Positions 1 to 64,000 of a stretch of 64,000 bases of DNA are shown here, piece after piece. The position numbers and the translations under genes are program-made. The stretch comes from Polytrichum commune (taxonomy: Eukaryota > Streptophyta > Polytrichopsida > Polytrichales > Polytrichaceae). The stretch spans positions 38,241,501 through 38,305,500 of the forward strand of contig OX485805.1 in the NCBI GenBank assembly GCA_950295325.1, given 5' to 3'. Under the pieces are notes generated by a model that worked only from the letters and a program-made list of their open reading frames with translations, had not been told where the DNA came from and ran no database searches. Every line of letters starts with the position of its first letter. Within the stretch, counting starts at the first letter, position 1.

Positions 1-347
1 TCATACTCCAAATGTTGAGGCAGAAGTTCAAAGGCATACCAATCATTGAAATTGGAAGACCTTTGGCGTTTCTCCTTAATCCAGGTACGAAACCGGAGTT
101 TCCAATCGGGCAAGGAAATGCCCCCAGCTCGACCTGAAAACCGATCACGCACTGAATTGTGGCGATCGTCCTCCATGTCGTCGAACGTGCCGACACTCCA
201 AATCCGAAGCCTACTAGTAGTGTCCAACGCCGAAATAGGCTCAAAAGCCTCGTTGGTATCTACCTCTGGCTCAAGATTTGTGGTGCCCACGTCCTCCAAG
301 TAATCTGGTGATGGAGATCGATAATATCGACTCCTAGTTTGCACCAT
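1..347 (-). CDS. LTR-retrotransposon gag, N-terminal part (runs off window edge)
   Basis: An open minus-strand frame begins at an ATG at 347-345 and stays open for about 115 codons to the window edge. After a short polar leader (MVQTRSRYYRSPSPDY) it reads FSGRAGGISLPDWKLRF, then FNDWYAFELLPQHLEYE. The layout of a variable N-terminus followed by a glycine-rich start, a tryptophan and an aliphatic AFELLP stretch resembles plant Ty3-type gag proteins, which coat retrotransposon RNA. Upstream of the ATG (higher coordinates) is a leader with a 144-bp tandem repeat, as expected between a 5' LTR and gag. No LTR boundary or primer-binding site could be fixed. The family call rests on pattern memory; a captured host fragment is less likely. 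Confidence 0.55.
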   Translation of the reverse strand, partial: MVQTRSRYYRSPSPDYLEDVGTTNLEPEVDTNEAFEPISALDTTSRLRIWSVGTFDDMEDDRHNSVRDRFSGRAGGISLPDWKLRFRTWIKEKRQRSSNFNDWYAFELLPQHLEY

Positions 348-499
348 AAAATAATCCCTTGAGTACCTGCAACTATCTACAAGGTAATGGAAACCTGCAC
401 CTGTTGCGGACTATCTAAATGGCAATACCTTGCCAAATGCCAAATGCTTATGCCCCCAGAATTCCAAAATTGTGCAAAGGTTTGAGATTGGTAATTAAA

Positions 500-942
500 A
501 TTAAAAATCAGCGTTGAAAATGTTCATTTCCAAGGTGATTATGAACTCCAATCAACAAACTAAGTGCACCAATGGACTCCTAGGAAGATTTCACACAAAT
601 TAGGCTCAAATTTCACTCCAATCGGAGTTAATTTGCTCCCAAAAACAAAAATCAGCGTTGAAATTAGCAATTTCAGCAATGATTTTGACTTCCAATCAAA
701 AATCCAATTACACCATTGGATTCCTTGGCAAATTTCACACAAAATAGGCTCAAATTTCACTCCGTTCGGAGTTAATTTGCTCCCAAAAACAAAAATCAGC
801 GTTGAAATTAACAATTTCAGCAATGATTTTGAATCCCAATCAACAATCCAATTACACCATTGGATTCCTTGGCAAATTTCACACAAGATAGGCTCAAATT
901 TCACTCCAATCGGAGCTAGTATGCCCCCAAATTTGAACCTCA
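500..942. repeat. 144-bp tandem repeat, three copies
   Basis: The motif ATCAGCGTTGAAA recurs at 508, 652 and 796, exactly 144 bp apart. It is followed each time by CACCATTGGA / CAAATTTCACACAA / GGAGTTAATTTGCTCCC. The first copy is the most diverged. Because 144 is a multiple of three, the array leaves long open frames on both strands, which are not genes. It lies between the gag start at 347 and a GC-rich block, so it is probably part of the retrotransposon leader. Confidence 0.85.
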
Positions 943-984
943 AAGTTTGTGAGAGTCAAATGCCAAGTTTGAAAGGTATAAGTA

Positions 985-1310
985 AAAAAATGTAAAAATA
1001 AAGAATAAAAATTATTTTTTATATTTTTTAATAAAAAATAAAAACTAAAAACTAAAATAAAAATAAAACTAAAACTAAAATAAAACTAAAATAAAAATAA
1101 AATAAAAAGGGAAGGGGAAGGGGGCTAACCTGGGCTTGGCTGGCGCCGCCCGCCCCGGCCCGGCTGACGCCCGCCCGTGGGCCCGGCCTGCGCCCGCCCG
1201 CTCCCGGCCCGGCCTGCGCCGCCCGCCCGGCTTGCAGAACCGGAGCTCCAGGAGCTCCAGAAGCTTTAGGAGGGTCCGGTGAGCTCCGGATCCGTCCGGA
1301 GCTCAACAAA
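985..1310. other. A-rich low-complexity tract followed by GC-rich block
   Basis: Positions about 985-1108 are nearly pure AAAATAAAACT-type low-complexity sequence. From 1130 to 1300 the composition flips to very GC-rich with repeated GCCCGCCC and CCGGCCCGG words, ending in overlapping GGAGCTCC palindromes near 1242-1300. No coding potential is convincing. The abrupt change suggests a junction between repeat modules. Confidence 0.6.
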
Positions 1311-2220
1311 ATTTAAAAACAAATCGGATTTGAACTTAAAAAATTAAAACTAAATCGGATTTGATTAAAAAAATTAAACTTTGCTTCCACAATTTGCAAG
1401 CAAGAAAGATGTGACTTGAGATTCCATTTGGTCTCAAGATTCAACCATCAACAATTCAAGAAAACACAAAGAGACACCAAAAGAGAAATGTGAAGATTTT
1501 TCTCAAAATCTTCTTGAGGGTTGCAAGGAATTGCAAACTAAGCTTTCATACACTTGTATCACTCATTTGCTCCCACTACTGGGCCCTTCTAGCTCAGAAA
1601 TACAACCAAAAATGAAAAATTTGAATACAATTGTTGTCAAGTATGAGGGTTTCTCTCTCCAAGCTTAAGAAACTAAAATGTCTCCTTACAAAGCTTAAGA
1701 AACTCTAAAATTCACACACAAGAGTCAAGCTATCTCTCACTCCACGAAGGGAGAATCCAAGAGTGCAAGTGGTGGAGAAAGAATGCAAAGGCTTTACTCA
1801 TAATCTACTACACCATAGCCATGAGAAAGCAACAACAAGCTCTCTCTCTCTCAAAACACACTCACAAGACTTGACTTGACAACAATGGCAAGTCAAGAGG
1901 CCTTCCTCTCCATACAACCCCAATCCTATGTGGAGTTCATCCATGGAGGGGATGAACAACTAACTAGGACTCCCAATGGAATCCGTTACTCATCCTAACA
2001 CACATGGACTCCTAGTGGAGTCCATTTACTCCTAAATTGACGTGACTTAGCCCCCGATATCACCTCACGTGACAACCCCATTCCATACTTTTTGGCTCAT
2101 AGCTCTTAGTACGAAGGGCTAGAACGTGGGGGAGTTGGTTGATCAAGCCCTACCCCAAACAACCACTTAGGTAACAAATCCAAGGATTAGGGTTAGGGTT
2201 GGGGTTGGGGTGGGCATATG
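1311..2220. other. Unrecognised repeat-like sequence ending in degenerate telomere-like repeats
   Basis: No gene seen. The stretch is A-rich with words such as ACTCAAGATTC and CTCCTAGTGGAGTCCA, and could contain the retrotransposon's LTR, but no TG...CA ends or duplicate copy were found. At 2186-2212 there is a short run of GGGTT/GGGGTT units that resembles degenerate telomere repeats. Confidence 0.35.
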
Positions 2221-3829
2221 CTTCCATTTTTTTGGGCATCCATTATAGTAGTTTTTCATTTTCTTCCACATATTAATTTTGCCATGTATTGTCCCTTTAT
2301 ATTTTGTTGGCGTTTGTGGGTTGTCTTGCTCACCCTTATAATATTTATCATGTTAATATTGACATTGATTCAATCTTTGTATTTCAAAGTTATTCCTATA
2401 TTTAGTTTGCAGTTTTTTTGCATTGCTCTCTCATATATGTCTATGTTCAACATTTTATGTACTCTAATTGTACTTTTAATAAATTGATCCCTATTGCCAA
2501 TACAAATAGTGGTTGAATTACGTATTCCAATGTTTTTATTTATTTTCTTTTTTATTTATTTATTTTTACTTTCTCATGGCTACCATAGAGCTTATGGATC
2601 CTTTATGCCCTTCACTTTGCCTCTTGAGGATTATGCTCATGCGAGTATCTCAAAGGATGTGTTTAGTTTGAGGTTCAATCTCCCGATATGAACCATGTAT
2701 GTGGAACAAGAAATGTATTTTGTGGATGGTGATATTTTGGAAATAATCTTGCTTTAAAAAAAATAAAAATCAGAATGGTCATTCGTGGATTTTTGGGTCT
2801 AGAATTATTTAGGGTTTTAGGTTTTTTTGATTCCTAGGTTCAAGCATCCACTCTTGTACTAACAAATAGTTCTTGCACATTCACTGTCCAACTACCTATT
2901 GTGGCTAATGTCAAAATAGAACCACGTGATAATATTATTTTGATACTCTCATATTCAAATAATGATGTTTGTCTTATTATTGATCTTTTTGATACATTAC
3001 CTTTTTGTTTTAGAATTGAAACTCTCACTTTACCTTTGGTTTCTACAAATGTTTATAAAACCCCTCACAATCCGCTATGCATAAAGCTGCCTTGCCATAG
3101 ATCTATTTCTTCCCATCAACCTCTTTACCTTTATTCATATTCTTTATGCTTGAGCATTGTCAATGCATTGAAATTGACAAAGTCTAGGAGAAGGTCCAAA
3201 TCAAATCACAATAAAATTTGATAAGATAGATGTGCATAACATTAATTATTCGCCATCCTCTTATAATGGTGATGTTTTATTTGCCGCCCCAGTAATTATA
3301 AGTAATCCTAGTATGTATGACAGTTCTATGGATGATATGGATAAGATGTGTGATGACCACCCTTAGTATACAACAAAACCAATAAATATCCAAAATGATT
3401 TTGGATTTTTTTTCATGGGTTTTTATTGTGCCAATAATATATAGTATATAGAAAATATTATGTTACTACACTGAATGGATTGGATCGACTCCTATCCCAT
3501 TTTCTATAGGAGATGTTACCATCAAAAATCAAGATTGGAATGTAAGATATGTCGTTTCACACCATTGTGTATTGTATTGTATCATGCTCTCATAATATAT
3601 ATCCACTCCACATCCCCTAAGATTCGAGGGTTTGTATACATCTTGGTGTTCATAAACATCCTATGTCAAATGATATATGTTATGAGTCACTTGACATGCC
3701 TTACCAATGTATTGCCAATGAGGTCATGAAAACACCCATTATCAAAAAAATTATTATAGTAATGGCAGCGAACAAATAATTCTTAATACACTACCTTTGC
3801 AAATCTCCATTAAATGTTGAAGGCAATCA
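2221..3829. other. Intergenic, no gene recognised
   Basis: AT-rich sequence with only short unconvincing open frames (for example 2901-3221). I see no family motif, splice structure or terminal repeat. It may hold the missing 5' portion of MULE copy A, but no second TIR of that family was found here. Confidence 0.4.
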
Positions 3830-6104
3830 TCTGATAGGCTCGTCCTTGGAGGTCGTCGTGGATAAATTCATCACTTTTGCCTATCCAAGGTGTTGTAACT
3901 TCATATCGAGCTCCAAAGATTTTGTTTGTAATAGATACAATGAATAGTATTATAACACTCAAAGACCATTCGGGCTTCAAGTATGTTTGTGACAGTAGGT
4001 TCCCAAGGTAGCCCAAAGACAAATTATTTGTCTTTAAGATGTTAGTATATCTTTCAGGAAGTAATGTAGATCTTGTTAGCAAGTTAGAGGAAATATGGAG
4101 AATTCATGGATAATATTTGACCATATCAAAACATTTGAAGGACATGACCAACTTCGTGTGTCATATATATGATAGCTAATATTGTAAGGTATTGATCATT
4201 GCATGTTCTAACATGCAATTTGAAGATGGTACAACTCAGTTTGTCTTTTGGAAAAAACTTAAAATTTTGGTCATGGCGGAAAATTGAGTGTTGAACATAA
4301 ATTTCAAGAGTTTCATGATAGATAGTACGCATGCCAAGTGGACTGTAGTCAAAAAGATATATGGTAAAGGTGATCTAAGTCTGCCAATGGTGAGTCGCGA
4401 GTGCACTTGTCTTTTCCAATGGTCATAAAGTTTGGATAAGGTTGCGCAAAATTCTATCAAGGTATCTCTACAATTTTAGTACAAACATCTATACAAGGAC
4501 TATAAGGACGCAAAAACAATGGATGAAGCCGAAACTAAATATCATGTCATTTGTTAATAGTGGTTGTCATTGGAGCTACCACATAAGAAGGTATTCTTGG
4601 GCTCTTTGAGTGGTTGGACTTTTGGCACTTCCATTATAGGCAATGGGGTGGTCATATGATTCTTATAAGTGCATCACCACTGTGTTTTTTTTTAATATAA
4701 TCTAATTTGAGTAATTATGATATATAGAATCCATTGGAATTTATGTAATATTTCCAGGATATGACTATGGATGAACGTGTAGAAATGCCAACATGTAACC
4801 TTGTAGAGATGATGCACAACAAGTGGCTCCAACAATAAGGAAACATAATGACTTGTTTGTACGAAACAACAATGATCGATTTGATCCACGTATTTACATG
4901 TCATGGTTGAGATGTGGTTCTAATGGTAAAGGCCTTGATTCCGCATCCTTGAAATTGAAGGATGTTGCCAGGTGTGGAGATCCAAAGCTACTAGCAAATA
5001 CCATGAAGTCGCAGCCAAAGGTAGAAGATCTCACCACCAAAGATTATGTTTTGGAGGGGTTTGAGTTTTTTAGATCGATCAAACAAAAACTTGTTTTGCT
5101 ATCATGTACATATTGCGATTCACATTGATTTGACAAAATGAACTACTCAATTCCTCACCCAAATACTAGGGCTAAAAGGGAAAGCATAGAGGTGTCCTTC
5201 AATTATGCAGAGCACGGTGTGGCATATACCGCATTGGTATTAGAGACTAATTATCATTTTTCCATTGGCACAATGCAAGATTGTCACCCAATCCTGCCAA
5301 AAGATGGTGGACGATGCAAGCCAATATTGGGACTTTGTACAATGCCAAAGTCATAATTGCCAAACATGGCACCCTTGCTCCTACATATAAGGGATTAAAC
5401 AAGGAGCATTGTTCCACCAACAATGTGGAGTACGAGTTTTGGTTTTGCCCTGACAACATCAAATATTGTGTAAATGGTAGCAAGAAGAAGTACGTGTTGG
5501 ATTGGCTTGTAGTACCCGACATATGGCTAGTGAAGATACGTACTAATCTCTCAAGACATGAGGTATTGGCGCTTGAATTCATTGGGTTTCAATTGCAGCA
5601 AAGGAAGGTCCTCTATCCTTGCCGCAAACTTTCCACAATGGTAACACTCCCGATCACTCAAATGGATTTTTGCATTCCACTAAACTCGGATGTCCATCCA
5701 ACTTCTAGGTTTGGAAAGGCAGTGGGCCGTAATCTAGTAGCAATGATGGTTGATCACAAAAACAAATTGGAGAGTGTTGGCTTATGGACGATTATTATGT
5801 GGTTGGAGTAATTGCCATTCCATATCCAAGATTTGGAGTATTGATCAATATCATCTCCAAGGAGAACATGCATATCATGTCACAATTGGTGACATGCCGC
5901 TTTGCACATGCCCCGACTTCACAAAAATGTCATCTCAATTGTTGGGAAGGGAAGAGAAACGGGCGTATAGTAAACACCTTAAGTATGTGTTTAGATTTTT
6001 GTAGAAGGTGGATTACAATAGTGACAAATTCATTAACACTCCGACGTACTCCTATAATGAGGTCATGTTGTTACTTGAACTTGTAGGTGTGATAGAATGT
6101 GAGT
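3830..6104 (+). pseudogene. MULE-like transposase with SWIM zinc finger, decayed (copy A)
   Basis: A transposase remnant read across many frameshifts and stops. Recognisable blocks in order: RCCNFISSSKDFVCNRYNE (about 3890-3950); MQFEDGTTQFVFWKKL (4210-4257); FMIDSTHAKWTVVKKIYGKG (about 4311-4370), the likely region of a catalytic aspartate; FWHFHYRQWGGHM near 4624-4660; a probable intron ending in TTCCAG near 4755; then DERVEMPTCNLVE. From 5138 on it matches the minus-strand gene at 10412-11551 almost throughout, including FWFCPDNIKYCV and the SWIM signature CTCPDF with S-K-H in place of C-K-H. MULE transposases cut and paste DNA and often end in SWIM fingers. Several stops and at least three frame changes (near 4590, 5270 and 5810) show it is dead. 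Confidence 0.75.
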
Positions 6105-6339
6105 AATATCCCAAGTGTTGTGTTCAACTGCATGTTTGAGAATTTCAATAAGTGACATGTATTGGTGTAGATTGTAATTATAGAAATAAGCAATAAATTG
6201 ATAGTTCTTTAAAGTACCTATGGTAATAGGCTCGTTTCACTTTATTCTATCAAAATGCAAGTACTATATAATTGAAATTTTAAAAATACGAATACAAATT
6301 TTAAATAAGCCTTTAAATTATGAATATTTACTAAATTAA

Positions 6340-6416
6340 GTAGGTATTATTGCTCACTACTCACGTGTTACTGCTCATTGCTCTCACCGCTCATCGCTCA
6401 TGTTTTAGCTTCCCTC
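6340..6416 (+). repeat. Terminal repeat of MULE copy A
   Basis: The reverse complement of this stretch starts GAGGGAAGCT and continues with GAGCGATGAGCGGTGAG microrepeats, matching the left end of copy B (9506-9595). The 230 bp before it also match copy B's 3' flank, for example GACATGTATTGGT at 6153. This is therefore the 3' terminus of the element whose transposase ends at 6104. The partner end was not found. Confidence 0.7.
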
Positions 6417-6529
6417 CACCCCCCCCCCGCGCTCCCCTAGGGAATGGGCGTCTCAATAAACTGCATTGCAGTGATGACTATTATGGTGTCTTGAGCCTTT
6501 TGAGGATTGGTTGCGTCATTGAAGCGTTG

Positions 6530-7100
6530 TGAATGGGCCTTCTGTGATTGTGGGCATGGTGCATCTGGGTTGTCGATCCATCAAGGCCCATCCAAGGGCC
6601 TCATTGATCCTTGTTGGCTAGGGAGGCGGTTGCCACTAGGGTAGGTGGCGCACACGCTGATGGGTATCGTGATTTTGAAGGTCAAGGCTAAAGGTGGCTA
6701 GGCTACAATGGGTAGATGGGCCAAGCTAGGTAGTCGTTACAAGTAGATACACATGGGGGATAACTACACTAACATTGTGCCATTAGATTCCCTTTGTGAA
6801 TAGGTTGCATTTTTACCATGCAAAATACCTTAAGTCAAATCCAAATCACAAAACTTATAGATTTGCTAATTAATCGGTCCCAATCGGTATGGCAACCACA
6901 ATACAAAAATATTTATTGTATATTGTTATTGTGGTCACGAATAATCAAATTATGTGGAATGTCGATGATTAATGTCGATGTGGCAACCTATGTGCACATA
7001 TCAATGTAGGTAGCTAGGATAGTTAGGAGAAGGCTCCTAAGTTGTATTGTGGCTGTGATTTAAGGATGAGTTGGCATGGAATTTAAGCTTACATCAGACA
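6530..7100. repeat. Dispersed repeat, copy 1 of a pair
   Basis: This stretch and 20155-20700 share many blocks, mostly in inverted orientation: for example ATGAGTTGGCATGG(A) at 7066 against CCATGCCAACTC at 20178, and the AACAAGGATCA(C/A)TGAGGCCC block near 20610 against its complement near 6597. One inner block (ATGCAAAATACCTTA) is in direct orientation, so one copy has an internal inversion. No protein is encoded. It is probably a decayed non-autonomous transposon. Confidence 0.6.
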
Positions 7101-7436
7101 CGGGTCTTAAAAGAGCATTTTGAGCAAATTAACAAGATTATTTTATATTTTATATTGTGCCCATAGCTATTACTAAGTAATATTTGAGTGCATATTAATG
7201 TCTTATTCATTATCAAAATGATAATCATTGTAATCATTATTATTTTGGGAATGGAGATCATACCCCCCCCCCAAAAAAATAAAAAAATAAATTCATGTTG
7301 ATTGTCGAGTGTAGATGGGTCAATGAATATTGAGCACAAAGCTTCCAATGTAACTATAAACACAAGTGTTCGTTAAAGTGTAAAGTTGGCAAGTCTATGG
7401 CCTTATCTAGTATGTTGGAGCCCCAATCACTAATTA
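7101..7436. other. Intergenic, nothing recognised
   Basis: AT-rich sequence with a homopolymer C/A run at 7264-7290. No gene or repeat family was recognised. It ends at the TA target dinucleotide of the pogo-like element at 7435-7436. Confidence 0.4.
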
Positions 7437-7460
7437 CAGTCCACCCTCTATAAGTGTTAA

Positions 7461-8055
7461 AATTCCATAAGTGTTAACATTTTTTCTACTCCCTACTTGG
7501 GGAGACTACAATAACGTTAAGTGTTAAGTGTTAACTGATTGGCTACTCCCCTCTTTGTAATTTTGCCCTCTATATCTGTTAACTTATTATTATACTATAT
7601 AATACCATACAATACAATATACTGTAACATAGCACATATAATATACTGTAACATACTGTAACATACCCCCCATTTAGAGATTATTAGGGTTTAGGATATT
7701 GACTGCAAGTCCCTCCCTCGTCAACTCAGTTTACCCTAGCAGGTTGAGCCAGTCTACCAGCGTTCGAATTTATGAGAATGTTGTTTTCGAATTTCAGACT
7801 TGTAGGGCGAATCACATACCATTAGAAAGCTATTGAGGAGACGATTCCAATGGTAGTAGTTTTGTCGAATTCTGACTCCTAACGAGTGAGTTATGGTTGG
7901 CCGAAATCTGCCTTCCAAGTCTTCTGCGGCAGCGGTGGCAAGTTTTGTCTGATTAATTTTGAGGGTGCTGTATTATTTTTTGTGGATAGGGTTTGTGTCC
8001 TTGTGGTTTAGAGTCAATTTGCATCTGTCTTTCAATTTAATCTAGGACAGTAGAG
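7461..8055 (+). promoter_or_regulatory. 5' region of the pogo-like element
   Basis: Sequence between the left inverted repeat and the transposase start. It carries three more copies of a (T)AAGTGTTAAC motif in the first 80 bp, likely transposase-binding subterminal repeats. The rest is AT-rich leader. No separate gene is seen. Confidence 0.5.
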
Positions 8056-9505
8056 ATGGGGAAGGCTTCAAAGTTCAATTTGGCTCAGAAGAAAGAGATT
8101 TTGTGGTATCGGCAGAGTCACGTTGAGTCAGGGCAATATATTAGTAACAGAGCCCTAACATTGTGGGCAAATGCTAAATTCCAAGCCTCTTCATCTGAAA
8201 TGTCCATTTCCAGGTTACTCAAGAGAAAGGATTTGCTGGACTTAGACGTTGAAGCACCTCCAACTATTAAGAGAGTCAGAAAGGTTTACTACCCTCAGGT
8301 TGAGAATGCTACATTTTCTTGGTTTACACTGATGCAGGAACATGGTGCTACCATAACAGATGATCTTTTGATAGCAGCTGCAAAGAAATTCTACAACATG
8401 AGCCAGAAGGATCCATCTCAAAAGGAGCTACAATTTTCTAATGGGTGGTTGGAGGGCTTCAAGCGGAGGTTCAAGATTAAAGGCTACACTCGACATGGAG
8501 AAGCAGGTTCAGCAGACAACTCTCCAGAGGCCTTACAACGCATGGAGCAAATCAAACTCATATGTTCAAGGTACCAAGTCTCTGATATTTTTAATATGGA
8601 TGAAACTGGGCTGTTCTATCGATTAGAGCCAAACTGTACACTAGCCACACATCGCGTATCTGGTAGAAAAAAACAAAAAGAGAGGCTCACAATTGCATTC
8701 ACCAGTAATGCTGATGGTAGCATTAAGCTGCCTCCTTTTGTTATTAACAAGTTTGTGAAGCCTAGAGCCTTCTCTCAAAGAAATATTGTGAATCCTCATA
8801 ACCTTGGCATTTTGTGGGCAGCCAACAAGAAGGCTTGGATGACAACATAATTATTTGAAAGGTTTATGCTAGATTTTGAGGCAAGAATGGTTGCATTGGG
8901 CAAGCAGAAGGTTTTGCTTCTTGTTGATAACTTCTCAGGACACCAAACTCCTACCATAGGATCAAGGTTGCGTATCACTCAATTGGAGTTTCTACCACCC
9001 AACACCACTAGCAGATTTCAGCCCATGGATGCATGAATAATAGCCTCATTCAAAGCCCAATATCGCAAGCGAATGATTGAGCACAAGATCAATTGTTTGA
9101 TGTCTGCTCAGAATCCAGAGCTTGATGTGTATCAAGCAGTAGTCATGCTTCTTCATTCTTAGCGACATGAGGTTAGTTCTGAGACCATTCATAATTGTTG
9201 GAATCACACTGGAGTACTATCTATTCTGACCACCAATCAAGCATTACAGGAGGCTCACCAAAAAGAAGTGCAAGAAATCACCACACTTTTGGAGCGGCTT
9301 AGTGTGGTATGTCAAGCAAGCTCAGAGATCTCACCTAATATGACTGCAGAGGAATTCATCAACTATGAAGCTGAATTTGACTTGAATAATCCTTACCAAC
9401 CATCCAATGAGGAATTGATGGAGATGTTCAACCCAGATTCCTTTGTTGAGAAGGAGGATGACACTAAAACTTTTGCATCTAAACCTATAGCCCCTGTGTG
9501 TTACA
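8056..9505 (+). pseudogene. Pogo/Tigger-like DDE transposase, 5' part (broken; continues at 18097)
   Basis: The frame begins MGKASKFNLAQKKEILWYRQ. A CENP-B/Tc5-type helix-turn-helix region follows (about residues 10-150), including FSNGWLEGFKRRFKIKG. The DDE_1 endonuclease core shows FNMDETGLFYRL (first Asp near 8599), LLLVDNFSGHQTP (second, near 8926) and RFQPMDA (third, 9028-9030), so all three catalytic aspartates remain. The protein cuts at element ends and inserts into TA. In-frame stops at 8848 (TAA), 9034 (TGA) and 9160 (TAG) kill it. At 9505 the codon is split by the nested MULE element. The frame resumes in phase at 18097. Confidence 0.9.
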
Positions 9506-9600
9506 GAGGGAAGCTATCTTATGAGCGATGAGCAGTGAGCGGTGAGCGGTGAGCAGTAACACATGAGCAATGAACAGTAACATATGAGCAATGATTCCAA
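9506..9600 (+). repeat. Left terminal inverted repeat of MULE copy B
   Basis: Starts GAGGGAAGCTATCTTATGAG and continues with repeated GAGCRRTGA words. It matches the complement of 18020-18086 over roughly 60 bp at about 85 per cent by eye. The microrepeat composition may provide many transposase contact sites. Confidence 0.8.
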
Positions 9601-9837
9601 ATTTAGTAAAGACACACGGGTTTAGGGTACACAACCAAAATTTTGACAAATTAATTGCATATTTTCAATTGTAAATTGCCAATATTTTAAATGAAGCACA
9701 AGTGAAAGGGCCCTATTTCCATAGATCATTTAAAACACTTTCAATTCATTGCTGATTTTTATTATAATAATCCAAACCAATACATGTCATTTATTGACAT
9801 CCTTATACATGTAGTTACAACCAACACTTGCACAACT

Positions 9838-9960
9838 ACTCACATTCCACAACACCATCAAGCTCAAGTAGGTGCATAACCTCATTATACGTACATGTAG
9901 GTGCCATAATTGTGAGCCACTCAAACTGCTCACGGGTTGAATTAAGGCCCAGAATCTCCA
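9838..9960 (-). pseudogene. Extra 3' exon of the SWIM-domain gene (partial duplicate)
   Basis: Minus-strand frame ILGLNSTREQFEWLTIM, then APTCTYNEVMHLLELDG and VVECE with a TAG stop. The second half matches the end of the gene at 10412 (APTYTYNEVMRLLEL...VECE), but the first half (STREQFEWLTIM) replaces DYESDKFIH. The 3' flanking 70 bp (CATTGCTGATTTTTATTATA) also match 10323 onward. It is either the terminal exon of a second family member or an alternative last exon. No upstream coding partner remains next to it. Confidence 0.6.
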
Positions 9961-10007
9961 AATGAAAGGAAATTAGATATTAGAAATAATCAATATGTAG
10001 GTAACTA

Positions 10008-10215
10008 CTAGGTTTTGAGACATCCGCCTGTGGATGCGAGTTGTGTAAGAGACTGGTATTAGGTCTGTATCAACCCGGGTTCGAATCCGGTTGGTTACAT
10101 TGACTGGTGCTATCCCAAATTGAGCTAGTGATAAAGCAGGAATAATTTATAGGCGGATACCAAGACGACGTTACTACGCGGATGTGCGTAGAATCTTCTC
10201 AATTATTTTTTATTT
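10008..10215 (+). mobile_element. tRNA-derived SINE-like insertion
   Basis: The stretch contains a good RNA polymerase III B box, GGTTCGAATCC, at 10078-10088, preceded about 45-55 bp upstream by an A-box-like GGATGCGAGTTGTG. It ends in a T-rich tail at 10202-10218. This layout is that of plant tRNA-derived SINEs. It separates two related copies of the SWIM gene's 3' end. Clear target duplications were not found. A decayed tRNA gene alone is less likely because the sequence continues for another 110 bp. Confidence 0.6.
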
Positions 10216-10411
10216 TTAGAAACTTGTTATTATTTATCCATGTCAATCAATCAAACCGCTCACGGTTGGGTCGTAGTCTAAATAGAAATGAAGTTACTGA
10301 ATCATTTGAAATACTTCCAGCCCATTGCTGATTTTTATTATAAAAATCCAAACAAAAACATGTCATATTTTGACATTCAAATATATGGTACTTAATAGAC
10401 CATTTGCAATA

Positions 10412-11551
10412 CTACTCACATTCTACAATACCAACAAGTTCAAGTAGTCGCATGACCTCGTTATAGGTATATGTAGGTGCATGAATGAACTTGTCACTCT
10501 CGTAATCCACCTTGCACAAAAATCTAAACACATAATAAAGATGTTTACAATACACCCATTTTCCTTTCTTTCCCAATGCATGAGAGGACATTTTCGTGAA
10601 ATCCGGGCATGTGCAATGCGGGATGTCGCCAATTGTGACATGGTAGGTGATATCCTGCTTGGAGACAATGTTGATTATCACTCCAAAGCCCGGATATGGA
10701 ATGGCAGTGACCCCAACCACATAGTAACCCTCCATGAGCCCGGCGCTCTCCCATTTGTTTTTGTGATCCGCTAGCGGTGCTGTTGGATTACGACGCACTG
10801 TCTTCCCAAACCTGAATGTAGGGTGGGCGTCCGGGTTTGGTGGCATAGAAAAATGCGAACGAGGGATGGGGAGAGTTGCGATTGTTGAAAGCCTGCGACG
10901 AGGGGACAATGCCTCCCTCTGCTGTAGTTGAAATCCAGCATCTTCAAGTGCCAAAACCTCCTCTCGCGATAGATTGGTATCTATCTTCACCGGCCATGTG
11001 TTGGGTACTATAGGCCAGTCCAACACATATTTCTTCTTATTGCCACTCACACAATGTTTGATGTCGTCAGGGCAAAACCAAAATTCATACTCCACATTGT
11101 TGGGAGAGCGAAATTCCTTCCTGAGCCCTTTGTATGTTGGAGCAGGTGTGCCATGTTTCCCAGTCCCGACTTTGGCATTGCACATAGTCCCTGTGATGGC
11201 CTGCAGTGCCCAACATCGTTTGGCTGAGTTGGGTGGTAATCTTGCAATGTGCCACTTGGAAGCAAGACAATATGTCTCTAACACGGATGTAGTATGAGCC
11301 ACACCATGAATTGTAGAACTCAACGATTCCTCTATACGTTGACGAGTTGCTCGGGTGTTCGGACGAGGAATGGAATAGTTCACTTTGTCGGATCGATGAG
11401 AGTCACAATCAGCACCCGGTGGTAAGTTGAGTTTGCGTTTGGTGGATTTTGATGCGATGGAGGATGATGAAGGTGCAAAGAGCAAAGAAGATATAGACGA
11501 TCGTATATTAGAGTCCGAATTGAAGATGGGTTCAAAGAAGACGACAAACAA
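10412..11551 (-). CDS. SWIM zinc-finger protein, C-terminal half of a MULE-like transposase
   Basis: The frame is open for 379 codons to a TAG/TGA-class stop at 10412. It has no ATG near its 5' end: an in-frame TGA lies just upstream at 11563, so an upstream exon or a lost 5' part must supply the start. Order of blocks: Ser-rich basic leader; NYSIPRPNTRATRQRIEES; FWFCPDDIKHCVSGNKKKY; a basic linker; YYVVGVTAIPYPGFGVI; and a SWIM finger CTCPDF...YCKHLYYVFRFL (C-x-C...C-x-H intact). SWIM fingers bind DNA or protein and occur in MULE and FAR1-type proteins. The catalytic half seen in copy A is absent upstream, where the palindrome array begins. It diverges from the gene at 13100 and may be a free-standing DNA-binding module or a truncated transposase. 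Confidence 0.75.
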   Translation of the reverse strand: MFVVFFEPIFNSDSNIRSSISSLLFAPSSSSIASKSTKRKLNLPPGADCDSHRSDKVNYSIPRPNTRATRQRIEESLSSTIHGVAHTTSVLETYCLASKWHIARLPPNSAKRCWALQAITGTMCNAKVGTGKHGTPAPTYKGLRKEFRSPNNVEYEFWFCPDDIKHCVSGNKKKYVLDWPIVPNTWPVKIDTNLSREEVLALEDAGFQLQQREALSPRRRLSTIATLPIPRSHFSMPPNPDAHPTFRFGKTVRRNPTAPLADHKNKWESAGLMEGYYVVGVTAIPYPGFGVIINIVSKQDITYHVTIGDIPHCTCPDFTKMSSHALGKKGKWVYCKHLYYVFRFLCKVDYESDKFIHAPTYTYNEVMRLLELVGIVECE

Positions 11552-11579
11552 AAAGGTAAGTCAGTTCAACGTTCACATA

Positions 11580-12480
11580 ATTTGATAGTGCATAAGTTGT
11601 AAGTTAGGACGGAGAACCTTGTACGTTCACTCACATGTCATGTAGTATCAATTTATAGAGGTTATAAATTGGAGAGGAAAAACTCTATACGTTAATGTAC
11701 ATGGTATATAACATAAATTTAGGAAGGTTAGAAATCAGGAGGAAAATGCACAAGGTTTATAAGAGCAACTTGGGAGGCGAGAAGTTGGGAGGTAAAACCC
11801 TGTACGTTAACGCACAAGGTTTATAAGAGCAACTTAGGAGGCAAAAAGTTGGGAGGCGAAACCCAGTGCGTTAACGCACAGGGTTTATAAGAGCAACTTA
11901 AGAGACGAGAAGTTGGGAGGTGAAACCATGTGCGTTAACGCACAGGGTTTATAAGAGCAATTTAAGAGACGAGAAGTTGGGAGGCGAAACCCTGTGCGTT
12001 AACGCACATGATTAATAAGAGCAACTTAGGAAGGCCAAAGTTGGGAGGAGAAACCCTATGCGTTAACGCATAAGGTTTATAAGAGCAACTTAATAAGGCC
12101 ACAACTTAGGAAGGTCAAAGTTGGGAGGCGAAACCCTGTACGTTAACGCACATTTTACAAGTTTTGGCAAATTTACGAATTCCAGACTTGGCAAACGTTT
12201 TTTTTTCAAATTCACGTCTCGGCCCTGTGCGTTAACGCACAGGCCTTATGCGCTAATGCACAGGGTGTATGCGGTAACGCATAGTGGCTAGAAAGTTGCC
12301 AGCGCAGACCCTGTGCGTTAACGCACAGGGTCTACTTGCCTAGCTAGAGGCTTCGCAAAGTTGGGCAAGTAGACCCTGTCCGTTAACGCACAGGGTCTGC
12401 GCTGGCAACTTTCTAGCGGCTATGCGGGGCCACGAAGAGCCACGCTAAATATGGCTGCAGGGACAAGTAGTATAAATTGC
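11580..12480. repeat. Array of GTTAAC-centred 20-bp palindromes (about 64-bp period)
   Basis: The 20-bp palindrome CCTGTGCGTTAACGCACAGG, perfect or near-perfect, has its GTTAAC core at 11806, 11870, 11934, 11998, 12062, 12142, 12231, 12317 and 12382, with one more at 12863. The first five are exactly 64 bp apart. Spacers repeat GGTTTATAAGAGCAACTTA and GAAGTTGGGAGG. Degenerate units extend back to about 11615 and two broken cores lie near 12250-12280. The array fills the divergent promoter between the SWIM gene and the ParB-like/methyltransferase gene. Both strands read alike, as expected of sites for a dimeric DNA-binding protein. Confidence 0.9.
12288..12416. repeat. 53-bp inverted repeat (hairpin or cruciform)
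   Basis: Left arm 12288-12340 and right arm 12364-12416 are complements with one mismatch over 53 bp. Each starts or ends with CTAGAAAGTTGCC and contains one GTTAAC palindrome. The 23-bp loop includes the word TAGCTAGAGGC. The arms could form a stable cruciform. Confidence 0.9.
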
Positions 12481-12600
12481 CACAACCCCAAAGCATTCAG
12501 TCTTTTTTCTATCCTCCGTCGGACCTGAGCTCATCGCTGCAAGCTCTCTCATCTACAGGTGCAGTACAAGGTTTGTTTGCACTTTCGTGGTCACTGGGTA
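12465..12600 (+). promoter_or_regulatory. Likely promoter and 5' leader of the ParB-like/methyltransferase gene
   Basis: A TATA-like AGTATAAATT lies at 12467-12476, between the two palindrome arrays. A pyrimidine-rich stretch (CTTTTTTCTATCC) follows. A leader exon must lie between here and the splice acceptor TTTTAG at 13090, just before the ATG at 13100. The exact start and donor are not determined; CTACAG|GTGCAG at 12552 is one candidate. Confidence 0.4.
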
Positions 12601-12632
12601 ATTGCGCATAATCAGGCGTAAATTGCGCACAG

Positions 12633-12812
12633 TTTGGGTCGATCCACCCAAACTGTCTACCTAGTTTGGGTCGAACCACCCAAATTGTGAGCATGGTTTG
12701 GGTCGATCAACCCAAACTGTCTACCTAGTTTGGGTCGAACGGCCCAAACTGTGAGCATGGTTTGGGTCGTTCGATCCAAACTGTGAGCATGGTTTGGGTC
12801 GTTCGACCCAAA
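12633..12812. repeat. Six 20-bp palindromes at exact 32-bp spacing
   Basis: Units such as TTTGGGTCGATCCACCCAAA start at 12633, 12665, 12697, 12729, 12761 and 12793, an exact 32-bp period. Outer arms TTTGGG/CCCAAA are almost invariant, and the centre varies among GTCGATCC, GTCGAACC, GTCGTTCG and similar. Two 12-bp spacers occur: the first and third are CTGTCTACCTAG; the others read (C/T)TGTGAGCATGG. Three helical turns per unit would place the sites on one DNA face. This is an iteron-like array, not CRISPR: the spacers repeat and the units are palindromes. Confidence 0.92.
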
Positions 12813-13099
12813 CCTCGCGTCCAACTTTGTTAGACCTGTAGTTGGACGCACAGATCCTGTGCGTTAACATACAGGGTCTGGCCTTGTAGTTTTGGGGTGA
12901 GCGGCCACCCTAATCGTACAATATTTAAAGGTGCAAATGGTTGTGTCTAGAATAATTTTTGTCATTCTTCCCTATGTTCGTGGTATTCTGTTGTTATTGT
13001 TGTTGCTATTGTTGTTGTTTTTGTAATGTTATTGCTAATGTGTTGCTACTTGTTTTGAAATATTTATGAAACTTATTTCATTTGTTTTAGGACCAATCA

Positions 13100-14845
13100 A
13101 TGGATTTGGAAAGAACGACTCCTATTTCTACTGATGATGATTCCACGATGCATTCAATTCAAGATCGTCCATCTCAACAAGTTCATCATCATCAGGACAT
13201 ATCATCAAATCTTCATAATAAGAAAAAGGAAAAATAAATGAATCCCTCGATGATTTTGACTCGGATGAAGATAATGATGGTGACAATAAACTTTATCAAG
13301 AGAAATTGTGGGAGCTTACGAACAAACGAAAGGTGAATTCCACTTCCACAATTTCTTCAATCCGTGCTGGACCTAATGCTCGCTTGCGTGTACCCTTATG
13401 TCGCATGGTTCCTATGCCGATTGTGCGTCATGCTTTGAAGGGTGACATTACTAAATTGGAGGCTGATTTTTTCAATGGTTATCGTAATGGTGATTGTGTG
13501 TTTTATATATCGGCCACCGATTCTAAGGGAAACTTTCAATTCGTGGATGATGAGGTTCGCGCATCTTGGAGCCCAAATTGGGCTCAAACCAATGTCCTGT
13601 TTGAATCTCAATTGGATACAGATTTGTCATTGACATCATACAAAAACAAGATGTTTTTTATATGGGATGGAAATCACAGATTTCTTGCTTGGAAAAATTA
13701 TATTGACCGCGTATATACCGAAGATTATTAACGTCATGTCTTTGTGGATTCTATTATTTTGGCACCCGAGCCTGACGATATTCCAAGTTTGTTGACTGCT
13801 ATGCATGATATCAACAAGTAATGTTCTTACCTATTTTTTTACACTTATTTCTAGTTTATATTTTATTTTCTAAATTATATTATCATGAATCTAATCAATT
13901 TAATGTTTCTTTAGGTCAACCGAAAATTCTCACGTATTCACCAATTTGGTGCATATTTTATATCGGATGCAAAGTATTGGCACTATGCCTTTGACTTCAT
14001 TCAGAAAGCAATTGGATCCAAAGAGTTATAAACGATGTAAGGAGAAGTCCGTCGAAACTTAGTATTCTTTGACACGACCAATTTTTTTGGATTACATGTA
14101 CAGTGTAAGTTCTTCTACCATTGCTAATATGTGCCTTATGTTTATTCACCTTCATTTTATATTACATCTATATGAACTTATAAATATTGATTTTTGTTTG
14201 ATTTTTCAGCAAGAACTTGCTGAGGCTAGCGATATTGCTTTCAACCAGTACAATGATACTCATTATCTTGAACGGACATCAGACGGAGTTTCAAAAGCAA
14301 TGTCCGCAGCTGTCAACAAAAAACGTGCAATGTTATCTTCTAGTTTTACGAAACAACTAGCGATTGCCGATATCAACCTTACATCTGCTTTCCTTGAAGA
14401 AGTTAAGCACCATTGGGGTTCATTTTCGGTGCCTGAAATGCTACAAGAGAAACTTTATCGTGTTGCTGTCAGTAATGTGGATGCAGAAGTCAAAGTTGGA
14501 TGGCTTATGCTTTGGAATGGCAATAGATTTGACAAAGATGCATTGCATTTCCCGAAATCGCCCCTCTCTGATTCTGCACTTGATGATTGGTTATCAAAGT
14601 CTACATATTGGGCACAGTTGGAAAAAAAGGCTATCGAAGAGCTTCAAAGTATTCTTTCATCTCCTCTTCAGTTGCCTGCAGATGTGCCTACTCTCTCCGA
14701 GTATATCCAAACCTAGAAGTTTGCGGCTTTCAATTAAATATTCTATCGTGAATTCCAAAGCGGAAAAGTTAAAAAACACAACGGTTGGGATGAGCAACCT
14801 AATATTGATCTTGCTATGAAACATGTATTATACAGGTACAACCTA

Positions 14846-14876
<31 letters not shown>

Positions 14877-17800
14877 TCAAATTGTCATGGAATATTTGAC
14901 TTACAATATTTTTGTGTGTAGGTATTTTCGATATGTTTTGATTCCACATAAATGCGTTATAGGGGAACCTCGTTTTTTCCCAAATTGGCGTGACACTGGT
15001 GTAGGAGATTCATGCATGTTCACTCCTGGGATTTGTTTGGATTGGTCGCTCCCACACTATGAGGATTGTGGTTGGTATCTTGATTGTCCTAAGGATGCAT
15101 GTCCGTCAAGTGAGAAGACAATCCTTCAGATAAATGATGTTAAAAATGTGGATCCTCGTGATACTGCAATTTTGCAAGCACAAATTGTGCAGCTTAAACT
15201 TAGAGAGCCAGAACCAAAAGAGACAAAACGTCGTAAGAGGAAACATGTTCCTGAAACCAAAATAGAAGATCAATCGGAAATTTTACAACATGAAGAATTG
15301 CTTGTTCTTTCCAATGTTTTAGATAAGAATCCACTTGGAGGCGAAAGTTCAAAGTCTGGGTGCGATGTATTGGAATTCCATTACTCGAGCACCTATGACG
15401 CTATTCATCGTGCGCCAACGAATGTTTTGAGAAAATAGTTATTCATACTGAAGAACTTTCTCACGCTCTCTTTTGCTCGATCTACTGTTGTCAAGAACAA
15501 GTCTGAAGGGGTTGAAGTAGGCCCTCCTGAGTGGATCCAATGGCAGATATTTCTTGAAAACGTAAGTATTATTGTTTTGGTATTTTCTGTAATGTTCTTA
15601 CTTTCATTTGGATTTTATTTTGTGTCTTATATTGTGATATGTTGTGGTATTTCAGTTCAAAGATAATCGCGAATTTCATGTCATGGGAAGTCCGACTCCA
15701 TTTGCCGTTGACTTGGTTTTTTTACAATTTCCCGACGGTCTTGACTTCAACCTCTCCAATAGACCTGCTGAAATTCCTCTTTGGAATAAATATGACAAGA
15801 ACTGGATGGTTGCAACAATGTCCTTGTGCAAGTCCATCTTGTTTGATGATGACGTCCTCATAGTATTTTCTGCTATCGATATGCAAACCAAGAAGGTTTT
15901 GAATTCAACCTTACACAACGGCAACATGAAAGTTCTTAGGACTTTTATTTGCCTCAATTCGTACATGGTGTTCAAGGATCCGGAGTCTCCAACCTACACC
16001 GTAAGTATAACATATCACAATTGTTTCTATTTAATTATTTTGGTGTTATTTGCATTGTATATAGTTTTAACACAATTTATATTTTTTTGTAGACTTCGGC
16101 ATTTATGGCTCATGTCTTGGTAAGGGATTTTACTACCACAAAATCCACGAGACAACCAAACTCCACTTTTTTTGGCACTGGATTGAAAAGCAAAAACTTG
16201 CTTTTCAATTTTGTGGATGAAAAAAACATGCTTCTTCAAAAATCGGGAAGACCTTGGAGGGGGCCATATAAAAAATCGCCGCGTTTTTTTCAAGATCTTA
16301 TTGAATTGTTTACACCATCGAATGGACGCGTTGTTGATTTGACATGTTCCACTGGAGCTTCTATCCTAGCAACACGCGCATGTGGCAGACATCTTCTTGC
16401 ATTTGAGGGTGATAATGACATATTTGAGCACATATTGAAACCGCTTTTGGAAAACGTTTTGAAAGAGGGGTCATCTAAGGAGAATATACAAGATCTCACA
16501 AAAGAAGATGATAACCTCTCAGATGAGGAGATGCTTGAATTTGAGTGTGAGTAAGTTTTAATACAATAAATTTTTATTCAATTCATTCGTTTCATTCAAT
16601 TCATTGGTTCATTTTTATTTCTTCACATTATTTACATGTTTCATCGATTTGATTTCAGGAATACGATTGGAAAGAGGACATGTCTCCCGTTTTGGGCACA
16701 TAGACAATTCCTACGAAGTCCAAGCCGTTGTCGCAACCCTTGCTAACCCCCCTTGACAATCTTGCCAATTTTCAATTCTAGCAAAGGTTACGAGTGGCTA
16801 ACCCTTCGCATACCGCCATGCTAATGGTTAGCTCCTCTAACCCCGGACCAATAGTTCATAGGAGGGAACCAACCCTCCTACTTTGCTTTCGGGACTCACC
16901 CCTTAATCGGTAACCCATTTCCCCAATGTGGACTTCCATCCATGGAAGTCCAATCCTATGTTGATCATCGTGTTGCCGTAGCAACATTACAACAACCCGA
17001 ACCATACTAGGCAACTATGGCCTCACAATAGGCCAAAGCCCATGGAGGCCTTGCCGTTCGGCCTCGGGTGGGTGAGGCCACACCACCTCACCCATATAAG
17101 CCTCTAGGACTCTACACGGGGCCCCTACCCCACCGTCAACCAACCTCTTGTCTCTCTACCAAGAGTTGGGGCCAAGTGGACATTTTCCCTTAGCCGCTGG
17201 GCCTAGAAGCCCCCACAGCTTCAGACCATCATAACTTCCTTGTATGATGTCTGATGCTAACACTTGACCACTCCATCTTCATCTACGCTTCACGTAGATG
17301 CCGATGCACTCCTCACTTGCCCCATTCGGGCAAGTGGTGAGGAAGTTATGCCTGTTTGAACCTTTGCAGTCCCAGGAATCACTCCCAGGCACTGCTGTAC
17401 CAGGGCGCTGTCCCGGGACAGCGCCCCACTCAAATGGCCATAACTCCTAGCTCACACCTCCGATTAAGGTGTTCTTGAGCATTCTAGAATCACCACGCCA
17501 TGAGCTACGCATAGCTTATGGCCTTACCCTTGTGCATCCTAGTCTCCGTGGGTGGGAGGCGTTCCCAACGCCCGGGGCCCTCACCCACACTAGGATCACT
17601 TGGGCCCTCTCACCAACGGCGCCACAAGTCCCGGGTGTCACTCCGGGGTCCCCCTTGTGCCCATGGTGTTTCGGGCACTCCTCATGGAGAGGTGCGCGAC
17701 AGCCGTAGCCCGCGTCTCCCATCATATGCCGAGAATGTTGCAATTGCAATGTTGAATCTCGAAGATTTGGATCCAAATGAAGAATCTTGCTATAGTTCCA

Positions 17801-17889
17801 AAATCAATTCGCAATGCAAAGGTGCTCGAATATATATAGATGACGAGGCAAAAGATAGTTTCATGTCTAGTGCTACTACTGATGAATAA
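13100..17889 (+). pseudogene. ParB-like domain plus beta-class DNA N4/N6-methyltransferase, broken
   Basis: Seven exons with GT-AG introns and consistent phase: 13100-13817, 13915-14104, 14210-14835, 14922-15561, 15656-16000, 16093-16550, and 16659-16688 joined to 17721-17889. The N-terminal part has the ParB-like signature FFIWDGNHRFLAWKNYI, then VFVDSIIL...AMHDIN. The C-terminal part has VDLVFLQFPDG where N4/N6 methylases carry VDLVxxDPPYG; WMVATMSLCKSILFDDDVLI, as after motif IV; YKKSPRFFQDLIELF (motif X-like); and VVDLTCSTGAS with AFEGD (motifs I and II, S-adenosylmethionine site). A basic KETKRRKRKH sits between. Lesions: one-base frameshift in the A-run near 13223-13234; stops at 13729, 14060, 14714, 14735 and 15436; and a 1-kb insertion at 16689. 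The catalytic DPPY is already LQFP, so even an intact relative may bind rather than methylate DNA. Confidence 0.8.
16689..17720. mobile_element. LTR-like insertion in the last exon of the methyltransferase gene
   Basis: A GC-rich block interrupts the exon. It is flanked by the 7-bp direct repeat GTCTCCC (16682-16688 and 17714-17720). Removing it restores a continuous frame, RTCLPSYAENVAIAMLNLED. It has a TATA-like CATATAAG at 17093 and pyrimidine-rich tracts like a solo LTR, but no clear TG...CA termini, so the class is uncertain. The open frames in it (17469-17710, both strands) look accidental. Confidence 0.6.
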
Positions 17890-18009
17890 ATTTTTGGACT
17901 TCATGTTGTTTATCATTCTCAACCCTCTTATTACTAAACCCTAAAATCATCATTTTTAAGGCCACAATTCCACGGTTATAGGATATTGGTGGCCCTATTA
18001 CCAAAATTT

Positions 18010-18086
18010 TCATCTTCCTCACTGCTCATAAGTTACCGCTCATCGCTCACCGCTCATTGCTCACCGCTCATAAGATAGCACTCCCC
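18010..18086 (-). repeat. Right terminal inverted repeat of MULE copy B
   Basis: The complement reads GGGGAGTGCTATCTTATGAG and continues with GAGCGGTGAGC microrepeats, pairing with 9506-9600. It abuts the 10-bp target duplication at 18087-18096. Confidence 0.8.
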
Positions 18087-18096
18087 GTGTGTTACA

Positions 18097-18221
18097 AGGA
18101 TGTGTAGTCTTCTCTTCAAACTTTACGTCATTATCTTGAGCAGAGGTCTACTGATGTTATGCATTTGGTCAAGAAATTAGAAAAGTTTGAGAAAGAGATT
18201 GATCACCTACATGTGAATTAG
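18097..18221 (+). pseudogene. Pogo/Tigger-like transposase, 3' part
   Basis: Continuation of the frame interrupted at 9505. Dropping the insertion and one 10-bp target copy keeps the phase and gives APVCYKDV, a TAG stop at 18105-18107, then SSLQTLRHYLEQRSTD and KKLEKFEKEIDHLHVN with the natural stop at 18219-18221. The basic, heptad-like tail is common at pogo transposase C-termini. The TAG reads as a C-to-T change from CAG. Confidence 0.8.
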
Positions 18222-18458
18222 CTCCAGTAGACCTCTATAGATGCCTTCTTCCATCCTAGAGGAGTGGAAATGGAGGAGTGAGACTCCTCAATTGTATTTT
18301 GGAATTTCATTTGGTATTATAACAATATTTTACTTGTGTTACATTTATACGTGTTATGTTTTGATTTGTTAAACTCTATATTTCTATAAGTGTTAACACT
18401 CTATAAGTGTTAACAATATTACCACTCCCAATTGTTAACACTTATAGAGGGTGGACTG

Positions 18459-20154
18459 TATTGTCACTGTGGATGATGCATGGGTACCACATGCCATGTG
18501 TTTTTATTGGTGTTCACTCTTAGCGCCAAACGCAACCACATGTCATTCAAATATGGGTGTCTAAGTAACATAGGTAACCAAATTAGGATCACTTGTATCT
18601 TTATACATTTATGAATTTTCTTTTCAACATGTGAAATTGCATTTGTTGTCTAGCTGCATAGCCGTTGTATACAAAATGGATATGTATATTTGAGTGCTAT
18701 ATGGGCAAGTCTTGAAGTTAGGTATGGACAATAAAACGACAAGAGATACGATGAGATTTCACTATATGCAGCCTAAATACACACATGATTCCTTGTTTAG
18801 AATTTAACACAATTGGGAGAGTTAATTTATTTTGTAAAGAGTTAAGGAATTGAGCATTAGACCTATTCAAATTTTTGTATTTGAATTCCAATTTTAAGAC
18901 TTGAAATGACAATGTGCACGATAAATAAGTAGAGGAAACCATTTCCAATCTAGTGCAAATGGTCAAATTAGTATATAAATATATAACATCGGTTGTATTA
19001 AGTTGACGTGATTTTGAGCCGGTTGGCTCTACTTTGCTTATGAGTCCCCTTGATACAAAGTAGAGTTTATTGCCTACATGTTAGTAGATGGGCCCTGGTT
19101 TAAGTCACATGCCCAAGTAAAAGGATTTTATAGGGGTATTATCCCTAGGGAGCTAGAACATGTGTTTTTTTGGTTTCTAATTAATGCTTCATTAATAAAA
19201 GGTATGTGAACTTGTATTTTATACATGTCTAGTGTATATTTATCAAGGATTTCTTGATTGAGGGCATGTGTATGTGTAGGGTTTTAAATTCTTTAACTTG
19301 TTTGCATGTACATCACCCTTGACCCTTGCAATATTGACTTTTAGGGGGTTTAATTTCTATCCTTGGGAGCAAATTGCTTCAGGCACTGGGTTGTATTTGT
19401 TTGTTTTTGTTTCAATGGCTTGGATGATGTATATATCGTGGGTGGATGTGAATTCAATGAATTGTATGGAAAGATGTGGTGTGGGGACTAACAAGCCATT
19501 TTTATGTGGTGGGGAGTCGCTCCTTTTATGTAGATGACGTCCAGTTTAAGTTTGGCTAGACATGTGCATTTGGAGGTTTTACATGATTAACTTAGTATCA
19601 AGAGTGGTACGGTGTTGTCTTGGGGAGTGTTGTCTTTTGTGCCAATATTAATGAGTGTGACTTGTCTTGTATGTATGTATGATTTAAGTAGGTTGGTTTA
19701 CAACTTTATTATGTCTTGCCATTCTAAGGCCCTTGAGAAATTTGTTTTCACATATGCATAGTAGGTGTGACCATGTGTCTTTGTCATTTTTTGTGTCATA
19801 GTGTACAATTTGGTGGGGCCAAAACAAGTTTTCTCTATCGTTACCCATATATGGGGAAAACCGAAATTTGAGAATTTGCGTAATTTGGGTGTCTATGGTA
19901 TGTTGGTGTTCCAAAAGTGCTATGATTTGAAAGTTTGAGTGTTTTGTGAGGGATGGAGTTTGTGGTGTATACTCTTTGTAATTCAAGGTCATTATAGTGA
20001 CGTTGTGGGGTTTTCTTTGGCAACCATCCTGGCCCAGTGTTTGGCTTCTGTCATTGTTTGGTAATTAGTGGGGTGCACGTAGCCCACGCTGTTCCATTGT
20101 GTTGAGAAACGGCCAAAACTTTCTATAAAGTTGGAAGTGCCCGCATTGTTTTCG
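18459..20154. other. Intergenic, decayed repeats
   Basis: No gene recognised. A short stretch at 18500-18600 resembles a dispersed sequence seen at 46380-46480 (ACCACATGTCATTCAAATATGGGTGTC type). The rest, including short open frames near 19298 and 19684, shows no family motif or splice-consistent exon. Confidence 0.4.
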
Positions 20155-20700
20155 AGCTTTGAGTTAAGCTTAAATCCCATGCCAACTCAATCTCAAATCA
20201 CAACCGCGATATGACTTAGCAATCTTCTCCTACCTATTTAGCTACGTACACTGATATGTCCAATTTGGTTGCCTTTGCAAATAGGTTGCCATTTACTCAT
20301 GCAAAATACCTTAGGTGAAAACCACATTACAAAACCTTTGTTTATCAATACGTATAGCAACCACAATAGAGACATATTCCATGTATTTTGTAATCATGGT
20401 AACAAATATATGAAATGTTGTGGAATGTGCATAAACTAGTTTGGGGCAACCTAATTGCACATATCATTGTAGCACTCCCTCATGTCTAGCTACCTCTAGC
20501 AACCACCTAGCGTGGCTCGTCTACCCATATTAGCCTAGCTCCCTCACAATCATGCTGCACATCATCATTTGTCCACCCACCCACATGGCACAACCTCCCT
20601 AGCCCCACCGCCAACAAGGATCACTGAGGCCCATGGATAGGCCCTAGTGGATTGATGGTCTAGATGTGCCATGCTTGCAACCATACAAGGCCTATTCACA
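20155..20700. repeat. Dispersed repeat, copy 2 of a pair (inverted relative to 6530-7100)
   Basis: Shares AAGCTTAAATCCCATGCCAA, AATAGGTTGCCATTTAC and AACAAGGATCACTGAGGCCC with 6530-7100, most of them as complements. No coding capacity. It is a decayed mobile sequence of unknown class. Confidence 0.6.
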
Positions 20701-21200
20701 CCGCCTCAAGTTTATTGCCTTAGCGGTGTGGGGGGCGTCGAGTATTTGGGACTTGGAGGGGGTCGATAAGTTGTGGTTGGTTCATCTAGCATATTTCTCT
20801 TTTTGCCTTCCACATTGGGAATATCCTCAAACATCCATTGGTTTAGCAATCAACACAACAAAATTTTAGTGACTATATCAACATCATGTAATTGACTAAG
20901 AAACAAGGAGCATTTTAACAATGTTTCAAAGCACATACAACATAAAGACATGTGTTTAAATGAGATTGGGCTACGTTTCCAAATAATTATTAACTATTTC
21001 TCACTCGATAGTGAGCATAATTGGAAGGACCTATGTATTTGCTTAGGGAATCAACAAACCTTCACCTCCGACAACCTTAATAAAATGAGGAGAAATATGC
21101 TTTTCAATACGTTTTTGGTTGATGTTTCAACATGGATTTGCTGGTGCAATACAAATTTGAAAACATAAAGATGATCAATAGAAGATGAAGAACAAGAAAT
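20701..21200. other. Intergenic, nothing recognised
   Basis: Short open frames at 20666-20869 and 20950-21168 have no recognisable motifs and no splice context. I see nothing else here. Confidence 0.35.
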
Positions 21201-21219
21201 ATGAACCGAACCATACCCT

Positions 21220-22342
21220 CATTCCTTGGTGTATTGGAGAAGAGACAAGGCAACATTACAATCATTTTGCAACAAGTGTGGAGTTATGACCTTTGTCAGG
21301 GCGTCGGAGAACGTCCAAGTTGGTGACAAGCGGCGTGCATAGAAAACCTTTGGCTTGCTACCTGGCCTTACGATTTCCTCTGGGACAACTGCAAGCAGTT
21401 CCATTATTCCCAAATAGCGTTAGCTAAGTACGTGAGGTGTGTGGCCCTATTGTGGGCACCTCAAACTCCATACACAAGTTTGACCATTGGATTGTATTGG
21501 AAACTATCTGACCCAAATATCAATTACAAGTCATGCAAATTATTATTTCAAGCTTCAAGATGAGAGTGGAGATGCACAAAATAGAGGAGGCCAAACTAAA
21601 GATTCTATCTCTCCCTATACTTTCACACAAGATTTACCAATTGCAATATCTATCGAACTCAAAATGGTGTTTACATATTGATCGCATAGTAGTGTAATCT
21701 CGTCGTAATACGTGGCTTCGGATGTCTACTCTCAACTTCAAACCTTGCCAGTGCCACTCAAAATATAGGTGTGCAATCAAGAAGAATGATTTCATAAGGC
21801 CCACATGCCTTGCATCTCCACTCGGAGAGATCGGAGTGGAGATGCAAAAGTTATAAGAGATCAAAGTGAAGACTCCATTTCTCTCCATGTGATCATACAT
21901 GGCCTACCAACTGCAATACCTACTAAACTCATAAGGACGTTTATGTTTCGAGCACATAGTGCGATACTGTCATAACACGTGTCATTTGATGTTCATACTC
22001 AACCACAAGCCTTGCCAAGTGCCACTCAAAATGTGGTGGTTCAATCGAGAAGAGTGGGCACCTCATAAGGCCCATGCATCTTGCTCTCTGCTACCTCACT
22101 TAATATGAAGACACATACCCCCTCATGCAGGATGCACCATTCACTAATTCAAGACTCACACCATCAAACCCAACTGCATGCACACACAAACTTATAACCA
22201 GCGTTTGGGAAGCAGTTGCGGTTAGCTCACCATAGTCTGTGGACTTTGCTATAGTGTTGCCAACCACAAGCAGAAGGAACACGAGTGTCAGCAGCACCCG
22301 CACTGCTGCACCTGGTGCCACGGAGTTTGTCTTGGCCATCAT
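21220..22342 (-). CDS. Possible secreted-protein gene: signal-peptide first exon and one candidate downstream exon
   Basis: The first exon (22342-22231) starts with a double ATG, MMAKTNSVAPGAAVRVLLTL, and a strongly hydrophobic stretch LVFLLLVVGNTIAKS, a classical secretory signal. It ends at a GTGAGC donor. Upstream is a TTTCTTTCTCTCTC-rich leader (22410-22460), common in plant 5' UTRs. A Cys-containing stretch GNNGTACSCPRG near 21350-21400 with a following GTAGC donor is a candidate exon, but phase and acceptor are unproven. Between them lie dispersed repeats (21700-22090). I cannot name the family. It may be a 5' fragment left by duplication. Confidence 0.35.
21690..22090. repeat. Two tandem-like copies of a dispersed repeat
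   Basis: Blocks around CCAGTGCCACTCAAAATATA (21748) and CAAGTGCCACTCAAAATGTG (22015), each followed by a CAATC(A/G)AGAAGA block and CATAAGGCCCA, occur about 265 bp apart. A further relative lies at 46740-46870. No protein is encoded. Confidence 0.6.
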
Positions 22343-22659
22343 GAATTGTTGTTGGGGATGCACCTTAACAAAGGAAATCTTACATATTATTCTAGGACAT
22401 CAAACGAGTGAGAGGCTCTCACAACCAACAAGAGAGAGAGAGAAAGAAAGAAAGAAAGAAGAACGACTCCGATGTTGTCACTGGTGTGAATTATGGCGTT
22501 GTTTCATTTTTGAGTTGGTCTAAGTTTATAGATGATTTCAAAACAAACGAGATGGGAATCAGTCACCCCCCTCCGCCCTTCGAAGACTACTACACATTTT
22601 CAAAGGTGGACACCGTGAACAGGTTCGATCAAGCCATTTGGTTCCTGCATGGTTGATGG

Positions 22660-25600
22660 AAAATATCTACTTCGTTTGGTAAGCCCTACTATGAATGGGT
22701 GGACTGTAGGTGGTAGGGTCCACTAGAAATCTAATGCTAGTAAAGTCACCCATCCAAGTACTATTCTAGTCTTGGTCACTCAACAAAGGAGATAGATGAT
22801 GCCAACTAGTGGTTGATGTGAATGAGAGATGCTACACCGTTGTTCATAGACTGAGGCGCATCAATGCGGCTATGAAAGCCATGCATAATAGTAGGGAGGT
22901 TAGAGTGTAGGTAGTGGTATATTTGTTCCAATTGTTGGCATACATTGTATCAAGCCCAATCCAAGTACAAGAGTGGGACCCTAAGAATACCACTACCAAT
23001 AGGAGGTCCTTGGTACAATATACATGTCAAGTGTTAGCTTTATTGTGAGTAATTTATTGTACCAAAGGACGTGGGTCTTGGAGTCCAGCCTAAATGTAGG
23101 GCTTCCATAAGGAAGTAACATGTGGCAAATTAATCTATCAACCTATCAATTTGACACCCTTACGTGACCCATGCCAGCCCGCTTCAGTTAAGGAAAGTGA
23201 AGCTCTTTGTTTATTTTTGGATTTAAAAAAAAATAGGGGCAATAATTTTGTGGTGACTCACGCATTTCATTTAAAATCTCAATAAGGATTACCTTGAGAT
23301 TTATCTTCAACACATGTGGCTTGACCGAAAGAATATTGAAAGTCATGTCATCCTCAATTGCAATGTAAAGGTTGAGTTTCATATTCTGTGTTGTTGTTTG
23401 TGGTCTAGTTATGACATAGTGTAATGACATCAATGTTCAACTCTATTGAGCACCAATGCGTCCCTCTAAACACCAAGAGCAATGTAATCCAACTACATAG
23501 GTATTTGATGAGTCACTAGAACTTGCAATGTTACTTATGTATACACAAAAGTCATGTGAAAAAAAAGTAAAAAAAGTTTTACCATACAACATGATACATC
23601 TAAAGAGTTATACTTATGTAGCTTGCTTTCAAAGACCCAGGAAGGTCACCAAAGTGCACGTAGAAAACTATGTGAGATCATTAATAACATGAATATGAAT
23701 CATGAAGACTAAAACTTACAAAATACGTAGAAGTTTGGTAGCATGGGGAGAAATGGAAAAAATAACACTCATATGATTACCATAGGATACCATCAAAAAT
23801 GGTCCAATGGGGAGTCCAACATGTTATTAATATATGTATATATGGGTTTGGTTTATTTTTGGAGAACTTATGCTACACTAGGATTTGATGCGATGATGAA
23901 TGAAACCAAGAGTGCAATGTAGAAGTTGGATTGCAAGGAGGGTTGAGATTGATTTGATGAAGCCGCTTTACTCTGATGATTGATGCATGTTGAGTTGTCC
24001 GTTAAGGGCATATTTCATGGCAAATATTTTGTGCAATGATCATTGTTTTTTTGTACATTGTTGAAGAAGAAGAAGAACTCGATCCGGTCTCCGGAGGAGG
24101 CTGGAGTGACTAGAGTGTTTGTTCGTAGAACATCCTTAGCCACGCCCTAGGGCAATGGATACATTGTTGAATTCATATTTGATAGTTCAAATGCCTTGTA
24201 TACCATAGGGGATCATGGCTTTTGCTTGATGGAAAATCCTCTCCTTAGCAAAACGTTCTATGATTTAGAACACTTCATTAATATTTTTATAGGTTTATTG
24301 TTTTGTTCTTATATTTCAATCTATACATATACTACATAGCAAGTCTTTGTCATCCCCCCTGAAGTGCATAGAGGGGGTATTGATTTGAATTTTCCATATT
24401 GCGTATTCATATTATAACTTGTATGATACTATCCAAAAACTTTATAGTTTTCTATATTGGATGAAACTAGGGCAAATAGTTTTCTCTCCATCAAACATGG
24501 AGACTGGCTTATGCTTATATAAAAAAGGTACCAACAACATGTGGAAATATGGTCTTATTGATCATTTGATGATAAACCTAAAATAATAATTGCATTAGCT
24601 TCTATGATATGTATTGCAAACTTAGATGCTTATGAGTTACATCCGGGGTAAAAAAAGTTGTCTTTAACGACTTTATTGATGAAAGCTATGACTTTTCATC
24701 ATACATATGAACCTTATGGCGGGACACCGATGTCCCATAATACACCGGTTAAACCCTAAAGCCCATGTCAACATAAAAAATGATAAGTTGAAGGTGACCA
24801 AAGTGGCGTTGAGATTATCTTGACGTCATTTACATGCTCTAATGTTTGAAGTTGGTTTTTATTTTCGCTCACTTACAACAACAAAACCAATCATTAAGGA
24901 GGCTTTGATTTATTTGGGACACTAATGTCATGCCATGAGGTTCATATGATAGGAGTTGATTGTTATTCAAAAGTATATTTGTATACATATATTAATGGCT
25001 ATATGTGAATGTAATTATCTGTCACTTGTCACTTGTCACTATATTATCGCTTGTATTTAATCATTTAAATTGTATGTATATTACTTAATTTCACCAAAAA
25101 AAGACTTGTATATAGGGGATTTTTGGAGTATGTTGCAAACACATGTGATTCTTAATGAAAGATGCACCCCGGGGTCATCCCATAATACTTTTGGCACTAA
25201 ATGAATGACTCACATGAATGAAAGAAAAATATTCTTAAACTACAATATATTGCTTTATAAATGCATTTGTAAATTGTCAACACCCCGCCTTAAAATGCTT
25301 TAGAAGCATATAATTTTCTACTTAAATTGAGGGGAAAAAATGGTGTGTTGTTAATTATCCTCCAATTCCATGTGTGTACTGCATCCTATATTTGACTTCC
25401 AAGTTAGATGATTGTGATGCTACACAAAGTTCATCCATCATTTTTTAGGTTGAAGGCCAAGTCTTTCCAACAAATGCTCACCCATCGATGATCAAACTAA
25501 CTTGGAATCTTGATGATTATTGTTGTGAAGATTTGCATGATTAAGTGAACATAACTTTGAGATTATTTCAAGGATAATTCACAGCAATTAAAAATTATGC

Positions 25601-26473
25601 GGTTACTCAAAAGACAATATCCCAGACTTTGTCATGACTATGAGCCATTGATCATTTGCCAAGCTTTTGAGCTTACAACTGAAATAAAGGATGAACTAAA
25701 GTGATAGAAGTCCACACACATAGGACAAAACCATGCACGACTGAGAAAGCTCCAATGAATCATAAGAGTGTGAACCAAACTTTATGTAGAAGGAATGAAG
25801 GAGTAAAAGAAATAGATTGTTGTTAGAAACCTTAGTCCAATGTGACATTAATCCTTATAGACACTAGCCAGTCTTCCCTGAGACCTTATACTCTGGAATT
25901 TTTTTTCCTTGTGTTAGTTTAAGTGATAGCAAAAACCTAACTACATTGTTACTACAATTTGGTTGCTTTATTTCATTAGTTTTTGTATTTGGTTGTGGAG
26001 CCTCCTTAATTTGATTTAGTATTGGGTTGAACTTTCTGGGATCGCCATGCGCAACTACTCCCACACCTGCTCTTCTAGTGATTGTATTGATATGCCTTGC
26101 ATTTTGCTAAATCGGCAAGTCCGTTTACAACATTGTTGTCCTCGGAATAAAGCCAACATACATGTATGCTAGATCTTTGTTGACCTATCCAAAACTCATA
26201 GAGGTAGATTGTCGTTGTTGTGTGTTCATCCCATCATTCACTTTTGGCATATTTCCTGCTGCTGCAGTAATTCTCCCCCTAGCTGATTGTTTGCCATGTC
26301 CTATGGTAATTTCTAAGCTTGTCAATTGCACCACTTGATAAACTTCTTTTTATTGGATTTGCATTCACACATCAATACATGAGTGCTCTAGAACTAAGCT
26401 TGTTCGAATTATTTGTTGGTGATCCATTTGCCTTGATGTACATGATGCATCGGATCTATTTATGACCGCGTTT
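22660..26473. other. Intergenic, decayed repeats without recognisable genes
   Basis: About 3.8 kb of AT-rich sequence with only short, motif-free open frames (for example 23188-23433 and 25864-26064). I saw no splice-consistent exons, RNA genes or terminal repeats. A small GC-richer island at 24070-24150 did not resolve into a feature. Confidence 0.4.
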
Positions 26474-27226
26474 GGGGCCATTCACGGTTGGGGTACTACT
26501 TTTGGCTGTCTAACGGAAAACGGATTTTTTTGGATAACTTCACATGCTTGGTATGCTTAGATTTGTATTGTGAAGCATATTTTGGATCATACCTACATTT
26601 CATACTCCATATCGAGTACACTGACAAAGTTAATTTAGAAGGAATAGGGTCATCTAAGATATCCTTTTGATTCCTTAAAGGACATTCAAGAGTGTTGTCT
26701 TAATTGTTCACCTTAGGATCAAGGAATGAAAAAGACAACAAGAATCAATCGAAACGATCCCAATTTTTTTCCTCACACTCATCGTTCAAGTGTGTACCAA
26801 TAGAACCAAATATGTATTGAATAGCAATTGCCCAACTTTACATGTGGCACCAAACATGTCCAAATATACATATACTCACGGCCACACGTAAAAGGAACAT
26901 CTAGTATTAGAATTGGACAAATTTTTTTATATGAATGGACACATGACACTTTTACCAACGTACCAAGATACATAACAGGAAATAATTGACCACCAATGCA
27001 CACCTAAATAGCAAAAAAATGCCACTGATGTGGCCTAGGGTTTAGGGTTTAGGGTGATTATTAAATAATAATAAAAATCTTTCTTGATAAAGCTTATGAA
27101 CTATCTACTTATTTATGTAAAATTTATTGATCAAATAATAGTAAATCATGATAAAAACTAAGGTCAATGCGACAAAGTCCTTAAGTCCTTTGTCCCAAAA
27201 GTAGTACCCCAATTGTGAATGGCCCC
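26474..27226. mobile_element. 753-bp non-autonomous TIR element (MITE-like)
   Basis: Terminal inverted repeats of 32 bp: GGGGCCATTCACGGTTGGGG at 26474, and the complement at 27195-27226 with two mismatches. The outer flanks read GTTT on both sides, a possible short target duplication. The GGGGCC/GTTTGG-type end recalls PIF/Harbinger MITEs, but superfamily is not settled. It encodes no protein. It contains about two and a half plant telomere-type TTTAGGG units at 27035-27053. Confidence 0.7.
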
Positions 27227-27760
27227 GTTTGGTTAGTGCATTAATGGTACCAAAAACTTGTTGGGTTTTTTGCAAGGATTTGGGTCCAATGAGTTTCTCT
27301 TTGGTGTCCTTCTCTACCCATTTAGGTGTGTTTCTTATTCATACTAAGGGTAACTCATTTCACCACATGGGATTATACATGAACTCAGAACCCTTGTTGT
27401 TTACGACAAAATGATCAACCTTCTACCCATGTAAACCCATCCGTCTCATCCTCTTTGTGTAATGTCACTACATATGAATCTACCCCTCTTGTTGTACCCC
27501 CATCTCTATGCATGCATTTGCGCTCCCCACACTCTTTTATCTTATGGATTAATAAGAGGTGGAATTAGCATCTCACTTGGAGGTAATCGTAATCAATTAA
27601 CCACCGGTGCGGTGGATCTTCATTACAGCATTCTATCTCTATGGATGTGCCATAACGTTTGGACAAATCTAGAGCAATGCAAAATCTATGATTTTCAACT
27701 AAACTGTTACTTTTGTCAAATCCTATGATCTGTCTTAGGCGATTTGCAAGTTGCATCGCA
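27227..27760. other. Intergenic, nothing recognised
   Basis: Only short open frames with no recognisable motif. Confidence 0.35.
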
Positions 27761-27889
27761 TCATCCCTGAATTCTTACGGTATTCTCTTCAAGGTGACCC
27801 ACATTGGTAGTTTGAAGGCTAAAGGGGTGTCTGGATTGGATCAGAAACCCGTTGCTACATAATGCATGAACTCGTCTCCGGTTTACGAG

Positions 27890-28311
27890 ATGATTTCATC
27901 AACAATTGTTAGATAGCATCATCAATTGCAGTTTTGAGATTTTTTTTTTTGAAAGAGACAAATCACGTCTAGCATGTTGCATTTTAATCTTGTTTTCTGG
28001 TGCTAGCTTCACGTTAATCATGGTCAACCAACAAGCTTCAGCAACAACATCTAACCTACGGCCCGTGAGCTTACTGATTAGGGTATGCCATGTGAGGAAT
28101 TCAATTCGAGGTTGGATCTCCTCTTTATTGATGTGGATCACCCCCTGACCCAAGATTAATCTGAATGTCATCACTGTTGCGTATCATGCCATCCGGCATC
28201 TTCTCCCTTTCTATTGTTCGTAGAGAATTCAAACCTAGGTCAAGATGATTTGCGCCATCTGCAATGTATACTCATCTCGATCTAATAACAACCCTCCTCC
28301 CGTGGCATGAA
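27890..28311 (-). pseudogene. Unknown reading frame, part downstream of the CACTA insertion
   Basis: The minus-strand frame from 40578 joins this region when the CACTA element is removed: ...VTVANEQ, then IHATGGGLLLDRDEYTLQMA and QIILT before a stop near 28245. Further down, other frames read INKEEIQPRIEFLTWHTLIS and VVAEACWLTMINVKL, suggesting a longer degraded coding region. The family is not recognised. The join is a good test of the CACTA boundaries. Confidence 0.45.
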
Positions 28312-28419
28312 TCTCACTACTAAGTTTTTTGAGGGTTAATGTCTCAATTTGAGACATTAGTTGCATTGGCCGGAGTTTATACAAGAGAATTGTTTAATGT
28401 CTACTTCGAGACATTCTTG

Positions 28420-28510
28420 AGACATTCATTATAAGAATGTCTAGAATGGGACATTATAAGAATGTCTAGAGTGGGACATTATAAGAATGTCTAGAATGGG
28501 ACATTATCGT
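28420..28510. repeat. 26-bp tandem repeat in the left CACTA subterminal region
   Basis: Three units of ATTATAAGAATGTCTAGAAT plus GGGAC, about 26 bp each, end near 28506. The ATGTC/GACAT words match the subterminal GAGACATT repeats at the other end and are probably transposase-binding sites. Confidence 0.75.
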
Positions 28511-29002
28511 GTATTACCATGCTCAACCACATATTTACACATTAACTATTGCACATTTACTATTCACTCGGATTTCGCGGTTAACTTTTCTATAATTACC
28601 ACAAAAGTTTTTTTTTGCGTCATGTTTTACGGTGCCGCACTAGTTGTTGAGATTGGTTTTTTACTAGTGACGTAAGATCGCCACTTGTCGTGTCCACATT
28701 CGTCCATTTTGCAAAGACGTGTGCGGCCAATATTGGCTACTTTTTGAATGTTTAAATTAGGTTAGTTTAATTTAATGTAGCTTTGCTGTGTGCTTTTTCT
28801 CAGAAATCACGGTGGTTACATCCGAATGGACCGGTTCAGGTTAAGCAAAACCCAATCAAAGATATGAATCTTTTGCACAAAATCAATTAATTCCCAAATG
28901 CACAATGTATTGTCAAAATGAAAAATGGTGTACACTTCATTGAAGAATCGCATTTAATTCAAGGACAAGGACATCATGTCACACTCTATGAGCTATGCAA
29001 AC

Positions 29003-30765
29003 TCAACTATTCCAAATGGTGTTTAAAATCTCCTGAAATATTGGCACTGGCACATCCTCTGCATCTCCCACCTCTGCATCATCAGACTCTACATCGTCTC
29101 CCACCTCTGCACCATCTACATCAGCAAATGCTGCTACCTGATTGCGCATCTTCAAAACTAGTGCCTTGTAACCCTCCCACTTAGCATACTCGGTCTCCTC
29201 TTCGGATGGCTCGGTGTTGAAATCTTTGTATTGCAAAAAACATTCGCCAAAATTGCCATTTTAGTCTCTCTCTCATGAAGTGCCATCACATAAACTTAGA
29301 TAAGGAGTGTGGAGGAAAAATTCGTGCAACACCCGGGGCTCATTGGCGGCTGGATGATTTCCATAGTTTCCTGCAACATGACAATTCCAAATATTATTAC
29401 AACTTCAATCTTTGTATGCTAGCTAATATACTTCATGCTATATTTTGAGGAGCAATATAGTTGCAATTTTAGTCTTACAGATTTAAATGGGTAAGAAAAG
29501 TCATATAAAACAAACCTTTCTTGTGCCCGAAATGAGTCAATGCTGGCCCATGACATGGACATATTATCCATGCGGCAGGAGAGCTGGAGGATGGAAACCC
29601 TAGGCACACTGCCAGCCTTGCGCACAGGCTTCCACTCTACATCCATGGCCACAACCTTAGCCCCATCTAGGGCTACAAGGAGGATATTGAATTCTTCCGA
29701 ATCCCCGGAGTCAACAAAAAGAATGCGTTCTCGTGGAAGCCCAAGCTGCCAGTAATCAGAATCCTTGTTGCTACCATCCATCTGATCCTCAGATGTTGTT
29801 TCTGAAGCACCCGCCCTCCTTATCCACATTCATAGCATCTTCAAAGCCAATCACATGTAACCACCTGCGAGATCCATGCACACAACACATGCCTACATCC
29901 TATCTACAAGTAAACTGACTTTTAAACTTTAGTTCAACTCTAAGAAAACTCATAGAGGAAAATTACATAAGACTTGATCCAAGGGAAGTCAAGTTCAAGA
30001 TTAACTTACGAATCTCCTTTGAAATGCAGCAAGTCCTCCTCTCCCAAACTTCTGATGTCTCTTCCTTGCCAATGCAGCAGTCCTTGCTTTCTCGAATGCC
30101 TTCACATGTTTGGGTTCCTTCTCTTGTCGCTCTAATTCGTCTCGAGCAAAACGCCTCTCCCCGTACAACAATTTTTTCCTCCCCTCTCTCGATCTTAAAA
30201 CTTTTCTAGCTCGGTACTTTGCTGATCGGAGAATACTTCCCATCTGCAGCCCAATTTCATGTAAGTTTTGCAACTTTCTACCTGTTGGAAATATGAAATA
30301 TTGCATTAATTCACAACTACATCCACAAAAATAATTCAAGAATTTTTCAAAGATGCTCACATAATTATCAACATTGCTCTCCGACCAATGATGTGGAAAT
30401 TCCTTTCGCAATTGCCTCCAAAATTCCACTTTTAATTTCTCTGGTTGCTTCTTCCACGTCAGATGCCACGGAAATGTCCTAATACCTACATCATACATCC
30501 ACTTGCGCATTGCTGCCCAGGTCTTCCCTTCCTCATCCCCTTCACCATTTGTTAGTATTGGGCCACTATATGCGGGCCGGTAGCGTCTTTCTGCTGCACG
30601 CATGGCAATTATTTCTACGGCCTCATCTGTGCTAGGGTTTGCCTTATCAATAACGGCATGATTTCCTACACTTACCTCTTGCACTAGTACCCTCTCGTCG
30701 TCATTGGACATCATAATAATGTGTTGAAATCGACTTGGTTGCAGTAGGATTCTGGAATTTGTCAA
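29003..30765 (-). CDS. Second CACTA gene (TNPA/Ptta-like), gene model incomplete
   Basis: The main exon (30765-30001) includes KTWAAMRKWMYDVGIRTFPW, a lysine/tryptophan-rich stretch WRQLRKEFPHHWSESNVDNY and a basic helical region KYRARKVLRSREGRKKLLYG. This layout is like the Ptta/En/Spm-type plant transposase companion proteins, which bind subterminal repeats. A GTAAGT donor sits at its end (near 30009). Candidate downstream exons: NYGNHPAANEPRVLHEFFLH near 29280-29375 and the acidic EPSEEETEYAKWEGYKALVL...ILNTIWNS, ending at 29003. Exon joins were not proven. The captured exonuclease exon lies within what would be its intron. Confidence 0.55.
29545..29857 (-). pseudogene. Captured exon of a mut-7-like 3'-5' exonuclease
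   Basis: An acceptor CTCGCAG near 29858 and a donor AAG|GTTTGT near 29520-29525 bracket a frame reading MDGSNKDSDYWQLGLPRERI, then VVAMDVEWKP and RVSILQLSCR. DVEW is the exonuclease I motif of DEDD 3'-5' exonucleases (RNase D/mut-7/WRN class), and VSILQLS is the matching beta strand. Only the start of the nuclease fold is present; the remaining Exo II and III motifs are missing. The piece sits inside the CACTA element on the strand of its second gene, so it looks like a host-gene fragment picked up by the transposon. It is unlikely to be active. Confidence 0.7.
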
Positions 30766-30789
30766 CAGATGGTATCCTCTTACCTATGA

Positions 30790-33130
30790 TTGAGGAGAAC
30801 TGCTAGTTAGTTACAGATGAACCGGTTGATTTTGTTGGGATCCCAGTACTATGCTGTGAAGGGTGAATTATATACATGCATGAACTGTACAATCAGAATT
30901 GATCACCCTAGTTGGATTCCTAAGAGCTTACAAGAGATTGAATTGATTTTCTTTGAACATGCAACAGTATTGTACCTGTAGTCACAACATAACCCCCGAA
31001 AAGGTGGGACGCAACCGGGCCGGCCGTTTTTGGATCTCCAACCTTCAATTAACAAGCTCCAGCACCAAACATGTGTGTGCTTCTACCCATCACCTTGACA
31101 TCCGTCTCTCCCGATCAGTAAATGAACCTCCTTCAGAACCTTTATGACCCCCCTCTGTCACCAACACAAAATGTTAACCTAGCAGTATTTGTCATTCCTT
31201 GCAGAAAAAAGTTGGATAAACTTCAAGTTGGGATGACAGAGTTTGTGCACGAATTCATAGAGGTTTATGGGTTTACGGGTTTTTTGTACCAGTAGGAAAT
31301 TTAAATGTCTTGTGATTGATTTTTGATATCATCCAAGTAGATTTTGTAGTCATGTGCAAGTATCCTAATATAAATGTGGTATTGACTCGGGTAATAGAAT
31401 AGGTTACATCTTATGTTACCACCAAGTATCGATTTCTGATTCTGAGTCAGTTCTTCCAAATTCCACTATTGAGATTGTGTATTGATTTGCCTATATATCG
31501 GCACAACATTGATTTTTGCACGTGGCGTTCTTTCCTTACACCTGCTAGAAGTCATGAACCTGGCAAGCACTGAAGAAATTGTTGGCACAATAAGCATGAC
31601 ACACATGCCTAACCTTCCTTATAATTGAAGTAGTTTGGGTTCAATAGTCAACATACAACATTCTCCTATATCAATATCTTCCATTCACCCCAGCGACATT
31701 ACATGTCATATGACACTAAATATTGCTAGTAGTCAGTAAATGTCATAACCTTAGACTTCTTAACCTGGTTGTTTTAAAATCTGTCCCAAATGAGCCACAT
31801 GAAAACACATGCGATTGTTAACCTATCCTCCAACAACATCTTCACCACTCCATGAAGGAAGCTACTCAACTGATTCACATGACAAAACATGCAATTGTGG
31901 CCTGGAAGCATAGGAAAGCTTAGTTTCAAAAGACATAAACATCATGATGAGGTGGGAAGCTTACTGGGTGGAGTTGCTTCTATAAGATTCTCTGTGTTTG
32001 GTGTTCAGGATTCACATTCGAGAGACAGTTGGAAGGACATGCCAGCAACCTCTGCATGATCCACAATTACAATTACAAGACACCAGGTACCAAAATTTTG
32101 ACCACCTCCAGAAGAGCAATCCAGGTTTGGGCAATGCTATGAAATTGATGCATACAACTTATTGGAGCATTGAAACAGTGTGAAATTCATCATTTCATTT
32201 TGCTATGTAGCATCTGGTTTAGGGTCCAAGCCTGACCCTGACTTCTACCGTCATCTACCATGACTTCTTGACCTAGTTGTTTTAAAATCTGTCCCAAATG
32301 AGCCACATGAAAACACATGTGATTGTTAACCTATCCTCCAGCAACATCTTCACCACTCTATGAAGGAAGCTACTCAACTGTTTCACATTACAAAACATGC
32401 AATTGTGGCCTGGAAGCATAGGAAAGCTTAGTTTCAAAAGACATAAACATCATGATGTGGAGGGAAGCTTACTGGGTGGAGTTGCTTCTATAAGATTCTC
32501 TGTGTTTGGTGTTCAGGATTCACATTCGAGAGACAGTTGGGAAAGCTGCAAGAATCGCAAGGACTTTAGTCACCTTCCTGTGAGTTCCTCGAAGCATTAT
32601 CATACTCTATCTACAAGAAATCTCAAATCTTGTACTCTTCCCTTGAAAACCGGATCTCACCTGGTGTAGGGTTGCTCTGCTCAAGCAAAGGAAGACCAAA
32701 GAATCGCAACGGTACTGTTCCTATACTCACACCTTGCTACCCGAAGAGGTGTGACACAACCGGCCCAGCAGCTTCTTCTCCCACCTTGCAATCAGCAGGC
32801 TCCATGTGTGAGCTTCTTCCCCACTGCCAAGCACCCATCTCGCTGATCAGTAAGGCGACCTAAACCCTAAACCCTTTCTCTAGCCCAACTAGTAAGGTCC
32901 AATTGAGAAAAGTCCAACTTTTCCGTCGATTCATTTCTTTTCCAATAATTTGTAATTTGTTCCTTTGAGTAGCTCATAATCTCTATTTTTTATGGGTTTT
33001 TTGGAATTATTTATACATAAAGCAGCTATGGTATTACAGTATGCCAACCAATAAGCCAATATATAAAATTGAGGTTTTAGGGTATCAATTTATAAAATGG
33101 GTGTGTGTATTGTTGTTATTATTGTTTTGT
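30790..33130. promoter_or_regulatory. Divergent intergenic region of the CACTA element with internal duplications
   Basis: This region separates the minus-strand gene (30765) from the plus-strand transposase (33153). A block of about 280 bp is duplicated in direct orientation 508 bp apart (31755-32035 and 32262-32541). A second block at 30980-31145 (CCCCGAAAAGGTGGGACGC) has a diverged relative at 32735-32860 (ACCCGAAGAGGTGTGACAC). These probably include both promoters and untranslated exons. No coding region was recognised. Confidence 0.55.
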
Positions 33131-33152
33131 ATGTAGATAACAAATTGCTGGG

Positions 33153-36100
33153 ATGTCTCGGAAATTACTCAGTTTGCACTTGGAGCAACAAGATGAGGAC
33201 CCATATTATGTGGGGGTTCCAGGTGATGAAGTTGGCTCCTCTAGACGACACCGTCGCAAGCGTCGTGCTCCAGTGCACATTGGGCATGATGTGGGTGGAA
33301 CATCTGCAAGTAATGACCCCCAACTTGTGGATTCCATGCCTTCTCCCCCATCAAGAGATCGGACCTATTTGTGTCCATGCAGGTTGTGTGCATCTATTGT
33401 TGGTATGCCATCATATTTGACTTTGCAAGAGTTAGAAGATCATCTCTCCAACCATGGGATGGCTCCAGCCCAATTGGTATGCAATTTCAAACCCGGTTTA
33501 ATGCAATTATTGAATGATGTCATTAAATTCTTTACATTATAAAATTTACATTTTTAGATTGAAAAATGTATTTGTTAGACTTAAAATTTACTACATGAAG
33601 TGTTCATTTTCTGTGTAGAATCCTGATGCATTCCCGGATGGTCTTCCGGGATATCTTGAAGAACTTACGGGTGCTCGCCCAAATGAATCAGCCGGAGTTT
33701 TTATGAATTCGATGTTCTCAGACGAGGAAGGTCACTCAATAGACGATGTCCTTAATGGGCAATATGACGATGATGATCCTCTTCCTCAAATCTTGGAAGA
33801 TTTTATGGAAACCAATATTCCTGACCACACCACAACAACCGGTGGCAACAATATTGGTGCCGATCCTATAGCCACCCCCCCTACTGAAGGTGACCGTTTT
33901 CTACATGAGCAATCCCAAGTGCCAATTTATGATGGTTCCCCGACTTGCATGTTGAAAGCTCTTGTCTTGATTCTACAATTTCAAGTGAACTTCAATATAT
34001 CCAATGTTGCCATCTCATCAATGCTGTCAATGATATCCAATTTTTTCTTACCTAAGCATCTTAACCCCATATTGCCTAAAAGTCACGCTGAATTAAGGAA
34101 ATTCATGAGGGCAGTGGGTTTGGGCTTTACTCACATTCATTGTTGCCCTAGAGATTGTATTCTTTACTACGGTAAATACAAGATGCGGGATCATTGCCCA
34201 ATATGCAAAGAAAGGAGATATAGACAAGACACAAAAGGAGTTCAAGTGCCCAGGAAAGTAAGTCACCGACCCCAATAGACCAACAATCGTATGTAATTTC
34301 ATTTCTTCATTTGTTTATAGTAATTCATTTCTTCATTTACCAATAATATTACAGTTCTCAATTTACTTATTAAATGTGATGTGCAAATGTCATGATAAAC
34401 CCACAACTGCTAAATAATTATATTTGTTGTTGCAGAAAATGATTTATTTCCCTTTGATACCACGCCTTCAAGCCATATTCCGTAGTCCCACACTTTCCAA
34501 ACTTATGGTGTGGCACGCTGCAAATAAAAGCAAAACAAGGATAATGAACGGACCTCAAGATGGACGTGCTTGGAGGCATGTTGACACAACATGGCCAGAG
34601 TTTGGTTCGTCCCCAAGAAATGTAAGGCTTGGTTTGTCAACAGATGGGGTGAATCCTTTCGGGCAACAACGAACTAACCATTCAACATGGCCAATCACCC
34701 TTGTGTTGTACAACCTGCCACCATTTCTTGCTATAAGGACTTCTTTCATTTTATTGTCAACAATAGTACCAGGTATTGCGCACGTGCACGAACACACATT
34801 AACTCACACACTTATTGATGGCGTTGCCTTACATTAAGACTTCTTTTTAATTAAGTGTAATTGTGAGTTAAATTTGGGAATTGAATGCGCAGGTCCAAAA
34901 CAAGTGAAAAATATTGACGTTTTCATGGGCCCCTTAATTGATGAACTCAAGTTATTGTGGAATGGAGTTCCCAACACTTATGACGCACACCGCAAAGAGC
35001 TATTCAATTTGAAGGCAATTTTGTTGTGGACTATGACGGATTTTCCAGGTATGTTATTTATTGATTTACTTTTCTTTGACTATTCCAATATGCACAATTA
35101 GGAAATGGTGGCTTAAAACCTGTATACCTCAACTAATATTATGAAAAGGTTTGTATATAGATATATTTAGTGTGTAGGGTAATGATAGTCGTCGGATGCA
35201 AATGGACCAGAGACAACTAGGTATTAATTTGATCTATCAATAATATGGAAGGATTCGATTGTGGTCTATTTTCAAGAGTACTAAAAATAGGCAAAATCTC
35301 ATCTACTTTGTGGATGAATTATTACATCCAATGAACATGGGCGTTAGTTAATTGGATGTGAAGGAGTAAAACACAATGAATTTACAGGGGGATAGATGGA
35401 TAAATTCGATATGAATATGGGACGTTTGTATTTGTCCCAGGAAAAAGTCCAGTCTCAATCAGTGCCCAAGAAGTTTTTGAGCATAGTCGATTGAGATCCT
35501 AGTGATTCTGACCTAAACCAGTTACATGTTCAAATATTCCTGTTTTACTATATTAGTTTGAGATATATACCATAAATTTCTCTAAAGTTCTTGGTAATTC
35601 TCCCGAAGTCGTGAACATCAACCGGTTCATATGCAACTAACCGCTGGTTCTTCCAATAGATAGGTCTCCATTCCCTGGATGGATGGATGAATTCGGTGCA
35701 AGTCTGGGACGTTCGTATTTGTCCTAAGAAAACGTCCAGTCTCAATCAGTGCACCGGAAGTTTCAATCAGTACATAGGTCTCTATTCCATGGATAGATGG
35801 ATGAATTCGGTATGAATCTAGGACGTTCGTATTTGTCCTAAGAAAAAGTCCAGTCTCAATCAGTCCCCACCCAGTTTTTGACCATAGTCGATTGAGATCC
35901 TAGTGAATCTAAACCCTAAACCAGTCACTTGTTCTAATAATCATGTTTTACTATTTTAACCTTGAGATATATACCATAGATTTCTCTAAAGATCCTGGTA
36001 ATTCTCCCGAAGTCCTGAACATCAACCGGTTCATATGCAACTAACTGCTGGTTCTTCCCATACATAGGTCTCCATTCCAATTCTGTATTTTGCTCTGAAA

Positions 36101-38735
36101 ATGTTCATGATTCACAAAACAAGGGATCATTTCATCATGCCTTTAGTTGGCAAGATTAACAGACTTCATAATCTAGCAAGGCTTGATAGTGTAAATTTAT
36201 GTTTGCGCCAAACAAACACAAGCTTTTGCGAATAACAAATAAATCTGATGTGCACTGTGATTGAATTAAGTGTTCCTAATTTCAGGCTATGTATTTACTT
36301 TTATATTTTAAATTTTAAATCATCTAAGTCATAGTTGGTGAAGTGCAGGTTTGGGTGTCGTGTCTGGTTTGGTTACTCGGGGTAAAAGAGCATGCAATGT
36401 GTGTGCGGACAATCTAACCTTTATAGTGAGTCCGCATTTGAAAAAAACTATTTATCCATCATTTAGACAATTCTTGCCACTTGCACACAAATGGAGGAAA
36501 CCATACTTTAAGAGGAAGTTCGGAGGTCATTTAAATAACAATCTAATTCCTGTGAGACCTGATGGACGTTATTGGATACGGCGTTGGAGACAAACTCGAG
36601 AAACAAACATGCCAAAAGATAGAAGAGGGATGAAAAGATTGTCGGCCTTGTTCACTCTACCTTATTGGAAGGTATTTATCTAGACCAAGCACCCAAAAGC
36701 TATGAAAATTGTACATAGAAATGTATTTATCAACTATTTATATTCCCTTCAACCTTTTGATATTTTCAATTATATTGAGTCTTAAGTTTGTGGGTAAATG
36801 TACAGGATCTTCTCATACGCCACTTGCATGATTGCATGCACATAGAAAAAAATGTTGTGGAAACAATGATGAAGATTTTTTCCAACGCAAAGGGGACAAG
36901 GGCTGATCGATTGGCAGTAAGAAAAGAATTACAAGCTGAAAATAAGTTAGTGAATTATCATCCCCGAAATGATGGGTCATTCCATAGAGCGTATTGGGTA
37001 TGGAGCCGTGAGGACATGGAAAAAAAATTTAATCGAATATCTTCGATTAAAACACCCACAGGTTTTGTTTCAAATCTTGCTAACAGAGTGACTTCGGATT
37101 ACAAGTTATCTGGCATGAAGTCTCACGACTATCATGTCCTTCTACAATTCATTTTACCTATTGTCATTCGGGGTACGTTGTCTAGGGAAATCAGAGAAGG
37201 CATCTACAGGCTTGTTACATTTTTGAGATGGATTTGTGGAAAAAGTATAGTTACCGAGGAGATTCCATTTTGGAAGGTAGAGATTGCAGAGATCATGTAT
37301 TTGTTTGAGACATGTATGCCACCGCATTTTTTCGATATTATGCCTCACTTGTTGGTACATCTTCCTGAAGAGGTGGAGCTAGGAGGTCCAGTGCATAGCA
37401 GATGGTTGTATTTCCTCGAGAGGTATATGAAAACTTTAAAATCAATGGTCCGGCAAAAAACCATCATGAGGGTAGCATGAGTGAAGGATACTTGGCCCAA
37501 GAGTCATTGTTTTATTTTGGAGAAATGCTCACGAGGATCAATCCCACCGGGAGACAAATTTGGAATGAAGACATGATGCCAAAGCCAAACAAAGTGATTT
37601 TGCCCAAAACACGCACAAAGAAAAAGTTGGATAACGACACTCACAAACAGGTAAACAAACACTCCCAAAAAATTTGTTAATGTAGCTGCCAATGTTTTAG
37701 TATATTTATATGTAACATACTTCATAGCTTATGCATTTGTACCCAATCGCAATATGACTTCAGATTATGATTGTTTGATATGGATACATTATGGGAATGC
37801 AGATTCATGAGTATCTTTTGTTTAATGAGCCCTGCATGGGTGTATGGGAGATTAAATACCGAAAGGAGAGAGCAAGATGGGCAAGGGAAAAGGTGAAACC
37901 GTTGAAATCATTTTTGGAGTGGGTTCAAGAACAAGTATTTTTGGGGTTAGTTGGAAATGAACCATTGTCTTCTGAAGTACAAGAAATAGTGAACGGCCCT
38001 AGCCAAGCCGCATACTACTATAAATCTTGCACAATCAATGGACGACATTACAGAATAGATTCGGCAGATGAAAATGCGCCCGTTACAACAGATTCAGGCA
38101 TTGCTACTCCTAGCTACATAGATTGTGTATCTAGGAAAAATGATCCCCGTAGCCAACGAGCTAAACTCCAATACTATGGAGTTTTGGAAGAAATAGTGGA
38201 GGTTCAATTGTCATCTCAACGGAAAGAAGTTTTGTTTAGGGGGAAGTGGTACAATACTATTGTTGGATCACATAACCGTGTTACCCAAAAAGAGGATGAA
38301 TGTGGGTTCATGAAAATCAAAAGTCGGTTAAATTTAGGTAATCGGGAGCCTTGGGTTAGCGCAGATACAATCACACAAGTGTTTTACCACCAAGATAGTG
38401 AGGATGAGGATTGGAGCTATGTTGTTGATGTGGAAGGACGAGGCTACATGGAGGCAACAACGATTCCTGGTTTGGTTCTAAATGAACCATTAGTGGAAAG
38501 CCAAATAAGGGAGTTGGCGGGAGGTTCAAATTCCGAACCCCTAATTCATGCTATGAGGAATTCACGTACAGAACCGGTTCCAGATGAAGTGGTGGTAGCA
38601 ATTATTGTGAATGAGGCATTTTTGGAGGAGAATTTGGCTGACACTATGAGGGAATTGGAGGCGGCCAGTAGCGACAATTCAGAGAGGAGCGATGGTGATT
38701 CCATTGAACGAGAGGATTCTGACATAAGCAACTAA
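33153..38735 (+). pseudogene. CACTA transposase, TNP2 type, nearly complete but frameshifted
   Basis: Seven exons with canonical splice sites: 33153-33476, 33619-34257, 34436-34772, 34893-35048, 36349-36671, 36806-37650 and 37803-38735. Order: N-terminal zinc-finger-like CPCRLC...HLSNHG; ILQFQVNFNISN with GFTHIHCCPRDCILYYGKYK and CPICKERRYR; RNVRLGLSTDGVNPFGQQRT (Transposase_21 core); GPLIDELKLLW; GKRACNVCADN; HDCMHIEKNVVETMM; the DUF4218-like LPEEVELGGPVHSRWLYFLE; and a C-terminal DUF4216-like LQYYGVLEEI...WVSADTITQVFY. TNP2 proteins bind and cut CACTA ends. One lesion stands out: a one-base frame change at the A-run near 37455-37465, after which KNHHEGSMSEGYLAQESL continues in another frame. 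It could be a real inactivating indel or a sequencing error. Confidence 0.88.
35060..36340. repeat. Large transposase intron filled by a duplicated dispersed repeat
   Basis: The intron between 35048 and 36349 is 1.3 kb, much longer than its neighbours. It holds two or more partial copies of one repeat: AGTCGATTGAGATCCTAGTG at 35488 and 35887, AACCGGTTCATATGCAACTA near 35620 and 36025, and GTATTTGTCC(T/C)A blocks at 35430, 35717 and 35830. Relatives occur at 39090-39385, 39830-40030 and 45540-45790. It encodes no protein. Confidence 0.75.
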
Positions 38736-38937
38736 CAGGTCATCTATATCTCATATTGGGCAACCCAATTTTAATTTTATTTATTTTAGGCAAACAAAGT
38801 TAAGAATTTCCAGAATTTTTAGTCATATTTGTTATGTATTATTTTCTGCCTAAGCAACTAGTAACCTACAGTAAATGTCTATACTTCTGTCTGACTGTCA
38901 AGTGACTCGAAATGTAACATGTAGGGTAACAGAATGT

Positions 38938-39025
38938 TATTTGAAAGTGTGCAGAACCTTCCTTTCATCAAATTCAAATCGACCTTTGAATTTGAGGAGA
39001 GGAAGGTTCAGCACACTTTCCAAAA
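38938..39025 (+). repeat. Foldback sequence resembling a miRNA-type hairpin
   Basis: Arms at about 38940-38978 and 38985-39024 pair over nearly 40 bp with few mismatches: GAAAGTGTGCAGAACCTTCC against GGAAGGTTCAGCACACTTTC, closing on TTTGAA. The loop is 6 bases. It lies in the CACTA 3' region downstream of the transposase. Confidence 0.7.
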
Positions 39026-39089
39026 ACATTTTGCCTATTTCTAGTCACGGCAGAATTTCAAACCCATCCACTTTATTGAGAGACCAGAT

Positions 39090-39385
39090 AAAAACCTAGG
39101 TGTCTCGTTTTCTACTGGTTTCATTTGCATCCGATTTTCCATTATTACCCTACACACGCCAGTGATCGGGGAGATTTTTGGACATAATCGGTCGAGATCC
39201 CAGTGTTTGCAAATCCAACCGGTTACATGTCGACATCCTCCGGTTTTCTTTTATTAAATTGGGGTTCATTCTATAAAATGATCGGTAATTTTCTTGCAAT
39301 CTCGGCCATGTACCGGTTATTTCTCAAACTCCAGCGGTTCATTTGTATCTAACTGCCGGTTCTCCCCGATCATTGACACACGCAA
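39090..39385. repeat. Dispersed AACCGGTT-type repeat
   Basis: Shares GGTCGAGATCCCAGTG, AACCGGTTACATG and GGTTCATTTGTA(T)CTAACTGCCGG with the intron at 35460-35660 and with 45570-45780. Non-coding. It is probably a short non-autonomous element that spread before or after the CACTA insertion. Confidence 0.65.
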
Positions 39386-39449
39386 TATATATGTACGCAG
39401 ACCTTGGGTTCCTAATATTTACTTCTTAAAATCATAACTAAACTAAATA

Positions 39450-39760
39450 GGTAGATTAGTGTTAGATGAAGATTAGTGTTAGAGCCAATAGTTACCCAAA
39501 ACACTAAATGTCACTTGAAAGTACTCATAATGTTAGAACACTAAATGTCAACTCTAACACTATTTGTACCAATTCTTCATTTGAAGATCTACAAAAAATG
39601 TCATCTAACACTAAATGCGCTTTTGTAAATATTCAAAGTTACCTATTGGTACAAATAGTGTTAGAGTTGTTTCATAGTGTTCTAACACTATGAAGACAAT
39701 TCACATTTAGCGTTTCCGTCGACTATTAGTGTTTCCAACACTAATACACGTATTTAGTGT
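39450..39760. repeat. CACTA right subterminal repeats with a 21-bp inverted pair
   Basis: Multiple AACACTAAATG and TAGTGTT words in both orientations. One pair is a perfect 21-bp inverted repeat: CTCTAACACTATTTGTACCA at 39551 and its complement ending at 39666. Such clustered inverted words are typical TNPA-binding regions. Confidence 0.7.
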
Positions 39761-40463
39761 AGACGAATATCCATTCACCCCTAAGTTTTAATCCGCTTCT
39801 ACATATATGAATATCGAATCCAAGCTTGTTTACCTTCTTGAATCCAAATCATGTTTACCGGTCTATTTTCTTCAAGACTAAAAATAGGCAAAACAATCCC
39901 ATTTACTTTGTAGATGAATCCTTACATGTCATTAACATGGGCGTTATTTAATTGGATGTGAAGGAGTAAAACAAGATGGGTGTGTGTTCAATGTGTAGGG
40001 TTAACATGGGGATGGATGGATGAATTCGATATGCAATAATCATCCACAACCACTAACAAAGGGAGATGAGTTTGAAGCCGGTTGTAGGCATCCACAAGCC
40101 GATTGGTTGCTTTGATATGCTCGGTGAGTTGTTTGGTAAATGAAGTTAAAGGCCCATGACTTATCAAATGTGCCACAATGGACAAATGAGTAAAGTGCAA
40201 AAAGGTAGGGAAAGGTCTAGGTAGAAAAAAGTGAAATTAAATTGGAGGTGCTTCTAAAGATTAAAAGGAGGGAGATAGGGTGGAAGATTGGGTGGGCCCT
40301 TCCACATCGTCCTCAATTTGCTTTTTGTCCCCACTAGTAAACCACCAAAGCATGGAATGAACCGCTTTTTGACTCCTCCCAAGACATTTATGGAGGCACA
40401 ATGCGGAGACATTGTTTGAGACATTATTTGAGACATTAACCCTTGAACTTTCTAGTAGTGTCT

Positions 40464-40578
40464 GCTCGTTAGCAACGGTTACACGTCCTTCTCTGCTCAC
40501 AATCCGTCCTTTTGCAACTACATTTGGTGCTCTTAGGTTGCAATTGAGACTATCTGCAGAGCTGAGGAAAGCCACCAT
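40464..40578 (-). pseudogene. Unknown reading frame, part upstream of the CACTA insertion
   Basis: The frame reads MVAFLSSADSLNCNLRAPNV, then VAKGRIVSREGRVTVANEQ, and continues in phase into 28311 when the CACTA element and one TCT are removed. The family is not recognised; a retroelement or hypothetical gene fragment are both possible. It is too short to say more. Confidence 0.4.
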
Positions 40579-40639
40579 GCATCATTTCCTACACACATCT
40601 GGCACTATAGATCTAGATCCCTTGGCCCAGTGACTATCT

Positions 40640-42525
40640 GATTGGCTTCCTGTTGTCTTGCCTACATCGCCCGATACTCTCTGTTAGTTTGCGAATGAAC
40701 TAGTGCTCGGATCTTGTGAATATGCAAAAGCATTTGGCAATGTGACAAATCTTAGAGAGCAATGCCTGATCTTCGGGTGCTTCGAGGCGTCCCTCTGAAG
40801 CAGACTGCACCGCTCTCCATCTTTGGTTTGATTTTTGATTTTAAAAAAGCGTTGCATTTTTATAACACGGTGTCTTGAGGTGACAACTATCTATAAGCAC
40901 TTGCAGGGCTTAGGGCCACTATACACACGAGCCAAAAGCCGTGAGCATGGAATTGTGAGAGCCCAAAAGAGAGTGTCCGAAGGCCATCCTAAGACAACTC
41001 CAAAATCATGCAGTGTGGTCACGGACTCTCAAGTGTAGTGTGAAGTCATATGTGACCAACCCTCAACCAAATGCTATTTCAATGAATTCCTATTCATGCA
41101 GATCCCCACACGTGATAAAATAAAATAAATCAACGGTTGTAAGTGTTCGGAGTGCCATGGTCTCCTAGTTTTGTGTTAGACCTACCTCCGAGAGGTGGTT
41201 TTTGTTAATAGTCCAAGTGACAATGAAACATGATCCATTTGATGCCATGTAGGAATCCATGTAGACTTTACATACATCTTGCATTCACGTACTCCATTGG
41301 TCCCTCAAGTGCAGTGTGAAGCAAACTTGGACCGGCTCCGCCTTTTCCACCAATGAGAGTGCTTGAAGTGTAATGGTCACGGGTCTCAGTCTCGTGTGTG
41401 AAGTGGCCCTCAGTCTCTTCAGAACATGGCTTGAAACTGCTGATTTTTTTTAAAAAAAAAGCATTATCTTGGATCTGATTTCTAGTTTTCCAAATTTTAT
41501 ATGTTCTCTTAGTAGAGGGGGGTAAAAGATCCTTTATTCTTTTTCTTTAAAAAAAAAAAAGGGTACTCAATGGTGTTCATTGCTTTAGACAGATTGCTTC
41601 AAATTCGTTCTAGAAACCACATTCGGAAGTGTGAACCTTCTCTGACTCACACACAGATGGGTATCAAAGGATTCCTCTCATGCCCTATTCCTAAACAGGA
41701 GAATTGGTTTAGGAGCAGTTGTTCAATAGAAGGATTTGTTTAGTTGAATGTAATCGATATTCACAAGATGTCGGAGAACTGTGGTGACAAGGAAGCTCCT
41801 CGCGAATGCATGTGACGAAACCCTCCGAAACAACTGTAACACTCACAAGAGTCCCAACTTGTCACCCAACCTTTGCGTGATAAAAAATTCATGAGACTCT
41901 GCTTATCATGGAATAATTTGATTGCCTCTTAATTACTTGCCTCACATGAACCAACCCATTTGCGGCCGCTCTGCCCGCTGCAAGTCTTGCTTATAGATCA
42001 GCCATTTCTAAATCACTTCTCATGCTTCCACAGAGATGATTAGTTGTTACAACACCAAGAGGAACAACATGCTTGGCAAGAGGACATCGAGACGAATCCA
42101 CTGTTTACCTATTTGTGTTTGAATTAGGAAAAGGTTTCCAACTTACTGAATTTGTTCGCAAAACAACTTATGTGGAAGCATTTTTTTCAAAAACACAAGT
42201 CACTGTGGACATACCTCAGTATTCACACCCTCGGTATGTGGTTATGTCTGGATACATGAACTGGCACCAAAAGGACACGTGTTTGAAAGAGATTGGATTA
42301 CGTGCTCAAAGTAAACTAACCATTTTATGTTCAATAGTCAACATGATTGGGGTACCTAGAGGACCACTTAATGAGCACGAGAATCTTCACTTTTGTAAAG
42401 AATAAGATATTCATATGAGATCCAAAAATGTCGAGGCATATGGCTATGGGCACGCTTTGGATTTGCCAATCATCTCGCACTAATTGTGTGTTTCATATTC
42501 TATGATAAGTGGATGGAGGTAGATG
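40640..42525. other. Intergenic, no gene recognised
   Basis: Short open frames (40835-41038 and 42073-42405) carry no motif I know and no splice support. Two stretches near 40990-41050 and 41310-41410 share words such as GGTCACGG(A/G)CTCTCA and GTGTGAAG, hinting at an old local duplication. Confidence 0.35.
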
Positions 42526-42529
42526 GTTT

Positions 42530-42890
42530 CTAAATGCTCTCTAACCTCCCTAATATCATGCCCGTGGCAATCAAAGTGCACGTGGTACTAAGAAGGTTTG
42601 TAGTGTTAACATGGATGTGTGATAATAGAGACTTCATGTAGCATGCGACATTATGAAATAACACAAAGTCAACATTGCAATAATGACAATAATGACACTG
42701 ATGACAACGTGAGGCATGCGAGCGCGTAGTTTGAATCCTCTTTTGATGGATTTTTTTTATGTCAACACGTGTGATATATGGGAAGGAAATGTGATAACAA
42801 GGAGGGGGATTCAAATTAAGCACATCTGTTCCCTAGGGTTTGGGATATAAGAGAGGGAGTGACATTACAGTGAGTGACATTACAGTGGAT
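42530..42890 (+). repeat. Dispersed repeat family, copy 1
   Basis: Three copies share, in order, AATATCA, a GCACGTGG/ACATTAAG block, TAACATGGATG(C/T)GTGA, AACACAAAGTC(A/G)ACATTGC, AATAATGACAAT and GGAAATGT(G/A)ATAACAAGGAG. They end at AGAGAGGGAGTGACAT. The others are 45830-46165 (inverted) and 61165-61490. At 42855-42895 the end unit GTGACATTACAGT is itself repeated. Non-coding and probably MITE-like. Confidence 0.75.
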
Positions 42891-42899
42891 GACATTATG

Positions 42900-44100
42900 G
42901 AGGTTTGGATAGGGAACTAGAGAGCCAATGATCTTCACAGTGATCTTTGTAAAAAAAAAGCAATGTAACTAAAATTCACCACATTCCACAAACTTGGTGT
43001 TGTGATTGACCGTGAGCAAAAGGGAAGATTAGGAGGAGCTCAAGCAGCACCCATACTGCCGGCATAGCTGACCATGATCGATTTTTCACCAACGCACCCT
43101 TCTTCATCCTCTTCATTAATTTTTCCCACAATTGGTTCTCTCAAGCTCCCGGAATTGGAGTAGAGGAGCCCATAACCCCTCACTTAAGAGATTTTGTGCC
43201 AGATCTAGAGAGGTGTAAGGCGGTGCAATTTTTCTCCATGTAGGAAGATAGAAATCATGAGGACTGTAATTTTTTGATAATTTTATACCTTATATTTAAA
43301 TTATTATGAATATTTGAAGCCAAAATTTGGTCCAAATACATTACCAATGTCTAGAGTTTGCCATAATTGTTCATTTTGAGACGAATTCCCTCTTCACTAT
43401 AACATTCAAAACCAAGACATGTGTCATGGTACTATTCGTTCCGACCTTATTGAAACTTAGTCTATTATAGTACTCATAATATACCAACCCTCCACATGAC
43501 ACTAGAGTTAAATATTATTGACACATTTAAGTTGTTTTTATTTTCACGTTGAGCTATTGCCTTCAACATTGCACTTAACCATGTCGCAAATCTAAAGACA
43601 AACAGAAACCATCATAAATATTTACACGTTCGTAAAGATTGGACCCGAAGGGGAACTCCATTGGGAACTTTGGGAACCTTCAAATCCCACACAAATGCTC
43701 CCATATAACCGGTTAAATTTCATTTCATTTCAAGGTTAGTCATCAAAAAGGGCTTGGAGTTGATGGATAGTACCGTCGGCTCCACTAGGGAAGGAAGAGG
43801 TAGGAGTTCGACCTTCCGTTAGCATCATCTCTTCCACAAGACCTTTTAATGAAGGATTGAGTTTGAAAAAGTTCATCCTACATTCATAAGTGGATGGAGG
43901 TGGAGATTTCATCCAACATGAAGTTTTTCAAGCTCTACCCGAGGTGAAGAGAAGCCAGAAGCTTGGGTAGCACAGTAGCCTTTAGATCTCTTAGATCGCA
44001 ATCGAAGTCTCATGTCTATTGCAAAACTACACATGGAGAAACAATGCTTTAAAGAGATCTATACACATTGACTCAATTTTGTAACCTACATCTACCTATA
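42900..44100. other. Intergenic, nothing recognised
   Basis: No open frame with recognisable motifs, splice sites or repeats was seen in this stretch. Confidence 0.35.
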
Positions 44101-44129
44101 GATGATTAATTTTCCCACCCTCCTTTAGA

Positions 44130-45138
44130 AGCTAGAACAACTTGGATATGATTGGGCATGTTATTTTAGATATTTCCATATTGCTTAGGAGTGATGGAAT
44201 AGAAAGAAGCTTGCACATGGTCCAACAATTGAAGCATTCCTTTGGCTTGTATTGAATATTCATTTAACTTCCATTTCACAAGTGCCACACATGCTCAATT
44301 GGATTTAGGTCAGGTGATTGAGGAGGCCAAGTACCTACATCAAAATTTGTATTGACAACCATTGCTTGACTAATTTTGCACTATGTTTAAGATCATTATC
44401 ATGCTCAAATATGGCAATAGAAGGGTTCAACATGTATCATTCAATTGTCTTCGTGACCTCATCTTGAAAAATGCTAAGATACAAAGCTTGTGTCAGCAAC
44501 ATGTCCATCTTGCATATGTAAGCCATGCCACGGGAAGTCATACAACCCCCCACAAAAATTACACCACCTCCATGGTTAATTATGTGACTCACATGATAAG
44601 CTTGTGATTGAGATTCTCCTTCCCTCACCTAACACCAAGCGCAACCATCAAACCGAAATCGATTGATCTTAGTCTCATCACTAAAAATCACCCTTTACCA
44701 ATCATGGACAGTCCAATCTTGATGACGTTGAGCAAATTCCAACCTGCAATGCACATTCTTGGCCGTGAGCAATGGCTTCTTTTACTTCTCTAATGACCCA
44801 AGACGTGCTTCATGAAGTGCACACCTCACAATGTTGGTGCTTATTACCCCATTCAAGTGCTCACTCAAAGCATTCCTCACCTCTACAACATCATCTCGTC
44901 CACCAACTTTGATGGCTCCTACACATGCTAGTCGTTGAGCAGGGGTGACACTTCTTGGGCATCCTCCTCTTGAAGGCTCCACATGAGGAACACACTCTTT
45001 ACGAATCCTAGAGCATGTGGATTGAGAGATATCCAACAATTTTGACACTTTATGTGTGCTAGGCCCGAGTAGCAACAGGGCTATAGCATTCAACCTCTTC
45101 TCCTTTGGTAATGCTCTCGTGGGCGAAGAAACCTTCAT
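44130..45138 (-). pseudogene. Tc1-like transposase, broken
   Basis: Read on the minus strand from an ATG at 45138: the N-terminal paired-type helix-turn-helix region LPKEKRLNAIALLLLGPSTH...SKLLDISQSTCSRIRKE; a second HTH ending STNIVRCALHEARLGSLEK; then KKPLLTAKNVHCRLEFAQRH and VIFSDETKINRFRFDG (first catalytic Asp); MTSRGMAYICKMD; and IFEHDNDLKHSAKLVKQWL (second Asp). A degraded third region lies near 44270-44330. Stops interrupt after LEK (near 44781), after HDW (near 44699) and after AWC (near 44629), with more downstream. Tc1 transposases insert into TA. The KKPLL...DWTV...RVIFSDETKINRF pattern recalls fungal Tc1 lineages from memory. Terminal repeats were not found. Confidence 0.85.
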
Positions 45139-45139
45139 A

Positions 45140-45540
45140 ACTATAAGAGAAATGTCCTAAGAGATCACACTTTTAACCAAAAGTGGGAGGAAGAACCCTA
45201 GGTAGCGTTGTGAACTTATTCATACAATTGAAGATGAGTTATGAAAACAATTCCAAAAGCGAGTCAATAAATCTAAGTTCATTCAAAATGCAATTTCCCT
45301 CTCATTGCTAAAGTATTGAAGCTGAAACTTGGAAGGATGATGGTCGGCTTGATCGTGCATCTAACCCAATTTACAATTTGACAAAAAGATCAATACTTGT
45401 CCAAATATGGTTTCCCAAAACTTGTTGTATGTTAATGAACTCAATTTTGAGAATCACTGTAGGTTTAGATAAACGATGAGCTAATGAGCTCTTAATGGAA
45501 AGTTTTCTCAAATAAGGATCAAGCCCACGGTTTCGTCCCT
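45140..45540. other. Intergenic, possibly flank of the Tc1-like element
   Basis: No gene seen. One end of the Tc1-like element should lie here, but I could not match inverted repeats to the region below 44130. Confidence 0.35.
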
Positions 45541-45790
45541 CTTTGACGGACTTTACAAATAACTCTAGTGTCTAGGAGATTCGAAACAAAATCAGCCAAG
45601 ATCCAAGTGATTCCGAGATATATTTTGATATCTTTAGATTTTTCTATACCAATTAAGGCATACTAGCCTATAGATTTTTCTGAAATCATCAGCAATTTGC
45701 CAAAAGTGTTGAACTTGAACCGGTTATTTCTCAAACTCTATCAGCTCATCTGTAACTAGCAGTCAGATCTCCCCATTTGTAGGTGCAGTA
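45540..45790. repeat. Dispersed AACCGGTT-type repeat, diverged copy
   Basis: Contains GCCAAGATCCAAGTGATTCC, AACCGGTTATTTCTCAAACT and AGATCTCCCC in the same order as 39160-39380. Non-coding. Confidence 0.55.
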
Positions 45791-45829
45791 TAAGATAACC
45801 AGGTCTTGCACGGATACTTTTAGCTCTAC

Positions 45830-46165
45830 ATCTACACTCTAAACTCTGTAATATCACTCCTCTTCTATCCCGAAACCCTTGGGAACGGATGTTTTTTAAA
45901 TCTCACTTGTTGTCATGTTCCCCTCTCATATATCACGGATTTTGATATTAAAATACACCACCAAAGAAGATAAACCACACGTTAGCATGCATCACATTGT
46001 CATCATTGTAATTATTGTCATTATTGCAATGTTAACTGTGCTATTCCATAATATCACATGTTGCACTAATCCTCTTTCATCATGCATTCATGTTAAAACT
46101 GCAAATCTCCTTAATGTCATGTGCATTGTGGTTGTCACAAGCATGATATTACAAAGTTTAGAGTG
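45830..46165 (-). repeat. Dispersed repeat family, copy 2 (inverted)
   Basis: The complement of 42530-42890: for example GCAATGTTAACTGTGCTATT against AACACAAAGTCAACATTGC, and AATATCACTCCTCT against AGAGGGAGTGACATT. Non-coding. Confidence 0.7.
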
Positions 46166-46169
46166 TACT

Positions 46170-48930
46170 TGTAGGATATAAAACATGCAATTCATGTGAG
46201 ATGATTAGCAAATCTAAGTCATGTCCGTAACCACTTTCCCCATGATTTTTGGAGCTCATATGAATATCTTAGTTATTGTCAAAGTAACAATTATTTTTCC
46301 TATGCAACGGTCATATAGGTGTCTCCAAATATGTAGTCTATTCAATTTAAATTTATTAATAAATTTTGAGCACATAGTTCAATTTCTTTTGAACAATTAT
46401 CTTTATGATGTCACCACCAAACAACACACCACTCAAATATAGGTGTCCTTTTAAGATAAGCATCCAAATTACGTCCACATATCTTTCGGTATGCAACCTT
46501 GTTGTGGGCGTGTCCAACTGCATAGAGAGTGTGGGTCATTGGATTGGAACAAAAACCATCCTATATGCTTAGCAATTTCAAAACATGAAGATTGTCATTC
46601 TCAAGTTTGTGAATCGGAGTTGAGATGCAAAGGTTGTAGGAGGTCAAAGTGAAAATTCTCTCTCTTTCTTTTTCTCTTAGTTAACGCATAGGCCCTCTCA
46701 TTTGTATTAATGATTTAATCTAGAATAATTGATATATTTGCAGCACAAACACCAATCGAATCATAACACATGTCATTTTGGTATCCATACTCACCTACAA
46801 GCCTTGCTATGTACCACTCAAATATAGGTGTTCAATCAAGAAGACTAAGCACATGAGGGCCACATGAGCTTACGAATAGTGCTCATCAATGCAAGGGCAC
46901 TGTAAAATTTGTTCACATTGCATCACACTCAATTTGCAAGCCTCTTGCACATTTTAGCTTCAGGATTGTTTAGACTTAAAACCTTCTCGAGAGGTTGGGG
47001 GCTTGAAGACATGATCCTTTTCATTGGCAGGAATTTTGCTCCTCACATTTACACTTGAGCTTCTAGCTTGAGAGCTTCAACTTTTTACCAAGCTTATGAT
47101 GCTTACGACTGCATTTTGATGACACCTATTTGGTCATTGTTGACACTCGTGTCTTTTTTGACAGGCTCTCTTCAAAATTAGAAGTTGCAAGTCACTTACC
47201 AAGAGTTTGAGATCTCATTTTTGTGAGCATTCCTTGGCTCAGCGTGAATCGCCCTTGTTAGGTGCCAATTCCCCCTTGATATCTAACTTCGAACATGGGC
47301 ACTTTACACTTGCTCAAACTATTGGAAGCTTGAGAATCAGTTAATCTCAATCCTCAAACTCTTCATTGTTTGATCAGTAGATGAAGGCTTTTGAGATTCA
47401 ACTACCAAATCCCAAATATTGCAGGATGAAGCTTTCAATTCGAGAGTAAAGGCTGCCTACCCTTGATGCCGTTGCTTAGCTTTGTATTAAGGTGCTTTTG
47501 GTTTGCAGAAACTCACATACAAGCTTTGAGGATTCAAGAGAAGGGAAGTTCAATGATTATCAAATTCGCAAGGATGGCCTTCAGTTTTTGAATATTGTAG
47601 GCCAAAACAGGAAGATCAGGTGGCTTACAGTCTTGAAGTGCTTTTATTGTACAAAGGTAAGGTTTGCAAATTTGCAGTAAGCCATGTTGATTAGCAACAT
47701 TATCGTAACTTTTACATTGAAATTCGACCCTTGGCTCTGGTAATTTAGAGCATCGGAAACATGAGGGTTAGCTAGTGGCAAGCGCACTAACAGAAAGGGT
47801 AGGTGCCAAACATCAACATGGTGATGACAAGACACAAGGGCGAGATAAATGGGCAAGGCAGCTCACAGGATAACACATTACATGAATTCTCCTCTTAATG
47901 GGGCTAGTGCAAACACATGTAGCTTACCATTACAGATAAGCATTCTATGCAGAGAAGTTACCCAGTGGTGCAACACAAATGACCAATTGGTAACTTCCCA
48001 AAAATGACAGACACGAACACAACACTAGAGTAACATTGAAAACTAAATCTACAGGGTAGTGAAGACCTTACCTGTATTTGCCACTCACATGGATAGTGCA
48101 GAGCGGGTGAGAAGTGGTTGACTTCTACCCATTCAATGCAAGGAGCTACATTTGTCCTTCTATTGCAAGTGGCTGTTCTCAGTGTCTACAACTATCAATC
48201 ATATCTCAAGAAGGTGCCCATGATGCAGGTTGGCGTCTTCAAAAATCTTACATACCTTGGATTGTGCAGCACAGTGCAAATTTCGAAGATAGCAATGCAT
48301 CCAAAACTTGTTTTGGCGGCCACAAGGTGTAAAACACAACAGGTCATGTGGTAGGTGACATGTGAGGACTGCACAAAGCGTACATGAATCAAAAATAGAA
48401 TAAGGTTAATGAAAACTGCAGGTCAATGCACCCTCTACACTGGTTGTGCTTCCAAGTAATTTACCACTTGATGACATTTTTCAAGTTGTCCCATTGGAAA
48501 TACGAATATAGATTTGATGACCATGTTCTCCAGATTTGACATACTGCACACCTTTCTTTCTGTTAAAGTATTTTGCCTGTTACCGATGAAGTAGACATCA
48601 TCAGCAAGTGATGATGAATGAGCTCAATAAACATCAATAAGGCCCCTCAAAGCTAGAGAACATCTATTTATCTGGAATCTCACACATCAGTTCATCATTT
48701 CAAGGCTAGATATCTTAGTCAAAACCAAGGATCACTTGTAAACTTCTGTTAGCATGTGTTTTCTCAGATTCTATACAACAAGCGCATCAAGGACATTAGC
48801 TGTTCTCAAATAGTAGGTCCACCTTAGCACAGACAATTCAATCTACTACTGGTGTAAGAAAACTATAGCACAGCAATCTAGTAATTATCTCATGCCAATT
48901 CAGCAAACACTACAGCATTTATCAGGTTGT
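46170..48930. other. Intergenic, repeats and nothing coding recognised
   Basis: 46380-46480 and 46740-46870 resemble the dispersed CACTCAAATATAGGTGT sequence at 18500-18600 and 21700-22090. From 46900 to 48930 the sequence has fewer in-frame remnants and no recognised gene. It lies beyond the 3' end of the host gene. Confidence 0.4.
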
Positions 48931-49411
48931 GCCCAAGATATCTTTATTCAAGACTGGATCCTCTTTGTCACAAGAAACTGGTCTACTACCTCGCACCGTA
49001 TTCACAAAGTGATGCATGCTTCAAAAGTGAATCAGAGGTAGAATGGATTTCCGTTCACCTCCTGTGAAATGAAGTATGCCGACCATGTTGACGTGAAATC
49101 CATGAGTTAGCTAGATCTGGACAACAGGGTAGTAACAGCTTCCACTGTAATTTGGAATCGCTCTCTGTGGGCCAACATGGAGATTGCAGAAAACATGCAA
49201 ATCTCTGCACAAGGCTCAGGGTTCCATAATATTGTTGCTCTTCACAAAACCGTCTGAGAGCAGTATAAAAGAAGTGGCTCATTCTGGCCATGTATAATCC
49301 CAACCAAGAAGACTCAAATGCTCTCCTGTAACAATGACTGTACAGGAACAGGAGATAAGTGCTTGCAAGAAAATGTTCCTTGATTTGTCATGTGTGAAAC
49401 AGGTTTTACAA
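48930..49411 (-). other. Likely 3' untranslated region of the PHD/GNAT gene
   Basis: Sequence directly after the stop codon on the minus strand, with no further coding motif. A plausible AATAAA-type signal lies on the minus strand near 48947-48952 (TTTATT on the plus strand). The end is an estimate. Confidence 0.35.
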
Positions 49412-52400
49412 TCACTCTGACCTTTCAGCCCTTGATCTCTTCAAAGATATAGGCTTTTCGAGCATGCTGGTACCCGTGAAGGTTATCAACCGTAAGGTTG
49501 ACCGGAATTTTGAGAGCTGTCAACAGAAATTTCCCACCAAAGCAGCATAAGAACATTTACGTAGCAAAGTCAAAATGCATATTCTCATGGTGTCTGTAAA
49601 AAGAGTCTCACCAAAGCAATTTAAAATGATTATAGGTCACTAGGTATACCTGTGCATCTTCCATCCGGGTGAAGCCAAATTTGTTCATCCACATGGACTC
49701 TGTATCCTTAGATGTTGGGAGGACCAAACGTTCCACACCCAAGTGCCTAAGTTGTCTCTCAATTGTTCTCATTAGAGCTTTGCAGAAACCCTGCGCAGAC
49801 AGCCACGAACCATTAACTTCAGCCACATCAGAATTAACCAGAAGTTCTTTCAAAAAGGGTTGTAATTGTGTCATAAGCCACTTGAGCAGACAGCAGAATA
49901 GGCCTTACATAGCCATACAAACCATGTAACTTCCAAAGCCAATCTCCCTGTCTATATTAAAAAGACAGATGATTTGACACTTCAAAAACCAGGAACAATG
50001 ACTACTCATTACTACCTCATGTCTGGGAGGAGTGACTTGGCAGACCCTACTTGTAACCACAGTACTCATTGCAATCACAGCTGCTGCTGTATGCTTTTCA
50101 TAGGAATATACCCTGATTGCAAGAATAATATGAAACTTGATTTCTGGAATCTGATTTTAAGAAATAGACATTACCTGCTTCCGATGCATCGGACTTGTTG
50201 CAACAAGAGGAACTTCAGCAATTTGCCGACCAAAAATTTGCAAAAGGGCTGTTGATACCACCTTCCCACTGAACACAACAAACAGACCACAGAGCATACC
50301 TTTAAAGTAAGTAACAACCTCCCTGCTTGTTTACTGCAAGAAAAAGCATTTACCACTAACACAACAAACACATAAAACAGCTTAAAAAATCACTCTCTCA
50401 ACAAACAAAGAGCAACTTCGCATTGTCCACAAGAGAAACACCACTGACCAGCATGAATGGCAAGAGTTCCCAGTAAGGCTTACTTGAGTTTGAGAACCAC
50501 ACAGAAGATACTATCAAAGTCATAGTCTCCTGATCTTTGGCTGCAGAAGACAAAGAATATCAATCAATACTTGCTCCAACATCGTCCTTGACTAGATCAC
50601 TCCTTGAAATTCAGAGAATCATTCCATACAGTACTTAAGAGGCACCACAGCAATTTCATAATGAAAAATTGGCACACCTGCGGACCATGAGAGGGATCAA
50701 GTTCTGTCCACTGGTGGCATCCCTAATTCGATCTGAGCATTCCTGCAAAGACAACATGTAGGAGGTGATTAGCAATATATCATATTACTGTAGTTTACAA
50801 GCATCATGTGCAACTGAAATCAACCTATCTATGATCACCACTAGAAGATAATGTCACAATTTTCCTAATGAGAAGGGAAAATTTGAGGGGAAAAAGGTAA
50901 CAAAGTGATTCAAGATATCTTTGAGCCAATACACATGGTATGCAACAACTTATCTCAAATGCAAGGACAAGATACACCAGAGGAAGATGTACCATGAAAA
51001 TCTCCACAGCCTCGGAGAGTGTCTGGTTGCTAAGAGAGGCCTCTCCTCTACCGGTAAGAATCTGCCAAGTAAAGACAGGGCTACTGGACTCCGCCAATTC
51101 CTTGGCGCCACCCTGCTGCTGCCGACATTCCAGTAATCGGCTTATAATGCTATCAGATAGGGGCTCGGACCCCTTTGCCACCATCTGGCCCAACATCTCA
51201 TCTATATCCTCACAGTCCTTCTGACAAAACCATTCTCCTTCTGGTAGCTCCTGTCATTTGAAAATTATTGTTAATACCTAAATCAGTGGAATTGGTTGGG
51301 GAGATGGAGCTTCCACTAATTGGAGAATAGATTCAGATACCCTATCATTTGAAGGACTTGGCTTCACAGGATTATACCAGAATCTGTACAGAAATGTGAA
51401 CTCGGTCCCCACACACTCTCATTCTCCACTCTCTTCTACTACTCAACACAAATGAAATCTCTGTTTTTTTGCAAGTGAAGTACATAAGATTGGCATCATA
51501 ATCACTCTCCATATCATGCAGGCTTCAACTGCATTGACCCCTATATATATTCGGAAGAAAACAAGTAGCGACACTTACATTAAGATCATCCATCCCTGAT
51601 TCTCTCAAGCAGCCAACATGGTACTCCCGCCCACACTGCCAAAAGTCCGACACCAACTGAAGTTAGAACTACACCACATATAATCAGCAGTGAGGGTGTA
51701 ATGAGATTCAGTTGTTTTAAGAAATTTGCTGTGTAATCATCATGACACTTCCTAATCACACCATACCAACAACATGTGGTTTTCAGAAGTAACAGAAAAC
51801 AACCAAAGACTTTAAGGGAGTAACAGATTTACTCACTTGATTACAAACCAGCATGGTCACATCAAATCCAGACTTGCTCATATTCCATTTTCTGCAGATA
51901 AAGGGGAACACCACAAACATCTTCTGTAAGAAGAAAGCAGTACATACACAAAATGAGCAAGGTGCATGCTATATGGAAGGTCATCCAACTAGAGACTTAC
52001 ACAAGGGAAGGTATATTAAAAAAAACGAAAATAGTGAAGACAGCAGCCTTATATCTTAATTCATGTTGAGAACAGCTTCAATATAAGTAAAAGTCAATGG
52101 AATATCGTTAAGGTTTTGGAGGCCTCTTATAACTATTTCATTTCCCTACCTCTCAATATCCTGAACCACGGTAAGTTTTCCAGAGACCTTGCTTGTATAC
52201 CTAGTTAGAGCACTTACTTGCAAATGGCACATCCACCAACCGAATTATGGGCTTCCAAATGCCTTATGTGGCGACCTCGATCATCTGGTGCTGCAACATT
52301 AGCATCTACACGTCTGCTTGATGGCTTGTAAGCATTTTTCAAAGCTGGGATATTATCCTTCTGGCAAGTCCGGCAATACCACTCGCCATTGGACTGATTC

Positions 52401-55400
52401 TCCAAACCTGAACAATAAGAAGGCAAGAACCACAACAACGAAATATCTAAATTAGCTTGCCAATATTCTCATCTAACTAAATATCATCAACTCTCCTGTC
52501 ATTAAACATTTCCAAATACATAACGGGGTCCAAGTATTAGAAGAGTCTTTGAGTCATAACTACATGCATGTACAAATAGTTCACTTGCCAATGTCAAATC
52601 TACAGGCTCTAACCATGAATAAAGATGGTCATTGTGAATGCGACATGACTTGGGCAAGAGCAAGGACAAGACATCTTCAATAAAACTTGACTGACTTGAG
52701 CATGGATTTACCTAAATTTACTAGATCAGCCAGTGGTGTACAATGAAAGTAATCCACAATCCCTGATATATTGATTGAAAAAGGAATTGGAAACATACAA
52801 TGTGTTGGTGACAAAAAAAATTCCTACTCCAGTGTTCCACACGGTTCTTGAGTGTGGCCAACAAGAGAAAGCCGTGTGCTAATGTGGGTTGCCGTGCATT
52901 GATTCTTTACATCCGCTATTTGGCCTTCGACCTTTCTAGACTCCCATTCAGCACATTAGATAGTAGGTTCCTAATTTTGAAAGAATTAGGTTTTCTGCTA
53001 GGCTTAAACAGTTTCTGACCTAGATCACTGGTCTCTTCCGCACAATCATGGCACCATGCAAGATCACAACCCTGGCACTGTGAAAGGTTTCCACGATCTC
53101 CACAGTCAATACAAGAATTTGTTTCACCAGCCCAAGCAACACGTTTTGTACTTTCGCCAAGCTTGTTCTGGTCAGCAAGCTCTTTACACAAGTCTTTTAG
53201 AGACCGGCCATCTGCTAATAAGATACTCCCGTACCTGGAACATCCAAAACATCCATAAGAATCTGCTTCCAGTCCACTAGTCCTATCACTCACACTCTCA
53301 CTTAATACTGTATTTGCAATCGGAAATGTCTAATTTGATTTCTAGTCACAAGATAAAGCTAAGGATATCCAGAACAATAATAATTTCAATTTGAACACCA
53401 CAAAACCATGTGAATTTAGCAAGTGAAGGCTACACATTCAAGGACATAAGCACTCTCGTGACTAGCTTCACTGAAGTAGGACACTCACGGATTTCGACGA
53501 GCCTCACAACCAGCATGTTGCTCAAATGCAGAACAACTGATCTGCAGAAAACCAAAAAAACTTTCAGGCAAGCTTGCATAGGTTCACTACAAGAGAAACA
53601 TGATCATTTACATCTACCTTGCAAAGAGGTTCCCACATGAGAAATTGCACAAGGACACCCCTCCACAGCATCTCAAACAAGATTATCTTATTAGGACCTA
53701 TTTAATGTGAAATTGAATTTCCTTGCAGATGAATGTCCCATCCAGCACAATTTGTCTCACTTCCTTCACTTTACGTCCCATTATAAATGGTGTGGCCACA
53801 GTCAAGGCAATATCAGAACCAGCAGAAATCATCTGGATCTCAAAGGCCTCCCCACCTTCACATTCAGATATATTGAAACACACAAAAAGACCAATTCAGC
53901 ATTGCATTAATACTGCAACATGACCCATTGACATGAGACTGCAGAAACTCACTTCTTGTTTACAGCAGCTGCAACAAATCCCACCACCTTTCTTCACACC
54001 CTTCAGAATACACTGCCACACAAAACCAGATCCTATAGTTTAGATTATGCATGTCAGCACAAAACACTCCCATAATACCATATCAGCATAACAGATATGG
54101 CAAAATTTGTCCCCATAATCATCTTTATCTGGCCTGTGCATAAAAGAAAGATATTACTTCCTACTCCAGCTCTTTACACTGAACTGGTGGCAAAGCATGC
54201 CTAGTTTTCATTGCTAATTAGAAATAAACATTCGCCCCTTGCCTAAATTGAGTAACAAACCCTGGTAATATGTACCTGATTTCTCGCGTAATACCCTAAT
54301 TCTGTTCCATCTTGCAGACCACCAGGGAGGAAAAGAGATTTGTGTAGATGTGCATCTCGGGCTGATCGAGCCGACACTGTCGCATCTTTCTCTCTGTAGA
54401 TGCCATGATCAAATTGAACATCTCATTAGAAACCACAGAAAGAACCTACACTTCATCAACAAGATAATACCCAGAATGGGCCACAGTACTGTTGTAGACA
54501 CTAAGAATGAGACACAGCAGAGTTTGGAAGGATCCCTAATGCAACAGCAAGCAGAACTGGTGTACGCTCTTGTGAGAAACAAAATCACAATCATTACAGA
54601 CAATCCGCATTGCCATATTGACTGCTTCAAGACAACAGCATGATCACCAAGTAATCCTACTGATTGATTGTCTACCAGAATAACTAGCCAAAACTTGTGT
54701 ACCTTGATCGGGCTTCCTCTCTATCTCCAACAGGAGCAGGACGTTTTGCTTTGGGCAATGGCAGAGGCTTTTTCACTGGCTTCTCACAACTGGCACAGAA
54801 CCAGTCCCCCCGATGAGAGCTCAAGACTCCAGCGCACTCTGTACAATAAAGTATCAATATTAGATATCAACATCAAGCCAGAAAGGACCCTGTAAATAGG
54901 AGATATATTGGGGTTTAACCATTCGATCCCATGCCCTGAATTGAAGTCCCTATAAGTTTGATCAGACATGCCTGGATGACACATGGATGAACATCTTGCT
55001 CCTTTGCATAATATCATTTTCCCACTTTCAGGACCCCCACACTTTGTGCAAACAGCCTTCCTCTTCATGGCACCTTGGATCTCTCCTATGGCATGCTTTA
55101 GAGCTCTCAGTATGTTGTCCCCACAATCTGCAGCTTCTTGTCCAGCACTCAAGATGTCCCGCAAGTTCTTCCCATTTTCAAGGTAGATGTTATCACTTGG
55201 ATGGTGAGAAGTGCTTCCTGAATGAGCCTCAAATGCAGAAATAGAGACAACCTGCAAAATGCCACAAGTGAAGCAAGTCACGCATGAAGTAATTTACGAA
55301 GTACAAAAGTGCAGTGATTGAGCTTATGTTTCAACCAGAAATGACAATTATTGGCTCAAGAAGAGAAGAAATAGCTCGCCTCCCAAGTGATAAGCATGTT

Positions 55401-56995
55401 CTCGTTTACACACCTGGTCACCTTTGCAAATTCGGCAATTACAAACAACGCCCATGTCTTGTAGGATCCCTGTGAGCTGCATACACAGAACAGCAGATCA
55501 GTAAATCAAATATGATGTGCACAGTACAAAAAGAAAATGGTCACATGCCTAAAAATTACATTTGGAAGTCACAAGTGCCCTCTATAAAGTGGACAAAAGC
55601 AGGAAGACACTTGCAACTCTCTAACAAATAAATCCAACACCCCCATACTTGTAAAAGCCTTGACAAAAATCAGAATGTCTGCACCTCTAGGACTAGCTTC
55701 AGGAAATAGACAATGGCTTTCTACTCGAAACACAGTGGGCGTAAGGACCCTGAAGGAATTGACATACCTGCTCCCCACGGCATGTGCAGCGAACATAATG
55801 CCCCTCCAAAAGCCCCGTTGCCATCAGTTCCTTTGCATTTCTTGGGGGCTTCAGCAATTTATCCCCAACCGGCACCATTGCCTTCAGCTGCCACCAACAA
55901 ATAACCAATAACCTCATAGTTAAAATAGGTATCATAAACTTATGTTGACACAGAAATCCAAACATGGGGAGCAAGAGAATGTGCAAGACTGTTGAGTTTC
56001 TTTTATCCCCACCTAGAAACTATGACATACACATTTCAAAATGATTGACCATAATCCAAGAATGCAGAATCAGGAATCATGACCCGCACAGAAACCTTCA
56101 AATGCCTTTTGAGTAGAAGCTGCATTTATTCAGGTTTAAGAAATGGGAGGAAGGGTCATGAGGTTTCCACGTCTTTCTTTGCTATTTCCATCCACAAATT
56201 TATAAGACCTCACAGTTTCAACTTGCATACCCTCTTTCCCACTGACTTCATCAACCCCTGAACCTGTAACCAAAGTCAATATCAAAAGACCAAAGATGCT
56301 TCCCTGTCCCCCCTCAGACTTCCGTCAAAAGAGAGCTGGACATGGAGGCAATTGATAACAGCAGATAGGAAGCGATGTTACACCAGAGCAATACCAACAG
56401 ACTCACAAACCTTAGAGGCAGCTGCTCGAGGGGCGTGCACAAGGCGCACAGGCATCTCCTCTGCATCTTCAGGCCTCTCTGGGCTCTCTGACCCCTCATC
56501 GCTTTCGTGGACAGGGATTGAATGTGGAACCCTAGAATTCATGTAATGAATTGTTCTCTTCCGCTTGCGGGCTCTTTGTTTCACCGTCCCTTCTATATCA
56601 TGTGGCAATCTAGTTATGATGCGACCGTCCCTAGGCCCCCCATTCTCAGTCAATGAGGCCTCCACACTCGGCCTTTCATCTGGTTTCGTTGTCAATACAA
56701 TTTTTGAAGCCTGCTTGACCTGCTCCTCAGGCAACACCTCTTCTTCGTCGTGCCCATCTTCCATGTCTTCATCATCCTTGTCATCATGGGTGGTGGTGGC
56801 GTCCACCGTATCTTGAGTTCCCTCGCTGCTGTACGCAGTACTTGAGGACGAGTGCTCCAATTCCATGTCCTCCATTTGCAACTTTTTCCGAGAGATTGAA
56901 GCAGGCACTTTGCCGGACAGTCTATCATCTCGACTTATGTCTACGACAATATTGAGCTCCTCCAACTCCTGCTTGCTGCTTCTCTGCGCGCCCAT
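49412..56995 (-). CDS. Chromatin reader: TDBD/Jas domains, PHD fingers and GNAT acetyltransferase (IDM1-like class)
   Basis: Nineteen coding exons, 892 codons, phase consistent throughout: 56995-56411, 56263-56231, 55887-55768, 55476-55414, 55251-54972, 54838-54703, 54393-54276, 54012-53953, 53541-53489, 53234-53020, 52407-52218, 51891-51837, 51635-51579, 51250-50993, 50742-50678, 50534-50484, 50268-50175, 49790-49650 and 49516-49412. An acidic, basic-patched N-terminus precedes TDBD 1 (AKELMATGLLEGHYV...CNCRICKGDQVVSISAFEAHSG), PHD 1 (VCTKCGG...MCHPECAG...DWFCASC), TDBD 2 (LFLPGGLQDGTELGYYARNQ...FEQHAG...YGSILLADGRSL), PHD 2 (CIDCGDRGNLSQCQGCD...EWYCRTC), PHD 3 (CAICK...LVCNQCGREYHVGCL) and GNAT (IAEVPLVATS...GVERLVLPTSK...FTGTSMLEKPI). 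IDM1-class proteins read histone tails, acetylate H3 and promote active DNA demethylation. It is intact, apparently the only host gene here. Confidence 0.93.
54839..54971 (-). other. GC-AG intron splitting PHD finger 1
   Basis: The donor reads CCAG|GCATGT (intron begins GC at 54971-54970) and the acceptor is TTGTACAG. Only this junction restores the PHD motif: CHP from exon 5 joins ECAG from exon 6, giving MCHPECAGVLSSHRGDWFCA. A GT donor a few bases downstream would break the finger. GC-AG introns are roughly one per cent of plant introns. Confidence 0.75.
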
Positions 56996-57009
56996 ATTCC
57001 CTCCCAGGC

Positions 57010-58256
57010 TTCAACTCTTGGAAATAACCTGCCCCCCACGCCTATATACGTGACTCCCCAAGCCTCCTGAAAAGCGATGGCTACCTACAACCGCTCCCTG
57101 AATCCTCACTCAAAGATCAAAAACTCGGATAGAGCGAATGGGGCGCCTCTTCATTCATTAACCCTCTCGAATGCTGTGAGAGAAATTTGAGAATCCAAGA
57201 CACACAAACAAGTATGTGCTCTACAACATCTGGCAGCAACATTCAACCTGGTAATAAATAGACGTTTGCGTGCCTCACTCGACCAGAACGCAACATGAAA
57301 CCTAGTCCCCGTGACCACACCCTAGTTTCAACACTCCCCCCTCTCGCAAAATCGTCAACAGAGAGCTCCCATACACAACACGCACACACTTTTCAAATCT
57401 TCTCAACTTCCCCTGCCGCTGCCTCTCTTGCTCGCTCTCCACCTCCTACAGCATTCCACGCTCCACCCTAACGCCCGACTCGACCTCTCGCTAAATCCTC
57501 ACTCACTCAAGAGCTTCTAAAGCACTCTCCTCCCCCTCAATTCATCCACCATCAACTCGCTGATCCGATGACGCCCTCCCAGCCAGGGTTCCTTCCCTAC
57601 CAGCATTCCACACTACACCCTAACTCCCAACTCTCGCCACACTTATCCACTTCCGTCAGAGCTCCGAAGGGCAGGCAAATCCTCTTCCACCGCAACCGTC
57701 CCTACCCCAGGCCCCACGCATCAATTCCCCGCAAAGCTCGCTCTGAACCACCCAGCCTCCTCCAGGGTTCCCTTACCCGCATTCTACGCCCTAAGGCCCG
57801 AACCGAACTCACGCTCCTTGTACACCCTAAAGGCGCCACTCGACCTCTCCCACTCCGGACACGACCTGGAGCGCCGAATCCTCTACGACCGCAATCGTCC
57901 CTACACTACTCATCACTCCCTCACGGTTCCCCTACCGCACCCTAACCCCCTCCCGCATCCTTCCACTCCACAACACCTCACACCACTCCCCTCCGGAACT
58001 AAACCAAACCAAAAAAAACAAAAACAAAAGAAACTCTCACAGGCATGCACGAACGAAACGAAACAACTTGCTGTGCGGAAGCCAGGAAGAAGCGCAATGA
58101 GAGAGACAGACAGACAGACAGACAGAGAGAAGAGGCGAGCACGGAGAGTTCAGAGTTGGTTGTTGTGGTTTCCGAGGGGGCGGGGCGGGGAGCGGCTTGA
58201 AGACGAGGAAGGGGAGGAGGACGGGGAAGGAGAGAGAGGGGGGGGGGCAATCGTAC
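57010..58256 (-). other. First intron of the PHD/GNAT gene, with internal duplication
   Basis: The acceptor side is GGGGGGCAG or TTGAAG just upstream of the ATG at 56995; the donor is GAAAG|GTACGA at 58256. Within it, about 57445-57720 and 57600-57935 share diverged blocks such as CAGCATTCCACGCTCCACCC / CAGCATTCCACACTACACCC and ACCGCAACCGTCCCTAC / ACCGCAATCGTCCCTAC, so open frames here (57568-57945 and others) come from CT-rich duplicated sequence. A GACA tetranucleotide repeat lies at 58106-58128. Confidence 0.6.
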
Positions 58257-58640
58257 CTTTCGGCCATCGTGGCGGGCAGCGAGTCCGCGTGTGAAGCTCC
58301 GACGAAGACGAAGCCCGTGGCATCTGGTGCGGGGGCACATAAGCTAGGGTTTGGCATGGCCATGGGGGGAAGGGAGGGGAAGGGAAGGGAAAGGAAGGGA
58401 AGGGATGGCAGACGGGGCGGGGCAGGCTGGGTCAGTCGTGCCCGGTGGTCGAGGACAGCCAGCCAGCCAGCCAGCCAGGGTTTGGTTTGGTTTGGTTCGG
58501 TTCGGTTCGTTCGTTGGTTCCCTAATTCCCTCCGACTCCGCTCCGGTCCTTTCCCTTCCGTTCCTTTCCTTTGCCTCCCCTTCCCCGCCTCTCCGGTGTT
58601 TCGCGGCCTGTTCGCGGCCTGTTCTCGGGGACCGGGGGGC
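58257..58640 (-). other. 5' exon (leader or short coding extension) of the PHD/GNAT gene
   Basis: Minus-strand sequence upstream of the GTACGA donor has an ATG at about 58363 reading MAMPNPSLCAPAPDATGFVF and continuing to the splice site. If joined to an acceptor TTGAAG|CCTGGG near 57008, it would run in frame into the main ATG and add about 40 residues. If the GGGCAG acceptor is used, it is an upstream open frame in the leader. The choice cannot be made from sequence alone. Confidence 0.4.
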
Positions 58641-58760
58641 CTGTAAGTTAAGTAGGTAATCTGCTGTGCTGTGCTGTGCAGTGCAGTGGCCTGCCTCGCG
58701 TGGCTCGCTGCTGCACCCGAAGTCGGGGTTTGCGGGGCGGTTGTTTCGGCGCATCACCTG
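58360..58760. promoter_or_regulatory. GC-rich promoter region with purine and GTTCG repeats
   Basis: GC-rich sequence upstream of the PHD/GNAT leader exon, with GGGAAGG purine runs (58366-58410), CAGC repeats (58458-58480), GGTTTGGTTTGG/GGTTCGGTTCG runs (58479-58512) and CTGTG repeats (58660-58685). This is typical of a constitutive plant promoter and leader. No TATA box was chosen. Confidence 0.5.
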
Positions 58761-58769
58761 ATCGGCTGC

Positions 58770-60660
58770 TCCAAAACGGGGGGGAAGGTGGCCGAGTTCC
58801 TACGCAATTAAAACTTTCTTGAATCTTCCTGCGCTTACGATCGCATGGCCGTTCGATACATACTACTACTTACAGTAGTACCACTAGGCCTCCGTCGTTC
58901 CTGAGAGTCTGCTCGGCCCGCCTTTTTGTTTTTCCCCCCAAGCCACGGGGCGGGGTGGGGGGGGGCGGGCCCATCCATCGCCGACCAGTCGCCGATCACC
59001 GCACCTTGTTCGGCGCCCTTTTTTTTATTTTCTCCGGGACTAATAAGTGACCACTAATTTGAAGTTGGTCGACACGACGGCGCCACTGCCAGCCGCCGCT
59101 ACATCTACCACTGTTGCGCTTCCTCGTGTGGGTGCTGCCATAATTATCATCAGCAACTTGGCTGCAGCAGACCCTCACCATCATCGCCATCGTCGTCCAA
59201 AGGAAGCATCACACTTAAGAAGGCATCGTTAAAATTGGCTTTCATCCAAATTGTTGGAGGGGCTCCGAATAGCTTTTGTTGATCGAGACAGAGGAGGGAA
59301 GGGAAAAGGAGGCACGGTTGTGTGGCAGCCGGAGTCCGAAGCCTGCTTCGTGTTATAAAGTTTTTATCAGGGCTCGGGTGATGAGTCATCGGAAGCGACT
59401 TTCAGTTAATCATTCATCCATTTTTGTCTCCGAAGGTTCATGAGTCACCGCAGTCCACTTCGAAGGAAATAGGCGAGGTAATGAATAATAATATTTTAGT
59501 AGGCGAAGGCTACTGTATGCTGTAACGTGGTCAGAAGTTGGTTTATTTATTTGGGTTTCTTTATTTCTATACTATGATGTATTTCCCTCCGGCTCCGTGG
59601 GGTGGGGCCCGCCTCGGAGTCCACCTGGCACGGGAGCCCAGGTGCGGTGAGTAGGTCCCCTATCTCCGTGGGTCCGTGCTCCTCTTAGAATGGGCCAATG
59701 AGATGCTTCGTTCAGGTGTTTGTTCAGGTGTTGCTTTATTTGTTGACTTGCCTTGTGGGAAGAGACCAAGGGTGGTCTCTAGAATGGGCGAAAGTTTGGC
59801 AGCCAACCAGAACTGGCCACATGTGGTGTTAGAATAGGGGTCCCAGTTGGAAGTGATTGTGTTGATGTAAAGTGGTGTCTAACATGAGCCGATGTTTGGT
59901 CTTCATCGGATAATTAACCGTAATTGGCCACGTGTAAAAGATAATATTGGGGTAGAGCATTCTTGTGACTAGCTGCTTGTTTCTTAACCCCTAAGCGCAA
60001 GGCCCTCCACATGATAGAATGTATTCTCAAACTGATTGATCCAACAACCAATATGTGGAGTTGGAAGTGCCCACAATAGGGTTGCATAATGTACGTGGGT
60101 GCTATTTGGTTAGTTTTTCCTTGTACTCCGTCTTTTGTTGATAAGATCCATGCCTTCAAATTTGTGTTGCACTAGCAAATCTATGATGAAGTATAGACAA
60201 AAACCATATTGAAAGTTGAACCTCCCCTTGTTTAGTAGTGGTGATCGGAAGTGTAGGTTTGTTGGTTTCTTAACTGAATCTTTATTACATGGATCCTCCC
60301 ATTTATATTCACTATTGAATGTGGAGTAATTCTAAATTCTAAAACATAGTCTAGTCTCGTCTAAAATGTGTCTTTATGGTGTTTGTTCTTTGATCCTCAC
60401 CTAACCACCCACCAATTACATATAGGTGCATGATCAAGAAAAGAAACCGAATAACACATGCATACCCCCTCAGAGCGCCTAACTTAAAGGTCAAGCAGAC
60501 CCCGGCCCCCTTTGTCTCCCAGTACCTTAGAAAGCAACCCTATTTCATCTTTACGTGTGCCGGAATATAAGTTTCCATATGTCATACAAGTGGATCATGG
60601 CAAATGTGAGCATGAAACACATCAATTTTTTGAGGGGAAAATAAATATCTTGTGTTGGAA
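58770..60660. other. Intergenic, nothing coding recognised
   Basis: GC-rich near 58900-59000 and becoming AT-rich after 59500. Short open frames (59150-59389, 59572-59769) have no recognised motif. No repeats of the listed families were identified. Confidence 0.4.
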
Positions 60661-60687
60661 TAGAGAGCCCTCGACGGTAAGTAAGCT

Positions 60688-60893
60688 TGCACCCCATTGC
60701 CGTGCCCTTCAAAACTGGCCAATCATCACTGTTCTTCCAGGTTCATTTGGGAAAAGCACCCCATTGCCGTGCCCTTCAAAGCTGGCCAATCATCACTGTT
60801 CTTCCAGGTTCATTTGGAAAAGCACCCCATTGCCGTGCCCTTCAAAACTGGCCAATCATCACTGTTCTTCCAAGTTCATTTGGAAAAGCACGT
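60688..60893. repeat. 66-67-bp tandem repeat, three copies
   Basis: Units start with ACCCCATTGCCGTGCCCTTC at 60691, 60758 and 60824, each ending GTTCATTTGG(G)AAAAGC. Copies are nearly identical, so the duplication is recent. It creates parallel open frames in three phases that are not genes. A GGTAAGTAAG donor-like word lies just upstream at 60676. Confidence 0.9.
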
Positions 60894-60899
60894 AGATGA

Positions 60900-61164
60900 G
60901 ATGACAGAAATTTAAGAACTTGCACATAAAAAACGTAGCAGCGAATGGGTGACATCCACATCACTGACTGAAGTGTAACTCAATGATTTGCATTCATCCA
61001 GAATCTTTTCATCCTCTTATGCCAATCATCTGCTTTGCCACCAAAAGTTTAAGGGAGTGATGTTGAAGATTGGCATCCATGCGAGCCAGAGACTCATCAC
61101 AGGACTTCAAAAATATTTGGTGCAAAAGGCTCGGTGCATAACGTATTACTCAACACTAGGGTGT
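60900..61164. other. Intergenic, nothing recognised
   Basis: No gene or repeat seen. Confidence 0.35.
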
Positions 61165-61490
61165 TGTTTGCCACTCTAGACCCCCCTAATATCACACTTT
61201 ATGGCAACCAAAAGTGCACGTGACATTAAGGAGTTCTTTAATGTGTAACATGGATGCGTGACAATAGAGAATCAGTGTAGGATGTGACGTTTTGGAATAA
61301 CACAAAGTCGACATTGCAATAATGACAATGTGATGTGTGCGAGCGTTTGGTTTGAGTTCTTTGATGACTACTGTGAGGTACACTGTCAAAACCCGTGATT
61401 TATGAGAGGGAAATGTAATAACAAGGAGGCCGATTTAAACCGAGCACGTATGTTTCCTAGGGTTCTAGGATGTAAGAGAGGGAGTGACAT
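61165..61490 (+). repeat. Dispersed repeat family, copy 3
   Basis: Same order of blocks as 42530-42890, including AACACAAAGTCGACATTGCA, AATAATGACAAT, AACAAGGAGG and AGAGAGGGAGTGACATT. Non-coding. Confidence 0.75.
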
Positions 61491-64000
61491 TCGGAGGTTG
61501 GGGTGTAGAATTGTCCCCCACTTATGTTGCATCACCCTTACAAAATGAACAAGTGTTCATCATGAGTATTGTTCACTTTTTGCAAGGGTGAACACGAGGG
61601 TGAGCTTTGGGGATTGAACATTGCACTTCATTTTTAGGAAAGTGCAATGGTCAGCTTGTTGTGTGTGCCACCATACTAAACTTGTGTCAACGCTGAGGAA
61701 AATTTCCCTAAAATTCCATGGTTGCTTCAAACTCGGCACTAGCCAATCCTTTTCAAAAGAAAAAAATTATAAGACAAATAACCTAAGTATTGTTATGTGG
61801 TTTGGTGCTTTTTTGTGTTTTCTCATGCATTCATCGCTAGTAGCTACACATAAGATAGAGGGTCCTTAAACCAACACATTAAGCGTTTTAGTGTACACGT
61901 GGCCACGTAGGCTTTGTAAATTTGCATGACATGGTTAGCAAATGTTGGACCATAATCATAGACATATATAATATTTTTAGCCCATTATCAATATACTATG
62001 AATTGTTGAAAGAAATAAAATAGTAGTGTCCTTATGACACACTCAGGTCCGGGTAGTGTGTGTCTACATGTTGATTGAGGATGAGATCACTTATAGTTAT
62101 TCAAAGATAAAATGGACCACCTCCGACATGAAAGAATGGCACTTGTCCTAGAACCTTGATTCGTAAACATGTTTTGGACTAACATATGAACTCAAAGCGG
62201 TTGAGTTTGAGAATGGGTTCAACTCTACTATCCACCCCACAACTAATGAGAAAGTTTAGTGTGATTGATAGGATACGGTTAACTCTAGTTCACAAATTTA
62301 TTATTGGCAAAAGACTTACCTTTCCCTTTCAATTTCCAACTACCCAAGGACCGCCAATGACCAAGTCATTGAGCTCATAAGTAGTCCAAATATATGATAA
62401 AGGGTACAATCACTTGAGAACTAGGTGTGGCACCAACCTTTTATAACGACATTCGGCTACATGTTGTTTTCATGTCTTCATATAGCCCAAAGACACAACA
62501 AGGGGCCCTCAATGGATTGCCAACAAACTTTCGATGAAACAATGTAATGCAATGCCATTATCCATTTCCACTAGTGGACAAAATTAAATTCAAAATTGAA
62601 TTGTACCTTGACAATGTTCACGCTAACATTGATAGCATGCATCTTGTACTTTTCAAGAATTGTAATTTTGTACTTCACTTTCAGTGGTAAAAGATTGTGT
62701 CAAAAAGAATCGCAGCCGACATCAACTGCAGTTTGTTTGACCAGCATGACTTGTAGTCATTGAACGACTACATATTTGTTTTTTTTTATTGATTTAGCAT
62801 ATTAAACTGCAAGAATTCGGGGGTGTGTAATATACCGTTGGATAAGTATTCAATTTTATTTTTTTTCAAAATTATAGTCACAATACAAAAAATAAAATTT
62901 TGTAGTCGTTCAACAACTGCATGCTAGTTCATGCTAGTTGATTTTGGCTATGGATTTTTCGGGCATAATTTTGTACTATTGTTTTGAGTTCAACATTTGA
63001 GTGCCAACATATAGCCAACTTTTGATAATTATGATGATGAAAGTTGACAAATCTTTTAGAAATAAGTAAGAATAGCATTTGCAATCATCAATGAAGTGAA
63101 TGAGTGTCAGTTAACCAAATATTTTTATTTTATTTGTTGAGTTAATGAGGAAGATAAACCTATGTGATAAGGCAAATCTTATTGATGATGTTTGTTGCAT
63201 TGTCAAGTTGCTCGACATGTGACCCTTCTAGATAACAAATTGTTATGGGATTTATTGCGTTTTTTACATTTGAATGAATGTGGTCAAAAGATGACGTTTA
63301 GAAAGTGTGAAACACCTTAATGCAGTCACCTATCAAATTTTGCAATCACATCATTATTAGATACATAAACGTGTTCAAGTTGACACAACTGAAGGGACCT
63401 TGTTGTTAGTATTCAATTAAGAACGCTATCAAATTTATTACTACATGTCATATGAAAACTTTAGTATCACATTTTGAAGTTAGCATACAATTATAGTCAA
63501 TTTTGTGAAAATTGTAAAAGAAACTTGCAATATTGTCCAACATAATGTAGGGAAAAAAATCTTTACAAATTACTCATAGCATGCGTGTGCATAGAGTAAC
63601 AAATCCTTGATTATATACAAATACACAATAAGTTTGTTCCCTCAAATTGAAGGTATTAAGTTTTGGGGCTCTGTGTGTATTCATTTGTTTGCTTTAGGAG
63701 GTGTTTTTACCCCATTGGGAGCAACTTTGGAAGACATTTCCAATGGTACATTACATGCCTTGTATGATGGAGACATGAGTCAAATATGGTTGATCAAAGT
63801 TTCAGAGTAATTGGAGCAAACAAAACAACCAACTTCAACCTTTCAACCAACCTCTAGGAGGTATCTTGCCATGGAACTCAAGGCCCTTCCAATAGCTCAA
63901 AATTGGCCTAAAACCATGGATAGATATTCCCCCCCCCCCTCCCATTTAAGGGATTCAATAGCACTCTTAATCAATGGCAACATGGCACACAACACTTGAA
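61491..64000. other. Intergenic, AT-rich, no gene recognised
   Basis: Only short open frames (for example 61621-61869, 62186-62380 and 63607-63810), none with a family motif I know. The frame at 63607-63810 (KFWGSVCIHLFALGGVFTPL) is open with plausible composition but stands alone. Nothing else was seen up to the window edge. Confidence 0.35.

Follow-up and report, generated by a model that had tools for sequence, protein, structure and literature searches.

VANDAL elements are MULEs, and those of Arabidopsis carry, besides an extra gene, short motifs that are repeated in tandem in their noncoding DNA. Their VANC proteins are reported to bind noncoding tandem repeats and to cause loss of silencing marks (PMC10398659). 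In phages, fusions of a ParB-CTPase fold with an N6_N4_Mtase domain are described as frequent, and GxxR is given as the Box II P motif of the ParB-CTPase fold (PMC12704722). Bacterial-type amino-methyltransferases are also described in eukaryotes, namely Marchantia MpDN4MT1a/b (PMC8566409) and N4CMT of bdelloid rotifers (PMC8885841), both reported to deposit 4mC. DN4MT1 is described there without extra N- or C-terminal domains, while N4CMT has the motif SPPY and carries a chromodomain.

Here, we analysed a gene at 13.1-17.9 kb of a 64,000-nucleotide stretch of the Polytrichum commune genome (contig OX485805.1; hereafter the window). Its C-terminal domain resembles DN4MT1 and N4CMT in being of bacterial type in a eukaryote, and shares the permuted PF01555 type with N4CMT; however, the window gene is transposon-borne, whereas DN4MT1 and N4CMT are not so described in the accounts cited (PMC8566409, PMC8885841). 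Phage fusions (e.g., L012, L013 and L018) likewise have an N-terminal GxxR-type block, a C-terminal permuted amino-methyltransferase and a mobile setting, but these three are only 411-416 aa long and lack the long middle region of the window protein, and direct sequence similarity was detectable in the methylase half only. With an extra gene next to noncoding tandem arrays of short motifs, the layout resembles that of a VANDAL, although no sequence relationship was found: the joined window protein matched no Pfam family of any kind at E up to 1. The motifs of the window element are palindromic, unlike those of VANDALs, and an anti-silencing role would be assigned by analogy.

The element and its intron-containing gene

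The gene is enclosed by an element of 8,581 bp with terminal inverted repeats (TIRs), spanning 9506-18086. The TIRs are about 68 bp long, the left one (9506..9573, plus strand) pairing with the right one (18019..18086, minus strand), and they are flanked by a perfect 10-bp target-site duplication, GTGTGTTACA, present in identical copies at 9496..9505 and 18087..18096. TIRs with a 9-11 bp duplication are the hallmark of MULEs. A second, related element with a similar TIR ends at 6416, and the self-BLAST match between both elements stops exactly at 9506; for the second element, no left terminus was located in the window. The transposon setting proposed in the earlier note is upheld by the TIRs, the 10-bp duplication and the similar end of the second element.

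On the minus strand, 10415..11560 holds an open frame of 382 codons with a SWIM-like CxC..CxH motif, no in-frame stop and its first Met at residue 126. Pfam SWIM gave E 0.069 on this frame, below the cut-off, and its other sub-threshold Pfam rows were read as chance. A diverged copy lies at 5072-6103, where the match begins at residue 38. We take the frame as a putative remnant of the 3′ part of a MULE transposase; Pfam searches covering this frame and the gene did not bring up a DDE transposase core. Beside the second element, a stop-ridden MULE-like stretch was recognised by eye only and had no Pfam match. The gene was seen in one element only within the window, and tblastn found no trace of it in the related element near 5.1-6.4 kb, which is known from one end only. 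We read the element as a dead MULE-like DNA transposon that holds an intron-containing gene beside the SWIM-like frame.

The earlier note had read seven GT-AG exons in consistent phase, and the same seven were re-derived on the plus strand. Exon 1 (13100..13817) encodes an acidic N terminus and then the ParB-like block with WDGNHR; its main frame is open from 13222, with a frame change near 13,225 in an A-rich stretch and a stop at 13729. Exon 2 (13915..14104, stop at 14060) starts with the conserved KSTENSHV, continuing the MHDIN end of exon 1. The conserved middle region occupies exon 3 (14210..14835, stops at 14714 and 14735), the moss counterpart of which had no Pfam match, and ends in exon 4 (14922..15561, stop at 15436), which also contains a linker. 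Exon 5 (15656..16000) encodes the first half of the methylase domain, with LQFPDGL at the position of the catalytic motif, and exon 6 (16093..16550) encodes motif X (RGPYKKSPRFFQDLIELF) and the SAM motif I (VVDLTCSTGAS). Exon 7 (16659..17889) is split by a solo-LTR-like insertion of 973 bp (16729..17701, TG..CA) with a 5-bp duplication, GCCGT (16724-16728 and 17702-17706), after which the same frame picks up and reaches TAA at 17887-17889. The implied introns measure 97, 105, 86, 94, 92 and 108 bp.

Once the exons are joined, the frame carries only the five stops named above in 951 codons, whereas 2000 shuffles of the same bases gave 61 on average and never fewer than 38, and the two remaining frames contain 27 and 89. 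An alternative code reading the stops as Gln was dropped, since the moss protein has no Gln opposite any of the five, the aligned residues being E, W, N, Y and T as judged by eye. A putative TATA-like box, TATAAAT, lies upstream of the gene at 12471..12477 on the plus strand. There may also be an upstream coding exon of 33 codons (11457..11555, plus strand), running from ATG to a GTAAGT donor with an in-phase join at 13091; it is antisense to about the first 35 codons of the minus-strand SWIM-like frame. If this exon were used, exon 1 would start at 13091 and the palindrome arrays described below would fall in the first intron. The earlier note had described neither this exon nor the frame change in exon 1 nor the insertion in exon 7.

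Moss relatives and the methylase-fold domain

A search of 5.8 billion proteins matched the joined protein to M758_1G295400 (P0001) of Ceratodon purpureus at E 2.3e-113, with 31% identity over 93% of its length. The relatives were two proteins of this moss only, P0001 being homologous over the full length and KC19_7G101700 (P0002) from the middle region onward; the protein searches returned no homolog from any other species. Both relatives being moss proteins agrees with the plant setting given in the earlier note, as far as two matches allow. They are annotated as hypothetical proteins or named by their methylase domain, and they have the block order and a PF01555-type methylase domain in common with the window protein. 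They differ from it in that their reading frames are open, and in reading DTPF or DQPY where the window has LQFPDGL.

We found that both moss proteins exceed the curated Pfam cut-off of PF01555 (N6_N4_Mtase), which is 26.7 bits: P0001 scored 30.4 bits over profile positions 2-217 of 221 in order, and P0002 scored 35.0 bits, with its best stretch at 146-218. The window's own sequence reached 15.7 bits (E 0.015), under the cut-off. A profile of the three plant sequences aligned with six phage methylases in hhalign at E 2.4e-18, with 204 co-linear columns and a score of 125.2, against 23.5 for the best of 100 column shuffles. Compared alone with the phage methylases, the window sequence gave P 1.1e-7, a score reached by none of 100 shuffles, over 63 columns covering motifs X and I only. 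The permuted motif order IV, X, I at the C terminus appeared in the P0001 profile match, in hhalign and in the window alignment. The match to N4/N6 methylases that the earlier note had named as a check was obtained, along with the VVDLTCSTGAS block in exon 6 and the IV-like, X-like, I order that it had described. Taken together, these comparisons support, at the level of sequence, a permuted beta-class N4/N6 amino-methyltransferase fold for the C-terminal domain, and we hold with high confidence that the locus is a transposon-borne methylase-fold gene.

The catalytic motif IV, (D/N/S)-x-P-(Y/F/W), is lacking in the window copy, in which the D and the aromatic residue are lost: it reads Q-F-P-D ungapped, or Q-F-P-L with two inserted residues in the MAFFT alignment. 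In contrast, DTPF of P0001 and DQPY of P0002 fit D-x-P-[YF], which is found in five of the six aligned phage methylases, the sixth having DPDY. Alignment with the moss proteins thus bore out the loss of the catalytic motif that the earlier note had described as DPPY decayed to LQFP. The window protein is predicted to be a member of the methylase fold rather than an active enzyme.

Prokaryotic matches were weak and confined to the methylase half. One comparison gave 99 phage records with E no higher than 0.1, the best of them at 7e-5, and a second gave 22 records with E no higher than 0.01. No encoded relative was found in IMG/VR or in the bacterial and archaeal genomes scanned, nor did tblastn of the moss N-terminal half against phages return anything up to E 10; these searches yielded no close prokaryotic source. 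Of the earlier proposal that a prokaryote-type protein had been acquired, the amino-methyltransferase fold stands, while acquisition from a phage or bacterium does not follow from weak matches to the methylase half only.

The N-terminal half compared with ParB

The DGNHR block reported in the earlier note is present in exon 1, and WDGNHR is invariant in both sequences that span this block. It agrees with the GxxR of the P motif, yet GxxR is common by chance. The match to Pfam ParBc that the note had proposed as a check was not obtained: PF02195 gave no row for the moss N-terminal half or the full proteins, in searches where HMMER filters conceal most matches above about E 0.1. Among the Pfam, NCBIfam, PHROGs and PDB matches for the N-terminal half, none carries a ParB or sulfiredoxin annotation. 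Three PHROGs families without description were read as chance, namely phrog_9020 (E 0.008, 30 residues), phrog_19133 (E 0.066) and phrog_27359 (E 0.27, spanning the GNHR block). PDB rows other than DpnA were also read as chance; in one PDB search the top row (E 1e-4) sums weak repeats of a designed repeat protein.

In hhalign against ten phage ParB domains, 11 columns aligned at P 0.052-0.075, a score that 9 of 200 column shuffles also attained (8 of 200 without the insert). This best profile match sits exactly on GNHR opposite the phage GHGR box, and by eye the invariant WDGNHR and INKS blocks coincide with the GxxR and D-N-K positions of phage ParB. AlphaFold2 predictions had low confidence, both for moss P0001 from a 5-row alignment (pLDDT 36) and for window exon 1 with P0001 (pLDDT 34), presumably reflecting too few relatives; Foldseek of the latter low-confidence model gave a best E of 4.5.

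We consider it somewhat probable, resting on the invariant WDGNHR block, that the N-terminal half has a ParB fold. That it is instead an unrelated domain, neither ParB nor sulfiredoxin, with the methylase half alone of prokaryotic type, is the less likely reading but one to be taken seriously: the database searches without a ParB-annotated match and the short hhalign alignment, equalled by some of the shuffles, speak for it, whereas the placement of GNHR exactly on GHGR, of INKS opposite D-N-K, and a head-then-methylase order reported as frequent in phage fusions (PMC12704722) speak against it.

Palindrome arrays and the possible role of the gene

Noncoding DNA before the gene carries two palindromes. 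The 16-bp palindrome TGTGCGTTAACGCACA occurs in 13 copies with at most three mismatches, four of them exact (11620..12873), partly within 64-bp tandem repeats (11748-12092) and including a perfect 28-bp palindrome at 12306. The 22-bp palindrome GTTTGGGTCGATCGACCCAAAC occurs in six copies with 1-3 mismatches each, spaced at exactly 32 bp (12632..12813). All window-wide matches, 13/13 and 6/6, fall in this noncoding stretch. Methylases recognise short symmetric sites, and the consensuses contain cores of this kind, GTTAAC and TCGA. The palindromes could also be sites for the transposase or for a host factor. With the LTR left out, the element has a CpG observed/expected ratio of 0.81, compared with 0.48 for the remaining window and 0.22 for a host pogo/Tigger-like piece, although two other 1.5-kb stretches of the window equal the level of the element. 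Weak CpG depletion is as expected of young or little-methylated DNA, and high CpG can simply mean recent insertion.

The arrangement suggests that the transposon came with the means to handle its own DNA. Our tentative best explanation is a dead MULE-like copy with a methylase-fold gene whose protein acted on the element's own DNA; the self-targeting mechanism, including its DNA targets and anti-silencing role, is put forward with somewhat greater reserve. The protein, of about 1,000 residues, would comprise an acidic start, the ParB-like block, the middle region and the C-terminal amino-methyltransferase domain, and would act in trans on element DNA by recognising the palindrome arrays in the noncoding DNA that precedes the gene, be it promoter or first intron. 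Moss-type copies with D-x-P-[YF] might keep this region accessible by methylating it, and in the motif-lost lineage the protein may bind SAM and DNA and work as an anti-silencing or regulatory factor, with a function similar to that of VANC. The gene may also be a one-off capture, the related element having no trace of it.

MULEs often capture genes. Such capture has been described (PMC9168764), and in a Pack-MULE-style scenario the gene would be a host passenger of bacterial ancestry without a role for the element, the arrays being ordinary promoter repeats. We regard this as rather unlikely. The related element near 5.1-6.4 kb without the gene fits it, as do moss relatives annotated merely as hypothetical or by their methylase domain; however, a whole gene with introns and the full domain set is carried rather than a fragment, no homolog was found beyond one moss, and the gene was kept in an element for which the Pfam searches described above gave no transposase core. 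Distinctly less probable is an active amino-methyltransferase, placing an N6-adenine (D-type motif) or N4-cytosine self-mark on the element's own palindromes, with the motif lost by decay in the window copy only. The moss DQPY and DTPF, matching most of the phage methylases, and the symmetric cores of the palindromes are in its favour, but at least three base changes in the motif against only five stops in 951 codons elsewhere indicate that the loss probably preceded decay, and rotifer N4CMT is reported to lose its activity when the catalytic S and Y are replaced (PMC8885841). Accidental motifs in a repeat-rich region, finally, have a negligible probability; the full-length homology, the openness of the frame and the methylase profile match refute them.

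Going beyond self-targeting, a ParB-like nucleotide switch joined to an amino-methyltransferase might be a prokaryote-type self-recognition module adopted by a eukaryotic transposon, loading on the 16-bp and 22-bp palindrome array to mark, expose or segregate the element. We offer this by analogy and consider it quite improbable; such loading would be formally like that of ParB on parS. If true, plant transposons would have a further route of silencing evasion, and land plants a source of DNA marks other than 5mC. Enzyme and binding assays are already feasible with the moss relatives, whose reading frames are open. The gene offers a concrete candidate for another, second type of anti-silencing protein in transposons, and an intron-containing, transposon-borne member that is joined to further domains and has adjoining palindrome arrays would show the entry and spread of a prokaryotic DNA-marking protein in plant genomes.

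The transposon and its surroundings

The methylase-like gene lies in a DNA transposon that spans 9506-18086 (8,581 bp), ends in inverted repeats of about 68 bp each and is flanked on both sides by a perfect 10-bp duplication, GTGTGTTACA. The length of this duplication, the terminal inverted repeats (TIRs) and a 382-codon SWIM-like frame on the minus strand (10415..11560), whose Pfam SWIM score was under Pfam's cut-off, point to a Mutator-like element; scanning two frames with Pfam recognised no DDE core in this copy. The element separates two pieces of a decayed pogo/Tigger-like transposase gene (8041-9495 and 18097-18230), recognised by Pfam in its first 269 codons (HTH_Tnp_Tc5, E 6.5e-14; DDE_1, E 8.6e-11). 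When the flanks were joined with a single copy of the duplication, the pogo/Tigger-like frame was preserved, with three stops before the junction, one soon after, and then 37 open codons until the next stop. Because the host gene is itself decayed, the join gives moderate support for its interruption by the element, and the case for insertion is carried by the duplication and the TIRs. Two other features were observed within the element: where the SWIM-like frame has its 3' end, a 181-bp stretch is directly repeated with 81% identity (9725-9904 and 10301-10480), and a stretch with a tRNA-like B box (GGTTCGAATCC) at 10010-10150 is possibly a SINE insertion. An Rfam scan at the gathering threshold gave no match anywhere in the window.

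Self-comparison of the window revealed a second, diverged element from this TIR family, which survives as remains in the opposite orientation (5072-6416). Its end at 6416 bears a TIR resembling that of the first element. It also contains a decayed version of the SWIM-like frame, whose individual pieces share 45-75% protein identity with the first; no other end of this element could be located in the window. A stop-ridden stretch at 4200-4680 resembles a MULE transposase core by eye (MIDSTHAKWTVVKKIYG...) and had no Pfam match. Elsewhere, the long open frames at 33619-38735, which we take to be TNP2-like and DUF4218-like, suggest an En/Spm (CACTA) transposon when inspected by eye, and a GC-rich, CpG-rich region at 57500-58800, where both strands carry long low-complexity frames, is perhaps the 5' end of a gene.

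A broken gene with relatives in Ceratodon

The gene (13100-17889) had been described in the earlier note as seven GT-AG exons in consistent phase. Exons 1-6 do join in this way, giving 951 codons with five stops, while exon 7 is divided by an LTR-like insertion of 973 bp, flanked by a 5-bp duplication, and exon 1 has a frame change near 13,225; with these lesions, the copy is damaged in more than one respect. The true first coding exon of the gene may be a plus-strand stretch of 33 codons at 11457-11555. It is open from its ATG up to a donor, GTAAGT, that joins in phase at 13091, and it runs antisense to the beginning of the SWIM-like frame.

A search of 5.8 billion proteins, in which the 7,993 candidates with the most shared words were scored, returned a sole relative, Ceratodon purpureus M758_1G295400 (P0001; 1,147 aa, 31% identity, 93% coverage, E 2.3e-113). 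An alignment-based second search added KC19_7G101700 from the same moss (P0002, 661 aa), and a third, from the methylase part, found the same two proteins again. These two moss relatives, and the types of transposon nearby, are the basis for calling the sequence plant DNA. They are 57-59% identical across their overlap and differ in gene-model prefix. Since the search depends on common 5-residue words, remoter relatives may escape it.

The methylase and ParB-like halves

The amino-methyltransferase fold proposed for the C-terminus was borne out by PF01555 (N6_N4_Mtase), which matched P0001 over nearly the whole profile (30.4 bits; cut-off 26.7) and P0002 best over its second half (35.0 bits). 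P0001 also matched four PHROGs and 13 PADLOC rows, all methyltransferases, and the PDB offered no noteworthy relatives apart from the DpnA entries 5hek/5hfj (E 0.0016, two-sequence profile). When the three plant sequences were combined into one profile, it matched six phage methylases (of nine fetched) with E 2.4e-18 and co-linear motifs, scoring 125.2 against 23.5 for the top of 100 column shuffles. The moss pair alone reached 1e-16, and the window sequence alone 1.1e-7 across motifs X and I only, a score attained by 0 of 100 shuffles.

The DGNHR block, on which the ParB-like assignment was based, is present, and WDGNHR and LTAMHDINKSxENSHV are invariant between P0001 and the window. ParB-like folds are described as having a GxxR P motif and frequent fusions to N6_N4 methylases in phages (PMC12704722). 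Among ten phage proteins fetched from 511 records matching a ParB-like bait, three (L012, L013 and L018) combine, as judged by eye, a ParB-like head with a permuted methylase in a single protein, and the annotation of L016 names both a ParB-like part and a methyltransferase. The plant N-terminal half matched no ParB-annotated row in Pfam, NCBIfam, PHROGs or PDB, and nothing in phages by tblastn. Profile comparison with phage ParB peaked exactly at GNHR, over just 11 columns (P 0.052-0.075; shuffles equally good in 9/200 and 8/200), and two structure predictions were unusable (pLDDT 36 and 34). As none of these tests was positive, we class this half as ParB-like by motif and order only, and not as ParB.

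The catalytic motif IV reads DTPF and DQPY in the moss proteins, forms plausibly compatible with an enzyme because this position reads DIPY, DPPF, DVPY, DPPY, DPDY and DLPY in the six phage methylases. The window reads LQFPDGL, in agreement with the earlier view that the motif is already degenerate. Whether it is aligned as Q-F-P-D without gaps or as Q-F-P-L with two inserted residues, neither the acidic residue nor the aromatic is left, which requires at least three base changes. Decay after insertion seems an unlikely cause, because so many changes would be needed and yet the copy has only five stops. This lineage had probably lost catalysis and retained the SAM motif VVDLTCSTGAS.

Noncoding arrays and a possible role

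Two palindrome arrays occupy the DNA that separates exon 1 from the minus-strand frame: a 16-bp palindrome, TGTGCGTTAACGCACA, in 13 copies with up to three mismatches (four exact; starts 11620 to 12858), and a 22-bp palindrome in six copies at 32-bp spacing (12632-12813). Neither has further copies in the 64 kb. The stretch consists largely of tandem repeats with units of 64 and 32 bp, and it holds six perfect palindromes of at least 12 bp in 1.5 kb, against a shuffle mean of 0.4 (n=200, largest 3); the remaining 62.5 kb holds 24. The 12 intervals of the 16-bp array are 181, 64, 64, 64, 64, 80, 89, 21, 21, 44, 65 and 481 bp, and seven of them (21 or 64-65 bp) approximate integral numbers of helical turns, a spacing that could result from tandem duplication alone. 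The CpG observed/expected ratio is 0.81 in the element without the LTR and 0.48 in the rest of the window, where two individual stretches of 1.5 kb, at 1 and 58501, are also high (0.85 and 0.87); it is 0.22 in the host pogo/Tigger-like piece and 0.53 in the inserted LTR. A young insertion and past low methylation fit the level in the element alike.

Eukaryotic amino-methyltransferases are described at work in Marchantia (DN4MT1; PMC8566409) and in bdelloid rotifers (N4CMT; PMC8885841). Titles and abstract openings, with thin coverage of subscription journals, mentioned no plant transposon-borne ParB-like/methylase protein, which is weak evidence of absence. The main rival explanation is that the element picked up a host gene as a passenger, and it is favored by the nearby related element, which has no trace of the gene. 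In Arabidopsis VANDAL elements, VANC proteins are reported to bind short motifs repeated in tandem in noncoding DNA and to cause the loss of silencing marks (PMC10398659). The present element is built along the same lines: it is MULE-like, carries an additional gene whose product would handle DNA, and has repeat arrays in its noncoding part. What the analysis shows directly are the ends of the element, the gene and its homology, the methylase fold, the loss of the catalytic motif and the arrays; DNA binding, the sites bound and any anti-silencing role are inferences. The best reading is that the gene product would be a self-targeted protein that binds or marks the element's own DNA, and it may counteract silencing.
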